Source: Salvelinus alpinus (taxonomy: Eukaryota; Chordata; Actinopteri; Salmoniformes; Salmonidae). Taken from it: a DNA stretch of 64,000 nt. A model generated the notes under the pieces. It was not told the DNA's origin. It did no database searches and saw nothing but the letters and a program-made list of their open reading frames with translations. A program made the translations under genes and the position numbers. This document shows positions 1 through 64,000 of the stretch, in pieces. The stretch covers positions 4,907,986 to 4,971,985 of the forward strand of contig NC_092089.1 in the NCBI RefSeq assembly GCF_045679555.1, read 5' to 3'. Position 1 is the stretch's first letter; every line of letters starts with the position of its first letter.

Positions 1-98
1 CAGCTGTCCTATCCCTGAGAGCTAGCTGGCTGTACTGTCTGTCTCTGTCTGTCTCTGTCCCACCACCAGCCAGCTACAGACAACAGCTGTTCTATCCC

Positions 99-1311
99 TA
101 ACTCCTCATCACATCACCCCATAGCTCCTCATCACCCCATAGCTCCTCATCACATCACCCCATAACTCCTCATCACCCCATAGCTCCTCATCACATCACC
201 CCATAACTCCTCATCACCCCATAACTCCTCATCACCCCATAGCTCCTCATCACATCACCCCATAGCTCCTCATCACATCACCCCATAGCTCCTCATCACC
301 CCATAGCTCCTCATCACCCCATAGCTCCTCATCACCCCATAGCTCCTCATCACCCCATAACTCCTCATCACCCCATAACTCCTCATCACCCCATAACTCC
401 TCATCACCCCATAACTCCTCATCACCCCATAGCTCCTCATCACCCCATAGCTCCTCATCACCCCATAGCTCCTCATCACCCCATAGCTCCTCATCACCCC
501 ATAGCTCCTCATCACCCCATAGCTCCTCATCACCCCATAGCTCCTCATCACATCACCCCATAGCTCCTCATCACATCACCCCATAGCTCCTCATCACATC
601 ACCCCATAGCTCCTCATCACTCCCATAGCATCACCCCATAGCTCCTCATCACCCCATAGCTCCTCATCACCCCATAGCTCCTCATCACCCCATAGCTCCT
701 CATCACCCCATAACTCCTCATCACCCCATAACTCCTCATCACCCCATAGCTCCTCATCACCCCATAACTCCTCATCACCCCATAGCTCCTCATCACCCCA
801 TAGCTCCTCATCACCCCATAGCTCCTCATCACCCCATAGCTCCTCATCACCCCATAGCTCCTCATCACCCCATAGCTCCTCATCACCCCATAGCTCCTCA
901 TCACCCCATAGCTCCTCATCACAACCCATAGCTCCTCATCACCCCATAGCTCCTCATCACCCCATAGCTCCTCATCACCCCATAGCTCCTCATCACCCCA
1001 TAGCTCCTCATCACATCACCCCATAGCTCCTCATCACCCCATAGCTCCTCATCACCCCATAACTCCTCATCACCCCATAACTCCTCATCACCCCATAACT
1101 CCTCATCACCCCATAGCTCCTCATCACCCCATAGCTCCTCATCACCCCATAGCTCCTCATCACCACATGCTCATCACCCCATAGCTCCTCATCACATCAC
1201 CCCATAGCTCCTCATCACATCACCCCATAACTCCTCATCACCCCATAACTCCTCATCACCCCATAGCTCCTCATCACCCCATAGCTCCTCATCACCCCCA
1301 TAACTCCTCAT
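99..1311. repeat. 18-bp minisatellite in ERICH5 intron
   Basis: Tandem array of an 18-bp unit (CTCCTCATCACCCCATAG) with a longer 23-bp variant carrying an extra CATCA and a common AGCT/AACT substitution. Because 18 is a multiple of 3, long open frames run through it on the minus strand (a VMRSYG repeat); there is no sign that these are genes. It lies upstream of the first recognisable ERICH5-like exon. Confidence 0.97.
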
Positions 1312-1602
1312 GTAGACCTCCAAATCTATCTCTCTCTGTTTGCTTGTCTTCCATTGGCCTGGTTGGTTCCTATTTTGTGCTAGCCCATCACATTCCTTTC
1401 CAGTCATTGCTCCCTGGTCTTTAGGGGCTACGACAGTCAAACCAACCCGGGAAGCTGGAGTGTCTAATCTGATCATTTGGTTGATGTCATGCATGAAACT
1501 ATGCTCTGTTTATATCAGGGGAGTTAACAGTGACATGGATTAAATCATAGGAAGGGTGTGATCAGTCTAAGAACAGATTTCCTGAACTGTTTTGCAGACA
1601 GA

Positions 1603-1708
1603 CTGGTCCCAGATCTGTTTGTGTTGTCTTGCCAACTCTATGGTAATCCATTGTATTGTGAAACATCCTAGAAGTGGGCTATACAATACAAACAGATCTG
1701 GGACCAGG
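1603..1708. mobile_element. Short palindromic MITE-like element
   Basis: The 18-base ends are inverted copies: CTGGTCCCAGATCTGTTT at 1603 and its reverse complement ending at 1708, around a core of about 70 bp. I recognise this as a dispersed hairpin element common in salmonid DNA. A related partial end is seen near 26006. The flanks at 1312-1602 and 1709-1960 show no gene or repeat that I recognise. Confidence 0.6.
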
Positions 1709-1960
1709 CTCACACTATCTATTGTGTGTTTCCCAGGTGTCCAGTAGCCTACCCTTGGATGGATATATCCCTATCTAGTCTGTATCATTCATATACACTT
1801 CCCCGCCCAGTTTCATAACTAGGTGAACCTTGTCCTCAGGGCTCAGAGAAAAACACAGGCTGCTTTCAATAAAACACATTCTTCAACCCCCGGAAATGGA
1901 AGATGAGCTATTCATCTTTTAAGTTCTGCATGTCCTAGAAATTCTCCTTGTTGTTTTCCC

Positions 1961-2067
1961 TCACTGCTGAGTCAAACCCACTGGACTCTCTTACCAAGGG
2001 CCACGTCTGTTCAGTCTCACTGCTGAGTCAAACCCACTGGACTCTCTTACCAAGGGCCACGTCTGTT
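1961..2067. repeat. 56-bp direct duplication
   Basis: Two adjacent copies of a 56-bp segment starting TCACTGCTGAGTCAAACCCA, the second at 2017 and slightly truncated. Confidence 0.9.
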
Positions 2068-2328
2068 GCGTCATATTTCAACAGCAGTTAAATACTTCAG
2101 GATGCTCCAACAACCCAAAGCATTTGAATACAAAGGGGAAACTGGCTCCACTCTTCACAACATAATGGTTGATTTAACATGACAGGTACCCTGAAGAGTA
2201 AGTGTCAACTTTGACAGCAAAATGGTACATTTGACCTTTCTGAACTTTGGCATCTGCTGCAGCGACACCAACAGTGAACAGCTCATTGTTGTTCTATGTA
2301 TCTGTAGATTGATTTGTTCCATTACATC

Positions 2329-2527
2329 TAATCCATTACATCTAATCCATTACATCTAATCCATTACATCGAATCCATTACATCGAATCCATTACATCGA
2401 ATCCATTACATCGAATCCATTACATCGAATCCATTACATCGAATCCATTACATCGAATCCATTACATCGAATCCATTACATCGAATCCATTACATCGAAT
2501 CCATTACATCGAATCCATTACATCTAA
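2329..2527. repeat. 14-bp minisatellite
   Basis: About 14 copies of CCATTACATCGAAT; the first three copies and the last read CTAA rather than CGAA. There are no spacers, so this is a plain tandem array. Confidence 0.97.
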
Positions 2528-2713
2528 AGCACGTTTTCCATGTGGAAACCTATAGTTCTTTGACTAATTATAAAGGAGCTTGTGACAGACAGTAGTGGTT
2601 CAGTCCCTGTATGTAATAGATTTAGATGGAATGTTCCACTAGATCAGCAGCATGTATTACCCTGTATGTAATACTATGGACATTATTACTTCAGGTCCTT
2701 GGGGACTAGCTTA

Positions 2714-2731
2714 CCCCCCCCCCCCCCCCCC
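2714..2731. repeat. Poly-C run
   Basis: Homopolymer of 18 C. Length in the assembly may be unreliable. Confidence 0.95.
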
Positions 2732-2892
2732 AACATATGCTATGTTATAGCTCGTTTCAGATAAATACTAAAACCGCGTTTCGGATAAATACTAGCCACG
2801 TTTCAGATAAATACAATGTTAACCTTTCGTCTCCTTACTGAGCTTTAAACCTCTCGTCTCTGTCAGATGCACAATATTTTCTTTAGTTGGCT

Positions 2893-3047
2893 GTGGCAGT
2901 AGATCATGGATTGGGTTAGCAGGAGTTACTATGGGATGTTTTATGTGTTACCGTGGCAGTAGATCATGGATTGGGTTAGCAGGAGTTACTATGGGATGTT
3001 TTAGGTGTTACCGTGGCAGTAGATCATGGATTAGGTTAGCAGGAGTT
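2893..3047. repeat. 60-bp minisatellite, about 2.6 copies
   Basis: Copies begin with GTGGCAGTAGATCATGGATT at 2893, 2953 and 3013. The stretch from 3048 to 3321 is unique intron leading to the ERICH5-like acceptor. Confidence 0.93.
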
Positions 3048-3321
3048 ATCTGAAGATGGTTAGCTACAACACAACTAGATTGGTTCATGACAACACAGAC
3101 ACACCAGGGTCAATGCTGAGCAGGCATTCAAGCCTATCAGATCCTTCATTAGTTCAACTTAGTGAACCAATGTTTGGAATTCAATAAAGTGGGGAAACGT
3201 TTTGCTGTGCAATGCTCGTTTATCAGGAATGTTACAGGTGGATCTGGTTTCAGATGTCAGGTTAAACCTAGAAATACATTTCTCTCATGAACCTCATGTC
3301 TTTCTGTGTTTTTTATCCCAG

Positions 3322-4932
3322 TTGTCAGGAACGGTCACATCTCGGAGGACACAGAGACCCTCGCTGACCAGATGCAGCTTCCTGTCCAGAGTGTCCTGAC
3401 TGATGACTCTGAGGAACCCGTCATCATGGCCTCAGAGGCCCTGGAGACCATGGGGTCTGGATGGGAGGAGGAGGTCCTGGTGATGCTGGCTGCAGCCGAG
3501 CCAGACGTTCCCCCTGAAGCCCCTGCTGAGGCTGCGGCCATGGAAGCAGAGGTCCCTTCAGAGGCAGAGGTCCCTTCAGAGGCAGAGGTCCCTTCAGAGG
3601 CAGAGGTCCCTTCAGAGGCAGAGGTCCCTTCAGAGGCAGAGGTCCCTTCAGAGGCTGTGGCCCCAGTGGAGGCTGTGGCCTTAGTAGAGGCTGTGGCCCC
3701 AGTGGAGGTGGCGGCCCCTGTTGAGACCGTCGTGGTTGAGGCCGCTCCTGTGGCAGAGGCTCCTGCTAAGACAGTGGTGTCTGAGGAGGCCCCTGTTGTT
3801 GAAACTGGAGCTGCAGTTGAGGTGGCTGCCCTGGTCGAGGCAGCTGCCCCCATTGAGGTGGCTGAAACTGTCCCAGAGGCAGGCAGCTCCAGCCCCGACA
3901 GAGGAGGCTCCAGCTCCAGCCCCGACAGAGGAGGCTCCAGCTCCAGCCCCGACAGAGGAGGCTCCAGCTCCAGCCCCGACAGAGGAGGCTCCAGCTCCAG
4001 CCCCGACAGAGGAGGCTCCAGCTCCAGCCCCGACAGAGGAGGCTCCAGCTCCAGCCCCGACAGAGGAGGCTCCAGCTCCAGCCCCGACAGAGGAGGCTCC
4101 AGCTCCAGCCCCGACAGAGGAGACCCCAGCTCCAGCAACGACAGAGGAGACCCCAGCTCCAGCAACGACAGAGGAGACCCCAGCTCCAGCCCCGACAGAG
4201 GAGACCCCAGCTCCAGCCCCGACAGAGGAGACCAAAGAAGCCCCAGCCCCTGTGGCCGCTGTCCCTGAGCCAGTAACCCCTGCTGCTGAGCCTGTGGCCG
4301 CTGTCCCAGAGGGGGCCCCTGCTGTGGAGGCCCCTGCACCCAGTGGCCCCATAACTGACCTTGTTGTTGCTGCTGAGCCTGCAGCAGAGCCAATAACCAC
4401 CCCTGTGGCTGTGGAGGCCCCTGTAGCAACCGTTGCCAATGAGCCAGTGGAGGCCCCAGGACCAGTGGAGGCCCCAGGACCAGTAGAGGCCCCAGGACCA
4501 GTAGAGGCCCCAGGACCAGTAGAGGCCCCAGGTGAGGTGGCAGCTCCATCCCCAGAGCCTGCAGTAGAGACCCCTGCTCCCAAAGCTGCCCCTGAGCTAA
4601 CACCAGCCGCCCCTGCTCCTGAGCTCCCTCAGACGCCCCTGCCCCAGAGCTAACACCAGCCGCCCCTGCCCCAGAGCTAACACCAGCCGCCCCTGCCCCT
4701 GAGCTAACACCAGACGCCCCTGCCCCTGAGCTAACACCAGACGCCCCTGCCCCAGAGCTAACACCAGCCGCCCCTGCCCCAGAGCTAACACCGGCCGCCC
4801 CTGCCCCAGAGCTAACACCAGCCGCCCCTGCCCCAGAGCTAACACCAGCAGCCCCTGCCCCAGAGCTAACACCAGCCGCCCCTGCCCCTGTGGCCCCGCC
4901 TACTCCTGCCATCTCAATCCCAGAGACTGATG
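3322..4932 (+). CDS. erich5: ERICH5-like main exon
   Basis: Starts after a good pyrimidine-rich acceptor and ends at GATG|GTATGT. The frame before 3878 and after about 4631 is the same (codon starts divisible by 3); the block between is read one base later. The acidic unique part is at 3324-3545 and the short unique block with EPVTPAAEPVAAVPE lies near 4265-4330. Confidence 0.65.
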
Positions 4933-7900
4933 GTATGTACTCTTCCTTTAACGCTTCATCCTCACTGACACAACCACTCTACTTATTTAAACCGTCATCA
5001 AATGTCAAGCCTGTCGTACTATAATCGATTCACCAGGTTCACAAATAGTTGCATTGCGATTTATGTTGTGGTCACATTTCACCTCAGTAACACGGCATCA
5101 ACAGATTGTGCCGAGGGATAATTACATTCCACAGAGCAAAATGGCTGCCGTTTTATTGTCCCGATTTAGCCCCAGGGAGGTTATGATTGTTCTTCCAGCT
5201 CATAGATTCACTAAATTGATATGTTACCTAAAACACCGGTCTCTCCTGATTTTGTAAATAAGGTGTGTCAGTCAGAGTCTGTTATAGCCTGCTGGATCCT
5301 GCTTATCTGGAATATGGTTGGTCCTGCCCTGCCACAGGCACAAATAGCTGGGAAGACATCTCTGCAAACATGCATGGAATGTGGGGAGAGACAGTCAGCA
5401 TGAGATGTGGGGAGAGACAGTCAGCGTGAGATGTGGGGAGAGACAGTCAGCGTGAGATGTGGGGAGAGACAGTCAGCGTGAGATGTGGGGAGAGACAGTC
5501 AGCATGAGATGTGGGGAGAGACAGACAGCGTGAGATGTGGGGAGAGACAGTCAGCGTGAGATGTGGGGAGAGACAGTCAGCGTGAGATGTGGGGAGAGAC
5601 AGTCAGCGTGAGATGTGGGGAGAGACAGTCAGCGTGAGATGTGGGGAGAGACAGTCAGCGTGAGATGTGGGGAGAGACAGTCAGCGTGAGATGTGGGGAG
5701 AGACAGTCAGCGTGAGATGTGGGGAGAGACAGTCAGCGTGAGATGTGGGGAGAGACAGTCAGCGTGAGATGTGGGGAGAGACGGTCAGCGTGAGATGTGG
5801 GGAGAGACGGTCAGCGTGAGATGTGGGGAGAGACGGTCAGCGTGAGATGTGGGGAGAGACGGTCAGCGTGAGATGTGGGGAGAGACGGTCAGCGTGAGAT
5901 GTGGGGAGAGACGGTCAGCGTGAGATGTGGGGAGAGACGGTCAGCGTGAGACGTGGGGAGAGACAGTCAGCGTGAGATGGTGAGCGTGAGACGCGGGGAG
6001 AGACGGTGAGGCGGGGAGAGACGGTGAGGTGGGGAGAGACGGTGAGGTGGGGAGAGACGGTGAGACGCGGGGAGAGACGGTGAGACGCGGGGAGAGACGG
6101 TGAGACGCGGGGAGAGACGGTGAGACGCGGGGAGAGACGGTGAGACGCGGTGAGAGACGGTGAGACGCGGTGAGAGACGGTGAGACGCGGTGAGAGACGG
6201 TGAGACGCGGGGAGAGACGGTGAGACGCGGGGAGAGACGGTGAGACGCGGGGAGAGACGGTGAGACGCGGGGAGAGACGGTGAGACGCGGGGAGAGACGG
6301 TGAGACGCGGGGAGAGACGGTGAGACGCGGGGAGAGACGGTGAGACGCGGGGAGAGACGGTGAGACGCGGGGAGAGACGGTGAGACGTGGGGAGAGACAG
6401 TCAGCGTGAGACGTGGGGAGAGACAGTCAGCGTGAGATGTGGGGAGAGACAGTCAGCGTGAGACGTGGGGAGAGACGGTGAGACGTGGGGAGAGACGGTG
6501 AGACGTGGGGAGAGACGGTGAGACGCGGGGAGAGACGGTGAGACGCGGGGAGAGACGGTGAGACGCGGGGAGAGACGGTGAGCGTGAGATGTGGGGAGAG
6601 ACAGTCAGCGTGAGATGTGGGGAGAGACAGTCAGCGTGAGATGTGGGGAGAGACAGTCAGCGTGAGATGTGGGGAGAGACAGTCAGCGTGAGATGGTGAG
6701 CGTGAGACGCGGGGAGAGACGGTGAGACGCGGGGAGAGACGGTGAGACGCGGGGAGAGACGGTGAGACGCGGGGAGAGACGGTGAGACGCGGGGAGAGAC
6801 GGGGAGAGACGGTGAGACGCGGGGAGAGACGGTGAGACGCGGGGAGAGACGGTGAGACGCGGGGAGAGACGGTGAGACGCGGGGAGAGACGGTGAGACGT
6901 GGGGAGAGACGGTCAGCGCGAGGTATCCAAGACCGTCACCGACTAGGGGGAGGTATCCGACGCCGACTAGGGGGAGGTAGTCCCGACGCCGACTAGGGGG
7001 AGGTAGTCCCGACGCCGACTAGGGGGAGGTAGTCCCGACGCCGACTAGGGGGAGGTAGTCCCGACGCCGACTAGGGGGAGGTAGTCCCGACGCCGACTAG
7101 GGGGGGGTAGTCCCGACGCCGACTAGGGGGGGGTAGTCCCGACGCCGACTAGGGGGAGGAAGTCCCGACCCCAAATCTCCACAGATAACTACTGAACCAT
7201 TCAACTAATCCCTCAATAAAGTAGTCTCTACAGACAGCATGCAGTAGTCTCTACAGACAGCATGCAGTAGTCTCTACTGAAGGACTAAAAGCTGTTCTAG
7301 TGTGTCACTTCTTCCTGAGGCCCTGACCAACACAATAGCCCCAGTCAGGCAGTCTGAGACACCCTATCTCTCTCTTTCTCTCCCCCCTCTCTCTCTTTCT
7401 CTCCCCCCTCTCTCATTGTGCTCTGTGAATTACCCAGATAAGACTTCTGCACTGTTGCCTGGGATTACATAAAACGTGTTAACGTCCTCTCTCCCCACTC
7501 CTCAGTTCTGATGCAAATGTTCGTCAAGTGAACTGTACATTTTGACGTGACCGTTGGGAGAGCAGAGGAGAATTGAGTCTGTCTAGTGACTCGTAGTAGC
7601 CTTCAGAATGTTTAATTAGGTCATGTATAGATCATTTAGGTTTACTCATGGCCCCAGTCATGGAATAGTTGAGATTAGGTTATTACCTCGCTGTTCTGGC
7701 CAAAGCATGTCAGACCTCCACCATAAATCTCTACAGTCACAATAGAATCTTCACAGTAGAATCTTCACAATAGAATCTTCACAGTAGAATCTTCACAATA
7801 GAATCTTCACAGTAGAATCTTCACAATCACAATAGAATCTTCACAATAGAATCTTCACAGTAGAATCTTCACAGTAGAATCTTCACAGTAGAATCTTCAC

Positions 7901-9029
7901 AATCACAATAGAATCTTCACAATAGAATCTTCACAGTAGAATCTTCACAATCACAATAAAATGTTCATAATCACAGTTGTAGCATGAATCAGCCCTCTTT
8001 CTTTTAGTAGAGCAGATCGTGACATCTATTGAGGGTGAAGTCCAGCATGTCTGTTTGAGTTGGGGAGATTTCCCCTGAGTCAAAGAGGAAAAGCCATGCT
8101 CTGTTTCAGGCTATGTTTAGCTATAGGTAACCCGTCTATGTAGTGAAAACCACTGTTACTGTACAGGATAACCACTGCTACTGTACAGCCCACTATGTGT
8201 TCTGTTACCTTATAACCAGGATAACCACTGTTACTGTACAGCCCACTATGTGTTCTGTTACCTTATAACCAGGATAACCACTGCTACTGTACAGCCCACT
8301 ATGTGTTCTGTTACCTTATAACCAGGATAACCACTGTTACTGTACAGCCCACTATGTGTTCTGTTACCTTATAACCAGGATAACCACTGCTACTGTACAG
8401 CCCACTATGTGTTCTGTTACCTTATAACCAGGATAACCACTGTTACTGTACAGCCCACTATGTGTTCTGTTACCTTATAACCAGGATAACCACTGTTACT
8501 GTACAGCCCACTATGTGTTCTGTTACCTTATAACCAGGATAACCACTGTTACTGTACAGCCCACTATGTGTTCTGTTACCTTATAACCAGGATAACCACT
8601 GTTACTGTACAGCCCACTATGTGTTCTGTTACCTTATAACCAGGATAACCACTGTTACTGTACAGCCCACTATGTGTTCTGTTACCTTATAACCAGGATA
8701 ACCACTGCTACTGTACACCTATGTGTTCTGTTACCTTATAACCAGGATAACCACTGCTACTGTACACCTATGTGTTCTGTTACCTTATAACCAGGATAAC
8801 CACTGCTACTGTACACCTATGTGTAGGCCTGCATGCAGTTCCTGTGGTTACGGGTACTGTGTAGCTGTACATACTAACAACTTGGCAGACAGAGGAGAAA
8901 ACTGTGTTTTATATAAACCGTTGAGTTGTTGGATGTAAATGATAATCAATGACATTAAAGATTAGGATATATTAGGATATCATTACTTAACCATACATGC
9001 AGAGTGAGCAGTAGAGGGCTCCAGTGATC

Positions 9030-9100
<71 letters not shown>

Positions 9101-10888
9101 CACTCTACAAACACAGAAAGAACAAACTGTCCTTTTTAGGAGGAGAGAAAGAGCGAGCGAGAGAGAGACCCACCCCTTCAGTTGCACATGCTACTGTCAG
9201 GAGTTGCATAACTCTCTCTCTCTCTGTGGTGTTTGCATGGCTGGACCCACACCTTATAACCAGGCTATTCACCAAGCTGGCTCTGCTGAACAAGATGTTC
9301 TGCTAACAGAGAGGTTTGACTCTGGGCTCTCTGCTCTGTCAGCCTTCACTGTTACTATTCACCAAGATGTTCTGCTAACAGAGAGGTTTGACTCTAGGCT
9401 CTCTGCTCTGTCAGCCTTCACTGTTACTATTCACCAAGATGTTCTGCTAACAGAGAGGTTTGACTCTAGGCTCTCTGCTCTGTCAGCCTTCACTGTTACT
9501 ATTCACCAAGATGTTCTGGTAACACAGAGGTTTGACTCTAGGCTCTCTGCTCTGTCAGCCTTCACTGTTACTATTCACCAAGATGTTCTGGTAACACAGA
9601 GGTTTGACTCTAGGCTCTCTGCCTTGTCAGCCTTCACTGTTACTATTCACCAAGATGTTCTGGTAACAGAGAGGTTTGACTCTAGGCTCTCTGCTCTGTC
9701 AGCCTTCACTGTTACTATTCACCAAGATGTTCTGGTAACAGAGAGGTTTGACTCCGGGCTCTCTGCTTTGTCAGCCTTCACTGTTACTATTCACCAAGAT
9801 GTTCTGGTAACAGAGAGAGGTTTGACTCTAGGCTCTCTGCTTTGTCAGCCTTCACTGTTACTATTCACCAAGATGTTCTGGTAACAGAGAGAGGTTTGAC
9901 TCTGGGCTCTCTGCTTTGTCAGCCTTCACTGTTACTATTCACCAAGATGTTCTGGTAACACAGAGGTTTGACTCTAGGCTCTCTGCTTTGTCAGCCTTCA
10001 CTGTTACTATTCGCCAAGATGTTCTGGTAACACAGAGGTTTGACTCTAGGCTCTCTGCTTTGTCAGCCTTCACTGTTACTATTCACCAAGATGTTCTGGT
10101 AACAGAGAGAGGTTTGACTCTGGGCTCTCTGCTTTGTCAGCCTTCACTGTTACTATTCACCAAGATGTTCTGGTAACACAGAGGTTTGACTCTAGGCTCT
10201 CTGCTTTGTCAGCCTTCACTGTTACTATTCACCAAGATGTTCTGGTAACACAGAGGTTTGACTCTAGGCTCTCTGCTCTGTCAGCCTTCACTGTTACTAT
10301 TCACCAAGATGTTCTGGTAACAGAGAGGTTTGACTCTAGGCTCTCTGCTCTGTCAGCCTTCACTGTTACTATTCACCAAGATGTTCTGGTAACAGAGAGG
10401 TTTGACTCTAGGCTCTCTGCCTTGTCAGCCTTCACTGTTACTATTCACCAAGATGTTCTGGTAACAGAGAGGTTTGACTCTAGGCTCTCTGCCTTGTCAG
10501 CCTTCACTGTTACTATTCACCAAGATGTTCTGGTAACAGAGAGGTTTGACTCTAGGCTCTCTGCCTTGTCAGCCTTCACTGTTACTATTCACCAAGATGT
10601 TCTGGTAACAGAGAGGTTTGACTCCGGGCTCTCTGCTCCGTCTTTGTTGTTCTATGCTAATAGTTCAATGGAAGAGCGTTCATGTTGTAATGTCACACAT
10701 TAACTTCACACACGACGAGCCAGACGCTGATTTCCTGTGTGTGTTGTTTTCCAGGTGTTCCGGTGGTTGTGTCTGAGGTGGCACAGCAAGCAGCAGCCGC
10801 GGTGTTGGCTGGAGTGGCACAGGAAGCAGCAGCCGCGGTGTTGGCTGGAGTGGCACAGGAAGCAGAGAAAGACCAGAAACAGAACTAA
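3322..10888 (+). CDS. erich5: ERICH5-like glutamate-rich protein, two 3' exons (5' end outside window)
   Basis: Exons 3322-4932 and 10755-10888 are joined by a phase-1 intron (GATG|GTATGT to CCAG|GTGTTCC); the first exon itself starts in phase 1 after TTTTTTATCCCAG, so an upstream exon is missing. The protein starts with a non-repetitive stretch including NGHISEDTETLADQMQLPVQ, continues through Pro/Ala/Glu-rich tandem repeats, and ends with an alanine-rich helix-like tail (VAQQAAAAVLAGVAQEA repeated, then EKDQKQN and TAA). Human ERICH5 lies on the same strand immediately before RIDA and POP1, and its family is acidic and poorly conserved, so the assignment rests mainly on synteny and composition. 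The reading frame of the long exon is interrupted twice by compensating shifts: an apparent GGCA duplication at 3878-3885 (+4) and a 1-base loss near 4626-4631. Between them the sensible Glu-rich frame is displaced; without correction translation stops at 4266. Assembly error, polymorphism or a decaying gene are all possible. Function is unknown to me. Confidence 0.6.
3546..4882 (+). repeat. Four coding minisatellites inside the ERICH5-like exon
   Basis: An 18-bp unit encodes PSEAEV (about 3546-3655); a 21-bp unit encodes APAPTEE (about 3886-4240); an 18-bp unit encodes VEAPGP (about 4445-4530); a 27-bp unit encodes ELTPAAPAP (about 4585-4882). All units are multiples of three, as expected if selection keeps a reading frame, and all code for Glu/Pro/Ala-rich peptides. 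Confidence 0.85.
4933..5378 (+). other. ERICH5 intron, unique 5' part
   Basis: After the GTATGT donor there is ordinary AT-balanced sequence with no exon, RNA gene or element that I recognise; the short open frames here have no supporting features. Confidence 0.6.
5379..6921. repeat. G-rich 26-bp and 20-bp minisatellite
   Basis: The array first repeats a 26-bp unit built on GATGTGGGGAGAGACAGTCA, then a 20-bp derivative GAGACGGTGAGACGCGGGGA, switching back and forth. The 20-bp form has several CpGs per unit and a run of four G, so the array is CpG-dense and strongly purine-rich on the plus strand. Confidence 0.95.
6922..7172. repeat. 26-bp CpG-rich minisatellite
   Basis: About nine copies of a 26-bp unit containing GTCCCGACGCCGACTAGGGG directly following the previous array; the first copies are degenerate (GGTATCC in place of GTAGTCCC). 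Confidence 0.93.
7221..7280. repeat. 23-bp repeat, 2.5 copies
   Basis: Copies of GTAGTCTCTACAGACAGCAT begin at 7221, 7244 and 7267. Confidence 0.9.
7281..7733 (+). other. Unique intron segment with short CT tract
   Basis: Contains a TCTCTCTTTCTCTCCCCCC repeat at about 7365-7415. Otherwise I see no gene or element. Confidence 0.6.
7734..7966. repeat. 14-bp minisatellite
   Basis: Copies of TAGAATCTTCACAA/G in a double-unit pattern alternating CACAA and CACAG, with occasional ATCACAATAG expansions. Confidence 0.95.
8147..8822. repeat. 53-bp minisatellite
   Basis: About twelve copies of a 53-bp unit that includes ATAACCACTGTTACTGTACA and CACTATGTGTTCTGTTACC. The last copies are a shorter variant lacking GCCC. 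The unit alternates TGTTACTG and TGCTACTG. Confidence 0.96.
9029..9100. repeat. (TGTC)n microsatellite
   Basis: About 18 copies of the tetranucleotide CTGT/TGTC. Confidence 0.98.
9289..10645. repeat. 72-bp minisatellite
   Basis: About 19 copies of a 72-bp unit containing AGATGTTCTGGTAACAGAGA and GTCAGCCTTCACTGTTACTA. Four copies are 74 bp through an extra AG, which shifts the open frame; the remaining copies keep a plus-strand frame open because 72 is a multiple of 3. I treat those frames as by-products. Confidence 0.97.
10755..10888 (+). CDS. erich5: ERICH5-like 3' exon with stop codon
   Basis: After TTGTTTTCCAG the sequence continues the phase of the upstream exon and encodes GVPVVVSEVAQQ, two copies of an alanine-rich 12-residue block (AAAAVLAGVAQE) and EKDQKQN before TAA. 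The 36-bp duplication encoding the block keeps frame. A good donor (GCTG|GTAAGA) follows at 10926. Confidence 0.6.
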
Positions 10889-11338
10889 GAAGAGAGAGAG
10901 AGAGGTCAAACTGAGGAGGCCGCTGGTAAGACCCCCCCTCCCAGATGATACCCAGACAGAACAGAAAAACATTTCTCACCGATGGTGACATGCCACTAAG
11001 CAAATTCAATGTAAAACAACATTATGTGGATCTTTCATTGAATATCAATTATTTTGAATTTCCCCAATTTCAAGGACTTGATGACGTGTGTATATATAAG
11101 GGCATACAAGCTTAATGTCTATGAACAAGGAATATAATTAACTCGATTATTGAATAATGTACTTATTTTACTCAATATACAAGCATATGTAACTAAATAC
11201 ATTTGTAATGTTCTTGTCTTTCAGTGGCCAGGGAAACACAACCTTATTGGATAAAACCTCTTGTTGTTTACATTCAGAGAAGATCTGTAGACAGGATGCA
11301 CAACCCAAAGACCATGAAGTTAAAAAGGGCTACTGGAA
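10889..11338 (+). other. Region after ERICH5 stop, possible further exon signals
   Basis: The same frame beyond the stop reads EERERGQTEEAA up to the donor at 10925/10926, and a strong acceptor (GTTCTTGTCTTTCAG) ends at 11223. Another acceptor-like ACTAG at about 12764 is followed by ALKEEDKPNKLFFWTRLD. These could be 3' UTR splicing or a lost C-terminus. I cannot decide between them. Confidence 0.3.
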
Positions 11339-11582
11339 AACACACACACACCTTTACTGTACACACACACACACACACACCTTTACTGTACACACACACA
11401 CACACACACCTTTACTGTACACACACACACACACACACCTTTACTGTACACACACACACACACACACCTTTACTGTACACACACACACACACACACACAC
11501 CTTTACTGTACACACACACACACACACCACACACACACACACCTTTACTGTACACACACACACACACACACACACCTTTACT

Positions 11583-11678
<96 letters not shown>

Positions 11679-11710
11679 TTACTGTACACACACACACACA
11701 CACCTTTACT

Positions 11711-11746
<36 letters not shown>

Positions 11747-11751
11747 TTACT

Positions 11752-11811
<60 letters not shown>

Positions 11812-11816
11812 TTACT

Positions 11817-11856
<40 letters not shown>

Positions 11857-11898
11857 TTACTGTACACACACACACACACCTTTACTGTACACACACAC
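11339..11898. repeat. (CA)n array with interspersed CTTTACTGTA
   Basis: Long CA dinucleotide tracts separated by the 10-base insert CTTTACTGTA about 16 times, so it behaves as a minisatellite whose unit is a variable CA run plus a constant block. Confidence 0.97.
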
Positions 11899-12094
11899 TC
11901 ATCGGCCACAACGACGATAGACCAGCTCAATACATATTACTGTCAGGGTGTGTCCACAATGGCACCTAATTCCCTGACTAGGGGACGGGGGGTAATTTCA
12001 GACGTAGCCTTGTCACCAAAGTGTCTTCCAATCCTGGAAATATGGATGGTTCCCTTGTCTTCCTCTATTGGCAATAACATTGTTAAAGAGAACG

Positions 12095-12545
12095 ACCATG
12101 TAACCTGGAGCCACCTGGGGTTCCAACTGAACACTGACTCCCAATTACCTGGAGCCACCTGGGCTACCAACTGAACTCTCTGACTCCCAATTACCTGGAG
12201 CCACCTGGGCTTCCAACTGAACTCTCTGACTCCCAATTACCTGGAGCCACCTGGGCTTCCAACTGAACTCTCTGACTCCCAATTACCTGGAGCCACCTGG
12301 GCTTCCAACTGAACTCTCTGACTCCCAATTACCTGGAGCCACCTGGGCTTCCAACTGAACTCTCTGACTCCCAATTACCTGGAGCCACCTGGGCTTCCAT
12401 CTGAACTCTGACTCCCAATTACCTGGAGCCACCTGGGCTTCCAACTGAACTCTCTGACTCCCAATTACCTGGAGCCACCTGGGCTTCCATCTGAACTCTC
12501 TGACTACCATGTAACCTGGAGCCACCTGGGCTTCCAACTGACTCT
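12095..12545. repeat. 46-bp minisatellite
   Basis: About ten copies of a unit including CTCCCAATTACCTGGAGCCA and CTGGGCTTCCAACTGAA. End copies vary to CATGTAACCTGG. Confidence 0.95.
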
Positions 12546-12626
12546 CTCTGACAGCTGTGGTGAAGCCAAATGATGCACTACTTTAGCAACAACTGTGAAG
12601 TCGAGGTTAAGAGGCAGTCAGACTAC

Positions 12627-12706
12627 ACTGTCACTTTAAGGTTGTCAATATGGAGTCAACATTGTGACTGTCACTTTAAGGTTGTCAATATGGAGTCAAC
12701 ATTGTG
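12627..12706. repeat. 40-bp direct duplication
   Basis: Two copies beginning ACTGTCACTTTAAGGTTGTC at 12627 and 12667. An AATAAA is present at 12739. Confidence 0.88.
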
Positions 12707-12789
12707 TTGAACAGCTTCTCGGTGGGAGAATGTTTCATAATAAATACTACTTGCCTTTTACTAGCTGCTCTGAAAGAGGAAGACAAGCC

Positions 12790-13029
12790 TAACAAACTGT
12801 TCTTCTGGACTAGACTGGACCCTGCTAACGTGGAACTAACAAACTGTTCTTCTGGACTAGACTGAACACTGCTGATGTGGAACTCAATCTAACAAACTGT
12901 TCTTCTGGACTAGACTGGACCCTGCTGATGTGGAACTAACAAACTGTTCTTCTGGACTAGACTGGACCCTGCTGATGTGGAACTAACAAACTGTTCTTCT
13001 GGACTAGACTGGACCCTGCTGATGTGGAA
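12790..13029. repeat. 47-bp minisatellite, about five copies
   Basis: The unit includes AACAAACTGTTCTTCTGGAC and CTGGACCCTGCTGATGTGG. One copy is enlarged to 53 bp. Confidence 0.92.
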
Positions 13030-13143
13030 GTCATTAATGAATCAATGATTACTTCAATGCGGTTATTTAACAGGTAGTTATGGAATACTAAGCCCTTAAC
13101 AGTAGATCTGGAGTGTACAGTGTAATGTTGAGAAGAGACTTTA

Positions 13144-13691
13144 CACTGAGTGAGCAAAACATTAAGAACACCTTCCTAATAATGAGTTGTATCCCCTTTT
13201 GCCCTCAGAACAGACACAATTCGACAGGACATGGACTCTACAAGGTGTCGAAAGCGTTCCACAGGGATGCTGGTCCATGTTGACTCCAATGCTTCCCCAC
13301 AGTTGTGTCAAGTTGGCTGGATGTCCTTTGGGTGATGGACCATTCTTGATACACACAGGAAACTGTTGAGCGTGGAAAAACCCAGCAGCGTTGCAGTTCT
13401 TGACACAAACCGGGGCGCCTGGCACCTACTACCGTACCCCGTTCTAAGACACTTAAATATTTAGTCGTGCCCATTCGCCCTCTGAATGGCACATGTACAC
13501 AATCCTTGTCTCAATTGTTTCAAGGCTTAAAAATCCTTCTTTAACCCGTCTCCTCCCCTTCGTCTACACCGATTTTGAAATGGATTTAACAAGTGACATC
13601 AATAAGGGATCATAGCTTTCACCTGGATTCACCTGGTCAGTCTCTGTCATGGAAAGAGAACAGGTGTTCCTAATGTTTTGTCAACCCGGTG
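13144..13691 (+). mobile_element. Non-autonomous DNA transposon with inverted ends
   Basis: The element runs from CACTGAGTGAGCAAAACATT to an inverted copy (AATGTTTTGTCAACCCGGTG), with TIRs of about 30 bp, 548 bp long. The interior includes GAAAGCGTTCCACAGGGATG and AAGTGACATCAATAAGGGAT. I recognise it as a common dispersed salmonid element; no transposase is encoded. A fragment of the same family in reverse orientation is at 59451-59545. Confidence 0.75.
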
Positions 13692-14460
13692 TCTGTTAGT
13701 ACTCCTCTTGCTCACCTTGTTTGTTTCATGATGTCACTATATATAGATTCATGATGCGTCTGTCTGTTTGAGGATTCCTCCTGATCTCGATGCAGCAGGA
13801 CACGAGGTACCAAATCTAGTGTTGTTGTTGATGGTAAATGAACCATTCAGCGTGAAAAACACTCAATGGTTAAAAAAAAGAAGTTATTTTGATTTCTACC
13901 TTTTTGTTTTGTTATTTATCATAACATGTAGTTATAAGAGCTGTCTGTCACTTGTAGGCTTCCACTTTTTACCTGTCCTCTCGTCACCTGGGAATAATCT
14001 GTTACCTTCATACACAGGCACCCTGCAGCTCCTCTACCTGCTACAGCCGCCACCTGCGGCTGGAAGATTAAACAAAGGTCCTGGTATTAGATAAAGATTA
14101 AACAAAGGTCCTGGTATTAGATAAAGATTAAACAAAGGTCCTGGTATTAGATAAAGACAGCCACAGGAGTCTGGTTCATCCTGAACAACAACTTCGGAGT
14201 CTCTTAATACCTAGCTGGCATCTCCCAAAGGGTTCCGTGTGTAAACCTCCCCCTGAACTTAACAATGGCTCTGCAGGCCATTGTAGAGAGACTGTGATTT
14301 TTTTTAGTAACTGTGTTGGGCAATAGGATTAAAGAGTTTTCATGTTATTACCCTGAAACAGTGGTCTTCTGTAATATATTCATTCTGATAAGAGCTTTGT
14401 GTATTCTGCACTAAACTGTCTGTACAGTCGCAATAAACCTGTTTACTAATACCAAGACTG
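13692..14460 (+). other. Intergenic segment with a small 30-bp repeat
   Basis: Mostly unique. From 14065 to 14154 there are three copies of a 30-bp unit (ATTAAACAAAGGTCCTGGTA plus ten bases). An AATAAA occurs near 14431, a possible plus-strand polyadenylation signal; no exon is recognised. Confidence 0.55.
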
Positions 14461-14690
14461 GGTTTGGTTTGGAGCTGGAGAGAGAGGGGAAGGGTTTGGA
14501 GCTAGAGAGAGAGAGGAAGGGTTTGGAGCTAGAGAGAGAGAGGAAGGGTTTGGAGCTAGAGAGAGAGAGGAAGGGTTTGGAGCTAGAGAGAGAGAGGAAG
14601 GGTTTGGAGCTAGAGAGAGAGAGGAAGGGTTTGGAGCTAGAGAGGAAGGGTTTGGAGCTAGAGAGAGAGAGGGGAAGGGTTTGGTTCTGG
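14461..14690. repeat. 27-bp purine-rich minisatellite
   Basis: About eight copies of GGTTTGGAGCTAGAGAGAGA plus GAGGAAG. It keeps a plus frame open by its length of 27. Confidence 0.95.
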
Positions 14691-14803
14691 AGGGGGGAAT
14701 GGTTTGGTTTGGAGCCGGAGAAAGAGGGGTATCAGCCTATAATGCCATGGCAAGCAACACACAGGTCGGATTCCTGCCGGACTACGCTGCATCTTACAAA
14801 TGC

Positions 14804-14901
14804 CTGGATAGGTAGTTAACGTATCAGCTAACCCACATCATGATACAGTCATCTGGATAGGTAGTTAACGTATCAGCTAACCCACATCATGATACAGTCA
14901 T
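14804..14901. repeat. 49-bp tandem duplication
   Basis: Two copies beginning CTGGATAGGTAGTTAACGTA at 14804 and 14853. Confidence 0.9.
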
Positions 14902-15144
14902 CTGATACCCGACTGCACAGTTGACGTGGTGAGCAACCGTTGCCAGGCAGGAACATTTAGTCAGGAAGTACCTGGACCATTACCTCATCACGTAGGTCAC
15001 ACCTCAGCAGCCAATAAGAATGATACTTAATAACCTGTCACAGATTTACCAATAAACTCACTCAGTGCTTTAATCGTGTGGAAAAGAGCTACGTTCATTC
15101 TGTTTTGACTGTATTTTTAAACCAAGTAAAACAGGAAGTGATGT

Positions 15145-15150
15145 TTTAAT
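15145..15150 (-). promoter_or_regulatory. Candidate RIDA polyadenylation signal (ATTAAA)
   Basis: On the minus strand ATTAAA occurs about 118 bases after the RIDA stop codon. It is the only near-canonical signal I found in the 300 bases after the stop. The rest of 14902-15267 shows nothing else. Confidence 0.35.
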
Positions 15151-15267
15151 GGACCATCTTAACCAATGGAAAAGATTCACTATACGCTGGTATTGTGATG
15201 GCACGTCATTTTATGGGACATGGGAGTTGTTGATTTTCCTGTTCTGTCGCTGACATGTTGGCAAACA

Positions 15268-15327
15268 TCAAGAGGCCTCAGTCAGAGGGCCCAGAACAGC
15301 AACAGCTTCGATCTCTACAAGCCCACC
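15268..15327 (-). CDS. rida: RIDA exon 6 (stop exon)
   Basis: Encodes [19 protein letters not shown] and TGA, the strongly conserved C-terminal strand of the family. Begins in phase 0 right after CTCTCTCAG. Confidence 0.93.
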
Positions 15328-18300
15328 CTGAGAGAGAGAGACACGAGAGAGGTAGAGAGAGAGTAACAGAGACACAGAGAGAGAGAGACAGAGAGAGAGA
15401 GAGAGACAGAGAGACAGACAGAGACAGAGACACGAGTGAGAGAGAGACAGAGAGAGAGACACAGAGAGAGAGAGACATACACAGAGAGAGAGAGACACAG
15501 AGAGAGAGAGACACAGAGACAGAGAGAAACACAGAGACAGAGAGAGACACACAGAGAGAGAGAGACACAGAGAGAGAGAGAGACACAGAGAGAGAGAGAG
15601 AGAGAGACATAAAAATAGCATTCAGGTACTTCTCAGCTTTGTTGTCAGTAACATCACATGGTTAGGTTCTGTATTGCCATGGAAACAGTGCAATGAGATG
15701 AAGAGTCAGATCCTCACCCTGGGCAGAGCAGCGACCTGGTAGGCAGCCCTGGCTGGGAAGTTACTGCTGAAAACTAAAGAGGAACAAACATGGTTACATA
15801 CTATAGATCTGGTTTAATTAACGCCTGGTTTGACCTGGGTAATGGAACATCAGTATAATGATCTTTATATAGAACAGAGATGTTGTGTGACATGTGAGGT
15901 GCATTATGGGAGGGGGTCTTAGTGTTTTAGAATCACAATCAGAAAGACCTTTATTGGCCAAGTCCATTTACATTTACCCTTCAGAATGTATTCACACCTC
16001 TGGACTTTTTATACATTTGGTTGTGTTACAGAAGTGGGATTAAAATTGATTTACATTTTTTATTTTGTCAACGATCTACACAAAACATGAATATTCAGAG
16101 AATTCAACAAGAAGGATCCCAACAACATGAATATTCAGAGAATTCAACAGGAAGGAGCCCAACAACATGAATATTCAGAGAATTCAACAGGAAGGATCCC
16201 AACAACATGAATATTCAGAGAATTCAACAGGAAGGATCCCAACAACATGAATATTCAGAGAATCAACAGGAAGGATCCCAACAACATGAATATTCAGAGA
16301 ATTCAACAGGAAGGATCCCAACAACATGAATATTCAGAGAATTCAACAAGAAGGATCCCAACAACATGAATATTCAGAGAATTCAACAAGAAGGATCCCA
16401 ACAACATGAATATTCAGAGAATTCAACAAGAAGGATCCCAACAACAAAGAAACTTACATGTTTTATAGACATCATTTACACCGACGAAGTCATTCATGTC
16501 AGCCAAAAGAACTGTGGTTTTCACGACTGTGGGAAAATTAAAAACAAATCTGGAAATTAATGGTTTTTACAAACATCTAATACAAGTTTTTCTAAAAAAT
16601 ATCATAACTTACCACTGTCATATCCACATCCTGCTTCTTTCAGGATCTCCCCCATGTTCACCAGAGCCTGTATGGGACAGGAAGAGTTTCGGTTACTGGG
16701 CCCAACGCTCTAACCACTAGGCTACCTGCCGCCCCTGCCACCTGCCGACCCAGTCTAACCACTAGGCTACCTGCCGCCCCCCTCTAACCACTAGGCTACC
16801 TGCCTCCCCGTGATAGAGAAGAGATTGTTTAGGGCAATCATATTCCTACATTTTCAATTAACTTTGATATCGAATGAGTGTAAAAGATGTTGCGCTGCTC
16901 GCTGAACGAGTACCGCTTCGGCTCATACCGAGGCTAATACCCAGGACATCTGCCTCGCAAACACACATGACCGACCTCCTGAAGCATCTGACCCAGTCTC
17001 ACCACTGACCTCCTGAAGCATCTCACCCAGTCTCACCACTGATGACCGACCTCCTGAAGCATCTCACCTAGTCTCACCACTGACCTCCTGAAGCATCTCA
17101 CCCAGTCTCACCACTGACCTCCTGAAGCATCTCACCCAGTCTCACCACTGATGACCGACCTCCTGAAGCATCTCACCTAGTCTCACCACTGACCTCCTGA
17201 AGCATCTCACCTAGTCTCACCACTGATGACCGACCTCCTGAAGCATCTCACCCAGTCTCACCACTGACCTCCTGAAGCATCTCACCTAGTCTCACCACTG
17301 ACCTCCTGCAGCATCTCACCTAGTCTCACCACTGACCTCCTGCAGCATCTCACCTAGTCTCACCACTGACCTCCTGCAGCATCTCACCTAGTCTCACCAC
17401 TGATGACCGACCTCCTGAAGCATCTCACCCAGTCTCACCACTGACCTCCTGAAGCATCTCACCTAGTCTCACCACTGATGACCGACCTCCTGAAGCATCT
17501 CATCCAGTCTCACCACTGACCTCCTGAAGCATCTCACCTAGTCTCACCACTGATGACCGACCTCCTGAAGCATCTCATCCAGTCTCACCACTGACCTCCT
17601 GAAGCATCTCACCTAGTCTCACCACTGACCTCCTGCAGCATCTCACCTAGTCTCACCACTGACGTCCTGCAGCATCTCACCTAGTCTCACCACTGATGAC
17701 CGACCTCCTGAAGCATCTCACCCAGTCTCACCACTGACCTCCTGAAGCATCTCACCCAGTCTCACCACTGATGACCGACCTCCTGCAGCATCTCACCTAG
17801 TCTCACCACTGATGACCGACCTCCTGCAGCATCTCACCCAGTCTCACCACTGACCTCCTGAAGCGTCTCACCACTGACCTCCTGAAGCATCTCACCTAGT
17901 CTCACCACTGATGACCGACCTCCTGAAGCATCTCACCCAGTCTCACCACTGACGACCGACCTCCTGAAGCATCTCACCCAGTCTCACCACTGACCTCCTG
18001 AAGCATCTCACCTAGTCTCACCACTGACGACCGACCTCCTGCAGCATCTCACCCAGTCTCACCACTGACCTCCTGAAGCATCTCACCTAGTCTCACCACT
18101 GACGACCGACCTCCTGCAGCATCTCACCCAGTCTCACCACTGACCTCCTGAAGCATCTCACCTAGTCTCACCACTGACCTCCTGAAGCATCTCACCCAGT
18201 CTCACCACTGATGACCGACCTCCTGCAGCATCTCACCCAGTCTCACCACTGATGACCGACCTCCTGCAGCATCTCACCCAGTCTCACCACTGATGACCGA

Positions 18301-21300
18301 CCTCCTGCAGCATCTCACCTAGTCTCACCACTGATGACCGACCTCCTGCAGCATCTCACCTAGTCTCACCACTGACCTCCTGCAGCATCTCACCCAGTCT
18401 CACCACTGATGACCGACCTCCTGCAGCATCTCACCTAGTCTCACCACTGATGACCGACCTCCTGCAGCATCTCACCTAGTCTCACCACTGACCTCCTGCA
18501 GCATCTCACCCAGTCTCACCACTGACCTCCTGAAGCATCTCACCTAGTCTCACCACTGACCTCCTGAAGCATCTCACCTAGTCTCACCACTGACGACCGA
18601 CCTCCTGAAGCATCTCACCTAGTCTCACCACTGATGACCGACCTCCTGAAGCATCTCATCCAGTCTCACCACTGACCTCCTGAAGCATCTCACCTAGTCT
18701 CACCACTGACCTCCTGCAGCATCTCACCTAGTCTCACCACTGACGTCCTGCAGCATCTCACCTAGTCTCACCACTGATGACCGACCTCCTGAAGCATCTC
18801 ACCCAGTCTCACCACTGACCTCCTGAAGCATCTCACCCAGTCTCACCACTGATGACCGACCTCCTGCAGCATCTCACCTAGTCTCACCACTGATGACCGA
18901 CCTCCTGCAGCATCTCACCCAGTCTCACCACTGACCTCCTGAAGCGTCTCACCACTGACCTCCTGAAGCATCTCACCTAGTCTCACCACTGATGACCGAC
19001 CTCCTGAAGCATCTCACCCAGTCTCACCACTGACGACCGACCTCCTGAAGCATCTCACCCAGTCTCACCACTGACCTCCTGAAGCATCTCACCTAGTCTC
19101 ACCACTGACGACCGACCTCCTGCAGCATCTCACCCAGTCTCACCACTGACCTCCTGAAGCATCTCACCTAGTCTCACCACTGACGACCGACCTCCTGCAG
19201 CATCTCACCCAGTCTCACCACTGACCTCCTGAAGCATCTCACCTAGTCTCACCACTGACCTCCTGAAGCATCTCACCCAGTCTCACCACTGATGACCGAC
19301 CTCCTGCAGCATCTCACCCAGTCTCACCACTGATGACCGACCTCCTGCAGCATCTCACCCAGTCTCACCACTGATGACCGACCTCCTGCAGCATCTAACC
19401 TAGTCTCACCACTGATGACCGACCTCCTGCAGCATCTCACCTAGTCTCACCACTGACCTCCTGCAGCATCTCACCCAGTCTCACCACTGATGACCGACCT
19501 CCTGCAGCATCTCACCTAGTCTCACCACTGATGACCGACCTCCTGCAGCATCTCACCTAGTCTCACCACTGACCTCCTGCAGCATCTCACCCAGTCTCAC
19601 CACTGACCTCCTGAAGCATCTCACCTAGTCTCACCACTGACCTCCTGAAGCATCTCACCTAGTCTCACCACTGACGACCGACCTCCTGAAGCATCTCACC
19701 TAGTCTCACCACTGACGACCGACCTCCTGCAGCATCTGACCCAGTCTCACCACTGACGACCGACCTCCTGCAGCATCTCACCTAGTCTCACCACTGACCT
19801 CCTGAAGCATCTGACCCAGTCTCACCACTGACGACCGACCTCCTGCAGCATCTGACCCAGTCTCACCACTGACGACCGACCTCCTGAAGCATCTGACCCA
19901 GTCTCACCACTGACCTCCTGAAGCATCTGACCCAGTCTCACCACTGACGACCGACCTCCTGCAGCATCTGACCCAGTCTCACCACTGACGACCGACCTCC
20001 TGAAGCATCTGACCCAGTCTCACCACTGACCTCCTGAAGCATCTGACCCAGTCTCACCACTGACGACCGACCTCCTGCAGCATCTGACCCAGTCTCACCA
20101 CTGACGACCGACCTCCTGCAGCATCTCACCTAGTCTCACCACTGACCTCCTGAAGCATCTCACCCAGTCTCACCACTGACCTCCTGAAGCATCTCACCCA
20201 GTCTCACCACTGACGACCGACCTCCTGCAGCATCTGACCCAGTCTCACCACTGACGACCGACCTCCTGCAGCATCTCACCCAGTCTCACCACTGACCTCC
20301 TGAAGCATCTGACCCAGTCTCACCACTGACCTCCTGCAGCATCTGACCCAGTCTCACCACTGACGACCGACCTCCTGAAGCATCTGACCCAGTCTCACCA
20401 CTGACCTCCTGCAGCATCTCACCCAGTCTCACCACTGACGACCGACCTCCTGAAGCATCTGACCCAGTCTCACCACTGACCTCCTGAAGTATCTTACCCA
20501 GTCTCACCACCGACCTCCTGAAGCATCTCACCTAGTCTCACCACTGACGACCGACCTCCTGAAGCATCTGACCCAGTCTCACCACTGACCTCCTGCAGCA
20601 TCTCACCCAGTCTCACCACCGACCTCCTGAAGCATCTCACCTAGTCTCACCACTGACCTCCTGAAGCATCTGACTAGTCTCACCACCGACCTCCTGCAGC
20701 ATCTGACCCAGTCTCACCACCGACCTCCTGAAGCATCTCACCCAGTCTCACCACTGACCTCCTGCAGCATCTCATCCAGTCTCACCACTGACCTCCTGAA
20801 GCATCTCACCCAGTCTCACCACTGACCTCCTGAAGCATCTGACCCAGTCTCACCACTGAAGACCGACCTCCTGCAGCATCTCACCCAGTCTCACCACTGA
20901 CCTCCTGCAGCATCTCATCCAGTCTCACCACTGAAGACCGACCTCCTGCAGCATCTCACCCAGTCTCACCACTGACCTCCTGCAGCATCTGACCTAGTCT
21001 CACCACTGAAGACCGACCTCCTGAAGCATCTCACCCAGTCTCACCACCGACCTCCTGAAGCATCTCACCCAGTCTCACCACCGACCTCCTGAAGCAACTG
21101 ACCCAGTCTCACCACTGACCTCCTGAAGCATCTGACCCAGTCTCACCACTGACCTCCTGAAGCATCTCACCCAGTCTCACCACCGACCTCCTGAAGCAAC
21201 TGACCCAGTCTCACCACTGACCTCCTGAAGCATCTCACCTAGTCTCACCACTGACGACCGACCTCCTGAAGCATCTCACCCAGTCTCACCACCGACCTCC

Positions 21301-23753
21301 TGAAGCATCTGACCCAGTCTCACCACTGACCTCCTGAAGTATCTGACCCAGTCTCACCACCGACCTCCTGAAGCATCTCACCTAGTCTCACCACTGACGA
21401 CCGACCTCCTGAAGCATCTGACCCAGTCTCACCACTGACCTCCTGCAGCATCTCACCCAGTCTCACCACCGACCTCCTGAAGCATCTCACCTAGTCTCAC
21501 CACTGACCTCCTGAAGCATCTGACTAGTCTCACCACCGACCTCCTGAAGCATCTCACCCAGTCTCACCACTGACCTCCTGCAGCATCTCATCCAGTCTCA
21601 CCACTGACCTCCTGAAGCATCTCACCCAGTCTCACCACTGACCTCCTGAAGCATCTGACCCAGTCTCACCACTGAAGACCGACCTCCTGCAGCATCTCAC
21701 CCAGTCTCACCACTGACCTCCTGCAGCATCTCATCCAGTCTCACCACTGAAGACCGACCTCCTGCAGCATCTCACCCAGTCTCACCACTGACCTCCTGCA
21801 GCATCTGACCTAGTCTCACCACTGAAGACCGACCTCCTGAAGCATCTCACCCAGTCTCACCACCGACCTCCTGAAGCATCTCACCCAGTCTCACCACCGA
21901 CCTCCTGCAGCATCTCACCCAGTCTCACCACCGACCTCCTGAAGCAACTGACCCAGTCTCACCACTGACCCCCTGAAGCATCTGACCCAGTCTCACCACT
22001 GACCTCCTGAAGCATCTCACCCAGTCTCACCACCGACCTCCTGAAGCAACTGACCCAGTCTCACCACTGATGACCGACCTCCTGAAGCATCTCACCCAGT
22101 CTCACCACCGACCTCCTGAAGCAACTGACCCAGTCTCACCACTGACCTCCTGAAGTATCTGACCCAGTCTCACCACTGATGACCGACCTCCTGAAGCATC
22201 TCACCCAGTCTCACCACCGACCTCCTGAAGCATCTCACCCAGTCTCACCACTGACCTCCTGAAGTATCTGACCCAGTCTCACCACCGACCTCCTGAAGTA
22301 TCTGACCCAGTCTCACCACTGACGACCGACCTCCTGAAGCATCTCACCCAGTCTCACCACTGATGACCGACCTCCTGAAGCAACTGACCCAGTCTCACCA
22401 CTGACCTCCTGAAGCATCTCACCCAGTCTCACCACTGATGACCGACCTCCTGCAGCATCTCACCCAGTCTCACCACTGATGACCGACCTCCTGCAGCATC
22501 TCACCCAGTCTCACCACTGATGACCGACCTCCTGCAGCATCTCACCCAGTCTCACCACTGACCTCCTGAAATATCTGACCCAGTCTCACCACCGACTTCC
22601 TGAAGTATCTGACCCAGTCTCACCACTGATGACCGACCTCCTGAAGCATCTGACCCAGTCTCACCACTGAAGACCGACCTCCTGAAGCATCTCACCCAGT
22701 CTCACCACTGACCTCCTGCAGCATCTGACCCAGTCTCACCACTGATGACCGACCTCCTGCAGCATCTCATCCAGTCTCACCACTGACCTCCTGAAGCATC
22801 TCACCCAGTCTCACCACTAAAGAGTCAGCTATTCAGCAGCGTAAGTGGAACCACTTCAGTCTGAGGAGTGAGTTTCACAGATCCCCCCCCCCCCCCATCT
22901 GCTACATCCCTGTTCTATGTCTTGTGGTTGTAAATGAGAAAGAGGAGGAGGAGGGGGGGGGGGGGTTCTAAGCGTCACCTCACCTGTTTGGTCTGAGCCT
23001 GAACCCCTCCCTCCACCAGCTGACCAGAGGCAGGGTCCATCCCCAGCTGGCCCGACACGTACATGGTCCTGTCCACCACCACCGCCTGGCTGGGAGACAG
23101 AACAATGAATATGAACACAGGACTGGACAGCTGGTAAGATATGTAACAACATGGGGCAGGTGAAATGTTAAGTCACATTCAAGATATTATAGACACTACG
23201 ACGACTACCTACATGAAGCAAAACATATACAATGACCTCAGTCTTTTCCATCCAGAACACAATTAACACTGTAGTTTGACTTTCCAGAAATCTAAAATTG
23301 ATACTTTACTGCCACCTACTGGTTAAACTGAGCAACCATACTGGGGACTATTTCTGAATGTCATGTAATACAATATAGTGTGTAATACAATAGGCTTTTA
23401 AAGGAACGTAGAGTGCGCAACGACAGTGCCAGTCCACAGAATGCTCCATTCCAACACATACCCTTCTGTGCCAACTCTGCCAGTCACATGCCTTCAGTCA
23501 AAAAGCACTTTAACCTGCAATAAAACTCCAAACTCTCTTTACAGTTTACAGTAGCGCCAGAGCTCCACCTCCCACGATTATTGGGTAAAAAGGGTGACAC
23601 CCCTTACCGTAACAGACCGCGAATGTCCCTTCACAGACAGAACATAAATGCCAATACAGCATGTGTGATTCATTGTACCCTGTGCAGACACACGAACAGA
23701 CAATATCCTAAATAGTTGCTTACTGAATGAATGCAAACAAGAATATACTATTC

Positions 23754-23805
<52 letters not shown>

Positions 23806-24108
23806 AATACTCCGGACTTCGACATTGCTCGTCCTAATATTTCTATATTACATTATTTGACATCGTGCTCCTGCACTGTTAGATACTACTGCGCTGTTGA
23901 AAGCTAGGAACACAAGCATTTCGCTACAACCACAATAACATCTTGCTAAATATGTGTATGCGATCAATTTGATTTGATTTGATAAAAATAGTTCAACACC
24001 TTAAAAGACCAACAGTGTGATAAAAACTACACAGACCACCTACCTGTACGGCCCGATAGCTGCCGGCGCTTTAGTGGTGTTGATTATCTTCCTGATGATC
24101 TTAGACAT
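15268..24108 (-). CDS. rida: RidA / 2-iminobutanoate/2-iminopropanoate deaminase (complete, six exons)
   Basis: Reactive intermediate deaminase of the YjgF/YER057c/UK114 family, which hydrolyses reactive enamine/imine products of amino-acid enzymes such as threonine dehydratase. Exons on the minus strand: 24108-24044, 23089-22984, 16667-16613, 16526-16458, 15773-15718, 15327-15268. Their lengths (65, 106, 55, 69, 56, 60) sum to 411 nt with every phase matching, giving 136 aa plus TGA; human RIDA is 137 aa. Family landmarks: N-terminus [30 protein letters not shown] near 32-47, [14 protein letters not shown] at 76-89, catalytic Arg107 within [13 protein letters not shown], and C-terminal [16 protein letters not shown]. 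No frame disruption is seen. Every intron is altered by repeats: intron 2 is a 5.9-kb minisatellite, exon 3's acceptor abuts SINE heads, and the last acceptor is inside a CT microsatellite. It is convergent with ERICH5 and divergent from POP1, as in human from memory. Confidence 0.95.
15328..15609. repeat. GAGA/CTCT microsatellite forming the RIDA intron-5 pyrimidine tract
   Basis: About 280 bp of GAGA with interspersed CA/CAGA on the plus strand. On the RIDA strand it is an uninterrupted pyrimidine-rich tract that runs directly into the exon 6 acceptor. Confidence 0.95.
15718..15773 (-). CDS. rida: RIDA exon 5
   Basis: Encodes (T)[19 protein letters not shown] with catalytic Arg107. The acceptor is TTCCTCTTTAG. 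Two further AGs follow ten bases on (TTTTCAGCAG), but only the first keeps the phase. The donor is AGG|GTGAGG. Confidence 0.92.
15982..16075. mobile_element. Tc1/mariner-type terminal fragment
   Basis: TTCACACCTCTGGACTTTTT followed by TTTGGTTGTGTTACAG resembles the terminal region of a common salmonid Tc1-like transposon. Only about 90 bp remains, in RIDA intron 4. The rest of 15774-15981 is unique. Confidence 0.5.
16082..16445. repeat. 40-bp minisatellite next to RIDA exon 4 donor
   Basis: Nine copies of a unit containing ACATGAATATTCAGAGAATT and CAACAGGAAGGATCCCAACA. It ends 12 bases beyond the exon 4 donor on the RIDA strand. Confidence 0.96.
16458..16526 (-). CDS. rida: RIDA exon 4
   Basis: Encodes [23 protein letters not shown], bounded by TTTTCCCACAG and CAT|GTAAGT. 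Confidence 0.93.
16613..16667 (-). CDS. rida: RIDA exon 3
   Basis: Encodes [18 protein letters not shown], bounded by TGTCCCATACAG and AGTG|GTAAGT; matches the conserved NMGEILKAAG helix of RidA proteins. Confidence 0.93.
16685..16808 (-). mobile_element. Three tandem heads of an HpaI-type tRNA-derived SINE
   Basis: On the minus strand GTAGCCTAGTGGTTAGA occurs three times, followed in the copy nearest exon 3 by GCGTTGGGCCCAGTAACCGA. This is the tRNA-like 5' region (A box) of the salmonid HpaI-type SINE. The bodies are missing; the innermost copy lies about 17 bases from the RIDA exon 3 acceptor. Confidence 0.7.
16965..22822. repeat. 5.9-kb minisatellite filling RIDA intron 2
   Basis: Mosaic of two related units: a short form of 33 bp (GACCTCCTGAAGCATCTCAC plus CAGTCTCACCACT) and a 41-bp form with an extra GATGACCGA or GACGACCGA. 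Variants at CAGC/AAGC and TAGT/CAGT allow segmental duplications to be traced: a rare AAGCGTCTCA junction recurs 1081 bp apart (17861, 18942), and TGACTAGTCT recurs 850 bp apart (20671, 21521). Confidence 0.98.
22882..22970. repeat. Poly-C and poly-G runs
   Basis: A C13 run near 22882-22895 and a G run near 22953-22966 lie about 60 bases apart, close to the RIDA exon 2 donor. They could pair as a hairpin. Confidence 0.8.
22984..23089 (-). CDS. rida: RIDA exon 2
   Basis: Encodes [19 protein letters not shown] and [17 protein letters not shown], bounded by TCTGTCTCCCAG and CAG|GTGAGG. Confidence 0.95.
23758..23800. repeat. (TA)n microsatellite
   Basis: About 21 TA dinucleotides in RIDA intron 1. 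Confidence 0.98.
23808..23983 (+). mobile_element. LINE 3' tail (salmonid RSg-1/L2-like)
   Basis: GGAACACAAGCATTTCGCTA, then AATAACATCTTGCTAAATAT and a terminal ATTTGATTTGATTTGAT tail, is the typical 3' end of the abundant salmonid LINE. About 175 bp is retained, 5'-truncated, next to the TA microsatellite. The remaining RIDA intron 1 (23090-23757, 23984-24043) shows no exon. Confidence 0.65.
24044..24108 (-). CDS. rida: RIDA exon 1 (start exon)
   Basis: ATG at 24108 gives [21 protein letters not shown], aligned with the human start MSSLIRRVIS. An upstream in-frame ATG would add unrelated residues and is rejected. The donor is ACAG|GTAGGT. Confidence 0.94.
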
Positions 24109-24910
24109 GATTAGAATTCGACAACAAAAAGTCTTCACTGAAAACAAAGAAGTAACTGGTCTGTAGTCCGTGGAACTCTGAAATGACAGATCAGCTGGTA
24201 GACCGCGTCTACTACCGTAAAGTCTCAACTAAACGGGCCTACAAGTTTCATAGACCCACAACTTATATTATTGTAATCGTTGTGGGTATTGGCAGGGTAC
24301 CGAAATGACGCTAAATTCAAAAAGTGTCATTTATTTTCTGCCAATTTTGTCATATTTTATTGACGTGAGCAAGTATATCTACTACATAAATAAAGGTTAC
24401 ATTAAAAAAATATATATACAAAAAAGATCTACTGTATACTACATTTCCCATGAACTCAATTGAACCGGAACAAGATACACGTCATATTTATGCGGAAGAG
24501 CTGTAGATATAAATGTGAGCGTACAGCGTGGTTTTGAAATATAACTGTTCCTCCATTCAGGATTTGAAAGTGAATATATTTTCAGCTACCTTTACAAGTA
24601 CATTGTGGTGTGATGGAAGTGGATAACTTCATAACTCGTTAGCGTAGCCAGTTTGTGTCATGCAAAGTAGTCGCATGATGTCCAATGTGTAGCAAGCTTG
24701 CTAAGTAGCTAATTTAGCTAGCTGTTCTGCTGAGGGGAGATTGAATGGCATGTCTTTCAAAGCGTCGCTGACAATAACATCCGATCAGTGACTGTGCAAT
24801 TCACTCTTAAATAGTAGCTAGTAGCCTGCTCGTGTCCCAGGATAGGATAATTTTTGACAGCACCATAAGCCTTGTTATCAATGACTCATGTTATTGTTTA
24901 TTTTCTGCAG
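24109..24910. promoter_or_regulatory. RIDA/POP1 bidirectional promoter region
   Basis: The two start codons diverge across about 0.8 kb that is free of tandem arrays, in contrast to everything around it. It contains an ACTACATTTCCCA motif (24438-24450) and two GGAA cores in CCGGAA (24465-24470) and GCGGAAG (24492-24498). The POP1 start exon has an acceptor at 24910, so at least one non-coding POP1 exon must lie here; I could not place its donor. Confidence 0.65.
24438..24450 (+). promoter_or_regulatory. ZNF143/SBF-like site
   Basis: ACTACATTTCCCA differs by one base from the ACTACAATTCCCA core that ZNF143 (Staf) recognises and that is enriched in divergent housekeeping promoters. It is followed within 60 bases by ETS-like GGAA motifs. 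Confidence 0.5.
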
Positions 24911-24921
24911 AGCTATCAAAC

Positions 24922-25177
24922 ATGTCTACAGCCAAGCACAGGATGCGCGATAAGAAGATGAGGAACCAGCCAATCAACGTCACCTATTCCTCCCAGGGCA
25001 GCTCCCACTGGAGGAACGGAGGGGACGCCCCTACAGGTCGAGGCTATGATCTGTCTCCACATCCAAGGGGCCAGGGGTCCTCTCACTCAGGCCATGCCCA
25101 GAGAGGGGGCTGGGTCCGGGGCCACCAGAGAGAAGGACATGGGGGCTACCCGCAGGCTCTGCCCACACACATTACTG
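24922..25177 (+). CDS. pop1: POP1 coding exon 1
   Basis: ATG follows TCTGCAGAGCTATCAAAC, so the start lies eleven bases into the exon. Residues 1-85 are basic and Gly/His-rich after the conserved KKMRNQP motif. The donor is ACTG|GTAAGA. Confidence 0.95.
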
Positions 25178-27737
25178 GTAAGAACACCTTCCTGCATACA
25201 GTTGTCAATGTATTTTAAATGGATGCTCTCATGTCTTGATGGGTCTTTAAACTGATAGAGGTTCTAGCTGAGCACTTCTGCATGTCAATGTTGAACCAGC
25301 TGCAAATCAACAGCTTATTACACAATTCCAATGGCATTTAGAATGAATAAATCATGTCTGATGCTCCAACCCATTGACTTCCAGCCACAATTCCAATGGC
25401 ATTTAGAATGAGTAAATAATGCCTGATGCTCCAACTCATTGACTCCCAGCCAGCCTTTTTGTGATGTGTGGTGCTGTGCCTCTTCTCCTCAGCCTCTGCG
25501 TTTGCCAAGGCCCGGGCAGCAGAGGTGAACGCCATGTTGACGGCCGTCACCAAGACAACGGGCAGCTCCCATGTGTTTGGAGCTCTTCCTAAACACATGA
25601 GGAGGAGGGCCATGAGTCATAACACCAAGAGACTGCCCTGCAGGCTGAGAGACATGGCCAACAACATGGTGGGTTTGCCTAAGTAACACACACAGTCACA
25701 CACATAGCTCTTCCTAAACACATGAGGAGGAGGGCCATGAGTCATAACACCAAGAGACTGCCCTGCAGGCTGAGAGACATGGCCAACAACATGGTGGGTT
25801 TGTCTAAGTAACACACACAGTCACACTCACACACGCTCACACACTCACACACTCAGTCACACACACTCAGTCACACACACACTCAGTCACACACACAGTC
25901 ACACTCTCACACTCAGTTACACACACAGTCACACACACTCAGTCAGTCACACTGTCACACTCAGTCACAGTGAAACACGGCCTCTCTCTCTCTTGACTTT
26001 AAAGCATGGTCCCAGATCTGTCTCCTCTGTTATTGTCATGTCCAAACATGGAGGAATGACTAGTCACGCCTAGAGCCGGACTAGTCGCCGGACTAGTCGC
26101 GCCTAGAGCCGGACTAGTCGCGCCTAGAGCCGGACTAGTCGCGCCTAGAGCCGGACTAGTCGCGCCTAGAGCCGGAACTAGTCGCGCCTAGAGCCGGGAC
26201 TAGTCGCGCCCAGAGCCGGGACTAGTCGCGCCCAGAGCCGGGACTAGTCGCGCCCAGAGCCGGAACTAGTCACACCTAGAGCCGGACTAGAGCCGGACTA
26301 GTCACGCCTAGAGCCGGGACTAGTCGCGCCTAGAGCCGGGACTAGTCGCGCCTAGAGCCGGGACTAGTCGCGCCTAGAGCCGGGACTAGTCGCGCCTAGA
26401 GCCGGACTAGAGCCGGACTAGAGCCGGACTAGAGCCGGACTAGTCACGCCTAGAGCCGGACTAGTCACGCCTAGAGCCGGATTAGTCACGCCTAGAGCCG
26501 GAACTAGAGCCGGACTAGTCACGCCTAGAGCCGGACTAGTCCAATTACACACCAGCAGTGGCGCGGCAATATTCTGTATGTTTCGTCTCTGGTCCAGTTG
26601 GAGAAGAGTCAGAAGGCTGGTCAGAAGGTGAAGAAGGAACAGTCCAAGAGCAAGAGCCGTAAAGCCCGGCGTCGCCACGGCAACATGCTTCTGGAGTTCA
26701 ACCGTCGCCAGCGGAAGAACCTGTGGCTGGAGACGCACATCTGGCACGCCAAGCGCTTCCACATGGTCAGGAGATGGGGCTACTGTCTGGGAGACAGGCC
26801 AACCTTCAAGTGTTACAGAGCCTGCTACAGAGCCATGAGCTCCCACTGTCTAATACAGGTTAGTGTCTTTACCCACTGTGTCCTTTTTAGGCTGGATATC
26901 TGGGAAAGCACTTTGGGACAACTGATAGGAAATACATTTTGATTGATTGACTGATTTTATAGGGTCCTGTTCAAATTACTGTTCAATAAGGTTAGGAGTT
27001 CACCAGACCTGGGATAACTCTAGTTTTAAATTACTGTTCAATAAGGTTAGGAGTTCACCAGACCTGGGATAACTCTAGTTTTAAATTACTGTTCAATAAG
27101 GTTAGGAGTTCACCAGACCTGGGATAACTCTAGTTTTAAATTCCTGCTCAATAAGGTTAAGAGTTCACCAGACCTGGGATAACTCTAGTTTTAAATTCCT
27201 GCTCAATAAGGTTAGGAGTTCACCAGACCTGGGATAACTCTAGTTTTAAATTACTGTTCAATAAGGTTAGGAGTTCACCAGACCTGGGATAACTCTAGTT
27301 TTAAATTACTGCTCAATAAGGTTAGGAGTTCACCAGACCTGGGATAACTCTAGTTTTAAATTCCTGCTCAATAAGGTTAGGAGTTCACCAGACCTGGGAT
27401 AACTCTAGTTTTAAATTCCTGCTCAATAAGGTTAAGAGTTCACCAGACCTGGGATAACTCTAGTTTTAAATTCCTGCTCAATAAGGTTAGGAGTTCACCA
27501 GACCTGGGATAACTCTAGTTTTAAATTACTGTTCAATAAGGTTAGGAGTTCACCAGACCTGGGATAACTCTAGTTTTAAATGACTGCTCAATAAGGTTAG
27601 GAGTTCACCAGACCTGGGATAACTCTAGTTTTAAATATGCTTTGTGGAAAGTTAAAACATTTCTCGGGGACTATTTTCAATTCAGATCCCCAACAGTGAG
27701 GGACATGAACTTTTAGGAGAATTAAATTCTCATGTAT

Positions 27738-27769
<32 letters not shown>

Positions 27770-30700
27770 AAATTTTATCCCCTTTTCTCCCCAATTTTCG
27801 TGGTATCCAATCGCTAGTAATTACTATCTTGTCTCATCGCTACAACTCCCGTACGGGCTCGGGAGAGACGAAGGTCGAAAGTCATGCGTCCTCTGAAGCA
27901 CAACCCAACCAAGCCGCACTGCTTCTTAACACAGCGCGCCTCCAACCCGGAAGCCAGCCGCACCAATGTGTCGGAGGAAACACCGTGCACCCGCCCCCCT
28001 CAGTTAGCGCGCACTGCGCCCGGCCCGCCACAGGAGTCGCTGGAGCGCGATGAGACAAGGATATCCCTACCGGCCAAACCCTCCCTAACCCGGACGACGC
28101 TAAGCCAATTGTGCGTCGCCCCACGGACCTCCCGGTCGCGGCCGGCTGCGACAGAGCCTGGGCGCGAACCCAGACTCTGGTGGCGCAGCATAGCACTGCG
28201 ATGCAGTGCTCTAGACCACTGCGCCACCCGGGAGGCCTAATTCTCATGTATTCTAACCAATTATATTAAATGACTCAGTCTGCTATATCAGGATTTGTAA
28301 GATACTGATGGAAATAAAGACAGACAGAGGCCCAGTCTACAATCGTCAAATGTTTATTCACGGGAACGTTCTGCCTATCATTTCCTGTACATTGGTTTAT
28401 ATACCTCACATTTCACCATAAACGTCCCTCCTCTCAGATACAATGGCAACATAGTTCACAAGTCTTCTTCTCATACATTGTCCGCCACCTGTTATACGAT
28501 CTACCAGAAGCCCAAGGTTTCTCCCCTCCCTGGGTGGGGAGACTTCCTTCCCTGTTATCAGTTTCACAGTGGTCACAAGATGTCTGCCACAGTTCCTTGT
28601 CTGCTAACAGTCACTCTTTCTTATGGACAAACATGATTCATCAGACAGGATATAATTCTGTTAGTTATAATTCTACGTTAAATATATAAATCCTTTAGTC
28701 ATTATTCATAAAATTCCCATAACATGAACTCATCTTAACATTTAGCTAGATCTAGGTAACAGTGAGGGACATGGACTCATCTTAACATTTAGCTAGATCT
28801 AGGTAACAGTGAGGGACATGGACTCATCTTAACATTTAGCTAGATCTAGGTAACAGTGAGGGACATGGACTCATCTTAACATTTAGCTAGATCTAGGTAA
28901 CGGTGAGGGACATGGACTCATCTTAACATTTAGCTAGATCTAGGTAACGGTGAGGGACATGGACTCATCTTAACATTTAGCTAGATCTAGGTAACAGTGA
29001 GGGACATGGACTCATCTTAACATTTAGCTAGATCTAGGTAACAGTGAGGGACATGGACTCATCTTAACATTTAGCTAGATCTAGGTAACAGTGAGGGACA
29101 TGGACTCATCTTAACATTTAGCTAGATCTAGGTAACAGTGAGGGACATGGACTCATCTTAACATTTAGCTAGATCTAGGTAACAGTGAGGGACATGGACT
29201 CATCTTAACATTTAGCTAGATCTAGGTAACAGTGAGGGACATGGACTCATCTTAACATTTAGCTAGATCTAGGTAACAGTGAGGGACATGGACTCATCTT
29301 AACATTTAGCTAGATCTAGGTAACAGTGAGGGACATAGACTCATCTTAACATTTAGCTAGATCTAGGTAACAGTGAGGGACATGGACTCATCTTAACATT
29401 TAGCTAGATCTAGGTAACAGTGAGGGACATGGACTCATCTTAACATTTAGCTAGATCTAGGTAACAGTGAGGGACATGGACTCATCTTAACATTTAGCTA
29501 GATCTAGGTAACAGTGAGGGACATGGACTCACCTTAACATTTAGCTAGATCTAGGTAACAGTGAGGGACATGAACTCATCTTAACATTTAGCTAGATCTA
29601 GGTAACAGTGAGGGACATGAACTCATCTTAACATTTAGCTAGATCTAGGTAACAGTGAGGGACATGGACTCATCTTAACATTTAGCTAGATCTAGGTAAC
29701 AGTGAGGGACATGAATCATAACATTTAGCTAGATCTAGGTAACAGTGAGGGACATGAACTCATCTTAACATTTAGCTAGATCTAGGTAACAGTGAGGGAC
29801 ATGAACTCACCTTAACATTTAGCTAGATCTAGGTAACAGTGAGGGACATGGACTCATCTTAACATTTAGCTAGATCTAGGTAACAGTGAGGGACATGGAC
29901 TCATCTTAACATTTAGCTAGATCTAGGTAACAGTGAGGGACATGGACTCATCTTAACATTTAGCTAGATCTAGGTAACGGTGAGGGACATGGACTCATCT
30001 TAACATTTAGCTAGATCTAGGTAACAGTGAGGGACATGGACTCATCTTAACATTTAGCTAGATCTAGGTAACAGTGAGGGACATGAACTCATCTTAACAT
30101 TTAGCTAGATCTAGGTAACAGTGAGGGACATGGACTCATCTTAACATTTAGCTAGATCTAGGTAACAGTGAGGGACATGGACTCATCTTAACATTTAGCT
30201 AGATCTAGGTAACAGTGAGGGACATGGACTCATCTTAACATTTAGCTAGATCCAGGTAACAGTGAGGGACATCTTAACATTTAGCTAGATCTAGGTAACA
30301 GTGAGGGACATGGACTCATCTTAACATTTAGCTAGATCTAGGTAACAGTGAGGGACATGGACTCATCTTAACATTTAGCTAGATCTAGGTAACAGTGAGG
30401 GACATGAACTCATCTTAACATTTAGCTAGATCTAGGTAACAGTGAGGGACATGGACTCATCTTAACATTTAGCTAGATCTAGGTAACAGTGAGGGACATG
30501 GACTCATCTTAACATTTAGCTAGATCTAGGTAACAGTGAGGGACATCTTAACATTTAGCTAGATCTAGGTAACAGTGAGGGACATGGACTCATCTTAACA
30601 TTTAGCTAGATCTAGGTAACAGTGAGGGACATGGACTCATCTTAACATCTAGCTAGATCTAGGTAACAGTGAGGGACATGAACTCCATCTTAACATTTAG

Positions 30701-33700
30701 CTAGATCTAGGTAACAGTGAGGGACATGGACTCATCTTAACATTTAGCTAGATCTAGGTAACAGTGAGGGACATGAATCATAACATTTAGCTAGATCTAG
30801 GTAACAGTGAGGGACATGAACCCATCTTAACATTTAGCTAGATCCAGGTAACAGTGAGGGACATGGACTCATCTTAACATTTAGCTAGATCTAGGTAACA
30901 GTGAGGGACATGGACTCATCTTAACATTTAGCTAGATCTAGGTAACAGTGAGGGACATGACCATCTTAACATTTAGCTAGATCTAGGTAACAGTGAGGGA
31001 CATGGACTCATCTTAACATTTAGCTAGATCTAGGTAACAGTGAGGGACATGAACTCATCTTAACATTTAGCTAGATCTAGGTAACAGTGAGGGACATGGA
31101 CTCATCTTAACATTTAGCTAGATCTAGGTAACAGTGAGGGACATGGACTCATCTTAACATTTAGCTAGATCTAGGTAACAGTGAGGGACATGGACTCATC
31201 TTAACATTTAGCTAGATCTAGGTAACAGTGAGGGACATGGACTCATCTTAACATTCAAAGTACAACAGTTTCAGAATGACTAAAATACAGGCATAATATA
31301 TTACAGTAACACTTGAAGTTCTTCTAATAGGTTTATTGTGGGATCTCTACAATAGTAGTCTCTGTAACAGTTCTAGTAGGTTTACTGTGGGATCTCTACA
31401 ATAGTAGTCTCTGTAACAGTTCTAGTAGGTTTACTGTGGGATCTTTACAATAGTAGTCTCTGTAACAGTTCTAATAGGTTTACTGTGGGATCTCTACAAT
31501 AGTNNNNNNNNNNNNNNNNNNNNNNNNNNNNNNNNNNNNNNNNNNNNNNNNNNNNNNNNNNNNNNNNNNNNNNNNNNNNNNNNNNNNNNNNNNNNNNNNN
31601 NNNTCTTAACATTTAGCTAGATCTAGGTAACAGTGAGGGACATGGACTCATCTTAACATTTAGCTAGATCTAGGTAACAGTGAGGGACATGGACTCATCT
31701 TAACATTTAGCTAGATCTAGGTAACAGTGAGGGACATGGACTCATCTTAACATTTAGCTAGATCTAGGTAACAGTGAGGGACATGGACTCATCTTAACAT
31801 TTAGCTAGATCTAGGTAACAGTGAGGGACATGGACTCATCTTAACATTTAGCTAGATCTAGGTAACAGTGAGGGACATGGACTCATCTTAACATTTAGCT
31901 AGATCTAGGTAACAGTGAGGGACATGGACTCATCTTAACATTTAGCTAGATCTAGGTAACAGTGAGGGACATGGACTCATCTTAACATTTAGCTAGATCT
32001 AGGTAACAGTGAGGGACATAGACTCATCTTAACATTTAGCTAGATCTAGGTAACGGTGAGGGACATGAACTCATCTTAACATTTAGCTAGATCTAGGTAA
32101 CAGTGAGGGACATGAACTCATCTTAACATTTAGCTAGATCTAGGTAACAGTGAGGGACATGAACTCATCTTAACATTTAGCTAGATCTAGGTAACAGTGA
32201 GGGACATGAATCATAACATTTAGCTAGATCTAGGTAACAGTGAGGGACATGAACTCATCTTAACATTTAGCTAGATCTAGGTAACAGTGAGGGACATGGA
32301 CTCATCTTAACATTTAGCTAGATCTAGGTAACAGTGAGGGACATGGACTCATCTTAACATTTAGCTAGATCTAGGTAACAGTGAGGGACATGGACTCATC
32401 TTAACATTTAGCTAGATCTAGGTAACAGTGAGGGACATGGACTCATCTTAACATTTAGCTAGATCTAGGTAACAGTGAGGGACATGGACTCATCTTAACA
32501 TTTAGCTAGATCTAGGTAACAGTGAGGGACATGAACTCCATCTTAACATTTAGCTAGATCTAGGTAACAGTGAGGGACATGAACTCATCTTAACATTTAG
32601 CTAGATCTAGGTAACAGTGAGGGACATGGACTCATCTTAACATTTAGCTAGATCTAGGTAACAGTGAGGGACATGGACTCATCTTAACATTTAGCTAGAT
32701 CTAGGTAACAGTGAGGGACATGGACTCATCTTAACATTTAGCTAGATCTAGGTAACAGTGAGGGACATGGACTCATCTTAACATTTAGCTAGATCTAGGT
32801 AACAGTGAGGGACATGGACTCATCTTAACATTTAGCTAGATCTAGGTAACAGTGAGGGACATGGACTCATCTTAACATTTAGCTAGATCTAGGTAACAGT
32901 GAGGGACATGGACTCATCTTAACATTTAGCTAGATCTAGGTAACAGTGAGGGACATGGACTCATCTTAACATTTAGCTAGATCTAGGTAACAGTGAGGGA
33001 CATGGACTCATCTTAACATTTAGCTAGATCTAGGTAACAGTGAGGGACATGGACTCATCTTAACATTTAGCTAGATCTAGGTAACAGTGAGGGACATGGA
33101 CTCATCTTAACATTTAGCTAGATCTAGGTAACAGTGAGGGACATGGACTCATCTTAACATTTAGCTAGATCTAGGTAACAGTGAGGGACATGAGACTCCA
33201 TCTTAACATTTAGCTAGATCTAGGTAACAGTGAGGGACATGGACTCATCTTAACATTTAGCTAGATCTAGGTAACAGTGAGGGACATGGACTCATCTTAA
33301 CATTTAGCTAGATCTAGGTAACAGTGAGGGACATGGACTCATCTTAACATTTAGCTAGATCTAGGTAACAGTGAGGGACATGGACTCATCTTAACATTTA
33401 GCTAGATCTAGGTAACGGTGAGGGACATGGACTCATCTTAACATTTAGCTAGATCTAGGTAACAGTGAGGGACATGGACTCATCTTAACATTTAGCTAGA
33501 TCTAGGTAACAGTGAGGGACATGAACTCATCTTAACATTTAGCTAGATCTAGGTAACAGTGAGGGACATGGACTCATCTTAACATTTAGCTAGATCTAGG
33601 TAACAGTGAGGGACATGGACTCATCTTAACATTTAGCTAGATCTAGGTAACAGTGAGGGACATGGACTCATCTTAACATTTAGCTAGATCTAGGTAACAG

Positions 33701-36700
33701 TGAGGGACATGGACTCATCTTAACATTTAGCTAGATCTAGGTAACAGTGAGGGACATGGACTCATCTTAACATTTAGCTAGATCTAGGTAACAGTGAGGG
33801 ACATGAACTCATCTTAACATTTAGCTAGATCTAGGTAACAGTGAGGGACATGGACTCATCTTAACATTTAGCTAGATCTAGGTAACAGTGAGGGACATGG
33901 ACTCATCTTAACATTTAGCTAGATCTAGGTAACAGTGAGGGACATGGACTCATCTTAACATTTAGCTAGATCTAGGTAACAGTGAGGGACATGGACTCAT
34001 CTTAACATTTAGCTAGATCTAGGTAACAGTGAGGGACATGGACTCATCTTAACATTTAGCTAGATCTAGGTAACAGTGAGGGACATGGACTCATCTTAAC
34101 ATTTAGCTAGATCTAGGTAACAGTGAGGGACATGGACTCATCTTAACATTTAGCTAGATCTAGGTAACAGTGAGGGACATGAACTCATCTTAACATTTAG
34201 CTAGATCTAGGTAACAGTGAGGGACATGGACTCATCTTAACATTTAGCTAGATCTAGGTAACAGTGAGGGACATGGACTCACTCTTAACATTTAGCTAGA
34301 TCTAGGTAACAGTGAGGGACATGGACTCATCTTAACATTTAGCTAGATCTAGGTAACAGTGAGGGACATGGACTCATCTTAACATTTAGCTAGATCTAGG
34401 TAACAGTGAGGGACATGGACTCATCTTAACATTTAGCTAGATCTAGGTAACAGTGAGGGACATGGACTCATCTTAACATTTAGCTAGATCTAGGTAACAG
34501 TGAGGGACATGGACTCATCTTAACATTCAAAGTACAACAGTTTCAGAATGACTAAAATACAGGCATAATATATTACAGTAACACTTGAAGTTCTTCTAAT
34601 AGGTTTATTGTGGGATCTCTACAATAGTAGTCTCTGTAACAGTTCTAATAGGTTTACTGTGGGATCTCTACAATAGTAGTCTCTGTAACAGTTCTAATAG
34701 GTTTACTGTGGGATCTCTACAATAGTAGTCTCTGTAACAGTTCTAGTAGGTTTACTGTGGGATCTCTACAATAGTAGTCTCTGTAACAGTTCTAGTAGGT
34801 TTACTGTGGGATCTTTACAATAGTAGTCTCTGTAACAGTTCTAATAGGTTTACTGTGGGATCTCTACAATAGTAGTCTCTGTAACAGTTCTAATAGGTTT
34901 ACTGTGGGATCTCTACAATAGTAGTCTCTGTAACAGTTCTAATAGGTTTACTGTGGGATCTCTACAATAGTAGTCTCTGTAACAGTTCTAATAGGTTTAC
35001 TGTGGGATCTCTACAATAGTAGTCTCTGTAACAGTTCTAATAGGTTTACTGTGGGATCTCTACAATAGTAGTCTCTGTAAAGTATATAATAAATGACAAC
35101 TGTTTTCTACCCAGGTCTGGTGTTCACACGGTTACGAACATGAGCGACCACCGCTTTAAATGTTTGCTGTGTGATCAGATATGAATACAACATTTTGTTA
35201 AAATTTTGCGGTTGCCAACCAGTAAAATGATATTTTGAAGTGTTAGAGGATTCACTGGGATACCTACTGCCCCCCCCTCCCCGTCCCCCCCACCCAGGAC
35301 ATGTCGTACTACTGCTGTGTGGAGTTACAGGGACCAGAGGAACAGCTGTTAGCTACCCTGTCTAAGCTGACCAACAAGGAAGCTGGTGAGTACTGCTTTC
35401 GTGTTTTCACTCCTCACAAACTAAAACCACGAGTGTGAATCAGGCTGCGTTTTAGACGGTACGAGGTAGACGGGAACTGGACTAGTAGGAGGTTATAAAT
35501 ATCTGTGGTTGTGTAATCATGCTTTTAGCAGCAGTATGACCCAGTGGGTGAATAAACTTGGTTTGAGCTTTTACTGGTCGTCCGGTAGGTTCTGACAAAC
35601 CGAGTGGAAACCTAACAGATGGTACGAGGTAGACGGCAAACCCGATGTCCGTTGTTTTCAACGAGAGCACAACGGTAAACGCCGTTGAGGGACGGCGGTG
35701 AATGCCATCAGCCGCCACGGTAGACGGGACTTGCCAACAGAGTTTAAAATATTTAAACTTTTACCATCTGCTTGTAGTGTTGTTTTCTACCGGATGTTGA
35801 TTTGGACTGTATTAACAGTATGTAACTGGACTATATTAACAGCATGGAACTGGACTATATTAACAGCATGGAACTGGACTATATTAACAGCATGGAACTG
35901 GACTATATTAACAGCATGGAACTGGACTATATTAACAGTATGTAACTGGACTATATTAACAGCATGGAACTGGACTATATTAACAGCATGGAACTGGACT
36001 ATATTAACAGCATGGAACTGGACTATATTAACAGTATGTAACTGGACTATATTAACAGCATGGAACTGGACTATATTAACAGCATGGAACTGGACTATAT
36101 TAACAGCATGGAACTGGACTATATTAACAGCATGGAACTGGACTATATTAACAGCATGGAACTGGACTATATTAACAGCATGGAACTGGACTATATTAAC
36201 AGTATGGAACTGGACTATATTAACAGCATGGAACTGGACTATATTAACAGCATGGAACTGGGCTAGTAGGAGGTTATAAATATATGTGCTTGTGTAATCA
36301 TGCTGTTTAGTTAAATCACCATAGCAACGCATATCGTCGTGCTGGCTTGCTTTTGCCGCCACCCTCTTCCTTGCGTTCTTGTCCCGCTATGCCGACTGGT
36401 ATGACAGATTTTTATGTCCCTCGTCTAAACGCAGTATTTCAGTATAAAGTTTGAAAATTTTAACCAACTGTACTTAAAAGGCTGTTGTGATTGGTTCTTC
36501 GAGTCAGGTGGTCTAACAAATATGTGCTTCCTGCTTTTACGGTATCATTGATGATGACATCTGTTGTACCTTGCAGGGCCTACGTTTGCAGCAGCCATGT
36601 GTGTGTCAGGCAGGAGACAAGGCAGTGTGGTGGTGTACAGAGCAGGACTGTACCCTCTCCAGCCCCTGGGGCCTGTCACATTCCTCTGGAGGCCCAGAAC

Positions 36701-39700
36701 ACAGGGCCGGGGGGGCCAGGAGGACCAGGGCCGGGGGGGCCAGGAGGACCGGGGGGGCCAGGAGGACCAGGGCTCCCAGGGATCAACACACAGACAGCTG
36801 TGGATCTGGGCCCACCCCACCATGAAAACGGTCAGAGGGACTAATATGCAGAATCAATCAGTCGTAGAAGTATTGAACAACCATTTAACTATTCATTGAT
36901 GGTGTAATGTCTTTGTTGTTGTCTATAATCTGGTGAACTCAAGATGTCCCCTTAGGATAGTACTTTACTGAGCCCAATCAGACGTCCCCTTTGGGATTGG
37001 TAAAGTACTATCCAATCATATGTCCCCGTTGGGATCAGTAAAGTATTATCCAATCATATGTCCCCTTTGGGATCGGTAAAGTACTATCCTATCAGATGTC
37101 CCCTTTGGGATCGGTAAAGTACTATCCAATCAGATGTCCCCTTTGGGATCGGTAAAGTACTATCATTCTGACTGTGCCCCGTGTCGTGACTGTGCCCCGT
37201 GTCGTGACTGTGCCCCGTGTCGTGACTGTGCCCCGTGTCGTGACTGTGCCCCGTGTCGTGACTGTGCCCCGTGTCGTGACTGTGCCCCGTGTCGTGACTG
37301 TGCCCCGTGTCGTGACTGTGCCCCGTGTCGTGACTGTGCCCCGTGTCGTGACTGTGCCCCGTGTCGTGACTGTGCCCCGTGTCGTGACTGTGCCCCGTGT
37401 CGTGACTGTGCCCCGTGTCGTGACTGTGCCCCGTGTCGTGACTGTGCTCCGTGTCGTGACTGTGCCCCGTGTCGTGACTGTGCCCCGTGTCGTGACTGTG
37501 CCCCGTGTCGTGACTGTGCTCCGTGTCGTGACTGTGCTCTGTTCTCTGTGTCAGGACCTCCTCCCAGAGCTGCAGGCTGTCTGTCAGTGTTCTGAGGCTG
37601 TACTTCCACCTGCTCCATTAGAGCTCCCTGTCCCACAGCCAGCCCCTACCCCCACCTTGGCCCCTGGTCCTGGGGCTTGTCCTGAGGCGGTGCAGGCCCC
37701 TGCTTCTGGTTCTAAGAGGAAGTGGTCCTCCAAGGAGCCTGAGGCTGCAGGACCACCAGCCAAGAAGCTCGTGGGATACAGTACCATTTCTGCTACCACA
37801 CCCGTCACCTGGAGGTCCAGTACCACTGGAATAGTCATCAGGTTGGTTCTGACTGCTTTAGTTGTGACCTTCCAGAGTCTCTCCAAGCTCTAAGTACCTG
37901 TTAGTTGTGACCTTCCAGAGTCTCTCCAAGCTCTAAGTACCTGTTAGTTGTGACCTTCCAGAGTCTCTCCAAGCTCTAAGTACCTGTTAGTTGGACCTTC
38001 CAGAGTCTCTCCAAGCTCTAAGTACCTGTTAGTTGGACCTTCCAGAGTCTCTCCAAGCTCTAAGTACCTGTTAGTTGGACCTTCCAGAGTCTCTCCAAGC
38101 TCTAAGTACCTGTTAGTTGTGACCTTCCAGAGTCTCTCCAAGCTCTAAGTACCTGTTAGTTGGGACCTTCCAGAGTCTCTCCAAGCTCTAAGTACCTGTT
38201 AGTTGTGACCTTCCAGAGTCTCTCCAAGCTCTAAGTACCTGTTAGTTGTGACTGCTTCCAGAGTCTCTCCAAGCTCTAAGTACCTGTTAGTTGTGACTGC
38301 TTCCAGAGTCACTCCAAGCTCTAAGTACCTGTTAGTTGGACCTTCCAGAGTCTCTCCAAGCTCTAAGTACCTGTTAGTTGTGACTGCTTCCAGAGTCACT
38401 CCAAGCTCTAAGTACCTGTTAGTTGTGACCTTCCAGAGTCTCTCCAAGCTCTAAGTACCTGTTAGTTGGACCTTCCAGAGTCTCTCCAAGCTCTAAGTAC
38501 CTGTTAGTTGGACCTTCCAGAGTCTCTCCAAGCTCTAAGTACCTGTTAGTTGGACCTTCCAGAGTCTCTCCAAGCTCTAAGTACCTGTTAGTTGTGACTG
38601 CTTCCAGAGTCTCTCCAAGCTCTAAGTACCTGTTAGTTGTGACCTTCCAGAGTCTCTCCAAGCTCTAAGTACCTGTTAGTTGGACCTTCCAGAGTCTCTC
38701 CAAGCTCTAAGTACCTGTTAGTTGGACCTTCCAGAGTCTCTCCAAGCTCTAAGTACCTGTTAGTTGGACCTTCCAGAGTCTCTCCAAGCTCTAAGTACCT
38801 GTTAGTTGGACCTTCCAGAGTCTCTCCAAGCTCTAAGTACCTGTTAGTTGGACCTTCCAGAGTCTCTCCAAGCTCTAAGTACCTGTTAGTTGTGACCTTC
38901 CAGAGTCTCTCCAAGCTCTAAGTACCTGTTAGTTGTGACCTTCCAGAGTCTCTCCAAGCTCTAAGTACCTGTTAGTTGGACCTTCCAGAGTCTCTCCAAG
39001 CTCTAAGTACCTGTTAGTTGTGACCTTCCAGAGTCTCTCCAAGCTCTAAGTACCTGTTAGTTGTGACCTTCCAGAGTCTCTCCAAGCTCTAAGTACCTGT
39101 TAGTTGTGACCTTCCAGAGTCTCTCCAAGCTCTAAGTACCTGTTAGTTGGACCTTCCAGAGTCTCTCCAAGCTCTAAGTACCTGTTAGTTGGACCTTCCA
39201 GAGTCTCTCCAAGCTCTAAGTACCTGTTAGTTGGACCTTCCAGAGTCTCTCCAAGCTCTAAGTACCTGTTAGTTGTGACCTTCCAGAGTCTCTCCAAGCT
39301 CTAAGTACCTGTTAGTTGGGACCTTCCAGAGTCTCTCCAAGCTCTAAGTACCTGTTAGTTGGGACCTTCCAGAGTCTCTCCAAGCTCTAAGTACCTGTTA
39401 GTTGTGACCTTCCAGAGTCTCTCCAAGCTCTAAGTACCTGTTAGTTGTGACTGCTTCCAGAGTCTCTCCAAGCTCTAAGTACCTGTTAGTTGTGACTGCT
39501 TCCAGAGTCACTCCAAGCTCTAAGTACCTGTTAGTTGGACCTTCCAGAGTCTCTCCAAGCTCTAAGTACCTGTTAGTTGTGACTGCTTCCAGAGTCACTC
39601 CAAGCTCTAAGTACCTGTTAGTTGTGACCTTCCAGAGTCTCTCCAAGCTCTAAGTACCTGTTAGTTGGACCTTCCAGAGTCTCTCCAAGCTCTAAGTACC

Positions 39701-42700
39701 TGTTAGTTGGACCTTCCAGAGTCTCTCCAAGCTCTAAGTACCTGTTAGTTGGACCTTCCAGAGTCTCTCCAAGCTCTAAGTACCTGTTAGTTGTGACTGC
39801 TTCCAGAGTCTCTCCAAGCTCTAAGTACCTGTTAGTTGTGACCTTCCAGAGTCTCTCCAAGCTCTAAGTACCTGTTAGTTGGACCTTCCAGAGTCTCTCC
39901 AAGCTCTAAGTACCTGTTAGTTGGACCTTCCAGAGTCTCTCCAAGCTCTAAGTACCTGTTAGTTGGACCTTCCAGAGTCTCTCCAAGCTCTAAGTACCTG
40001 TTAGTTGGACCTTCCAGAGTCTCTCCAAGCTCTAAGTACCTGTTAGTTGGACCTTCCAGAGTCTCTCCAAGCTCTAAGTACCTGTTAGTTGTGACCTTCC
40101 AGAGTCTCTCCAAGCTCTAAGTACCTGTTAGTTGTGAACTTCCAGAGTCTCTCCAAGCTCTAAGTACCTGTTAGTTGGACCTTCCAGAGTCTCTCCAAGC
40201 TCTAAGTACCTGTTAGTTGTGAACTTCCAGAGTCTCTCCAAGCTCTAAGTACCTGTTAGTTGGACCTTCCAGAGTCTCTCCAAGCTCTAAGTACCTGTTA
40301 GTTGTGACCTTCCAGAGTCTCTCCAAGCTCTAAGTACCTGTTAGTTGGACCTTCCAGAGTCTCTCCAAGCTCTAAGTACCTGTTAGTTGTGACCTTCCAG
40401 AGTCTCTCCAAGCTCTAAGTACCTGTTAGTTGGACCTTCCAGAGTCTCTCCAAGCTCTAAGTACCTGTTAGTTGTGACCTTCCAGAGTCACTCCAAGCTC
40501 TAAGTACCTGTTAGTTGGACCTTCCAGAGTCTCTCCAAGCTCTAAGTACCTGTTAGTTGTGACCTTCCAGAGTCACTCCAAGCTCTAAGTACCTGTTAGT
40601 TGTGTCTGGAGGTTGGCACCTTGATGCTGTTAAGACTTGCTGAGTGTTAATATATCATTAGTCATATTTATAGTTTTCTGTCAATTTTATAAACCCCTCC
40701 CTTTATAAAACCCTCCCTTTATAAAACCCCTCCCTTTATAAAACCCTCCCTTTATAAACCCCTCCCTTTATAAAACCCCTCCCTTTATAAACCCCCTCCC
40801 TTTATAAAACCCCTCCCTTTATAAAACCCCTCCCTTTATAAAACCCCTCCCTTTATAAAACCCTCCCTTTATAAAACCCCTCCCTTTATAAACCCCCTCC
40901 CTTTATAAACCCCCTCCCTTTATAAAACCCCTCCCTTTATAAAACCCCTCCCTTTATAAACCCCTCCCTTTATTAAACCCCTCCCTTTATAAAACCCCTC
41001 CCTTTATAAAACCCCTCCCTTTATAAACCCCTCCCTTTATAAAACCCCTCCCTTTATAAACCCCTCCCTTTATAAAACCCCTCCCTTTATAAACCCGTCC
41101 CTTTATAAACCCGTCCCTTTATAAACCCCTCCCTTTATAAAACCCCCTCCCTTTATAAAACCCCCTCCCTTTATAAAACCCCTCCCTTTATAAAACCTCT
41201 CCCTTTATAAAACCCAGCACTTTATTCTCAACCATTTTTACTTCCTGAATGTTGTTGTTTACTGTTGTTTTGCAGTGACCTCACCATGGAGATGGTGCGC
41301 TATCGTCTGATTGGACCTCTATCACATTCCGTTCTGACTGAAACCCTGGCCCCTGCCACACACAGTGATGTAAGAACCTGGGATGATTTATCTAGAGACC
41401 AGCTAATCACCTGGGATGATTTAACTAGAGACCAGCTAAGAACCTGGGCTGATTTATCTGGTGACCAGCTAATCACCTGGGATGATTTATCTGGAGACCA
41501 GCTAATCACCTGGGATGATTTATCTAGAGACCAGCTAATCACCTGGGATGATTTATCTAGAGACCAGCTAATCTCCTGGGATGATTTATCTAGAGACCAG
41601 CTAAGAACCTGGGATGATTTATCTAGAGGCCAGCTAATCACCTGGGATGATTTATCTGGAGACCAGCTAAGAACCTGGGATGATTTATCTGGAGACCAGC
41701 TAAGAACCTGGGATGATTTATCTGGAGACCAGCTAATCACCTGCGATGATTTATCTAGAGGCCAGCTAATTACCTGGGATGATTTATCTGGAGACCAGCT
41801 AATATCCTGTATGTTCCAGTGTAAGGTGTTTAGTCATGTGTTTTATCTTTATTCCAGGCTACAGGTAAATCCAGACCATCTCCCTTCTGGTGGCCAGATC
41901 ACTGTAGAGACGACTGTAACATGTCTCTTCATCAACAACAAGCTGGTGTCTTCAACATGCTCAAAGGTGGGTTCCTCACAACTACATTCCTCATTCATTA
42001 CCTACATTCATTAGATTAGATCAGGGCTCGCCAACCTCCAGGAACAGGGTTGGAGTTAAAACCTCCAGGAGGGTTTCTCTCCAGGAACAGGGTCGGAGTT
42101 AAAACCTCCAGGAGGGTATCGCTCCAGGAACAGGGTTGGAGTTAAAACCTCCAGGAGGGTTTCTCTCCAAGAACAGGGTCGGAGTTAAAACCTCCAGGAG
42201 GGTATCTCTACAGGAACAGGGTTGAAGTTAAAACCTACAGGAGGGTACCTCTCCAGGAACAGGGTCGGAGTTAAAACCTCCAGGAGCGTTTCTCTCCAGG
42301 AACAGGGTTGGAGTTAAAACCTACAGGAGGGTATCTCCCCAGGAACAGGGTCCTCAATCAGTCATAGGAAACAGACATGTTTATCTTCAAGGTCCTGTCT
42401 CTCCTCCCCTCCAAAGCGTAACTCCTGTCTCTCCTCCCCTCCAAAGCGCACCTCATGTCTGTCCTGTCTCTCCTCCCCTCCCAAGCGTAACTCGTCTGTC
42501 CTGTCTCTCCTCCCCTCCAAAGCGTACCTCATGTCTGTCCTGTGTCTCCTCCCCTCCAAAGCGTAACTCGTCTGTCCTGTCTCTCCTCCCCTCCAAAGCG
42601 TAACTCGTCCGTCCTGTCTCTCCTCCCCTCCAAAGCGTAACTCGTCCGTCCTGTCTCTCCTCCCCTCCAAAGCGTAACTCGTCTGTCCTGTCTCTCCTCC

Positions 42701-45700
42701 CCTCCAAAGCGTAACTCGTCTGTCCTGTCTCTCCTCCCCTCCAAAGCGTACCTCATGTCTGTCCTGTCTCTCCTCCCCTCCAAAGCGTACCTCATGTCTG
42801 TCCTGTCTCTCCTCCCCTCCAAAGCGTACCTCATGTCTGTCCTGTCTCTCCTCCCCTCCAAAGCGTACCTCATGTCTGTCCTGTCTCTCCTCCCCTCCAA
42901 AGCGTAACTCCTGTCTCTCCTCCCCTCCAAAGCGTAACTCCTGTCTCTCCTCCCCTCCAAAGCGTAACTCCTGTCCTCTCCTCCCCTCCAAAGCGTAACT
43001 CCTGTCGTCTCCTCCCCTCCAAAGCGTAACTCCTGTCCTCTCCTCCCCTCCAAAGCGTAACTCCTGTCTCTCCTCCCCTCCAAAGCGTAACTCCTGTCCT
43101 CTCCTCCCCTCCAAAGCGTAACTCCTGTCCTCTCCTCCCCTCCAAAGCATAACTCCTGTCCTCTCCTCCCCTCCAAAGCGTAACTCCTGTCCTCTCCTCC
43201 CCTCCAAAGCGTAACTCCTGTCCTCTCCTCCCCTCCAAAGCGTAACTCCTGTCCTCTCCTCCCCTCAAAAGCGTAACTCCTGTCTCTCCTCCTCTCCAAA
43301 GCGTAACTCCTGTCTCTCCTCCCCTCCAAAGCGTAACTCCTGTCTCTCCTCCCCTCCAAAGCGTAACTCCTGTCCTCTCCTCCCCTCCAAAGCGTAACTC
43401 CTGTCTGTCCTGTCTCTCCTCCCCTCCAAAGCGTAACTCCTGTCTCTCCTCCCCTCATGTCTGTCCTGTCTCTCCTCCTCTCCAAAGCGTAACTCCTGTC
43501 TCTCCTCCCCTCCAAAGCGTAACTCCTGTCCTCTCCTCCCCTCCAAAGCGTAACTCCTGTCCTCTCCTCCCCTCCAAAGCTTAACTCCTGTCCTCTCCTC
43601 CCCTCCAAAGCGTAACTCCTGTCTCTCCTCCCCTCCAAAGCGTAACTCCTGTCTCTCCTCCCCTCCAAAGCGTAACTCCTGTATCTCCTCCCCTCCAAAG
43701 CGTAACTCCTGTCCTCTCCTCCCCTCCAAAGCGTAACTCCTGTCTCTCCTCCCCTCCAAAGCGTAACTCCTGTCTCTCCTCCCCTCCAAAGCGTAACTCC
43801 TGTCCTCTCCTCCCCTCATGTCTGTCCTGTCTCTCCTCCCCTCCAAAGCGTAACTCCTGTCTCTCCTCCCCTCCAAAGCGTAACTCCTGTCTCTCCTCCC
43901 CTCCAAAGCGTAACTCCTGTCCTCTCCTCCCCTCCAAAGCGTAACTCCTGTCCTCTCCTCCCCTCCAAAGCGTAATTCCTGTCCTCTCCTCCCCTCCAAA
44001 GCGTAACTCCTGTCCTCTCCTCCCCTCCAAAGCGTAACTCCTGTCCTCTCCTCCCCTCCAAAGCGTAACTCCTGTCCTCTCCTCCCCTCCAAAGCGTAAC
44101 TCCTGTCCTCTCCTCCCCTCCAAAGCGTAACTCCTGTCCTCTCCTCCCCTCATGTCTGTCCTGTCTCTCCTCCCCTCCAAAGCGTAACTCCTGTCCTCTC
44201 CTCCCCTCCAAAGCGTAACTCCTGTCTCTCCTCCCCTCCAAAGCGTAACTCCTGTCTCTCCTCCTCTCCAAAGCGTAACTCCTGTCTCTCCTCCCCTCCA
44301 AAGCGTAACTCCTGTCTCTCCTCCCCTCCAAAGCGTAACTCCTGTCCTCTCCTCCCCTCCAAAGCGTAACTCCTGTCTGTCCTGTCTCTCCTCCCCTCCA
44401 AAGCGTACCTCATGTCTGTCCTGTCTCTCCTCCCCTCCAAAGCGTAACTCCTGTCTCTCCTCCCCTCATGTCTGTCCTGTCTCTCCTCCTCTCCAAAGCG
44501 TAACTCCTGTCTCCTCCCCTCCAAAGCGTAACTCCTGTCTCTCCTCCCCTCCAAAGCGTAACTCCTGTCCTCTCCTCCCCTCCAAAGCGTAACTCCTGTC
44601 CTCTCCTCCCCTCCAAAGCGTAACTCCTGTCCTCTCCTCCCCTCCAAAGCGTAACTCCTGTCTCTCCTCCCCTCCAAAGCGTAACTCCTGTATCTCCTCC
44701 CCTCCAAAGCGTAACTCCTGTATCTCCTCCCCTCCAAAGCGTAACTCCTGTCCTCTCCTCCCCTCCAAAGCGTAACTCCTGTCTCTCCTCCCCTCCAAAG
44801 CGTAACTCCTGTCTCTCCTCCCCTCCAAAGCGTAACTCCTGTCCTCTCCTCCCCTCATGTCTGTCCTGTCTCTCCTCCCCTCCAAAGCGTAACTCCTGTC
44901 TCTCCTCCCCTCCAAAGCGTAACTCCTGTCTCTCCTCCCCTCCAAAGCGTAACTCCTGTCCTCTCCTCCCCTCATGTCTGTCCTGTCTCTCCTCCTCTCC
45001 AAAGCGTAACTCGTCTGTCCTGTCTCTCCTCCCCTCCAAAGCGTACCTCATGTCTGTCCTGTCTCTCCTCCCCTCCAAAGCGTACCTCATGTCTGTCCTG
45101 TCTCTCCTCCAAAGCGTAACTTGTCTGTCCTGTCTCTCCTCCCCTCCAAAGCGTAACTCGTCTGTCCTGTCTCTCCTCCCCTCCAAAGCGTAACTCCTGT
45201 CCTCTCCTCCCCTCATGTCTGTCCTGTCTCTCCTCCTCTCCAAAGCGTAACTCGTCTGTCCTGTCTCTCCTCCCCTCCAAAGCGTACCTCATGTCTGTCC
45301 TGTCTCTCCTCCCCTCCAAAGCGTACCTCATGTCTGTCCTGTCTCTCCTCCCCTCCAAAGCGTACCTCATGTCTGTCCTGTCTCTCCTCCCCTCCAAAGC
45401 GTACCTCATGTCTGTCCTGTCTCTCCTCCAAAGCGTAACTTGTCTGTCCTGTCTCTCCTCCCCTCCAAAGCGTAACTTGTCTGTCCTGTCTCTCCTCCAA
45501 AGCGTAACTCGTCTGTCCTGTCTCTCCTCCCCTCCAAAGCGTAACTCGTCTGTCCTGTCTCTCCTCCCCTCCAAAGCGTAACTCGTCTGTCCTGTCTCTC
45601 CTCCCCTCCAAAGCGTAACTCGTCTGTCCTGTCTCTCCTCCCCTCCAAAGCGTAACTCGTCTGTCCTGTCTCTCCTCCCCTCCAAAGCGTAACTCGTCTG

Positions 45701-48700
45701 TCCTGTCTCTCCTCCCCTCCAAAGCGTAACTCGTCTGTCCTGTCTCTCCTCCAAAGCGTAACTCGTCTGTCCTGTCCTCTCCTCCCCCTCCAAAGCGTAA
45801 CTCGTCTGTCCTGTCTCTCCTCCCCTCCAAAGCGTAACTCGTCTGTCCTGTCTCTCCTCCCCTCCAAAGCGTAACTCGTCTGTCCTGTCTCTCCTCCCCT
45901 CCAAAGCGTAACTCGTCTGTCCTGTCTCTCCTCCCCTCCAAAGCGTAACTCGTCTGTCCTGTCTCTCCTCCTCTCAGGTGTGTACTCCACAGCGGAGGTC
46001 CCAGCCGGCTCAGTTCTGGGTCTGACGGTGGATGACCCCAGATTGACCTTACCAAACAAGAGAAGCAAGGCCGTGTCCGACTTCAGGAAGGCACAAGGTA
46101 ACCTCTGAGCCAGTAGCCATGGCAACCTCTGAGCCAGTAGCCATGGCAACCTCTGAGCCAGTAGCCATGGTAACCTCTGAGCCAGTAGCCATGGCAACCT
46201 CTGAGCCAGTAGCCATGGTAACCTCTGAGCCAGTAGCCATGGCAACCTCTGAGCCAGTAGCCATGGCAACCTCTGAGCCAGTAGCCATGGCAACCTCTGA
46301 GCCAGTAGCCATGGTAACCTCTGAGCCAGTAGCCATGGCAACCTCTGAGCCAGTAGCCATGGTAACCTCCGAGCCAGTAGCCATGGTAACCTCTGAGCCA
46401 GGAGCCAGGGTGGGGTGGTTCAGACAGGTCCGATATAGTTTACATTACATCATTATTCTCCTTTAGGGTGATTCTACCTGGGTCATGCTCAGAACACAAC
46501 CTTTTCAATCAGAGTGAAACTGTGAAGTAGCCTACTACCTAATATTCAATAAGAACGCATGCAAGAAAGTATAGTAGATTGTTCCCTGCTGAACAGGACC
46601 CTGTGTTTGTGAATGTGATGGTTATAGGTCCTGAGGCTTTGTGGGTAGGGAGGTTCTGTGGGTCATTCTCTGGTCTTCTGGTTGTGGTACTTCTCTGGTC
46701 CTGTCTGAGGGCTGGTTGTGGTACTTCTCTGGTCCTGTCTGAGGGCTGGTTGTGGTACTTCTCTGGTCCTGTCTGAGGGCTGGTTGTGGTACTTCTCTGG
46801 TCCTGTCTGAGGGCTGGTTGTGGTACTTCTCTGGTCCTGTCTGAGGGTTGGTTGTGGTACTTCTCTGGTCCTGTCTGAGGGCTGGTTGTGGTACTTCTCT
46901 GGTCCTGTCTGAGGGCTGGTTGTGGTACTTCTCTGGTCCTGTCTGAGGGCTGGTTGTGGTACTTCTCTGGTCCTGTCTGAGGGCTGGTTGTGGTACTTCT
47001 CTGGTCCTGTCTGAGGGCTGGTTGTGGTACTTCTCTGGTCCTGTCTGAGGGCTGGTTGTGGTACTTCTCTGGTCCTGTCTGAGGGCTGGTTGTGGTACTT
47101 CTCTGGTCCTGTCTGAGGGCTGGTTGTGGTACTTCTCTGGTCCTGTCTGAGGGCTGGTTGTGGTACTTCTCTGGTCCTGTCTGAGGGCTGGTTGTGGTAC
47201 TTCTCTGGTCCTGTCTGAGGGCTGGTTGTGGTACTTCTCTGGTCCTGTCTGAGGGCTGGTTGTGGTACTTCTCTGGTCCTGTCTGAGGGCTGGTTGTGGT
47301 ACTTCTCTGGTCCTGTCTGAGGGCTGGTTGTGGTACTTCTCTGGTCCTGTCTGAGGGCTGGTTGTGGTACTTCTCTGGTCCTGTCTGAGGGCTGGTTGTG
47401 GTACTTCTCTGGTCCTGTCTGAGGGTTGGTTGTGGTACTTCTCTGGTCCTGTCTGAGGGCTGGTTGTGGTACTTCTCTGGTCCTGTCTGAGGGCTGGTTG
47501 TGGTACTTCTCTGGTCCTGTCTGAGGGCTGGTTGTGGTACTTCTCTGGTCCTGTGCTCCTGGGGAGCCTCTGCTCGTCCATGCAGATGTCCCAGGTTCGA
47601 ATCCTGGCAGGACCCTGTGCTCAGACCACGCCCTCAGAGGTTCACACCCACTTCCTTATTTACCTTTTTAGTACCTGGCTGGGGGTTGCATCACCCACTT
47701 CCTTATTTACCTTTTTAGTACCTGGCTGGGGGTTACATCACCCACTTCCTTATTTACCTTTTAGTACCTGGCTGGGGGTTGCATCACTCACTTCCTTATT
47801 TACCTTTTTAGTACCTGGCTGGGGGTTGCATCACCCACTTCCTTATTTACCTTTTAGTGCCTGGCTGGGGGTTGCATCACCCACTTCCTTATTTACCTTT
47901 TAGTACCTGGCTGGGGGTTGCATCACCCACTTCCTTATTTACCTTTTAGTACCTGGCTGGGAGTTACATCACCCACTTCCTTATTTACCTTTTAGTACCT
48001 GGCTGGGGGTTGTATCACCCACTTCCTTATTTACCTTTTAGTACCTGGCTGGGGGTTACATCACCCACTTCCTTATTTACCTTTTAGTACCTGGCTGGGG
48101 GTTGCATCACCCACTTCCTTATTTACCTTTTAGTACCTGGCTGGGGGTTGCATCACTCACTTCCTTATTTACCTTTTAGTACCTGGCTGGGGGTTGCATC
48201 TCCCACTTCCTTATTTACCTTTTAGTGCCTGGCTGGGGTTTACATCACCCACTTCCGTATTTACCTTTTAGTGCCTGGCTGGGGGTTGCATCACCCACTT
48301 CCTTATTTACCTTTTAGTGCCTGGCTGGGGGTTGCATCACCCACTTCCTTATTTACCTTTTAGTACCTGGCTGGGGGTTGCATCACCCACTTCCTTATTT
48401 ACCTTTTAGTACCTGGCTGGGGGTTGCATCACCCACTTCCTTATTTACCTTTTAGTACCTGGCTGGGAGTTACATCACCCACTTCCTTATTTACCTTTTC
48501 GTACCTGGCTGGGGGTTGCATCACCCACTTCCTTATTTACCTTTTAGTACCTGGCTGGGGGTTGCATCTCCCACTTCCTTATTTACCTTTTTAGTACCTG
48601 GCTGGGGGTTACATCACCCACTTCCTTCTTTACCTTTTAGTACCTGGCTGGGGGTTGCATCACTCACTTCCTTATTTACCTTTTTAGTACCTGGCTGGGG

Positions 48701-51700
48701 GTTGCATCACCCACTTCCTTATTTACCTTTTAGTGCCTGGCTGGGGGTTGCATCACCCACTTCCTTATTTACCTTTTAGTGCCTGGCTGGGGGTTGCATC
48801 ACCCACTTCCTTATTTACCTTTTAGTACCTGGCTGGGGGTTGCATCACCCACTTCCTTATTTACCTTTTAGTACCTGGCTGGGGGTTGCATCACCCACTT
48901 CCTTATTTACCTTTTAGTACCTGGCTGGGAGTTACATCACCCACTTCCTTATTTACCTTTTAGTACCTGGCTGGGGGTTGCATCACCCACTTCCTTATTT
49001 ACCTTTTAGTACCTGGCTGGGGGTTGCATCACCCACTTCCTTATTTACCTTTTAGTGCCTGGCTGGGGGTTGTATCACCCACTTCCTTATTTACCTTTTA
49101 GTACCTGGCTGGGGGTTACATCACCCACTTCCTTATTTACCTTTTAGTACCTGGCTGGGGGTTGCATCACCCACTTCCTTATTTACCTTTTAGTACCTGG
49201 CTGGGGGTTGCATCACTCACTTCCTTATTTACCTTTTAGTACCTGGCTGGGGGTTGCATCTCCCACTTCCTTATTTACCTTTTAGTGCCTGGCTGGGGTT
49301 TACATCACCCACTTCCGTATTTACCTTTTAGTGCCTGGCTGGGGGTTGCATCACCCACTTCCTTATTTACCTTTTAGTACCTGGCTGGGGGTTGCATCAC
49401 CCACTTCCTTATTTACCTTTTAGTACCTGGCTGGGGGTTGCATCACCCACTTCCTTATTTACCTTTTAGTACCTGGCTGGGAGTTACATCACCCACTTCC
49501 TTATTTACCTTTTAGTACCTGGCTGGGGGTTGCATCACCCACTTCCTTATTTACCTTTTAGTACCTGGCTGGGGGTTGCATCTCCCACTTCCTTATTTAC
49601 CTTTTTAGTACCTGGCTGGGGGTTACATCACCCACTTCCTTATTTACCTTTTAGTACCTGGCTGGGGGTTGCATCACTCACTTCCTTATTTACCTTTTTA
49701 GTACCTGGCTGGGGGTTGCATCACCCACTTCCTTATTTACCTTTTAGTGCCTGGCTGGGGGTTGCATCACCCACTTCCTTATTTACCTTTTAGTACCTGG
49801 CTGGGGGTTGCATCACCCACTTCCTTATTTACCTTTTAGTACCTGGCTGGGGGTTGCATCACCCACTTCCTTATTTACCTTTTAGTACCTGGCTGGGAGT
49901 TACATCACCCACTTCCTTATTTACCTTTTAGTACCTGGCTGGGGGTTGCATCACCCACTTCCTTATTTACCTTTTAGTACCTGGCTGGGGGTTGCATCAC
50001 CCACTTCCTTATTTACCTTTTAGTACCTGGCTGGGGGTTACATCACCCACTTCCTTATTTACCTTTTAGTACCTGGCTGGGGGTTGCATCACCCACTTCC
50101 TTATTTACCTTTTAGTACCTGGCTGGGGGTTGCATCACTCACTTCCTTATTTACCTTTTAGTACCTGGCTGGGGGTTGCATCTCCCACTTCCTTATTTAC
50201 CTTTTAGTGCCTGGCTGGGGTTTACATCACCCACTTCCGTATTTACCTTTTAGTGCCTGGCTGGGGGTTGCATCACCCACTTCCTTATTTACCTTTTAGT
50301 GCCTGGCTGGGGGTTGCATCACCCACTTCCTTATTTACCTTTTAGTACCTGGCTGGGGGTTGCATCACCCACTTCCTTATTTACCTTTTAGTACCTGGCT
50401 GGGGGTTGCATCACCCACTTCCTTATTTACCTTTTAGTACCTGGCTGGGAGTTACATCACCCACTTCCTTATTTACCTTTTAGTACCTGGCTGGGGGTTG
50501 CATCACCCACTTCCTTATTTACCTTTTAGTACCTGGCTGGGGGTTGCATCACCCACTTCCTTATTTACCTTTTAGTGCCTGGCTGGGGGTTGTATCACCC
50601 ACTTCCTTATTTACCTTTTAGTACCTGGCTGGGGGTTACATCACCCACTTCCTTATTTACCTTTTAGTACCTGGCTGGGGGTTGCATCACCCACTTCCTT
50701 ATTTACCTTTTAGTACCTGGCTGGGGGTTGCATCACTCACTTCCTTATTTACCTTTTAGTACCTGGCTGGGGGTTGCATCACTCACTTCCTTATTTACCT
50801 TTTAGTACCTGGCTGGGGGTTGTATCACCCACTTCCTTATTTACCTTTTAGTACCTGGCTGGGGGTTGCATCACCCACTTCCTTATTTACCTTTTAGTAC
50901 CTGGCTGGGAGTTACATCACCCACTTCCTTATTTACCTTTTAGTACCTGGCTGGGGGTTGCATCACCCACTTCCTTATTTACCTTTTAGTACCTGGCTGG
51001 GGGTTGCATCACCCACTTCCTTATTTACCTTTTAGTGCCTGGCTGGGGGTTGTATCACCTACTTCCTTATTTACCTTTTAGTACCTGGCTGGGGGTTGCA
51101 TCACTCACTTCCTTATTTACTGGGTGCAGGCCTATAGAGCTACGAGGTGAAGCAGTAGATGTTGCCAACTAGTTGTGTGCTTCCTCTGGCCGACTCGACG
51201 TAGTTTGGTGACTCTCCTGAGCACCTGGTCATACGGCAGTATGCCCTCTGTCATGTTGTTTCAGGAGTGAACGAGAAGAGGAGGAGGGAACTGATGTTAA
51301 AGGGGATCCCTGAACCCCTCAGCCAGAGTTCCCTGTGGGACCGGTCTGTCCGCGACAACGTCACACACAACAAGATGACAGACCAGGTACTGAACCATAG
51401 CACCATGTCTGTTAATATATCATTAATAAATGTGTCCCTCAGGAGACTATCCAGGAAGAAGAATATATTTTCCTCGTGTTTGATTGTTCTTCAGGAATCC
51501 ATCCTGCTGTTTAATTGAATCCTTGACTGTGTTTGTATCCAGGTTTATATCCAATTGGCAACAGATGTTCATGTGAATAAAAAATTAAAATAAAATCGGC
51601 ATTAAAACAATATGCACATTTTCCCACCAGATGTATTTCCATCACATTGACTTGTTTCAGGTTAAAGGCTGTGTGTGATGACGTAGTGCACATAAAAATA

Positions 51701-54700
51701 CCTTCTGTTGTTAAATTCCCTCATAAATAAACAATACAAGTTAGATGGGTTTCCATCGCATTCACAGAAACTGTTTCCTGTCAGGTTCTGGAGCATTCAC
51801 AGAAACTGTTTTCTGTCAGGTTCTGGAGCATTCACAGAAACTGTTTTCTGTCAGGTTCTGGAGCATTCACAGAAACTGTTTCCTGTCAGGTTCTGGAGCA
51901 TTCACAGAAACTGTTTCCTGTCAGGTTCTGGAGCATTCACAGAAACTGTTTCCTGTCAGGTTCTGAAGCATTCACAGAAACTGTTTCCTGTCAGGTTCTG
52001 GAGCATTCACAGAAACTGTTTCCTGTCAGGTTCTGGAGCATTCACAGAAACTGTTCCCTGTCAGGTTCTGGAGCATTCACAGAAACTGTTTCCTGTCAGG
52101 TTCTGGAGCATTCACAGAAACTGTTTCCTGTCAGGTTCTGGAGCATTCTCTATAGACAACAGTTCACTGTCAGGTTCTGGAGCATTCTCTCAAGACAACA
52201 GTTCACTGACAGGTTCTGGAGCATTCTCTATAGACAACAGTTCACTGACAGGTTCTAGAGCATTCTCTCTAGACAACAGTTCACTGACAGGTTCTGGAGC
52301 ATTCTCTCTAGACAACAGTTCACTGTCAGGTTCTGGAGCATTCTCTCTAGACAACAGTTCACTGTCAGGTTCTGGAGCATTCTCTATAGACAACAGTTCA
52401 CTGTCAGGTTCTGGAGCATTCTCTCTTGACAACAGTTCACTGTCAGGTTCTGGAGCATTCTCTCTAGACAACAGTTCACTGTCAGGTTCTGGAGCATTCT
52501 CTCTAGACAACAGTTCACGGTCAGGTTCTGGAGCATTCTCTCTAGACAACAGTTCACTGTCAGGTTCTGGAGCATTCTCTCTAGACAACAGTTCACTGTC
52601 AGGTTCTGGAGCATTCTCTCTAGACAACAGTTCACTGACAGGTTCTGGAGCATTCTCTCTAGACAACAGTTCACTGACAGGTTCTGGAGCATTCTCTCTA
52701 GACAACAGTTCACTGACAGGTTCTGGAGCATTCTCAGAAACTGTTTCCTGTCAGGTTCTGGAGCATTCACAGAAACTGTTTCCTGTCAGGTTCTGGCGCA
52801 TTCACAGAAACTGTTTCCTGTCAGGTTCTGGAGCATTCTCTCTAGACAACAGTTCACTGTCAGGTTCTGGAGCATTCTCTCTAGACAACAGTTCACTGTC
52901 AGGTTCTGGAGCAGTCTCTCTAGACAACAGTTCACTGTCAGGTTCTGGAGCATTCTCTCTAGACAACAGTTCACTGTCAGGTTCTGGAGCATTCTCTCTA
53001 GACAACAGTTCACTGACAGGTTCTGGAGCATTCTCTCTAGACAACAGTTCACTGACAGGTTCTGGAGCATTCTCTCTAGACAACAGTTCACTGACAGGTT
53101 CTGGAGCATTCTCTCTAGACAACAGTTCACTGACAGGTTCTGGAGCATTCTCTATAGACAACAGTTCACTGACAGGTTCTGGAGCATTCTTTCTAGACAA
53201 CAGTTCACTGTCTGGTTCTGGAGCATTCTCTCTAGACAACAGTTCACTGACAGGTTCTGGAGCATTCTCTCTAGACAACAGTTCACTGTCAGGTTCTGGA
53301 GCATTCTCTCTAGACAACAGTTCACTGACAGGTTCTGGAGCATTCTCTCTAGACAACAGTTCACTGTCAGGTTCTGGAGCATTCTCTCTAGACAACAGTT
53401 CACTGTCAGGTTCTGGAGCATTCTCTCTAGACAACAGATCACTGTCAGGTTCTGGAGCATTCTCTCTAGACAACAGTTCACTATCAGGTTCTGGAGCATT
53501 CTCTCTAGACAACAGTTCACTGTCAGGTTCTGGAACATTCTCTCTAGACAACAGTTCACTGACAGGTTCTGGAGCATTCTCTCTAGACAACAGATCACTG
53601 TCAGGTTCTGGAGCATTCTCCAGGTTTACCACTGGTTAGTACAACGTACCATGTCATGGCCTGACATCATACATTTTACCAACCAAAAAATATCATACCA
53701 TGTCTTAGGAACATTTTTCTGTTGACATTTTGTGAAAATGTATCACACCTGTGGTGATTTATTTTCATACGGTGTAACTTGCATTAAAAACTTTGGATGG
53801 AAACGTGGTTTGTCTCCCATATCCAGTCTTCTCTCTGTCTACAGGAAGTAAACAGACTGCGTAATGATGTTCTGGTCCCAGGCTCCAGACTACCCACCCC
53901 CCTGCAGGGTAGAGTACCCGTCCTACTGGTGCAGCAGTCTGGGAAGAGCCAGGGCACAGAGATGGGGTCCTGGGGGACGGGCTGGGACCTGCTGCTACCC
54001 AAGGCCTGGGGCATGGCCTTCTGGGTCCCTCTGGTATGGACTACACATGCCCTATATAGTGCACTACTGTAGACCAGGACCCAATAGCATCCTATTCCCT
54101 GTATAGTGCACTACTTTAGGCCAGGACCCAATGGCACCCTATTCCCTGTATAGAGCACTACTTTAGACCAGGACCCTATTCCCTATATAGTACACTACTT
54201 TAGACCAGGACCCAACCCTATTCCCTATATAGTGCACTACTGTAGACCAGGGCCCACCCTATTCCCTATATAGTGCACTACTTTAGACCAGGACCCAATG
54301 GCACTCTATTCCCTATATAGTGCACTACTTTAGACCAGGACCCAATGGAACCCTATTCCCTATATAGTGCACTACTTTAGACCAGGACCCAACCCTATTC
54401 CCTATATAGTGCACTACTTTAGACCAGGACCCACCCTATTCCCTATATAGTGCACTACTGTAGACCAAGGCCCACTCTATTCCCTATATAGTGCACTACT
54501 TTAGACCAGGACCCAATGGAACCCTATTCCCTATATAGTGCACTACTTTAGACCAGGACCCAATGGAACCCTATTCCCTATATAGACCAAAGGCCATAGA
54601 ATATGTTGTTATAGTACTTTTTGAGGAGCCCCTCTAAGTAGACAAATGACTAATTACTCCAAACATGTCTGATCGACCTCCTCTCCAGGTAGGTGGAGGA

Positions 54701-57700
54701 GTGGTAACTAAGTAGACACCCTCTCCTTCAGGTTTATAGAGGAGTACGTATCGGAGGGCTGAGGATGAGTCTGAAACACGCACAGAATAAAGGAGAGCCT
54801 CACTTTCCCCACGACTACCCAGACTGCCCTGCAGGAGCACGCTTCCAGGAAGAGCAGGAGGCTGAGCTGCTGGCCAAGTTCAGGAGGTGAGGAGAGGGTC
54901 GGTTTCACCAGGTGTGTTGAGGAGAGGGTCGGTATCACCTGATGTAACTCCAGGTGTGTTGAGGAGAGGGTTGGTATCACCTGATGTAACTCCAGGTGTG
55001 TTGAGGAGAGGGTTGGTATCACCTGATGTAACTCCAGGTGTGTTGAGGAGAGGGTTGGTATCACCTGATGTAACTCCAGGTGTGTTGAGGAGAGGGTCGG
55101 TATCACCTGATGTAACTCCAGGTAAAAGGGGGTGTCTGGTAGTGTTTGATAAAGTCTAACTCACTGTTATTCTGGATGTTCCATACTGTATATAATGGCT
55201 CTCAAACCAACATATTATTAATTCAGGATCTGTGTTAACACTGTTAATATTCAAGTCAGATTACTGATGAGAGTTTAATATAAACTATCCATTGAGTTTC
55301 ATATTTCAACTGAGCTCATTTCATCAAGTGGAGGCTAATGACTGGGTTATATATGAATTGTTACATAAACGGCTGGGTTGCCCCTCGTGCCCTGAAACAG
55401 TTTGACTAGAGCATGACCCTGACCTCTGTAGGCGCCCACCAGCCAAACGGACCAATTACATCAAACATGGCTGCCTGGCTCCGTTCCGTTGTCCCTGGCA
55501 ACAGCTGGTCGAGGAGTGGCAGCTGATTGTGAAGGAGGGAGGAGGAGAGGAGGCTGTTGCAACAATGGAACAGGAAGTGACAACACCCCAGAGGAACTTC
55601 ACAGTCTTGAGGTAGATGCCACTTCTGGATGATACTGTATATACAGTGGGGAGAATAAGTATTTGATACACTGCCGATTTTGCAGGTTTTCCTACTTCCA
55701 AAGCATGTAGACGTCTGTAATTTTTTATCATAGGTACACTTCAACTGTGAGAGACGGAATCTAAAACAAAAATCCAGAAAATCACATTGTATAATTTTTA
55801 AGTAATTAATTTGCATTTTATTGCATGACATAAGTATTTGATCACCTACATTTAAAGTTAATGTTACCGCGGTAGTGGAGACTGCATTCACGGCCAGCGC
55901 TGCATATGTCGGCTCAATGGGAAATAATCTTTCAATTTCTATAGCGCTTCGGCCTTAGACTGAATAGAGTCCTGAATCTGTAGCGCTTCGGCCTTCGACT
56001 GAATAGAGTCCTGAATCTGTAGCGCTTCGGCCTTCGACTGAATAGAGTCCTGAATCTGTAGCGCTTCGGCCTTCGACCGAATAGAGTCCTGAATCTGTAG
56101 CGCTTCGGCCTTCGACCGAATAGAGTCCTGAATCTGTAGCGCTTCGGCCTTCGACTGAATAGAGTCCTGAATCTGTAGCGCTTCGGCCTTCGACCGAATA
56201 GAGTCCTGAATCTGTAGCGCTTCGGCCTTCGACCGAATAGAGTCCTGAATCTGTAGCGCTTCGGCCTTCGACCGAATAGAGTCCTGAATCTGTAGCGCTT
56301 CGGCCTTCGACCGAATAGAGTCCTGAATCTGTAGCGCTTCGGCCTTCGACTGAATAGAGTCCTGAATCTGTAGCGCTTCGGCCTTAGACTGAATAGAGTC
56401 CTGAATCTGTAGCGCTTCGGCCTTCGACTGAATAGAGTCCTGAATCTGTAGCGCTTCGGCCTTCGACTGAATAGAGTCCTGAATCTGTAGCGCTTCGGCC
56501 TTCGACTGAATAGAGTCCTGAATCTGTAGCGCTTCGGCCTTCGACTGAATAGAGTCCTGAATCTGTAGCGCTTCGGCCTTCGACTGAATAGAGTCCTGAA
56601 TCTGTAGCGCTTCGGCCTTCGACTGAATAGAGTCCTGAATCTGTAGCGCTTCGGCCTTCGACTGAATAGAGTCCTGAATCTGTAGCGCTTCGGCCTTCGA
56701 CTGAATAGAGTCCTGAATCTGTAGCGCTTCGGCCTTCGACCGAATAGAGTCCTGAATCTGTAGCGCTTCGGCCTTCGACTGAATAGAGTCCTGAATCTGT
56801 AGCGCTTCGGCCTTAGACTGAATAGAGTCCTGAATCTGTAGCGCTTCGGCCTTAGACTGAATAGAGTCCTGAATCTGTAGCGCTTCGGCCTTCGACTGAA
56901 TAGAGTCCTGAATCTGTAGCGCTTCGGCCTTCGACTGAATAGAGTCCTGAATCTGTAGCGCTTCGGCCTTCGACTGAATAGAGTCCTGAATCTGTAGCGC
57001 TCGGCCTTCGACCAAATCTCGATAGAAAGTGTTTTTCATTATCTCTAATAATAGTTTCCTCTCCTCTGCATAACTTATAGTATTAATTCATAATGTTTTA
57101 ATAATTACATTTCACCTTTTATGAAACCCTTATTGTTGTTTAAATAATGCCTTGCCCTTTTCCCCCCCACAGCGTAGCGTAGTGTCTGACAGCTCTGATG
57201 CATAACCCCTCCCCAGCATACCTTTCATGATGAGAACATCCTGACCCAAATTACTGCCCCACATCAGAGAGATGATCCTCCTAAAATCAGCAGCTTATAG
57301 AGTAATGGCTGACTTCATGAGCTCAGATTGCGTTTTTACTGCGTTTTTGGTGCTGGGAATCACTGGGCGGTTTAATACCATTTAAGACCACTTTGTTGGT
57401 TCACTGAGGATACAAAGTGACTTTCCTAGAAGTAGTGGCCGTATTCTATAAACGCTGAGCCACGATTGGGTTCCGCAGCGTAAACACTGAACCCTAATTG
57501 GTTGTCTCTGTGTTCAACAGGAACAGGAAGTCTCTAAGGCAGCTGTCCGCTTGGTGTCGCCCCACATCCTCTAAATGTCAGAGGGCACGTAACCTGGGAT
57601 CAACACCTCAACTCAACCGTAACGTCGCAGCGTCTCTCCTCTCGGCACACGGCGGCAGCAGCCTTGTGTGGACCCGTCTCTCCCTCGTCACCAAGGGCCA

Positions 57701-58238
57701 ACCGGAGCAGCACGCCCTGGTGTGTGTCCCCACCGCAGAGGACCTCCAGCTGGTACGCAAGGAGCCGGGCTGCACCGGCCCCCAGGAGCCTCTCCACACT
57801 GACCACTTCAAGAGCCGCGTCAAACGGCCACGCAAGAAGGACCACAACAAACCTGGAACCTCCACCTCCGCCAAGCCTGAAAACAAGCAGTCTGACCCTG
57901 CCTCTACCTCAGTCCCTAGTGTCAACCCTGGTCCTGATCCTAGCTCCTCATCCAGCCTCACCAACCCCTCTTCCTCCTGTACCTCAGGCCTGACTCTGGG
58001 TCTCTGGCCGGAGCCCCTGCCCAGCGTCACCTCCCACTGCTCCAGGGTGACTCTGGGCTGGGTGACCCAGGGGGATTTCTCCCTGTCGGCTGGCTGTGGA
58101 GAGGCTCTGGGGCTCCTCAGCGTTACCGGTCTCCTACACACCCTGCTCAGACAGCCTGACAGCCAGAGAGGACTGGTGCTGCTACGGAACCCCGGGTCAC
58201 TGCAGTACCGCTTCGCTAAGATCAACATAGAGGTCTGA
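24922..58238 (+). CDS. pop1: POP1, RNase P/MRP protein subunit (complete, 14 coding exons)
   Basis: POP1 is the largest shared protein of the nuclear RNase P and RNase MRP ribonucleoproteins, which mature tRNA 5' ends and process rRNA precursors. Coding exons: 24922-25177, 25493-25668, 26598-26858, 35298-35385, 36577-36830, 37555-37841, 41276-41369, 41858-41966, 45978-46097, 51265-51386, 53845-54033, 54732-54886, 55432-55611, 57521-58238. They sum to 3009 nt with every phase matching, giving 1002 aa (human 1024). Landmarks: [11 protein letters not shown] at the N-terminus; [15 protein letters not shown] and [20 protein letters not shown] in the POP1 N-terminal domain (about 90-231); [18 protein letters not shown] (about 441); the POPLD region with [20 protein letters not shown] (about 635-660) and [15 protein letters not shown]-terminus [20 protein letters not shown] ending EV. 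No disruption is seen in the exons; nearly all intron sequence is tandem repeat. Confidence 0.97.
25493..25668 (+). CDS. pop1: POP1 coding exon 2
   Basis: Residues 86-144: [20 protein letters not shown] and [19 protein letters not shown], a conserved basic POP1 motif. Donor ATG|GTGGGT. Confidence 0.95.
25706..25830 (+). pseudogene. pop1: Partial tandem duplicate of POP1 exon 2
   Basis: A 125-bp tandem copy starting at AGCTCTTCCTAAACACATGA repeats the last 88 bases of exon 2, its donor and the start of the intron, almost unchanged. It has no acceptor because the copied block begins inside the exon, so it is probably not spliced in. Confidence 0.9.
25831..25975. repeat. CA-rich degenerate repeat
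   Basis: Irregular copies of CACACTCAGTCA follow the duplicated exon fragment. Confidence 0.9.
26060..26545. repeat. 22/23-bp CpG-rich minisatellite
   Basis: About 20 copies of GACTAGTCGCGCCTAGAGCC plus GG, with shortened GGACTAGAGCC forms. It ends about 50 bases before the exon 3 acceptor. A partial copy of the MITE end seen at 1603 lies just before it near 26006. Confidence 0.95.
26598..26858 (+). CDS. pop1: POP1 coding exon 3
   Basis: Residues 145-231, lysine-rich then [20 protein letters not shown] and [20 protein letters not shown], the most conserved part of the POP1 N-terminal domain. Bounded by GTCCAG and CAG|GTTAGT. Confidence 0.96.
26960..27636. repeat. 55-bp minisatellite
   Basis: About twelve copies of a unit containing TTCAATAAGGTTAGGAGTTC and ACCAGACCTGGGATAACTCT, in POP1 intron 3. 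Confidence 0.96.
27741..28238 (-). mobile_element. Full-length tRNA-headed SINE with 16-bp target duplication
   Basis: On the minus strand it starts AGGCCTCCCGGGTGGCGCAG with an A box (GTGGCGCAGTGGTCTAGAG) and B box (GGGTTCGCGCCCAGG), has a 3' body of about 400 bp and ends in a poly-A tail (T26 on the plus strand). AATTCTCATGTATTCT flanks it at 27725-27740 and 28239-28254. The perfect target-site duplication suggests a relatively recent insertion. Confidence 0.9.
28296..28724 (-). mobile_element. Solo LTR-like fossil
   Basis: A non-repetitive block of about 430 bp that on the minus strand runs from TGTTATGGGA to ATCTTACA, with a TATATAAA-like box and an AATAAA about 50 bp before its end. This is the layout of a retroviral or Gypsy-type LTR. 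No internal region is attached. The family is not identified, and the flanks do not show a clear target duplication. Confidence 0.5.
28725..31254. repeat. 47-bp minisatellite, left block
   Basis: About 53 copies of a unit containing ACATTTAGCTAGATCTAGGT and AACAGTGAGGGACATGGACT, in POP1 intron 3. Confidence 0.98.
31326..31503. repeat. 49-bp minisatellite, left block, cut by gap
   Basis: Units with AGGTTTACTGTGGGATCTCT and ACAATAGTAGTCTCTGTAAC. The segment 31255-31503, from CATTCAAAGTACAACAGTTT on, matches the sequence starting at 34525. Confidence 0.95.
31504..31603. other. Assembly gap (100 N)
   Basis: Exactly 100 N, the usual placeholder for a gap of unknown size. Confidence 0.99.
31604..34525. 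repeat. 47-bp minisatellite, right block
   Basis: About 62 further copies of the unit seen at 28725-31254, with the same occasional short variants (CATGAATCATAACATT), ending at the same CATTCAAAGTACAACAG junction. Confidence 0.98.
34596..35080. repeat. 49-bp minisatellite, right block
   Basis: About ten copies of the unit also seen before the gap. A unique stretch of about 215 bp then leads to exon 4. Confidence 0.97.
35298..35385 (+). CDS. pop1: POP1 coding exon 4
   Basis: Residues 232-260: [20 protein letters not shown] and LSKLTNKEA, matching the human DLSYYCCLELKG segment. The acceptor is a C-rich CCCCACCCAG; the donor is GCTG|GTGAGT. This exon lies 8.4 kb after exon 3. Confidence 0.95.
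35386..35792 (+). other. Intron segment with one half of a flanking duplication
   Basis: Around 35474-35523, ACTAGTAGGAGGTTATAAAT plus the following 30 bases recurs at 36257-36304. The two copies bracket the 24-bp array. Confidence 0.7.
35793..36260. repeat. 24-bp minisatellite
   Basis: About 20 copies of CTGGACTATATTAACAGCAT plus GGAA, with a TATGTAA variant every few units. Frames stay open in both directions because 24 is a multiple of 3. Confidence 0.97.
36577..36830 (+). CDS. pop1: POP1 coding exon 5
   Basis: Residues 261-345: [31 protein letters not shown], then a Gly/Gln/Glu/Asp-rich insert and [12 protein letters not shown]. Compared with human the segment before QLWIW is lengthened by a coding repeat at about 36707-36770. 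The donor ACG|GTCAGA is atypical, but it is fixed by the continuation [12 protein letters not shown]. Confidence 0.93.
36945..37162. repeat. 38-bp minisatellite with palindromic parts
   Basis: Copies of TGTCCCCTTTGGGATCGGTA and AAGTACTATCCAATCAGA. The first copy carries GGATAGTACTTTA, the inverse of TAAAGTACTATCC in the others. Confidence 0.92.
37168..37541. repeat. 18-bp minisatellite abutting POP1 exon 6 acceptor
   Basis: About 20 copies of GTGCCCCGTGTCGTGACT. The array stops 14 bases before the exon, and the acceptor GCTCTGTTCTCTGTGTCAG looks like a diverged continuation of it. Confidence 0.97.
37555..37841 (+). CDS. pop1: POP1 coding exon 6
   Basis: Residues 346-440: [19 protein letters not shown], a variable Pro/Ala-rich linker, a basic [19 protein letters not shown] patch (possible nuclear localisation signal) and TTGIVI. 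Donor CAG|GTTGGT. Confidence 0.94.
37862..40600. repeat. 42/44-bp minisatellite with 1199-bp higher-order repeat
   Basis: About 64 copies of a unit containing CCTTCCAGAGTCTCTCCAAG and CTCTAAGTACCTGTTAGTTG. The variant order from 38199 to about 38930 recurs exactly 1199 bp later, showing a segmental duplication inside the array. Confidence 0.98.
40690..41215. repeat. 17-bp minisatellite with TATA-like units
   Basis: About 31 copies of CCCTCCCTTTATAAAAC, with one-base length changes. It lies 60 bases before exon 7. Confidence 0.97.
41276..41369 (+). CDS. pop1: POP1 coding exon 7
   Basis: Residues 441-472: [20 protein letters not shown] and [12 protein letters not shown], nearly identical to human at [20 protein letters not shown]. 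Donor GAT|GTAAGA. Confidence 0.96.
41371..41810. repeat. 33-bp minisatellite starting at the POP1 exon 7 donor
   Basis: About 13 copies of ACCTGGGATGATTTATCTAG plus AGACCAGCTAATC. The first unit begins two bases into the intron, so part of the donor (TAAGAACCTGGG) belongs to the repeat. The exon frame stays open through the whole array. Confidence 0.96.
41858..41966 (+). CDS. pop1: POP1 coding exon 8
   Basis: Residues 473-508: [19 protein letters not shown] and [17 protein letters not shown], aligned to the human RWW...LHCRQEAIFELL block. Bounded by TTTATTCCAG and AAAG|GTGGGT. Confidence 0.93.
42027..42355. repeat. 43-bp minisatellite
   Basis: About eight copies of GGAGTTAAAACCTCCAGGAG plus GGTTTCTCTCCAGGAACAGG, an interspersed fish repeat that has become tandem. 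Confidence 0.9.
42395..45977. repeat. 3.6-kb pyrimidine-rich minisatellite ending at POP1 exon 9 acceptor
   Basis: Roughly 115 copies of units of 29 to 43 bp built on CTCCTCCCCTCCAAAGCGTA plus ACTCCTGTCCT or ACTCGTCTGTCCTGTCT. The last unit reads CTCTCCTCCTCTCAG and is itself the exon 9 acceptor. Many overlapping minus-strand frames are by-products. Confidence 0.98.
45978..46097 (+). CDS. pop1: POP1 coding exon 9
   Basis: Residues 509-548: [20 protein letters not shown] and [20 protein letters not shown], matching human AEIPAGTILGLTVGDPR. Donor CAAG|GTAACC. Confidence 0.95.
46098..46412. repeat. 24-bp minisatellite that includes the POP1 exon 9 donor
   Basis: About 13 copies of GTAACCTCTGAGCCAGTAGC plus CATG, beginning at the first intron base. 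Some copies read GGTAACC, others GCAACC. Confidence 0.97.
46680..47553. repeat. 34-bp minisatellite
   Basis: About 26 very uniform copies of CTCTGGTCCTGTCTGAGGGC plus TGGTTGTGGTACTT. The low divergence suggests recent expansion. The segment 46413-46679 before it is unique. Confidence 0.98.
47655..51120. repeat. 46-bp minisatellite with acceptor-like units and 1014-bp higher-order repeat
   Basis: About 75 copies of ACCTGGCTGGGGGTTGCATC plus CACTTCCTTATTTACCTTTTAG. Variant order around 48516-48779 recurs at 49530-49793. Each unit ends with a pyrimidine-rich tract and TTTTAG. Confidence 0.98.
51265..51386 (+). CDS. pop1: POP1 coding exon 10
   Basis: Residues 549-589: [20 protein letters not shown] and [20 protein letters not shown]. 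The acceptor is TGTTGTTTCAG, 145 bases beyond the array. Confidence 0.94.
51762..53622. repeat. Two-form 35/39-bp minisatellite
   Basis: Form A is 35 bp (GGTTCTGGAGCATTCACAGA plus AACTGTTTCCTGTCA), form B is 39 bp (same start, then TCTCTAGACAACAGTTCACT). The order is about eleven A, about fifteen B, three A, then about twenty-one B. A plus-strand frame stays open across nearly all of it. Confidence 0.97.
53845..54033 (+). CDS. pop1: POP1 coding exon 11
   Basis: Residues 590-652: [20 protein letters not shown], then [14 protein letters not shown] and [18 protein letters not shown], the start of the POPLD region. Bounded by TGTCTACAG and CTG|GTATGG. Confidence 0.96.
54057..54585. repeat. Tandem copies of a common fish interspersed repeat
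   Basis: About twelve units of 36 to 47 bp with CCTATTCCCTATATAGTGCA and CTACTTTAGACCAGGACCC. This sequence is widely dispersed in salmonid genomes; here it forms an irregular tandem array. Confidence 0.9.
54732..54886 (+). CDS. pop1: POP1 coding exon 12
   Basis: Residues 653-703: [20 protein letters not shown], then [20 protein letters not shown], completing the conserved POPLD core. Donor GGAG|GTGAGG. Confidence 0.96.
54887..55123. repeat. 42-bp minisatellite starting at the POP1 exon 12 donor
   Basis: About five copies of GGTGTGTTGAGGAGAGGGTT plus GGTATCACCTGATGTAACTC. The donor GTGAGGAGAGGG aligns with the repeat unit, and each unit carries CCAG|GTGTGT. Confidence 0.94.
55432..55611 (+). 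CDS. pop1: POP1 coding exon 13
   Basis: Residues 704-763: [20 protein letters not shown] and [20 protein letters not shown], ending NFTVLR. It is shorter than the human counterpart, whose linker here is longer. Bounded by CTCTGTAG and TGAG|GTAGAT. Confidence 0.95.
55644..55842 (+). mobile_element. Tc1/mariner terminal region (truncated)
   Basis: CAGTGGGGAGAATAAGTATT preceded by TATATA is the terminal inverted repeat of a common salmonid Tc1-like transposon, followed by its typical TTTGCAGGTTTTCCTAC flank. About 200 bp remains; no transposase is attached. Confidence 0.8.
55940..57004. repeat. 39-bp minisatellite
   Basis: About 27 copies of TAGCGCTTCGGCCTTCGACT plus GAATAGAGTCCTGAATCTG. A minus-strand frame with a 13-residue period ([13 protein letters not shown]) spans it. 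The stretch 55843-55939 resembles another dispersed salmonid repeat. Confidence 0.97.
57005..57520 (+). other. POP1 last intron, unique 3' part
   Basis: AT-rich unique sequence with a short C run near 57163, ending in the acceptor TGTGTTCAACAG. No other feature seen. Confidence 0.6.
57521..58238 (+). CDS. pop1: POP1 coding exon 14 (stop exon)
   Basis: Residues 764-1002: [37 protein letters not shown], a Lys/Arg-rich patch ([10 protein letters not shown]), a Ser/Pro-rich linker, [20 protein letters not shown] and the conserved C-terminus ending KINIEV before TGA. This is the longest exon, as expected for the 3' end of POP1. Confidence 0.97.
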
Positions 58239-58770
58239 GGAGTACTGCGGGTTCAATCCCCACATCGCAACAGGACTGCTTCGCTTAGACCCAGCTCTGT
58301 AAAGCCACAGACTGTGTTCTGAGATAAACACTGTGCCTTGTCCCTTCACCTCACCCCTGTTAGGGGTACTAGATATGAACTGCATGGCATGCACACACAC
58401 AACATTACACATATTGAATGCCACATTGTTTGAGTGGAAGAACTTTTGCTTGATAATAATTCCCTATAAAAGGTTTTCTGGGAGTTTTTCATTTGAGTTG
58501 AAATGACAGTTATTTTTCAGTTCAATATTGTTTTCAGCGAAGGGACTGCCTTCAGATTGTCACTGGGTTTGTACTGGCTCTGTGGAGAAGACATCAGTCA
58601 TTCTGTACTGGCTCTGTAGAGAAGACATCAGTCATTCTGTACTGGCTCTGTAGAGAAGACATCAGTCATTCTTTGGTTTGCCTCGATTCCCATTTTTGTG
58701 AAAACAGATCTTTGTTTGGATTTGAGAGCTCTAGTTGAAATGGTTGACAATAAAAATCCCTCTACTCCAA
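58239..58770 (+). other. POP1 3' UTR
   Basis: Contains a 34-bp unit (GTACTGGCTCTGTAGAGAAG plus ACATCAGTCATTCT) three times at 58571-58672 and ends shortly after AATAAA. Confidence 0.75.
58749..58754 (+). terminator. POP1 polyadenylation signal AATAAA
   Basis: Canonical AATAAA about 510 bases after the stop codon, in GACAATAAAAATCCC. Confidence 0.75.
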
Positions 58771-59130
58771 TCTGAGTTACCTAAAGCCTATTCCCTGTCT
58801 AACACTGTGTTAGTTACTGTATAGCCTAGCATGCACAGCGACAGCTACTGTTTACTGCACATGGTAGTTGTCTAGTGAGACCTAGCTAACTGGGGTGTAG
58901 CCTATCATGCACAGCGATAGCTGTAAGTGACATGTGCCAGAACACACCCCTTATTTTGAAATTGATGAGCTGATTTGCTGTAATTTGTTTATATATATTT
59001 TAATATTCAAGCATAATTTAAAATTCATTACATGGGCCTAAATGAAATAGATGTTATGTACGATGTCCTTGAGTATCCTGAAAGACATCTACCAAATAAA
59101 ATGTATTATTATTGTCAATATAGTTTTAGC

Positions 59131-59272
59131 TACACCACCCCGTCCACAAAAATGGTTCGCTCCTACAGACAGTGATTCACGCGGCCTGCTATAAAAAGCA
59201 GCCAGATCGGAATTCAGTTCCTGTTCGATTGAGCAAAACGAGTGACCTCAGCGACTTTGAGCGTGGTGTGAC
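59131..59272 (+). mobile_element. Tc1/mariner 5' fragment
   Basis: AAAATGGTTCGCTCCTACAG, then CAAAACGAGTGACCTCAGCG and CTTTGAGCGTGGT match the start of a widespread fish Tc1-like element just inside its transposase gene (the SDLSDFERG region). Only about 140 bp is left. Confidence 0.65.
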
Positions 59273-59320
59273 CAACTACAAACAAGACTGACCGCCTGCT
59301 CTGATTCTCTGCACCTTAGT

Positions 59321-59433
59321 GTAACGGATGTGAAATGGCTAGCTAGTTAGCGGGACTGTTGTTGATGTGTGCAGAAGGTCCCTGGTTCGCGCCCGTGTCG
59401 GGGCGAGGGAACGGTCTAAAGTTATACTGTGAC
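59321..59433 (+). mobile_element. Deleted copy of a dispersed element with a tRNA-like B box
   Basis: GTAACGGATGTGAAATGGCT at one end and GTCCCTGGTTCGCGCCC near the other resemble a common salmonid short element; the middle appears deleted. Family name uncertain. Confidence 0.5.
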
Positions 59434-59450
59434 ATTAGCACACATGCGCT

Positions 59451-59545
59451 TACTGAGTGGACAAAACATTAGGAACACCCGATCCTTCCATGACGTGGAC
59501 TGATCAGGTGAAAGCTATGATCCCTTATTGATGTACCTGTCAGTA
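59451..59545 (-). mobile_element. Fragment of the MITE family at 13144-13691
   Basis: TGAGTGGACAAAACATTAGG and GAAAGCTATGATCCCTTATT are the reverse complement of the 3' end of the element at 13144-13691. Confidence 0.7.
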
Positions 59546-60562
59546 TGGCAGTTAAACTGTATTAGACGTCGCTGCTCTTTGAAATGCAAGTCAGAAAATG
59601 ACGATTTGAAAAAGGGTGAAGCTGTAGTCGTCATGTTAAAACGTCTGGGTGGTCCTGAGGCCATTCTTTCCAAATCTCATCTTGTTGAGCGAAGCCTGGG
59701 CATCCAAGGTTATTAGCTTAAACAAACAACTTCTGTTCTGTCTGACGTTTAAAACACCTAACCTTTAAAAAGTGGTCTACTGGGCCTTGAGATGCCCTCA
59801 TGTGGTTAAATAGTCATTCTTGTTACGACCAGTAGAGTGCGCTGGTGCACCTTAACCAGCCAGGAGTTTCTAGGGACCTCGAGAAACACTTCTTAAACAT
59901 CACATTCCAGTTTATTAACAAATCAATGATTGAAACCATATTAAAGTGTCATCAGAAATTGGATCCGCCAGTTGCTTTCGTATTAACAGAGAATAATCAG
60001 GTGGTTCCTCCTTGAGAATTAAATCATAACGTTTTATTTGGTGTCTGTAGTGCATTTGGGTCGGATCCTGAAATGTCTCTTCAGCACCAGAGTTCAATTC
60101 CCTGATCATTGTAACTTTCCCAAAGATGTCCATGTTTCCCCAGAAATCCTGCTTCTGGCCAGACTCCTGGAATCAGGAGCGAGATAGAAGATACTAGGAA
60201 TCCCTGCTAACTAGGATTTCTGGGGAAATCTGGGGAATTTTTTGCTAATGCAGCCATAATCCTGCTGGAAATACAGTATGGAGACCGTGCTCTCACTTTG
60301 TCCCTGTAGTCAGCCATTCAGTCTGGCAACCCAGGAGACAGGTGTGTGTGTGTGTAGTGTTGACACAGGTAATCTCTGTACACAGACAGACAGGTGTGGC
60401 TGATATTAGGAGTCGTCCTGTGGACCAGGTTTGTTACACATGAGTTTAGCTGCCAGAGAGCCGTATGTGTTGCTTTTAACCTCCGGCTGGACCTTGTCTT
60501 TACATTTTCTCCCTGTAGCAGAGACAAGAGACAACACATATAGATCATTAGAGAGGTGGTCT
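59546..60562. other. Downstream intergenic segment, no gene recognised
   Basis: Mostly unique sequence with a short GT run near 60342-60355. TGTTACGACCAGTAGAGTGC near 59820 could be the edge of an old retroelement, but no other end was found. No conserved exon of NIPAL2, the gene after POP1 in human, was seen. Confidence 0.5.
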
Positions 60563-62705
60563 ACTGCTGGGGATAATGCACATTCACCATGTTATTCTGC
60601 TGCTGGGGATAATGCACATTCACCATGTTCTACTGCTGGGGATAATGTACATTCACCGTGTTATTCTACTGCTGGGGATAATGCACATTCACCATGGTAT
60701 TCTGCTGCTGGGGATAATGCACATTCACCATGGTATTCTACTGCTGGGGATAATGCACATTCACCATGGTATTCTGCTGCTGGGGATAATGCACATTCAC
60801 CATGTTATTCTACTGCTGGGGATAATGCACATTCACCATGTTATTCTGCTGCTGGGGATAATGCACATTCACCATGGTATTCTACTGCTGGGGATAATGT
60901 ACATTCACCGTGTTATTCTGCTGCTGGGGATAATGCACATTCACCATGTTATTCTGCTGCTGGGGATAATGCACATTCACCATGTTATTCTGCTGCTGGG
61001 GGTAATGTACATTCACCGCGTTATTCTGCTGCTGGGGATAATGCACATTCACCGTGTTATTCTGCTGCTGGGGATAATGCACATTCACCACGTTATTCTA
61101 CTGCTGGGGATAATGCACATTCACCATGTCATTCTGCTGCTGGGGATAATGCACATTCACCATGTTATTCTACTGCGGGGGATAATGCACAGTCACCATG
61201 TTATTCTGCTGCTGGGGATAATGCACATTCACCATGTCATTCTACTGCTGGGGATAATGCACATTCACCACGTTATTCTACTGCTGGGGATAATGCACAT
61301 TCACCATGTCATTCTACTGCTGGGGATAATGCACATTCACCATGTTATTCTACTGCGGGGGATAATGCACATTCACCATGTCATTTTACTGCTGGGGATA
61401 ATGCACATTCACCACGTTATTCTACTGCTGGGGATAATGCACATTCACCATGTCATTCTGCTGCTGGGGATAATACACATTCACCATGTTATTCTGCTGC
61501 TGGGGATAATGCACATTCACCGTGTTATTCTGCTGCTCAGGATAATGCACATTCACCACGTGATTCTACTGCTGGGGATAATGAACATTCACCATGTTAT
61601 TCTGCTGCTGGGATAATGCACATTCACCACGTGATTCTGCTGCTGGGGATAATGCACATTCACCATGTTATTCTGCTGCTGGGGATAATGCACATTCACC
61701 ATGTTATTCTACTGCGGGGGATAATGCACATTCACCATGTTATTCTGCTGCTAGGGATAATGCACATTCACCATGTTATTCTGCTGCTGGGGATAATGCA
61801 CATTCACCATGTTATTCTGCTGCTGGGGATAATGCACATTCACCATGTTATTCTACTGCTGGGGATAATGCACATTCACCATGTTATTCTGCTGCTGGGG
61901 ATAATGCACATTCACCATGTCATTCTACTGCTGGGGATAATGCACATTCACCACGTTATTCTACTGCTGGGGATAATGCACATTCACCATGTCATTCTAC
62001 TGCTGGGGATAATGCACATTCACCATGTTATTCTACTGCGGGGGATAATGCACATTCACCATGTCATTTTACTGCTGGGGATAATGCACATTCACCACGT
62101 TATTCTACTGCTGGGGATAATGCACATTCACCATGTCATTCTGCTGCTGGGGATAATACACATTCACCATGTTATTCTGCTGCTGGGGATAATGCACATT
62201 CACCGTGTTATTCTGCTGCTCAGGATAATGCACATTCACCACGTGATTCTACTGCTGGGGATAATGAACATTCACCATGTTATTCTGCTGCTGGGATAAT
62301 GCACATTCACCACGTGATTCTGCTGCTGGGGATAATGCACATTCACCATGTTATTCTGCTGCTGGGGATAATGCACATTCACCATGTTATTCTGCTGCTG
62401 GGGATAATGCACATTCACCATGTTATTCTGCTGCTGGGGATAATGCACATTCACCACGTTATTCTACTGCTGGGGATAATGCACAGGCACCATGTTATTC
62501 TGCTGCTGGGGATAATGCACATTCACCATGTTATTCTGCTAATGGGATAATGCACATTCACCATGTTATTCTGCTGCTGGGGATAATGCACATTCACCAT
62601 GTTATTCTGCTGCTGGGGATAATGCACATTCACCATGTTATTCTGCTGCTGGGGATAATGCACATTCACCATGTTATTCTGCTGCTGGGATTATGCACAT
62701 TCACC
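60563..62705. repeat. 36-bp minisatellite with 683-bp higher-order repeat
   Basis: About 59 copies of GGGGATAATGCACATTCACC plus ATGTTATTCTGCTGCT. A rare ATGAACATTC unit followed by a one-base-shorter unit occurs at 61581 and 62264, marking a duplicated block. Long open frames in two plus-strand phases follow from the 36-bp period. Confidence 0.98.
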
Positions 62706-62729
62706 ACGTTAACAGAGTTAACCTCACTT

Positions 62730-63638
62730 CCTGGCTATTGAGGGATGTCTGAACAGGTTTACTGTAGAGTAAGACATTAAGCACCTCCTAAGCTATTGAG
62801 GGATGTCTGAACAGGTTTACTGTAGAGTCAGACACTAAGCACCTCCTGGCTATTGAGGGATGTCTGAACAGGTTTACTGTAGAGTCAGACATTAAGCACC
62901 TCCTGGCTATTGAGGGATGTCTGAACAGGTTTACTGTGGAGTAAGACATTAAGCACCTCCTGGCTATTGAGGAATGTCTGAACAGGTTTACTGTGGAGTC
63001 AGACATTAAGCACCTCCTGGCTATTGAGGGATGTCTGAACAGGTTTACTGTAGAGTCAGACACTAAGCACCTCCTTGCTATTGAGGGATGTCTGAACAGG
63101 TTTACTGTGGAGTAAGACATTAAGCACCTCCTGGCTATTGAGGAATGTCTGAACAGGTTTACTGTGGAGTCAGACATTAAGCACCTCCTGGCTATTGAGG
63201 GATGTCTGAACAGGTTTACTGTAGAGTAAGACACTAAGCACCTCCTGGCTATTGAGGGATGTCTGAACAGGTTTACTGTAGAGTAAGACACTAAGCACCT
63301 CCTGGCTATTGAGGGATGTCTGAACAGGTTTACTGTAGAGTCAGACACTAAGCACCTCCTGGCTATTGAGGGATGTCTGAACAGGTTTACTGTAGAGTCA
63401 GACATTAAGCACCTCCTGGCTATTGAGGGATGTCTGAACAGGTTTACTGTAGAGTCAGACATTAAGCACCTCCTGGCTATTGAGGGATGTCTGAACAGGT
63501 TTACTGTAGAGTAAGACACTAAGCACCTCCTGGCTATTGAGGGATGTCTGAACAGGTTTACTGTAGAGTAAGACACTAAGCACCTCCTGGCTATTGAGAG
63601 ATGTCTGAACAGGTTTACTGTGGAGTAAGACACTAAGC
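62730..63638. repeat. 57-bp minisatellite
   Basis: About 16 copies of GCTATTGAGGGATGTCTGAA plus CAGGTTTACTGTAGAGTAAG and CACTAAGCACCTCCTG. Minus-strand frame open (57 is a multiple of 3). Confidence 0.97.
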
Positions 63639-64000
63639 ACCGTGGTAGTAGAGATGAGACAACAGGACCGTTAGAGAGGTGGTCTCTGCCGAGTCTCCAA
63701 CCAATCGGATGTTCCAGTTCTCAGGAGAAAGATGGACTTCCTCTTTTGGACGGTAACTAGGCGACACTCCATCTGAACTACTCCACATTTACTGGATTGG
63801 TTGAACAGTCCAAAGAGAACCTCCCTCGACAGTTTAATCCCCCCCCCCCAATCAAGACCAGTATGTAGGGCATTGTTTCCCAACTCCGGTCCTCCAGTAC
63901 GCCCAACAGCCCAACCCTGGTCCTCCAGGTCCCCTGTTGGGAGTACTGGAGGGGGTACTGGAGGACCGGGGTTGGGGGGGTACTAGAGGACCGGGGTTGG
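63639..64000. other. Distal segment with dispersed fish repeat
   Basis: A C10 run near 63840 and then GGGCATTGTTTCCCAACTCC, GGTCCTCCAGTACGCCC and several GGAGTACTGGAGGGGG-like units, resembling a common dispersed salmonid repeat. No gene recognised; the window ends inside this repeat. Confidence 0.5.

Follow-up and report, generated by a model that had tools for sequence, protein, structure and literature searches.

Tandem repeats of variable copy number are known from fish introns, among them introns 1 and 3 of the growth hormone gene in the Sparidae, including gilthead sea bream (PMC3045353). In zebrafish, 43 tandem repeats overlap intron/exon boundaries, one of them with a 30-base unit (PMC2901318), and in human, short tandem repeats and other non-B motifs are enriched at exon-intron junctions (PMC9065059). 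A search of open-licence PubMed Central only returned no paper on minisatellites abutting donors in salmonids, which is weak evidence of absence. As in Atlantic cod, the tandem-repeat load of the DNA analyzed here, a 64-kb stretch referred to below as the window, is unusual for a teleost: tandem arrays called with TRF make up 67.6% of it, against 0.5–3% in typical eukaryotic genomes (PMC5241972).

Genes and array load in the window

POP1 was modelled with 14 coding exons that join into an open frame of 1002 aa, the product matching human POP1 (6ahr_B) with 915 bits and containing the Pfam domains POP1_N, POPLD and POP1_C, and RIDA was modelled with six exons on the minus strand and a Ribonuc_L-PSP domain (Pfam). 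The exon numbers in the first-pass annotation of this DNA are coding-exon numbers. Nineteen introns were modelled (13 in POP1, five in RIDA and one in an ERICH5-like gene), and the 17 that bear arrays were used in the tests, two array-free RIDA introns being dropped; the POP1 intron 5′ of coding exon 1 and the remaining ERICH5-like introns lie outside this set. Over the whole window, Rfam gave no structured-RNA match at gathering score, and ARAGORN returned one tRNA-like match (47547–47615) with no type assigned.

Arrays occupy 82% of the 13 POP1 introns, and the unique sequence left in each of the 17 array-bearing introns amounts to 60–1713 bases (median 308), with fewer than 200 bases in 8 of them, so that some contacts between arrays and splice sites are to be expected anyway. 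At the contacts, which were read base by base as well as with TRF, the array periods are 18, 24, 30–33, 40, 42–43 and 47 bp, all in the minisatellite range of 10–100 bp; the case at POP1 exon 2, a 2-copy duplication of 125 bp, lies beyond that unit size. The contact arrays are intronic minisatellites in real genes, POP1 and RIDA. Inspection of the TRF consensus units bore out the initial impression that their families are unrelated in sequence, and we conclude that the arrays arose independently.

Arrays at donors and acceptors

The five POP1 and both RIDA contacts named in the first-pass annotation all exist, by TRF and by base-by-base reading, but three donor contacts, at POP1 coding exons 2, 6 and 11, had been overlooked, and it had left unsaid that the nearest array lies more than 17 bases away at 10 of the 17 donors and 14 of the 17 acceptors. 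Across the array-bearing introns, donor gaps are either 0–16 bases or at least 69, and acceptor gaps are 2, 2 and 17 bases and then at least 40.

The coding-exon-2 donor is spanned by a young tandem duplication of 125 bp (25581..25830, plus strand; TRF 25581–25826, period 125), each of whose two copies consists of 88 exon bases and 37 intron bases. The copies are identical at 122 of 125 positions, and both contain ATG/GTGGGT (slash at the junction), scoring 7.6 as a donor in each case on a table of textbook frequencies, which underlies all donor scores given here. Splicing from the second copy would lengthen the exon by 125 bases and shift the frame. This duplication shows an example of an array seed.

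The array positions, gaps and unit sequences at the other donors can be read directly. POP1 exon 6 (37555..37841, plus strand; like exons 7, 9 and 12, placed by the open frame and the 6ahr_B match) is followed after 16 bases by a minisatellite of 42–43-bp units (37858..40604, plus strand; TRF), and a 47-bp-type array (54050..54586, plus strand; TRF) likewise begins 16 bases 3′ of exon 11. The 33-bp minisatellite after exon 7 (exon 41276..41369, array 41371..41803, both plus strand) had been described as starting at intron base 2; the TRF edge (41376) lies 6 bases in, but the array shares sequence from base 2, TAAGA (+2 to +6) being found again in 4 of the 12 later copies, so the stated start stands. 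After exon 9 (45978..46097, plus strand), a 24-bp minisatellite (46098..46407, plus strand; TRF 46100–46407) directly follows the exon, in register with intron base 1 as reported, and of its 13 units 6, including the first, start with GT and 7 with GC. The 42-bp minisatellite after exon 12 (exon 54732..54886, array 54888..55123, both plus strand; TRF rows 54879–54937 and 54908–55123) opens at intron base 2, also as reported, with a partial copy that agrees with the following one at 21 of 24 positions (counted from intron base 1 on). On the minus strand, a 40-bp minisatellite (16084..16447; TRF and base-by-base reading) begins 10 bases past the RIDA exon 4 donor.

The 3.6-kb pyrimidine array before exon 9 (42393..45975, plus strand; TRF), which stops 2 bases short of the exon, is built of units of ~30–37 bp composed of a TAAC-like motif, a long pyrimidine tract and AAG, and its last unit is the exon 9 acceptor tract. 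The array is 74% pyrimidine, and positions 42393–45977 contain AAG 102 times, TAAC 88 times, TAG never and CAG once, at 45975–45977, which is the real exon 9 acceptor. A CT-rich array on the minus strand (15330..15601; TRF and base-by-base reading; 86% pyrimidine on the transcript strand) likewise serves as the pyrimidine tract for the acceptor of RIDA exon 6, with a gap of 2 bases. At these two acceptors the polypyrimidine tract is repeat-derived; the array at the exon 6 acceptor of POP1 (18-bp units, 37169..37537, plus strand; TRF; 61% pyrimidine) only partly fits that description, and its distance from the exon is 17 bases rather than the 14 first given. The three arrays that approach an acceptor to 17 bases or less have pyrimidine fractions of 0.61, 0.74 and 0.86 and are richer in pyrimidine than the 29 other arrays (one-sided P 0.008).

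Explanations for the contacts

Donors and acceptors were scored separately against a null model in which the same arrays were placed randomly within their own introns. Seven of 17 donors lay within 16 bases of an array where 1.98 were expected (P ~0.001), and 2 of 17 acceptors, again with 1.98 expected, which is no excess. The suggestion that splice sites in general are preferred seeds for arrays therefore fails at acceptors; it came from a tally of contacts that ignored the 82% array content. A preference for splice sites in general was not confirmed. When array edges were extended uniformly (one rule for all, edges falling in exons set to 0), 7 of 17 donors were within 16 bases of an array (P 0.0016) and 4 of 17 within 1 base (0.25 expected). 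For strict arrays (score ≥100, ≥3 copies) the figures were 5 of 16 within 16 bases (1.70 expected, P 0.017) and, at a 2-base cut-off, 1 of 16 (0.31 expected, P 0.27). The direct contrast of donors with acceptors was not significant (Fisher P 0.12). At 16 bases the donor excess holds under five array definitions (P 0.001 to 0.017), and thus survives, as a post hoc result from a single locus; array contacts at intron 5′ ends outnumber those that crowding by itself would give, and merit testing across the genome.

Crowding together with limits set by splicing explains part of this pattern. The reading we favor, at a probability of roughly 0.55, is one of independent duplications in crowded introns whose splicing signals limit the reach of the arrays. 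Short tandem duplications, each independent, would seed arrays within the introns of a repeat-saturated gene, and splicing would determine how closely an array can approach an exon; because little unique sequence is left in most introns, array edges are often near exons. A donor needs few intron bases, so arrays reach base 1–2 in three cases and base 11–17 in three more, whereas an acceptor needs a branch point and a pyrimidine tract, so in 14 of 17 introns arrays stop at least 40 bases short. The exceptions would be acceptors at which the units themselves provide the pyrimidine tract, as at POP1 exon 9 and RIDA exon 6. We infer that these limits reflect selection on splicing and that array edges advance outward until they reach them. 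Of the two options first offered for the contacts, expansion tolerated up to the boundary fits the anatomy better than preferred seeding, although the donor excess leaves some room for a donor-specific form of the latter.

Several observations temper the favored reading. A limit alone makes no pile-up, so the donor excess, for which crowding is insufficient, requires outward array growth, some slight bias in seeding or plain chance. The high pyrimidine content close to acceptors may stem from what was duplicated rather than from selection, and the lack of any further CAG in the exon 9 array is largely the legacy of one ancestral unit. Some array copies are, moreover, strong donors. Copies in the exon 7 array score at most 0.0 (6.4 at the real donor) and those in the exon 9 array 4.9 or −1.7 (7.1 at the real donor), in keeping with the favored reading, but five copies in the exon 12 array, where the copied site is CAG/GTGTGT, reach 9.7, against 10.2 at the authentic donor, and at exon 2 the two copies stand at 7.6. 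Selection against donor-like sites in arrays was considered as a general rule and rejected: at a score of at least 7, intron arrays contain 399 donor-like sites in sense (6 of 32 arrays) and 95 in antisense (4 of 32), and at a score of at least 8 there are 92 of each; sense sites are common in arrays lying away from exons, and a general purge is absent.

Alternatively, one could envision donors as the preferred sites of first duplication, from which arrays start at intron base 1–2, for instance by breakage or slippage where transcription pauses, or because the donor motif shares a short identical stretch with its surroundings. The excess at donors only, its sharpness with uniformly extended edges and the duplication that spans the exon-2 donor all speak for this, as does a baseline in which only 4.8% of 9041 random non-array intron positions have an array within 16 bases downstream. 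However, the locus is single and was picked after the pattern was noticed, the excess weakens with strict arrays and is not significant at 2 bases, donors and acceptors do not differ significantly, and in zebrafish boundary-overlapping tandem repeats are few beside the 26,909 intronic ones (PMC2901318). Seeding through sequence shared between flank and unit was also rejected, little being common to the two beyond the tested edges: 10 of 11 anchored comparisons at the contacts gave no significant shared sequence past the tested edge, the exception being a shared run of 5 bases at exon 7, in comparison with a single chosen copy (uncorrected P 0.014). The fixed-period test did not work at exon 12, whose array has its first copy shifted by 30 bases instead of 42; direct comparison there gives the 21 of 24 matches noted above. 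We therefore regard donor seeding as unlikely here, and slightly less credit still is due to the broader proposition that 5′ splice sites seed tandem expansion in this lineage, with duplications at or across donors commoner than at other intron positions, producing arrays that open at intron base 1–2 and lengthening introns from their 5′ ends.

It is similarly doubtful that pure crowding in once-short introns made the contacts by accident, the donor excess being luck plus selective noticing. In favor of crowding, placement alone gives about two donors and two acceptors within 16 bases, there is no acceptor excess, and the observation was selected out of the whole window. Capping the unique sequence at 100 bases brings the expectation to 4.75 donors, but the threshold-corrected P remains at 0.01, in a test that leans to small P because three donor edges were hand-corrected. 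Against crowding stands the persistence of the donor excess in all five array definitions. That the assembler partly made the array lengths and edges is very improbable, for although a 100-N gap (31504–31603) lies within the intron-3 array, the 248 bases preceding it match 34528–34775 at 244 of 248 as if a contig end had been placed twice, and a neighbouring coding exon has two frame changes, the gap is away from every contact and POP1 keeps an open frame through its 14 coding exons, so that the junction sequence looks sound even if array lengths may be wrong.

Should the donor contacts hold genome-wide, splice sites would either seed the growth of minisatellites or sharply limit it, and the length of introns in repeat-rich fish might be followed back to single duplications at exon edges. 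Exon 9, whose 120 bases lie between arrays at 2 and 0 bases, is a useful locus even under an ordinary reading, and its acceptor, which ends some 100 near-copies of its own pyrimidine tract, provides a natural experiment on spliceosomal choice between repeated sites.

Comparison with described systems

The Sparidae growth hormone introns resemble those of POP1 in their variable-copy tandem repeats, but most POP1 introns carry arrays, these are unrelated and several touch junctions; abutment is not mentioned in the part of the growth hormone report used here (PMC3045353). The zebrafish boundary repeats are rare relative to intronic ones, in a survey of exact repeats only (PMC2901318). In C. elegans the minisatellite CeRep25B is over-represented near alternatively spliced regions (PMC4039745), but it is one family, whereas the POP1 and RIDA arrays belong to unrelated families and splicing here was read from gene models.

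The initial statement that no described mechanism predicts such contacts was too strong for acceptors: a human study anticipated an enrichment of short tandem repeats at exon-intron junctions, since some of them coincide with polypyrimidine tracts (PMC9065059), and the acceptors of POP1 exon 9 and RIDA exon 6 match this. In contrast to the human repeats, the units here are mostly 18–47 bp long and the arrays reach kilobases, and the excess lies on the donor side, where the pyrimidine tract does not explain it.

Genes and repeat load

POP1 lies on the + strand as 14 coding exons (24911-58239, ATG at 24922) which join into a 1002-codon open frame; its product matches human POP1 (6ahr_B) at 915 bits and carries the POP1_N, POPLD and POP1_C domains. 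RIDA, on the - strand (six exons, 24108 to ~15270), has a Ribonuc_L-PSP domain, and a third gene (3323-4932 and further), rich in glutamate and proline, may be ERICH5 to judge by human gene order. TRF blocks of period at least 9 make up 67.6% of the window (43,293/64,000 bases) and 82% (24,855/30,308 bases) of the 13 introns separating the coding exons of POP1; a share of 0.5-3% is given as typical of eukaryotic genomes in a paper on the cod genome (PMC5241972).

Coding exon 5 of POP1 contains a GC-rich 18/24-bp array (36691-36780) encoding a stretch rich in Gly, Arg and Gln, for which the aligned portion of human POP1 shows no equivalent. The ERICH5-like coding exon (3323-4932) holds several 18- and 27-bp arrays of in-frame length, as well as a 36-bp array present again in a later exon (10756-10900); its open frame shifts twice, through either consensus error or decay. 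A 5.8-kb array in RIDA intron 2 (16970-22818), remote from all exons, contains 336 donor-like sites with a score of at least 7 on the transcript strand, 159 of them GTGGTGAGA. Between two arrays of POP1 intron 9 lies a tRNA-like match of no called type (47547-47615), which may be a tRNA-derived repeat. Unrelated 38-bp and 18-bp arrays lie just 4 bases apart (37164-37169), so arrays adjoin one another too and not exons alone.

Array edges at donors and acceptors

The first-pass annotation had named seven contacts at which arrays start or stop at splice sites; all seven are present, at slightly altered distances, and coding exons 2, 6 and 11 add three donor contacts to its list. The gaps between donor and nearest TRF array edge are 143, 0, 114, 417, 143, 16, 6, 69, 2, 391, 16, 0 and 326 bases in the 13 POP1 introns, 165, 10 and 116 in the array-bearing RIDA introns, and 446 in the ERICH5-like intron. 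Acceptor gaps in the same 17 introns are 40, 56, 217, 311, 17, 60, 54, 2, 144, 224, 145, 308, 508, 72, 310, 2 and 118, so that 10/17 donors and 14/17 acceptors have no array within 17 bases.

When array positions were randomised, with the arrays and unique sequence of each intron retained, donor contacts exceeded expectation both within 16 bases (7/17 observed, 1.98 expected, P = 0.001) and within 2 bases (3 versus 0.36, P = 0.0045); for acceptors the counts were 2 versus 1.98 within 16 bases (17 introns) and 2 versus 0.36 within 2 bases (P = 0.048). A single edge-extension rule applied to every array gave 4 donors within 1 base (0.25 expected) and 7 within 16 bases (2.05 expected, P = 0.0016), and a stiffer mismatch penalty left 6/17 within 16 bases (P = 0.0074). 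With strict arrays (score at least 100, at least 3 copies) the figures were 5/16 within 16 bases (1.70 expected, P = 0.017) and 1 within 2 bases (0.31 expected, P = 0.27). Capping unique sequence at 100 bases, in imitation of once-short introns, gave a threshold-corrected donor P of 0.01 that is biased to small values by three hand-corrected edges. Compared directly, donors and acceptors did not differ significantly (Fisher P = 0.12). The donor excess is modest, acceptors show none overall, and the pattern was picked post hoc at a single locus.

Anatomy of the contacts

POP1 exon 9 (45978-46097, + strand) has one array 2 bases upstream and another immediately downstream, the latter built of 24-bp units in register with intron base 1, of which 6/13, the first included, start with GT and 7/13 with GC. 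After exon 7, the 33-bp units carry CT at the position of the donor GT, and TAAGA of that donor recurs in 4/12 later copies. At the exon 12 donor the first partial copy begins at base 2; CAG|GTGTGT in five full copies scores 9.7 versus 10.2 at the real donor, so array copies are not invariably weak donors. The exon 2 donor is crossed by a duplicated 125-bp stretch (88 exon and 37 intron bases, copies 122/125 identical); both donors score 7.6, and use of the second would add 125 bases, a number not divisible by three. This duplication has the look of a seed prior to growth, one that may or may not expand later.

The 3.6-kb array 5' of exon 9 is 74% pyrimidine, and 42393-45977 contains 88 TAAC, 102 AAG, no TAG and a single CAG, the exon 9 acceptor itself. 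Every unit thus looks like a branch point and a pyrimidine tract, with AAG replacing a good acceptor, if TAAC is indeed read as a branch point. The RIDA exon 6 acceptor likewise uses a CT-rich array, and the arrays that come within 17 bases of an acceptor, three in all, have a higher pyrimidine content than the remaining 29 (one-sided P = 0.008), which could reflect selection or merely the nature of the duplicated sequence. Short tandem repeat enrichment at human junctions was foreseen by its authors on polypyrimidine-tract grounds (PMC9065059).

Origin of the donor surplus and known systems

We favour, at a probability of roughly 0.55, a splicing limit combined with outward growth or a mild bias. 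Unrelated duplications, each seeded independently, would expand in introns retaining little unique sequence; because the spliceosome requires few bases 3' of a donor and many 5' of an acceptor, the two ends would differ. Arrays do reach base 1-2 after an exon, yet keep at least 40 bases before the next exon in 14/17 introns. With nothing but a limit one would expect clean edges and no pile-up, so the surplus needs a further cause, for which arrays growing outward to the limit, seed bias to donors and luck are candidates. Against this reading, intronic arrays show no general purge of donor-like sites, exons 12 and 2 retain strong second donors, and a zebrafish exact-repeat survey gives 43 repeats across intron/exon boundaries versus 26,909 intronic ones (PMC2901318), so that boundary contact is no general teleost rule.

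True donor seeding seems to us unlikely, and crowding plus luck equally so. That the pattern is an artefact is very improbable, even though the intron 3 array of POP1 is interrupted by 100 N (31504-31603). The 248 bases before this gap match 34528-34775 at 244/248, and the 200 array bases preceding each copy are identical. Probably a single contig end was placed twice (the regions concerned are 31256-31603 and 34528-35080), which makes that array's length unreliable.

We found no report of arrays starting at donors in salmonids in the open-licence PubMed Central literature, and the donor-side surplus merits one genome-wide test. Intronic minisatellites are known from fish, as in the growth hormone gene of sea bream (introns 1 and 3; PMC3045353). 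At the present locus the density of arrays is unusual, and they show a surplus on the donor side.
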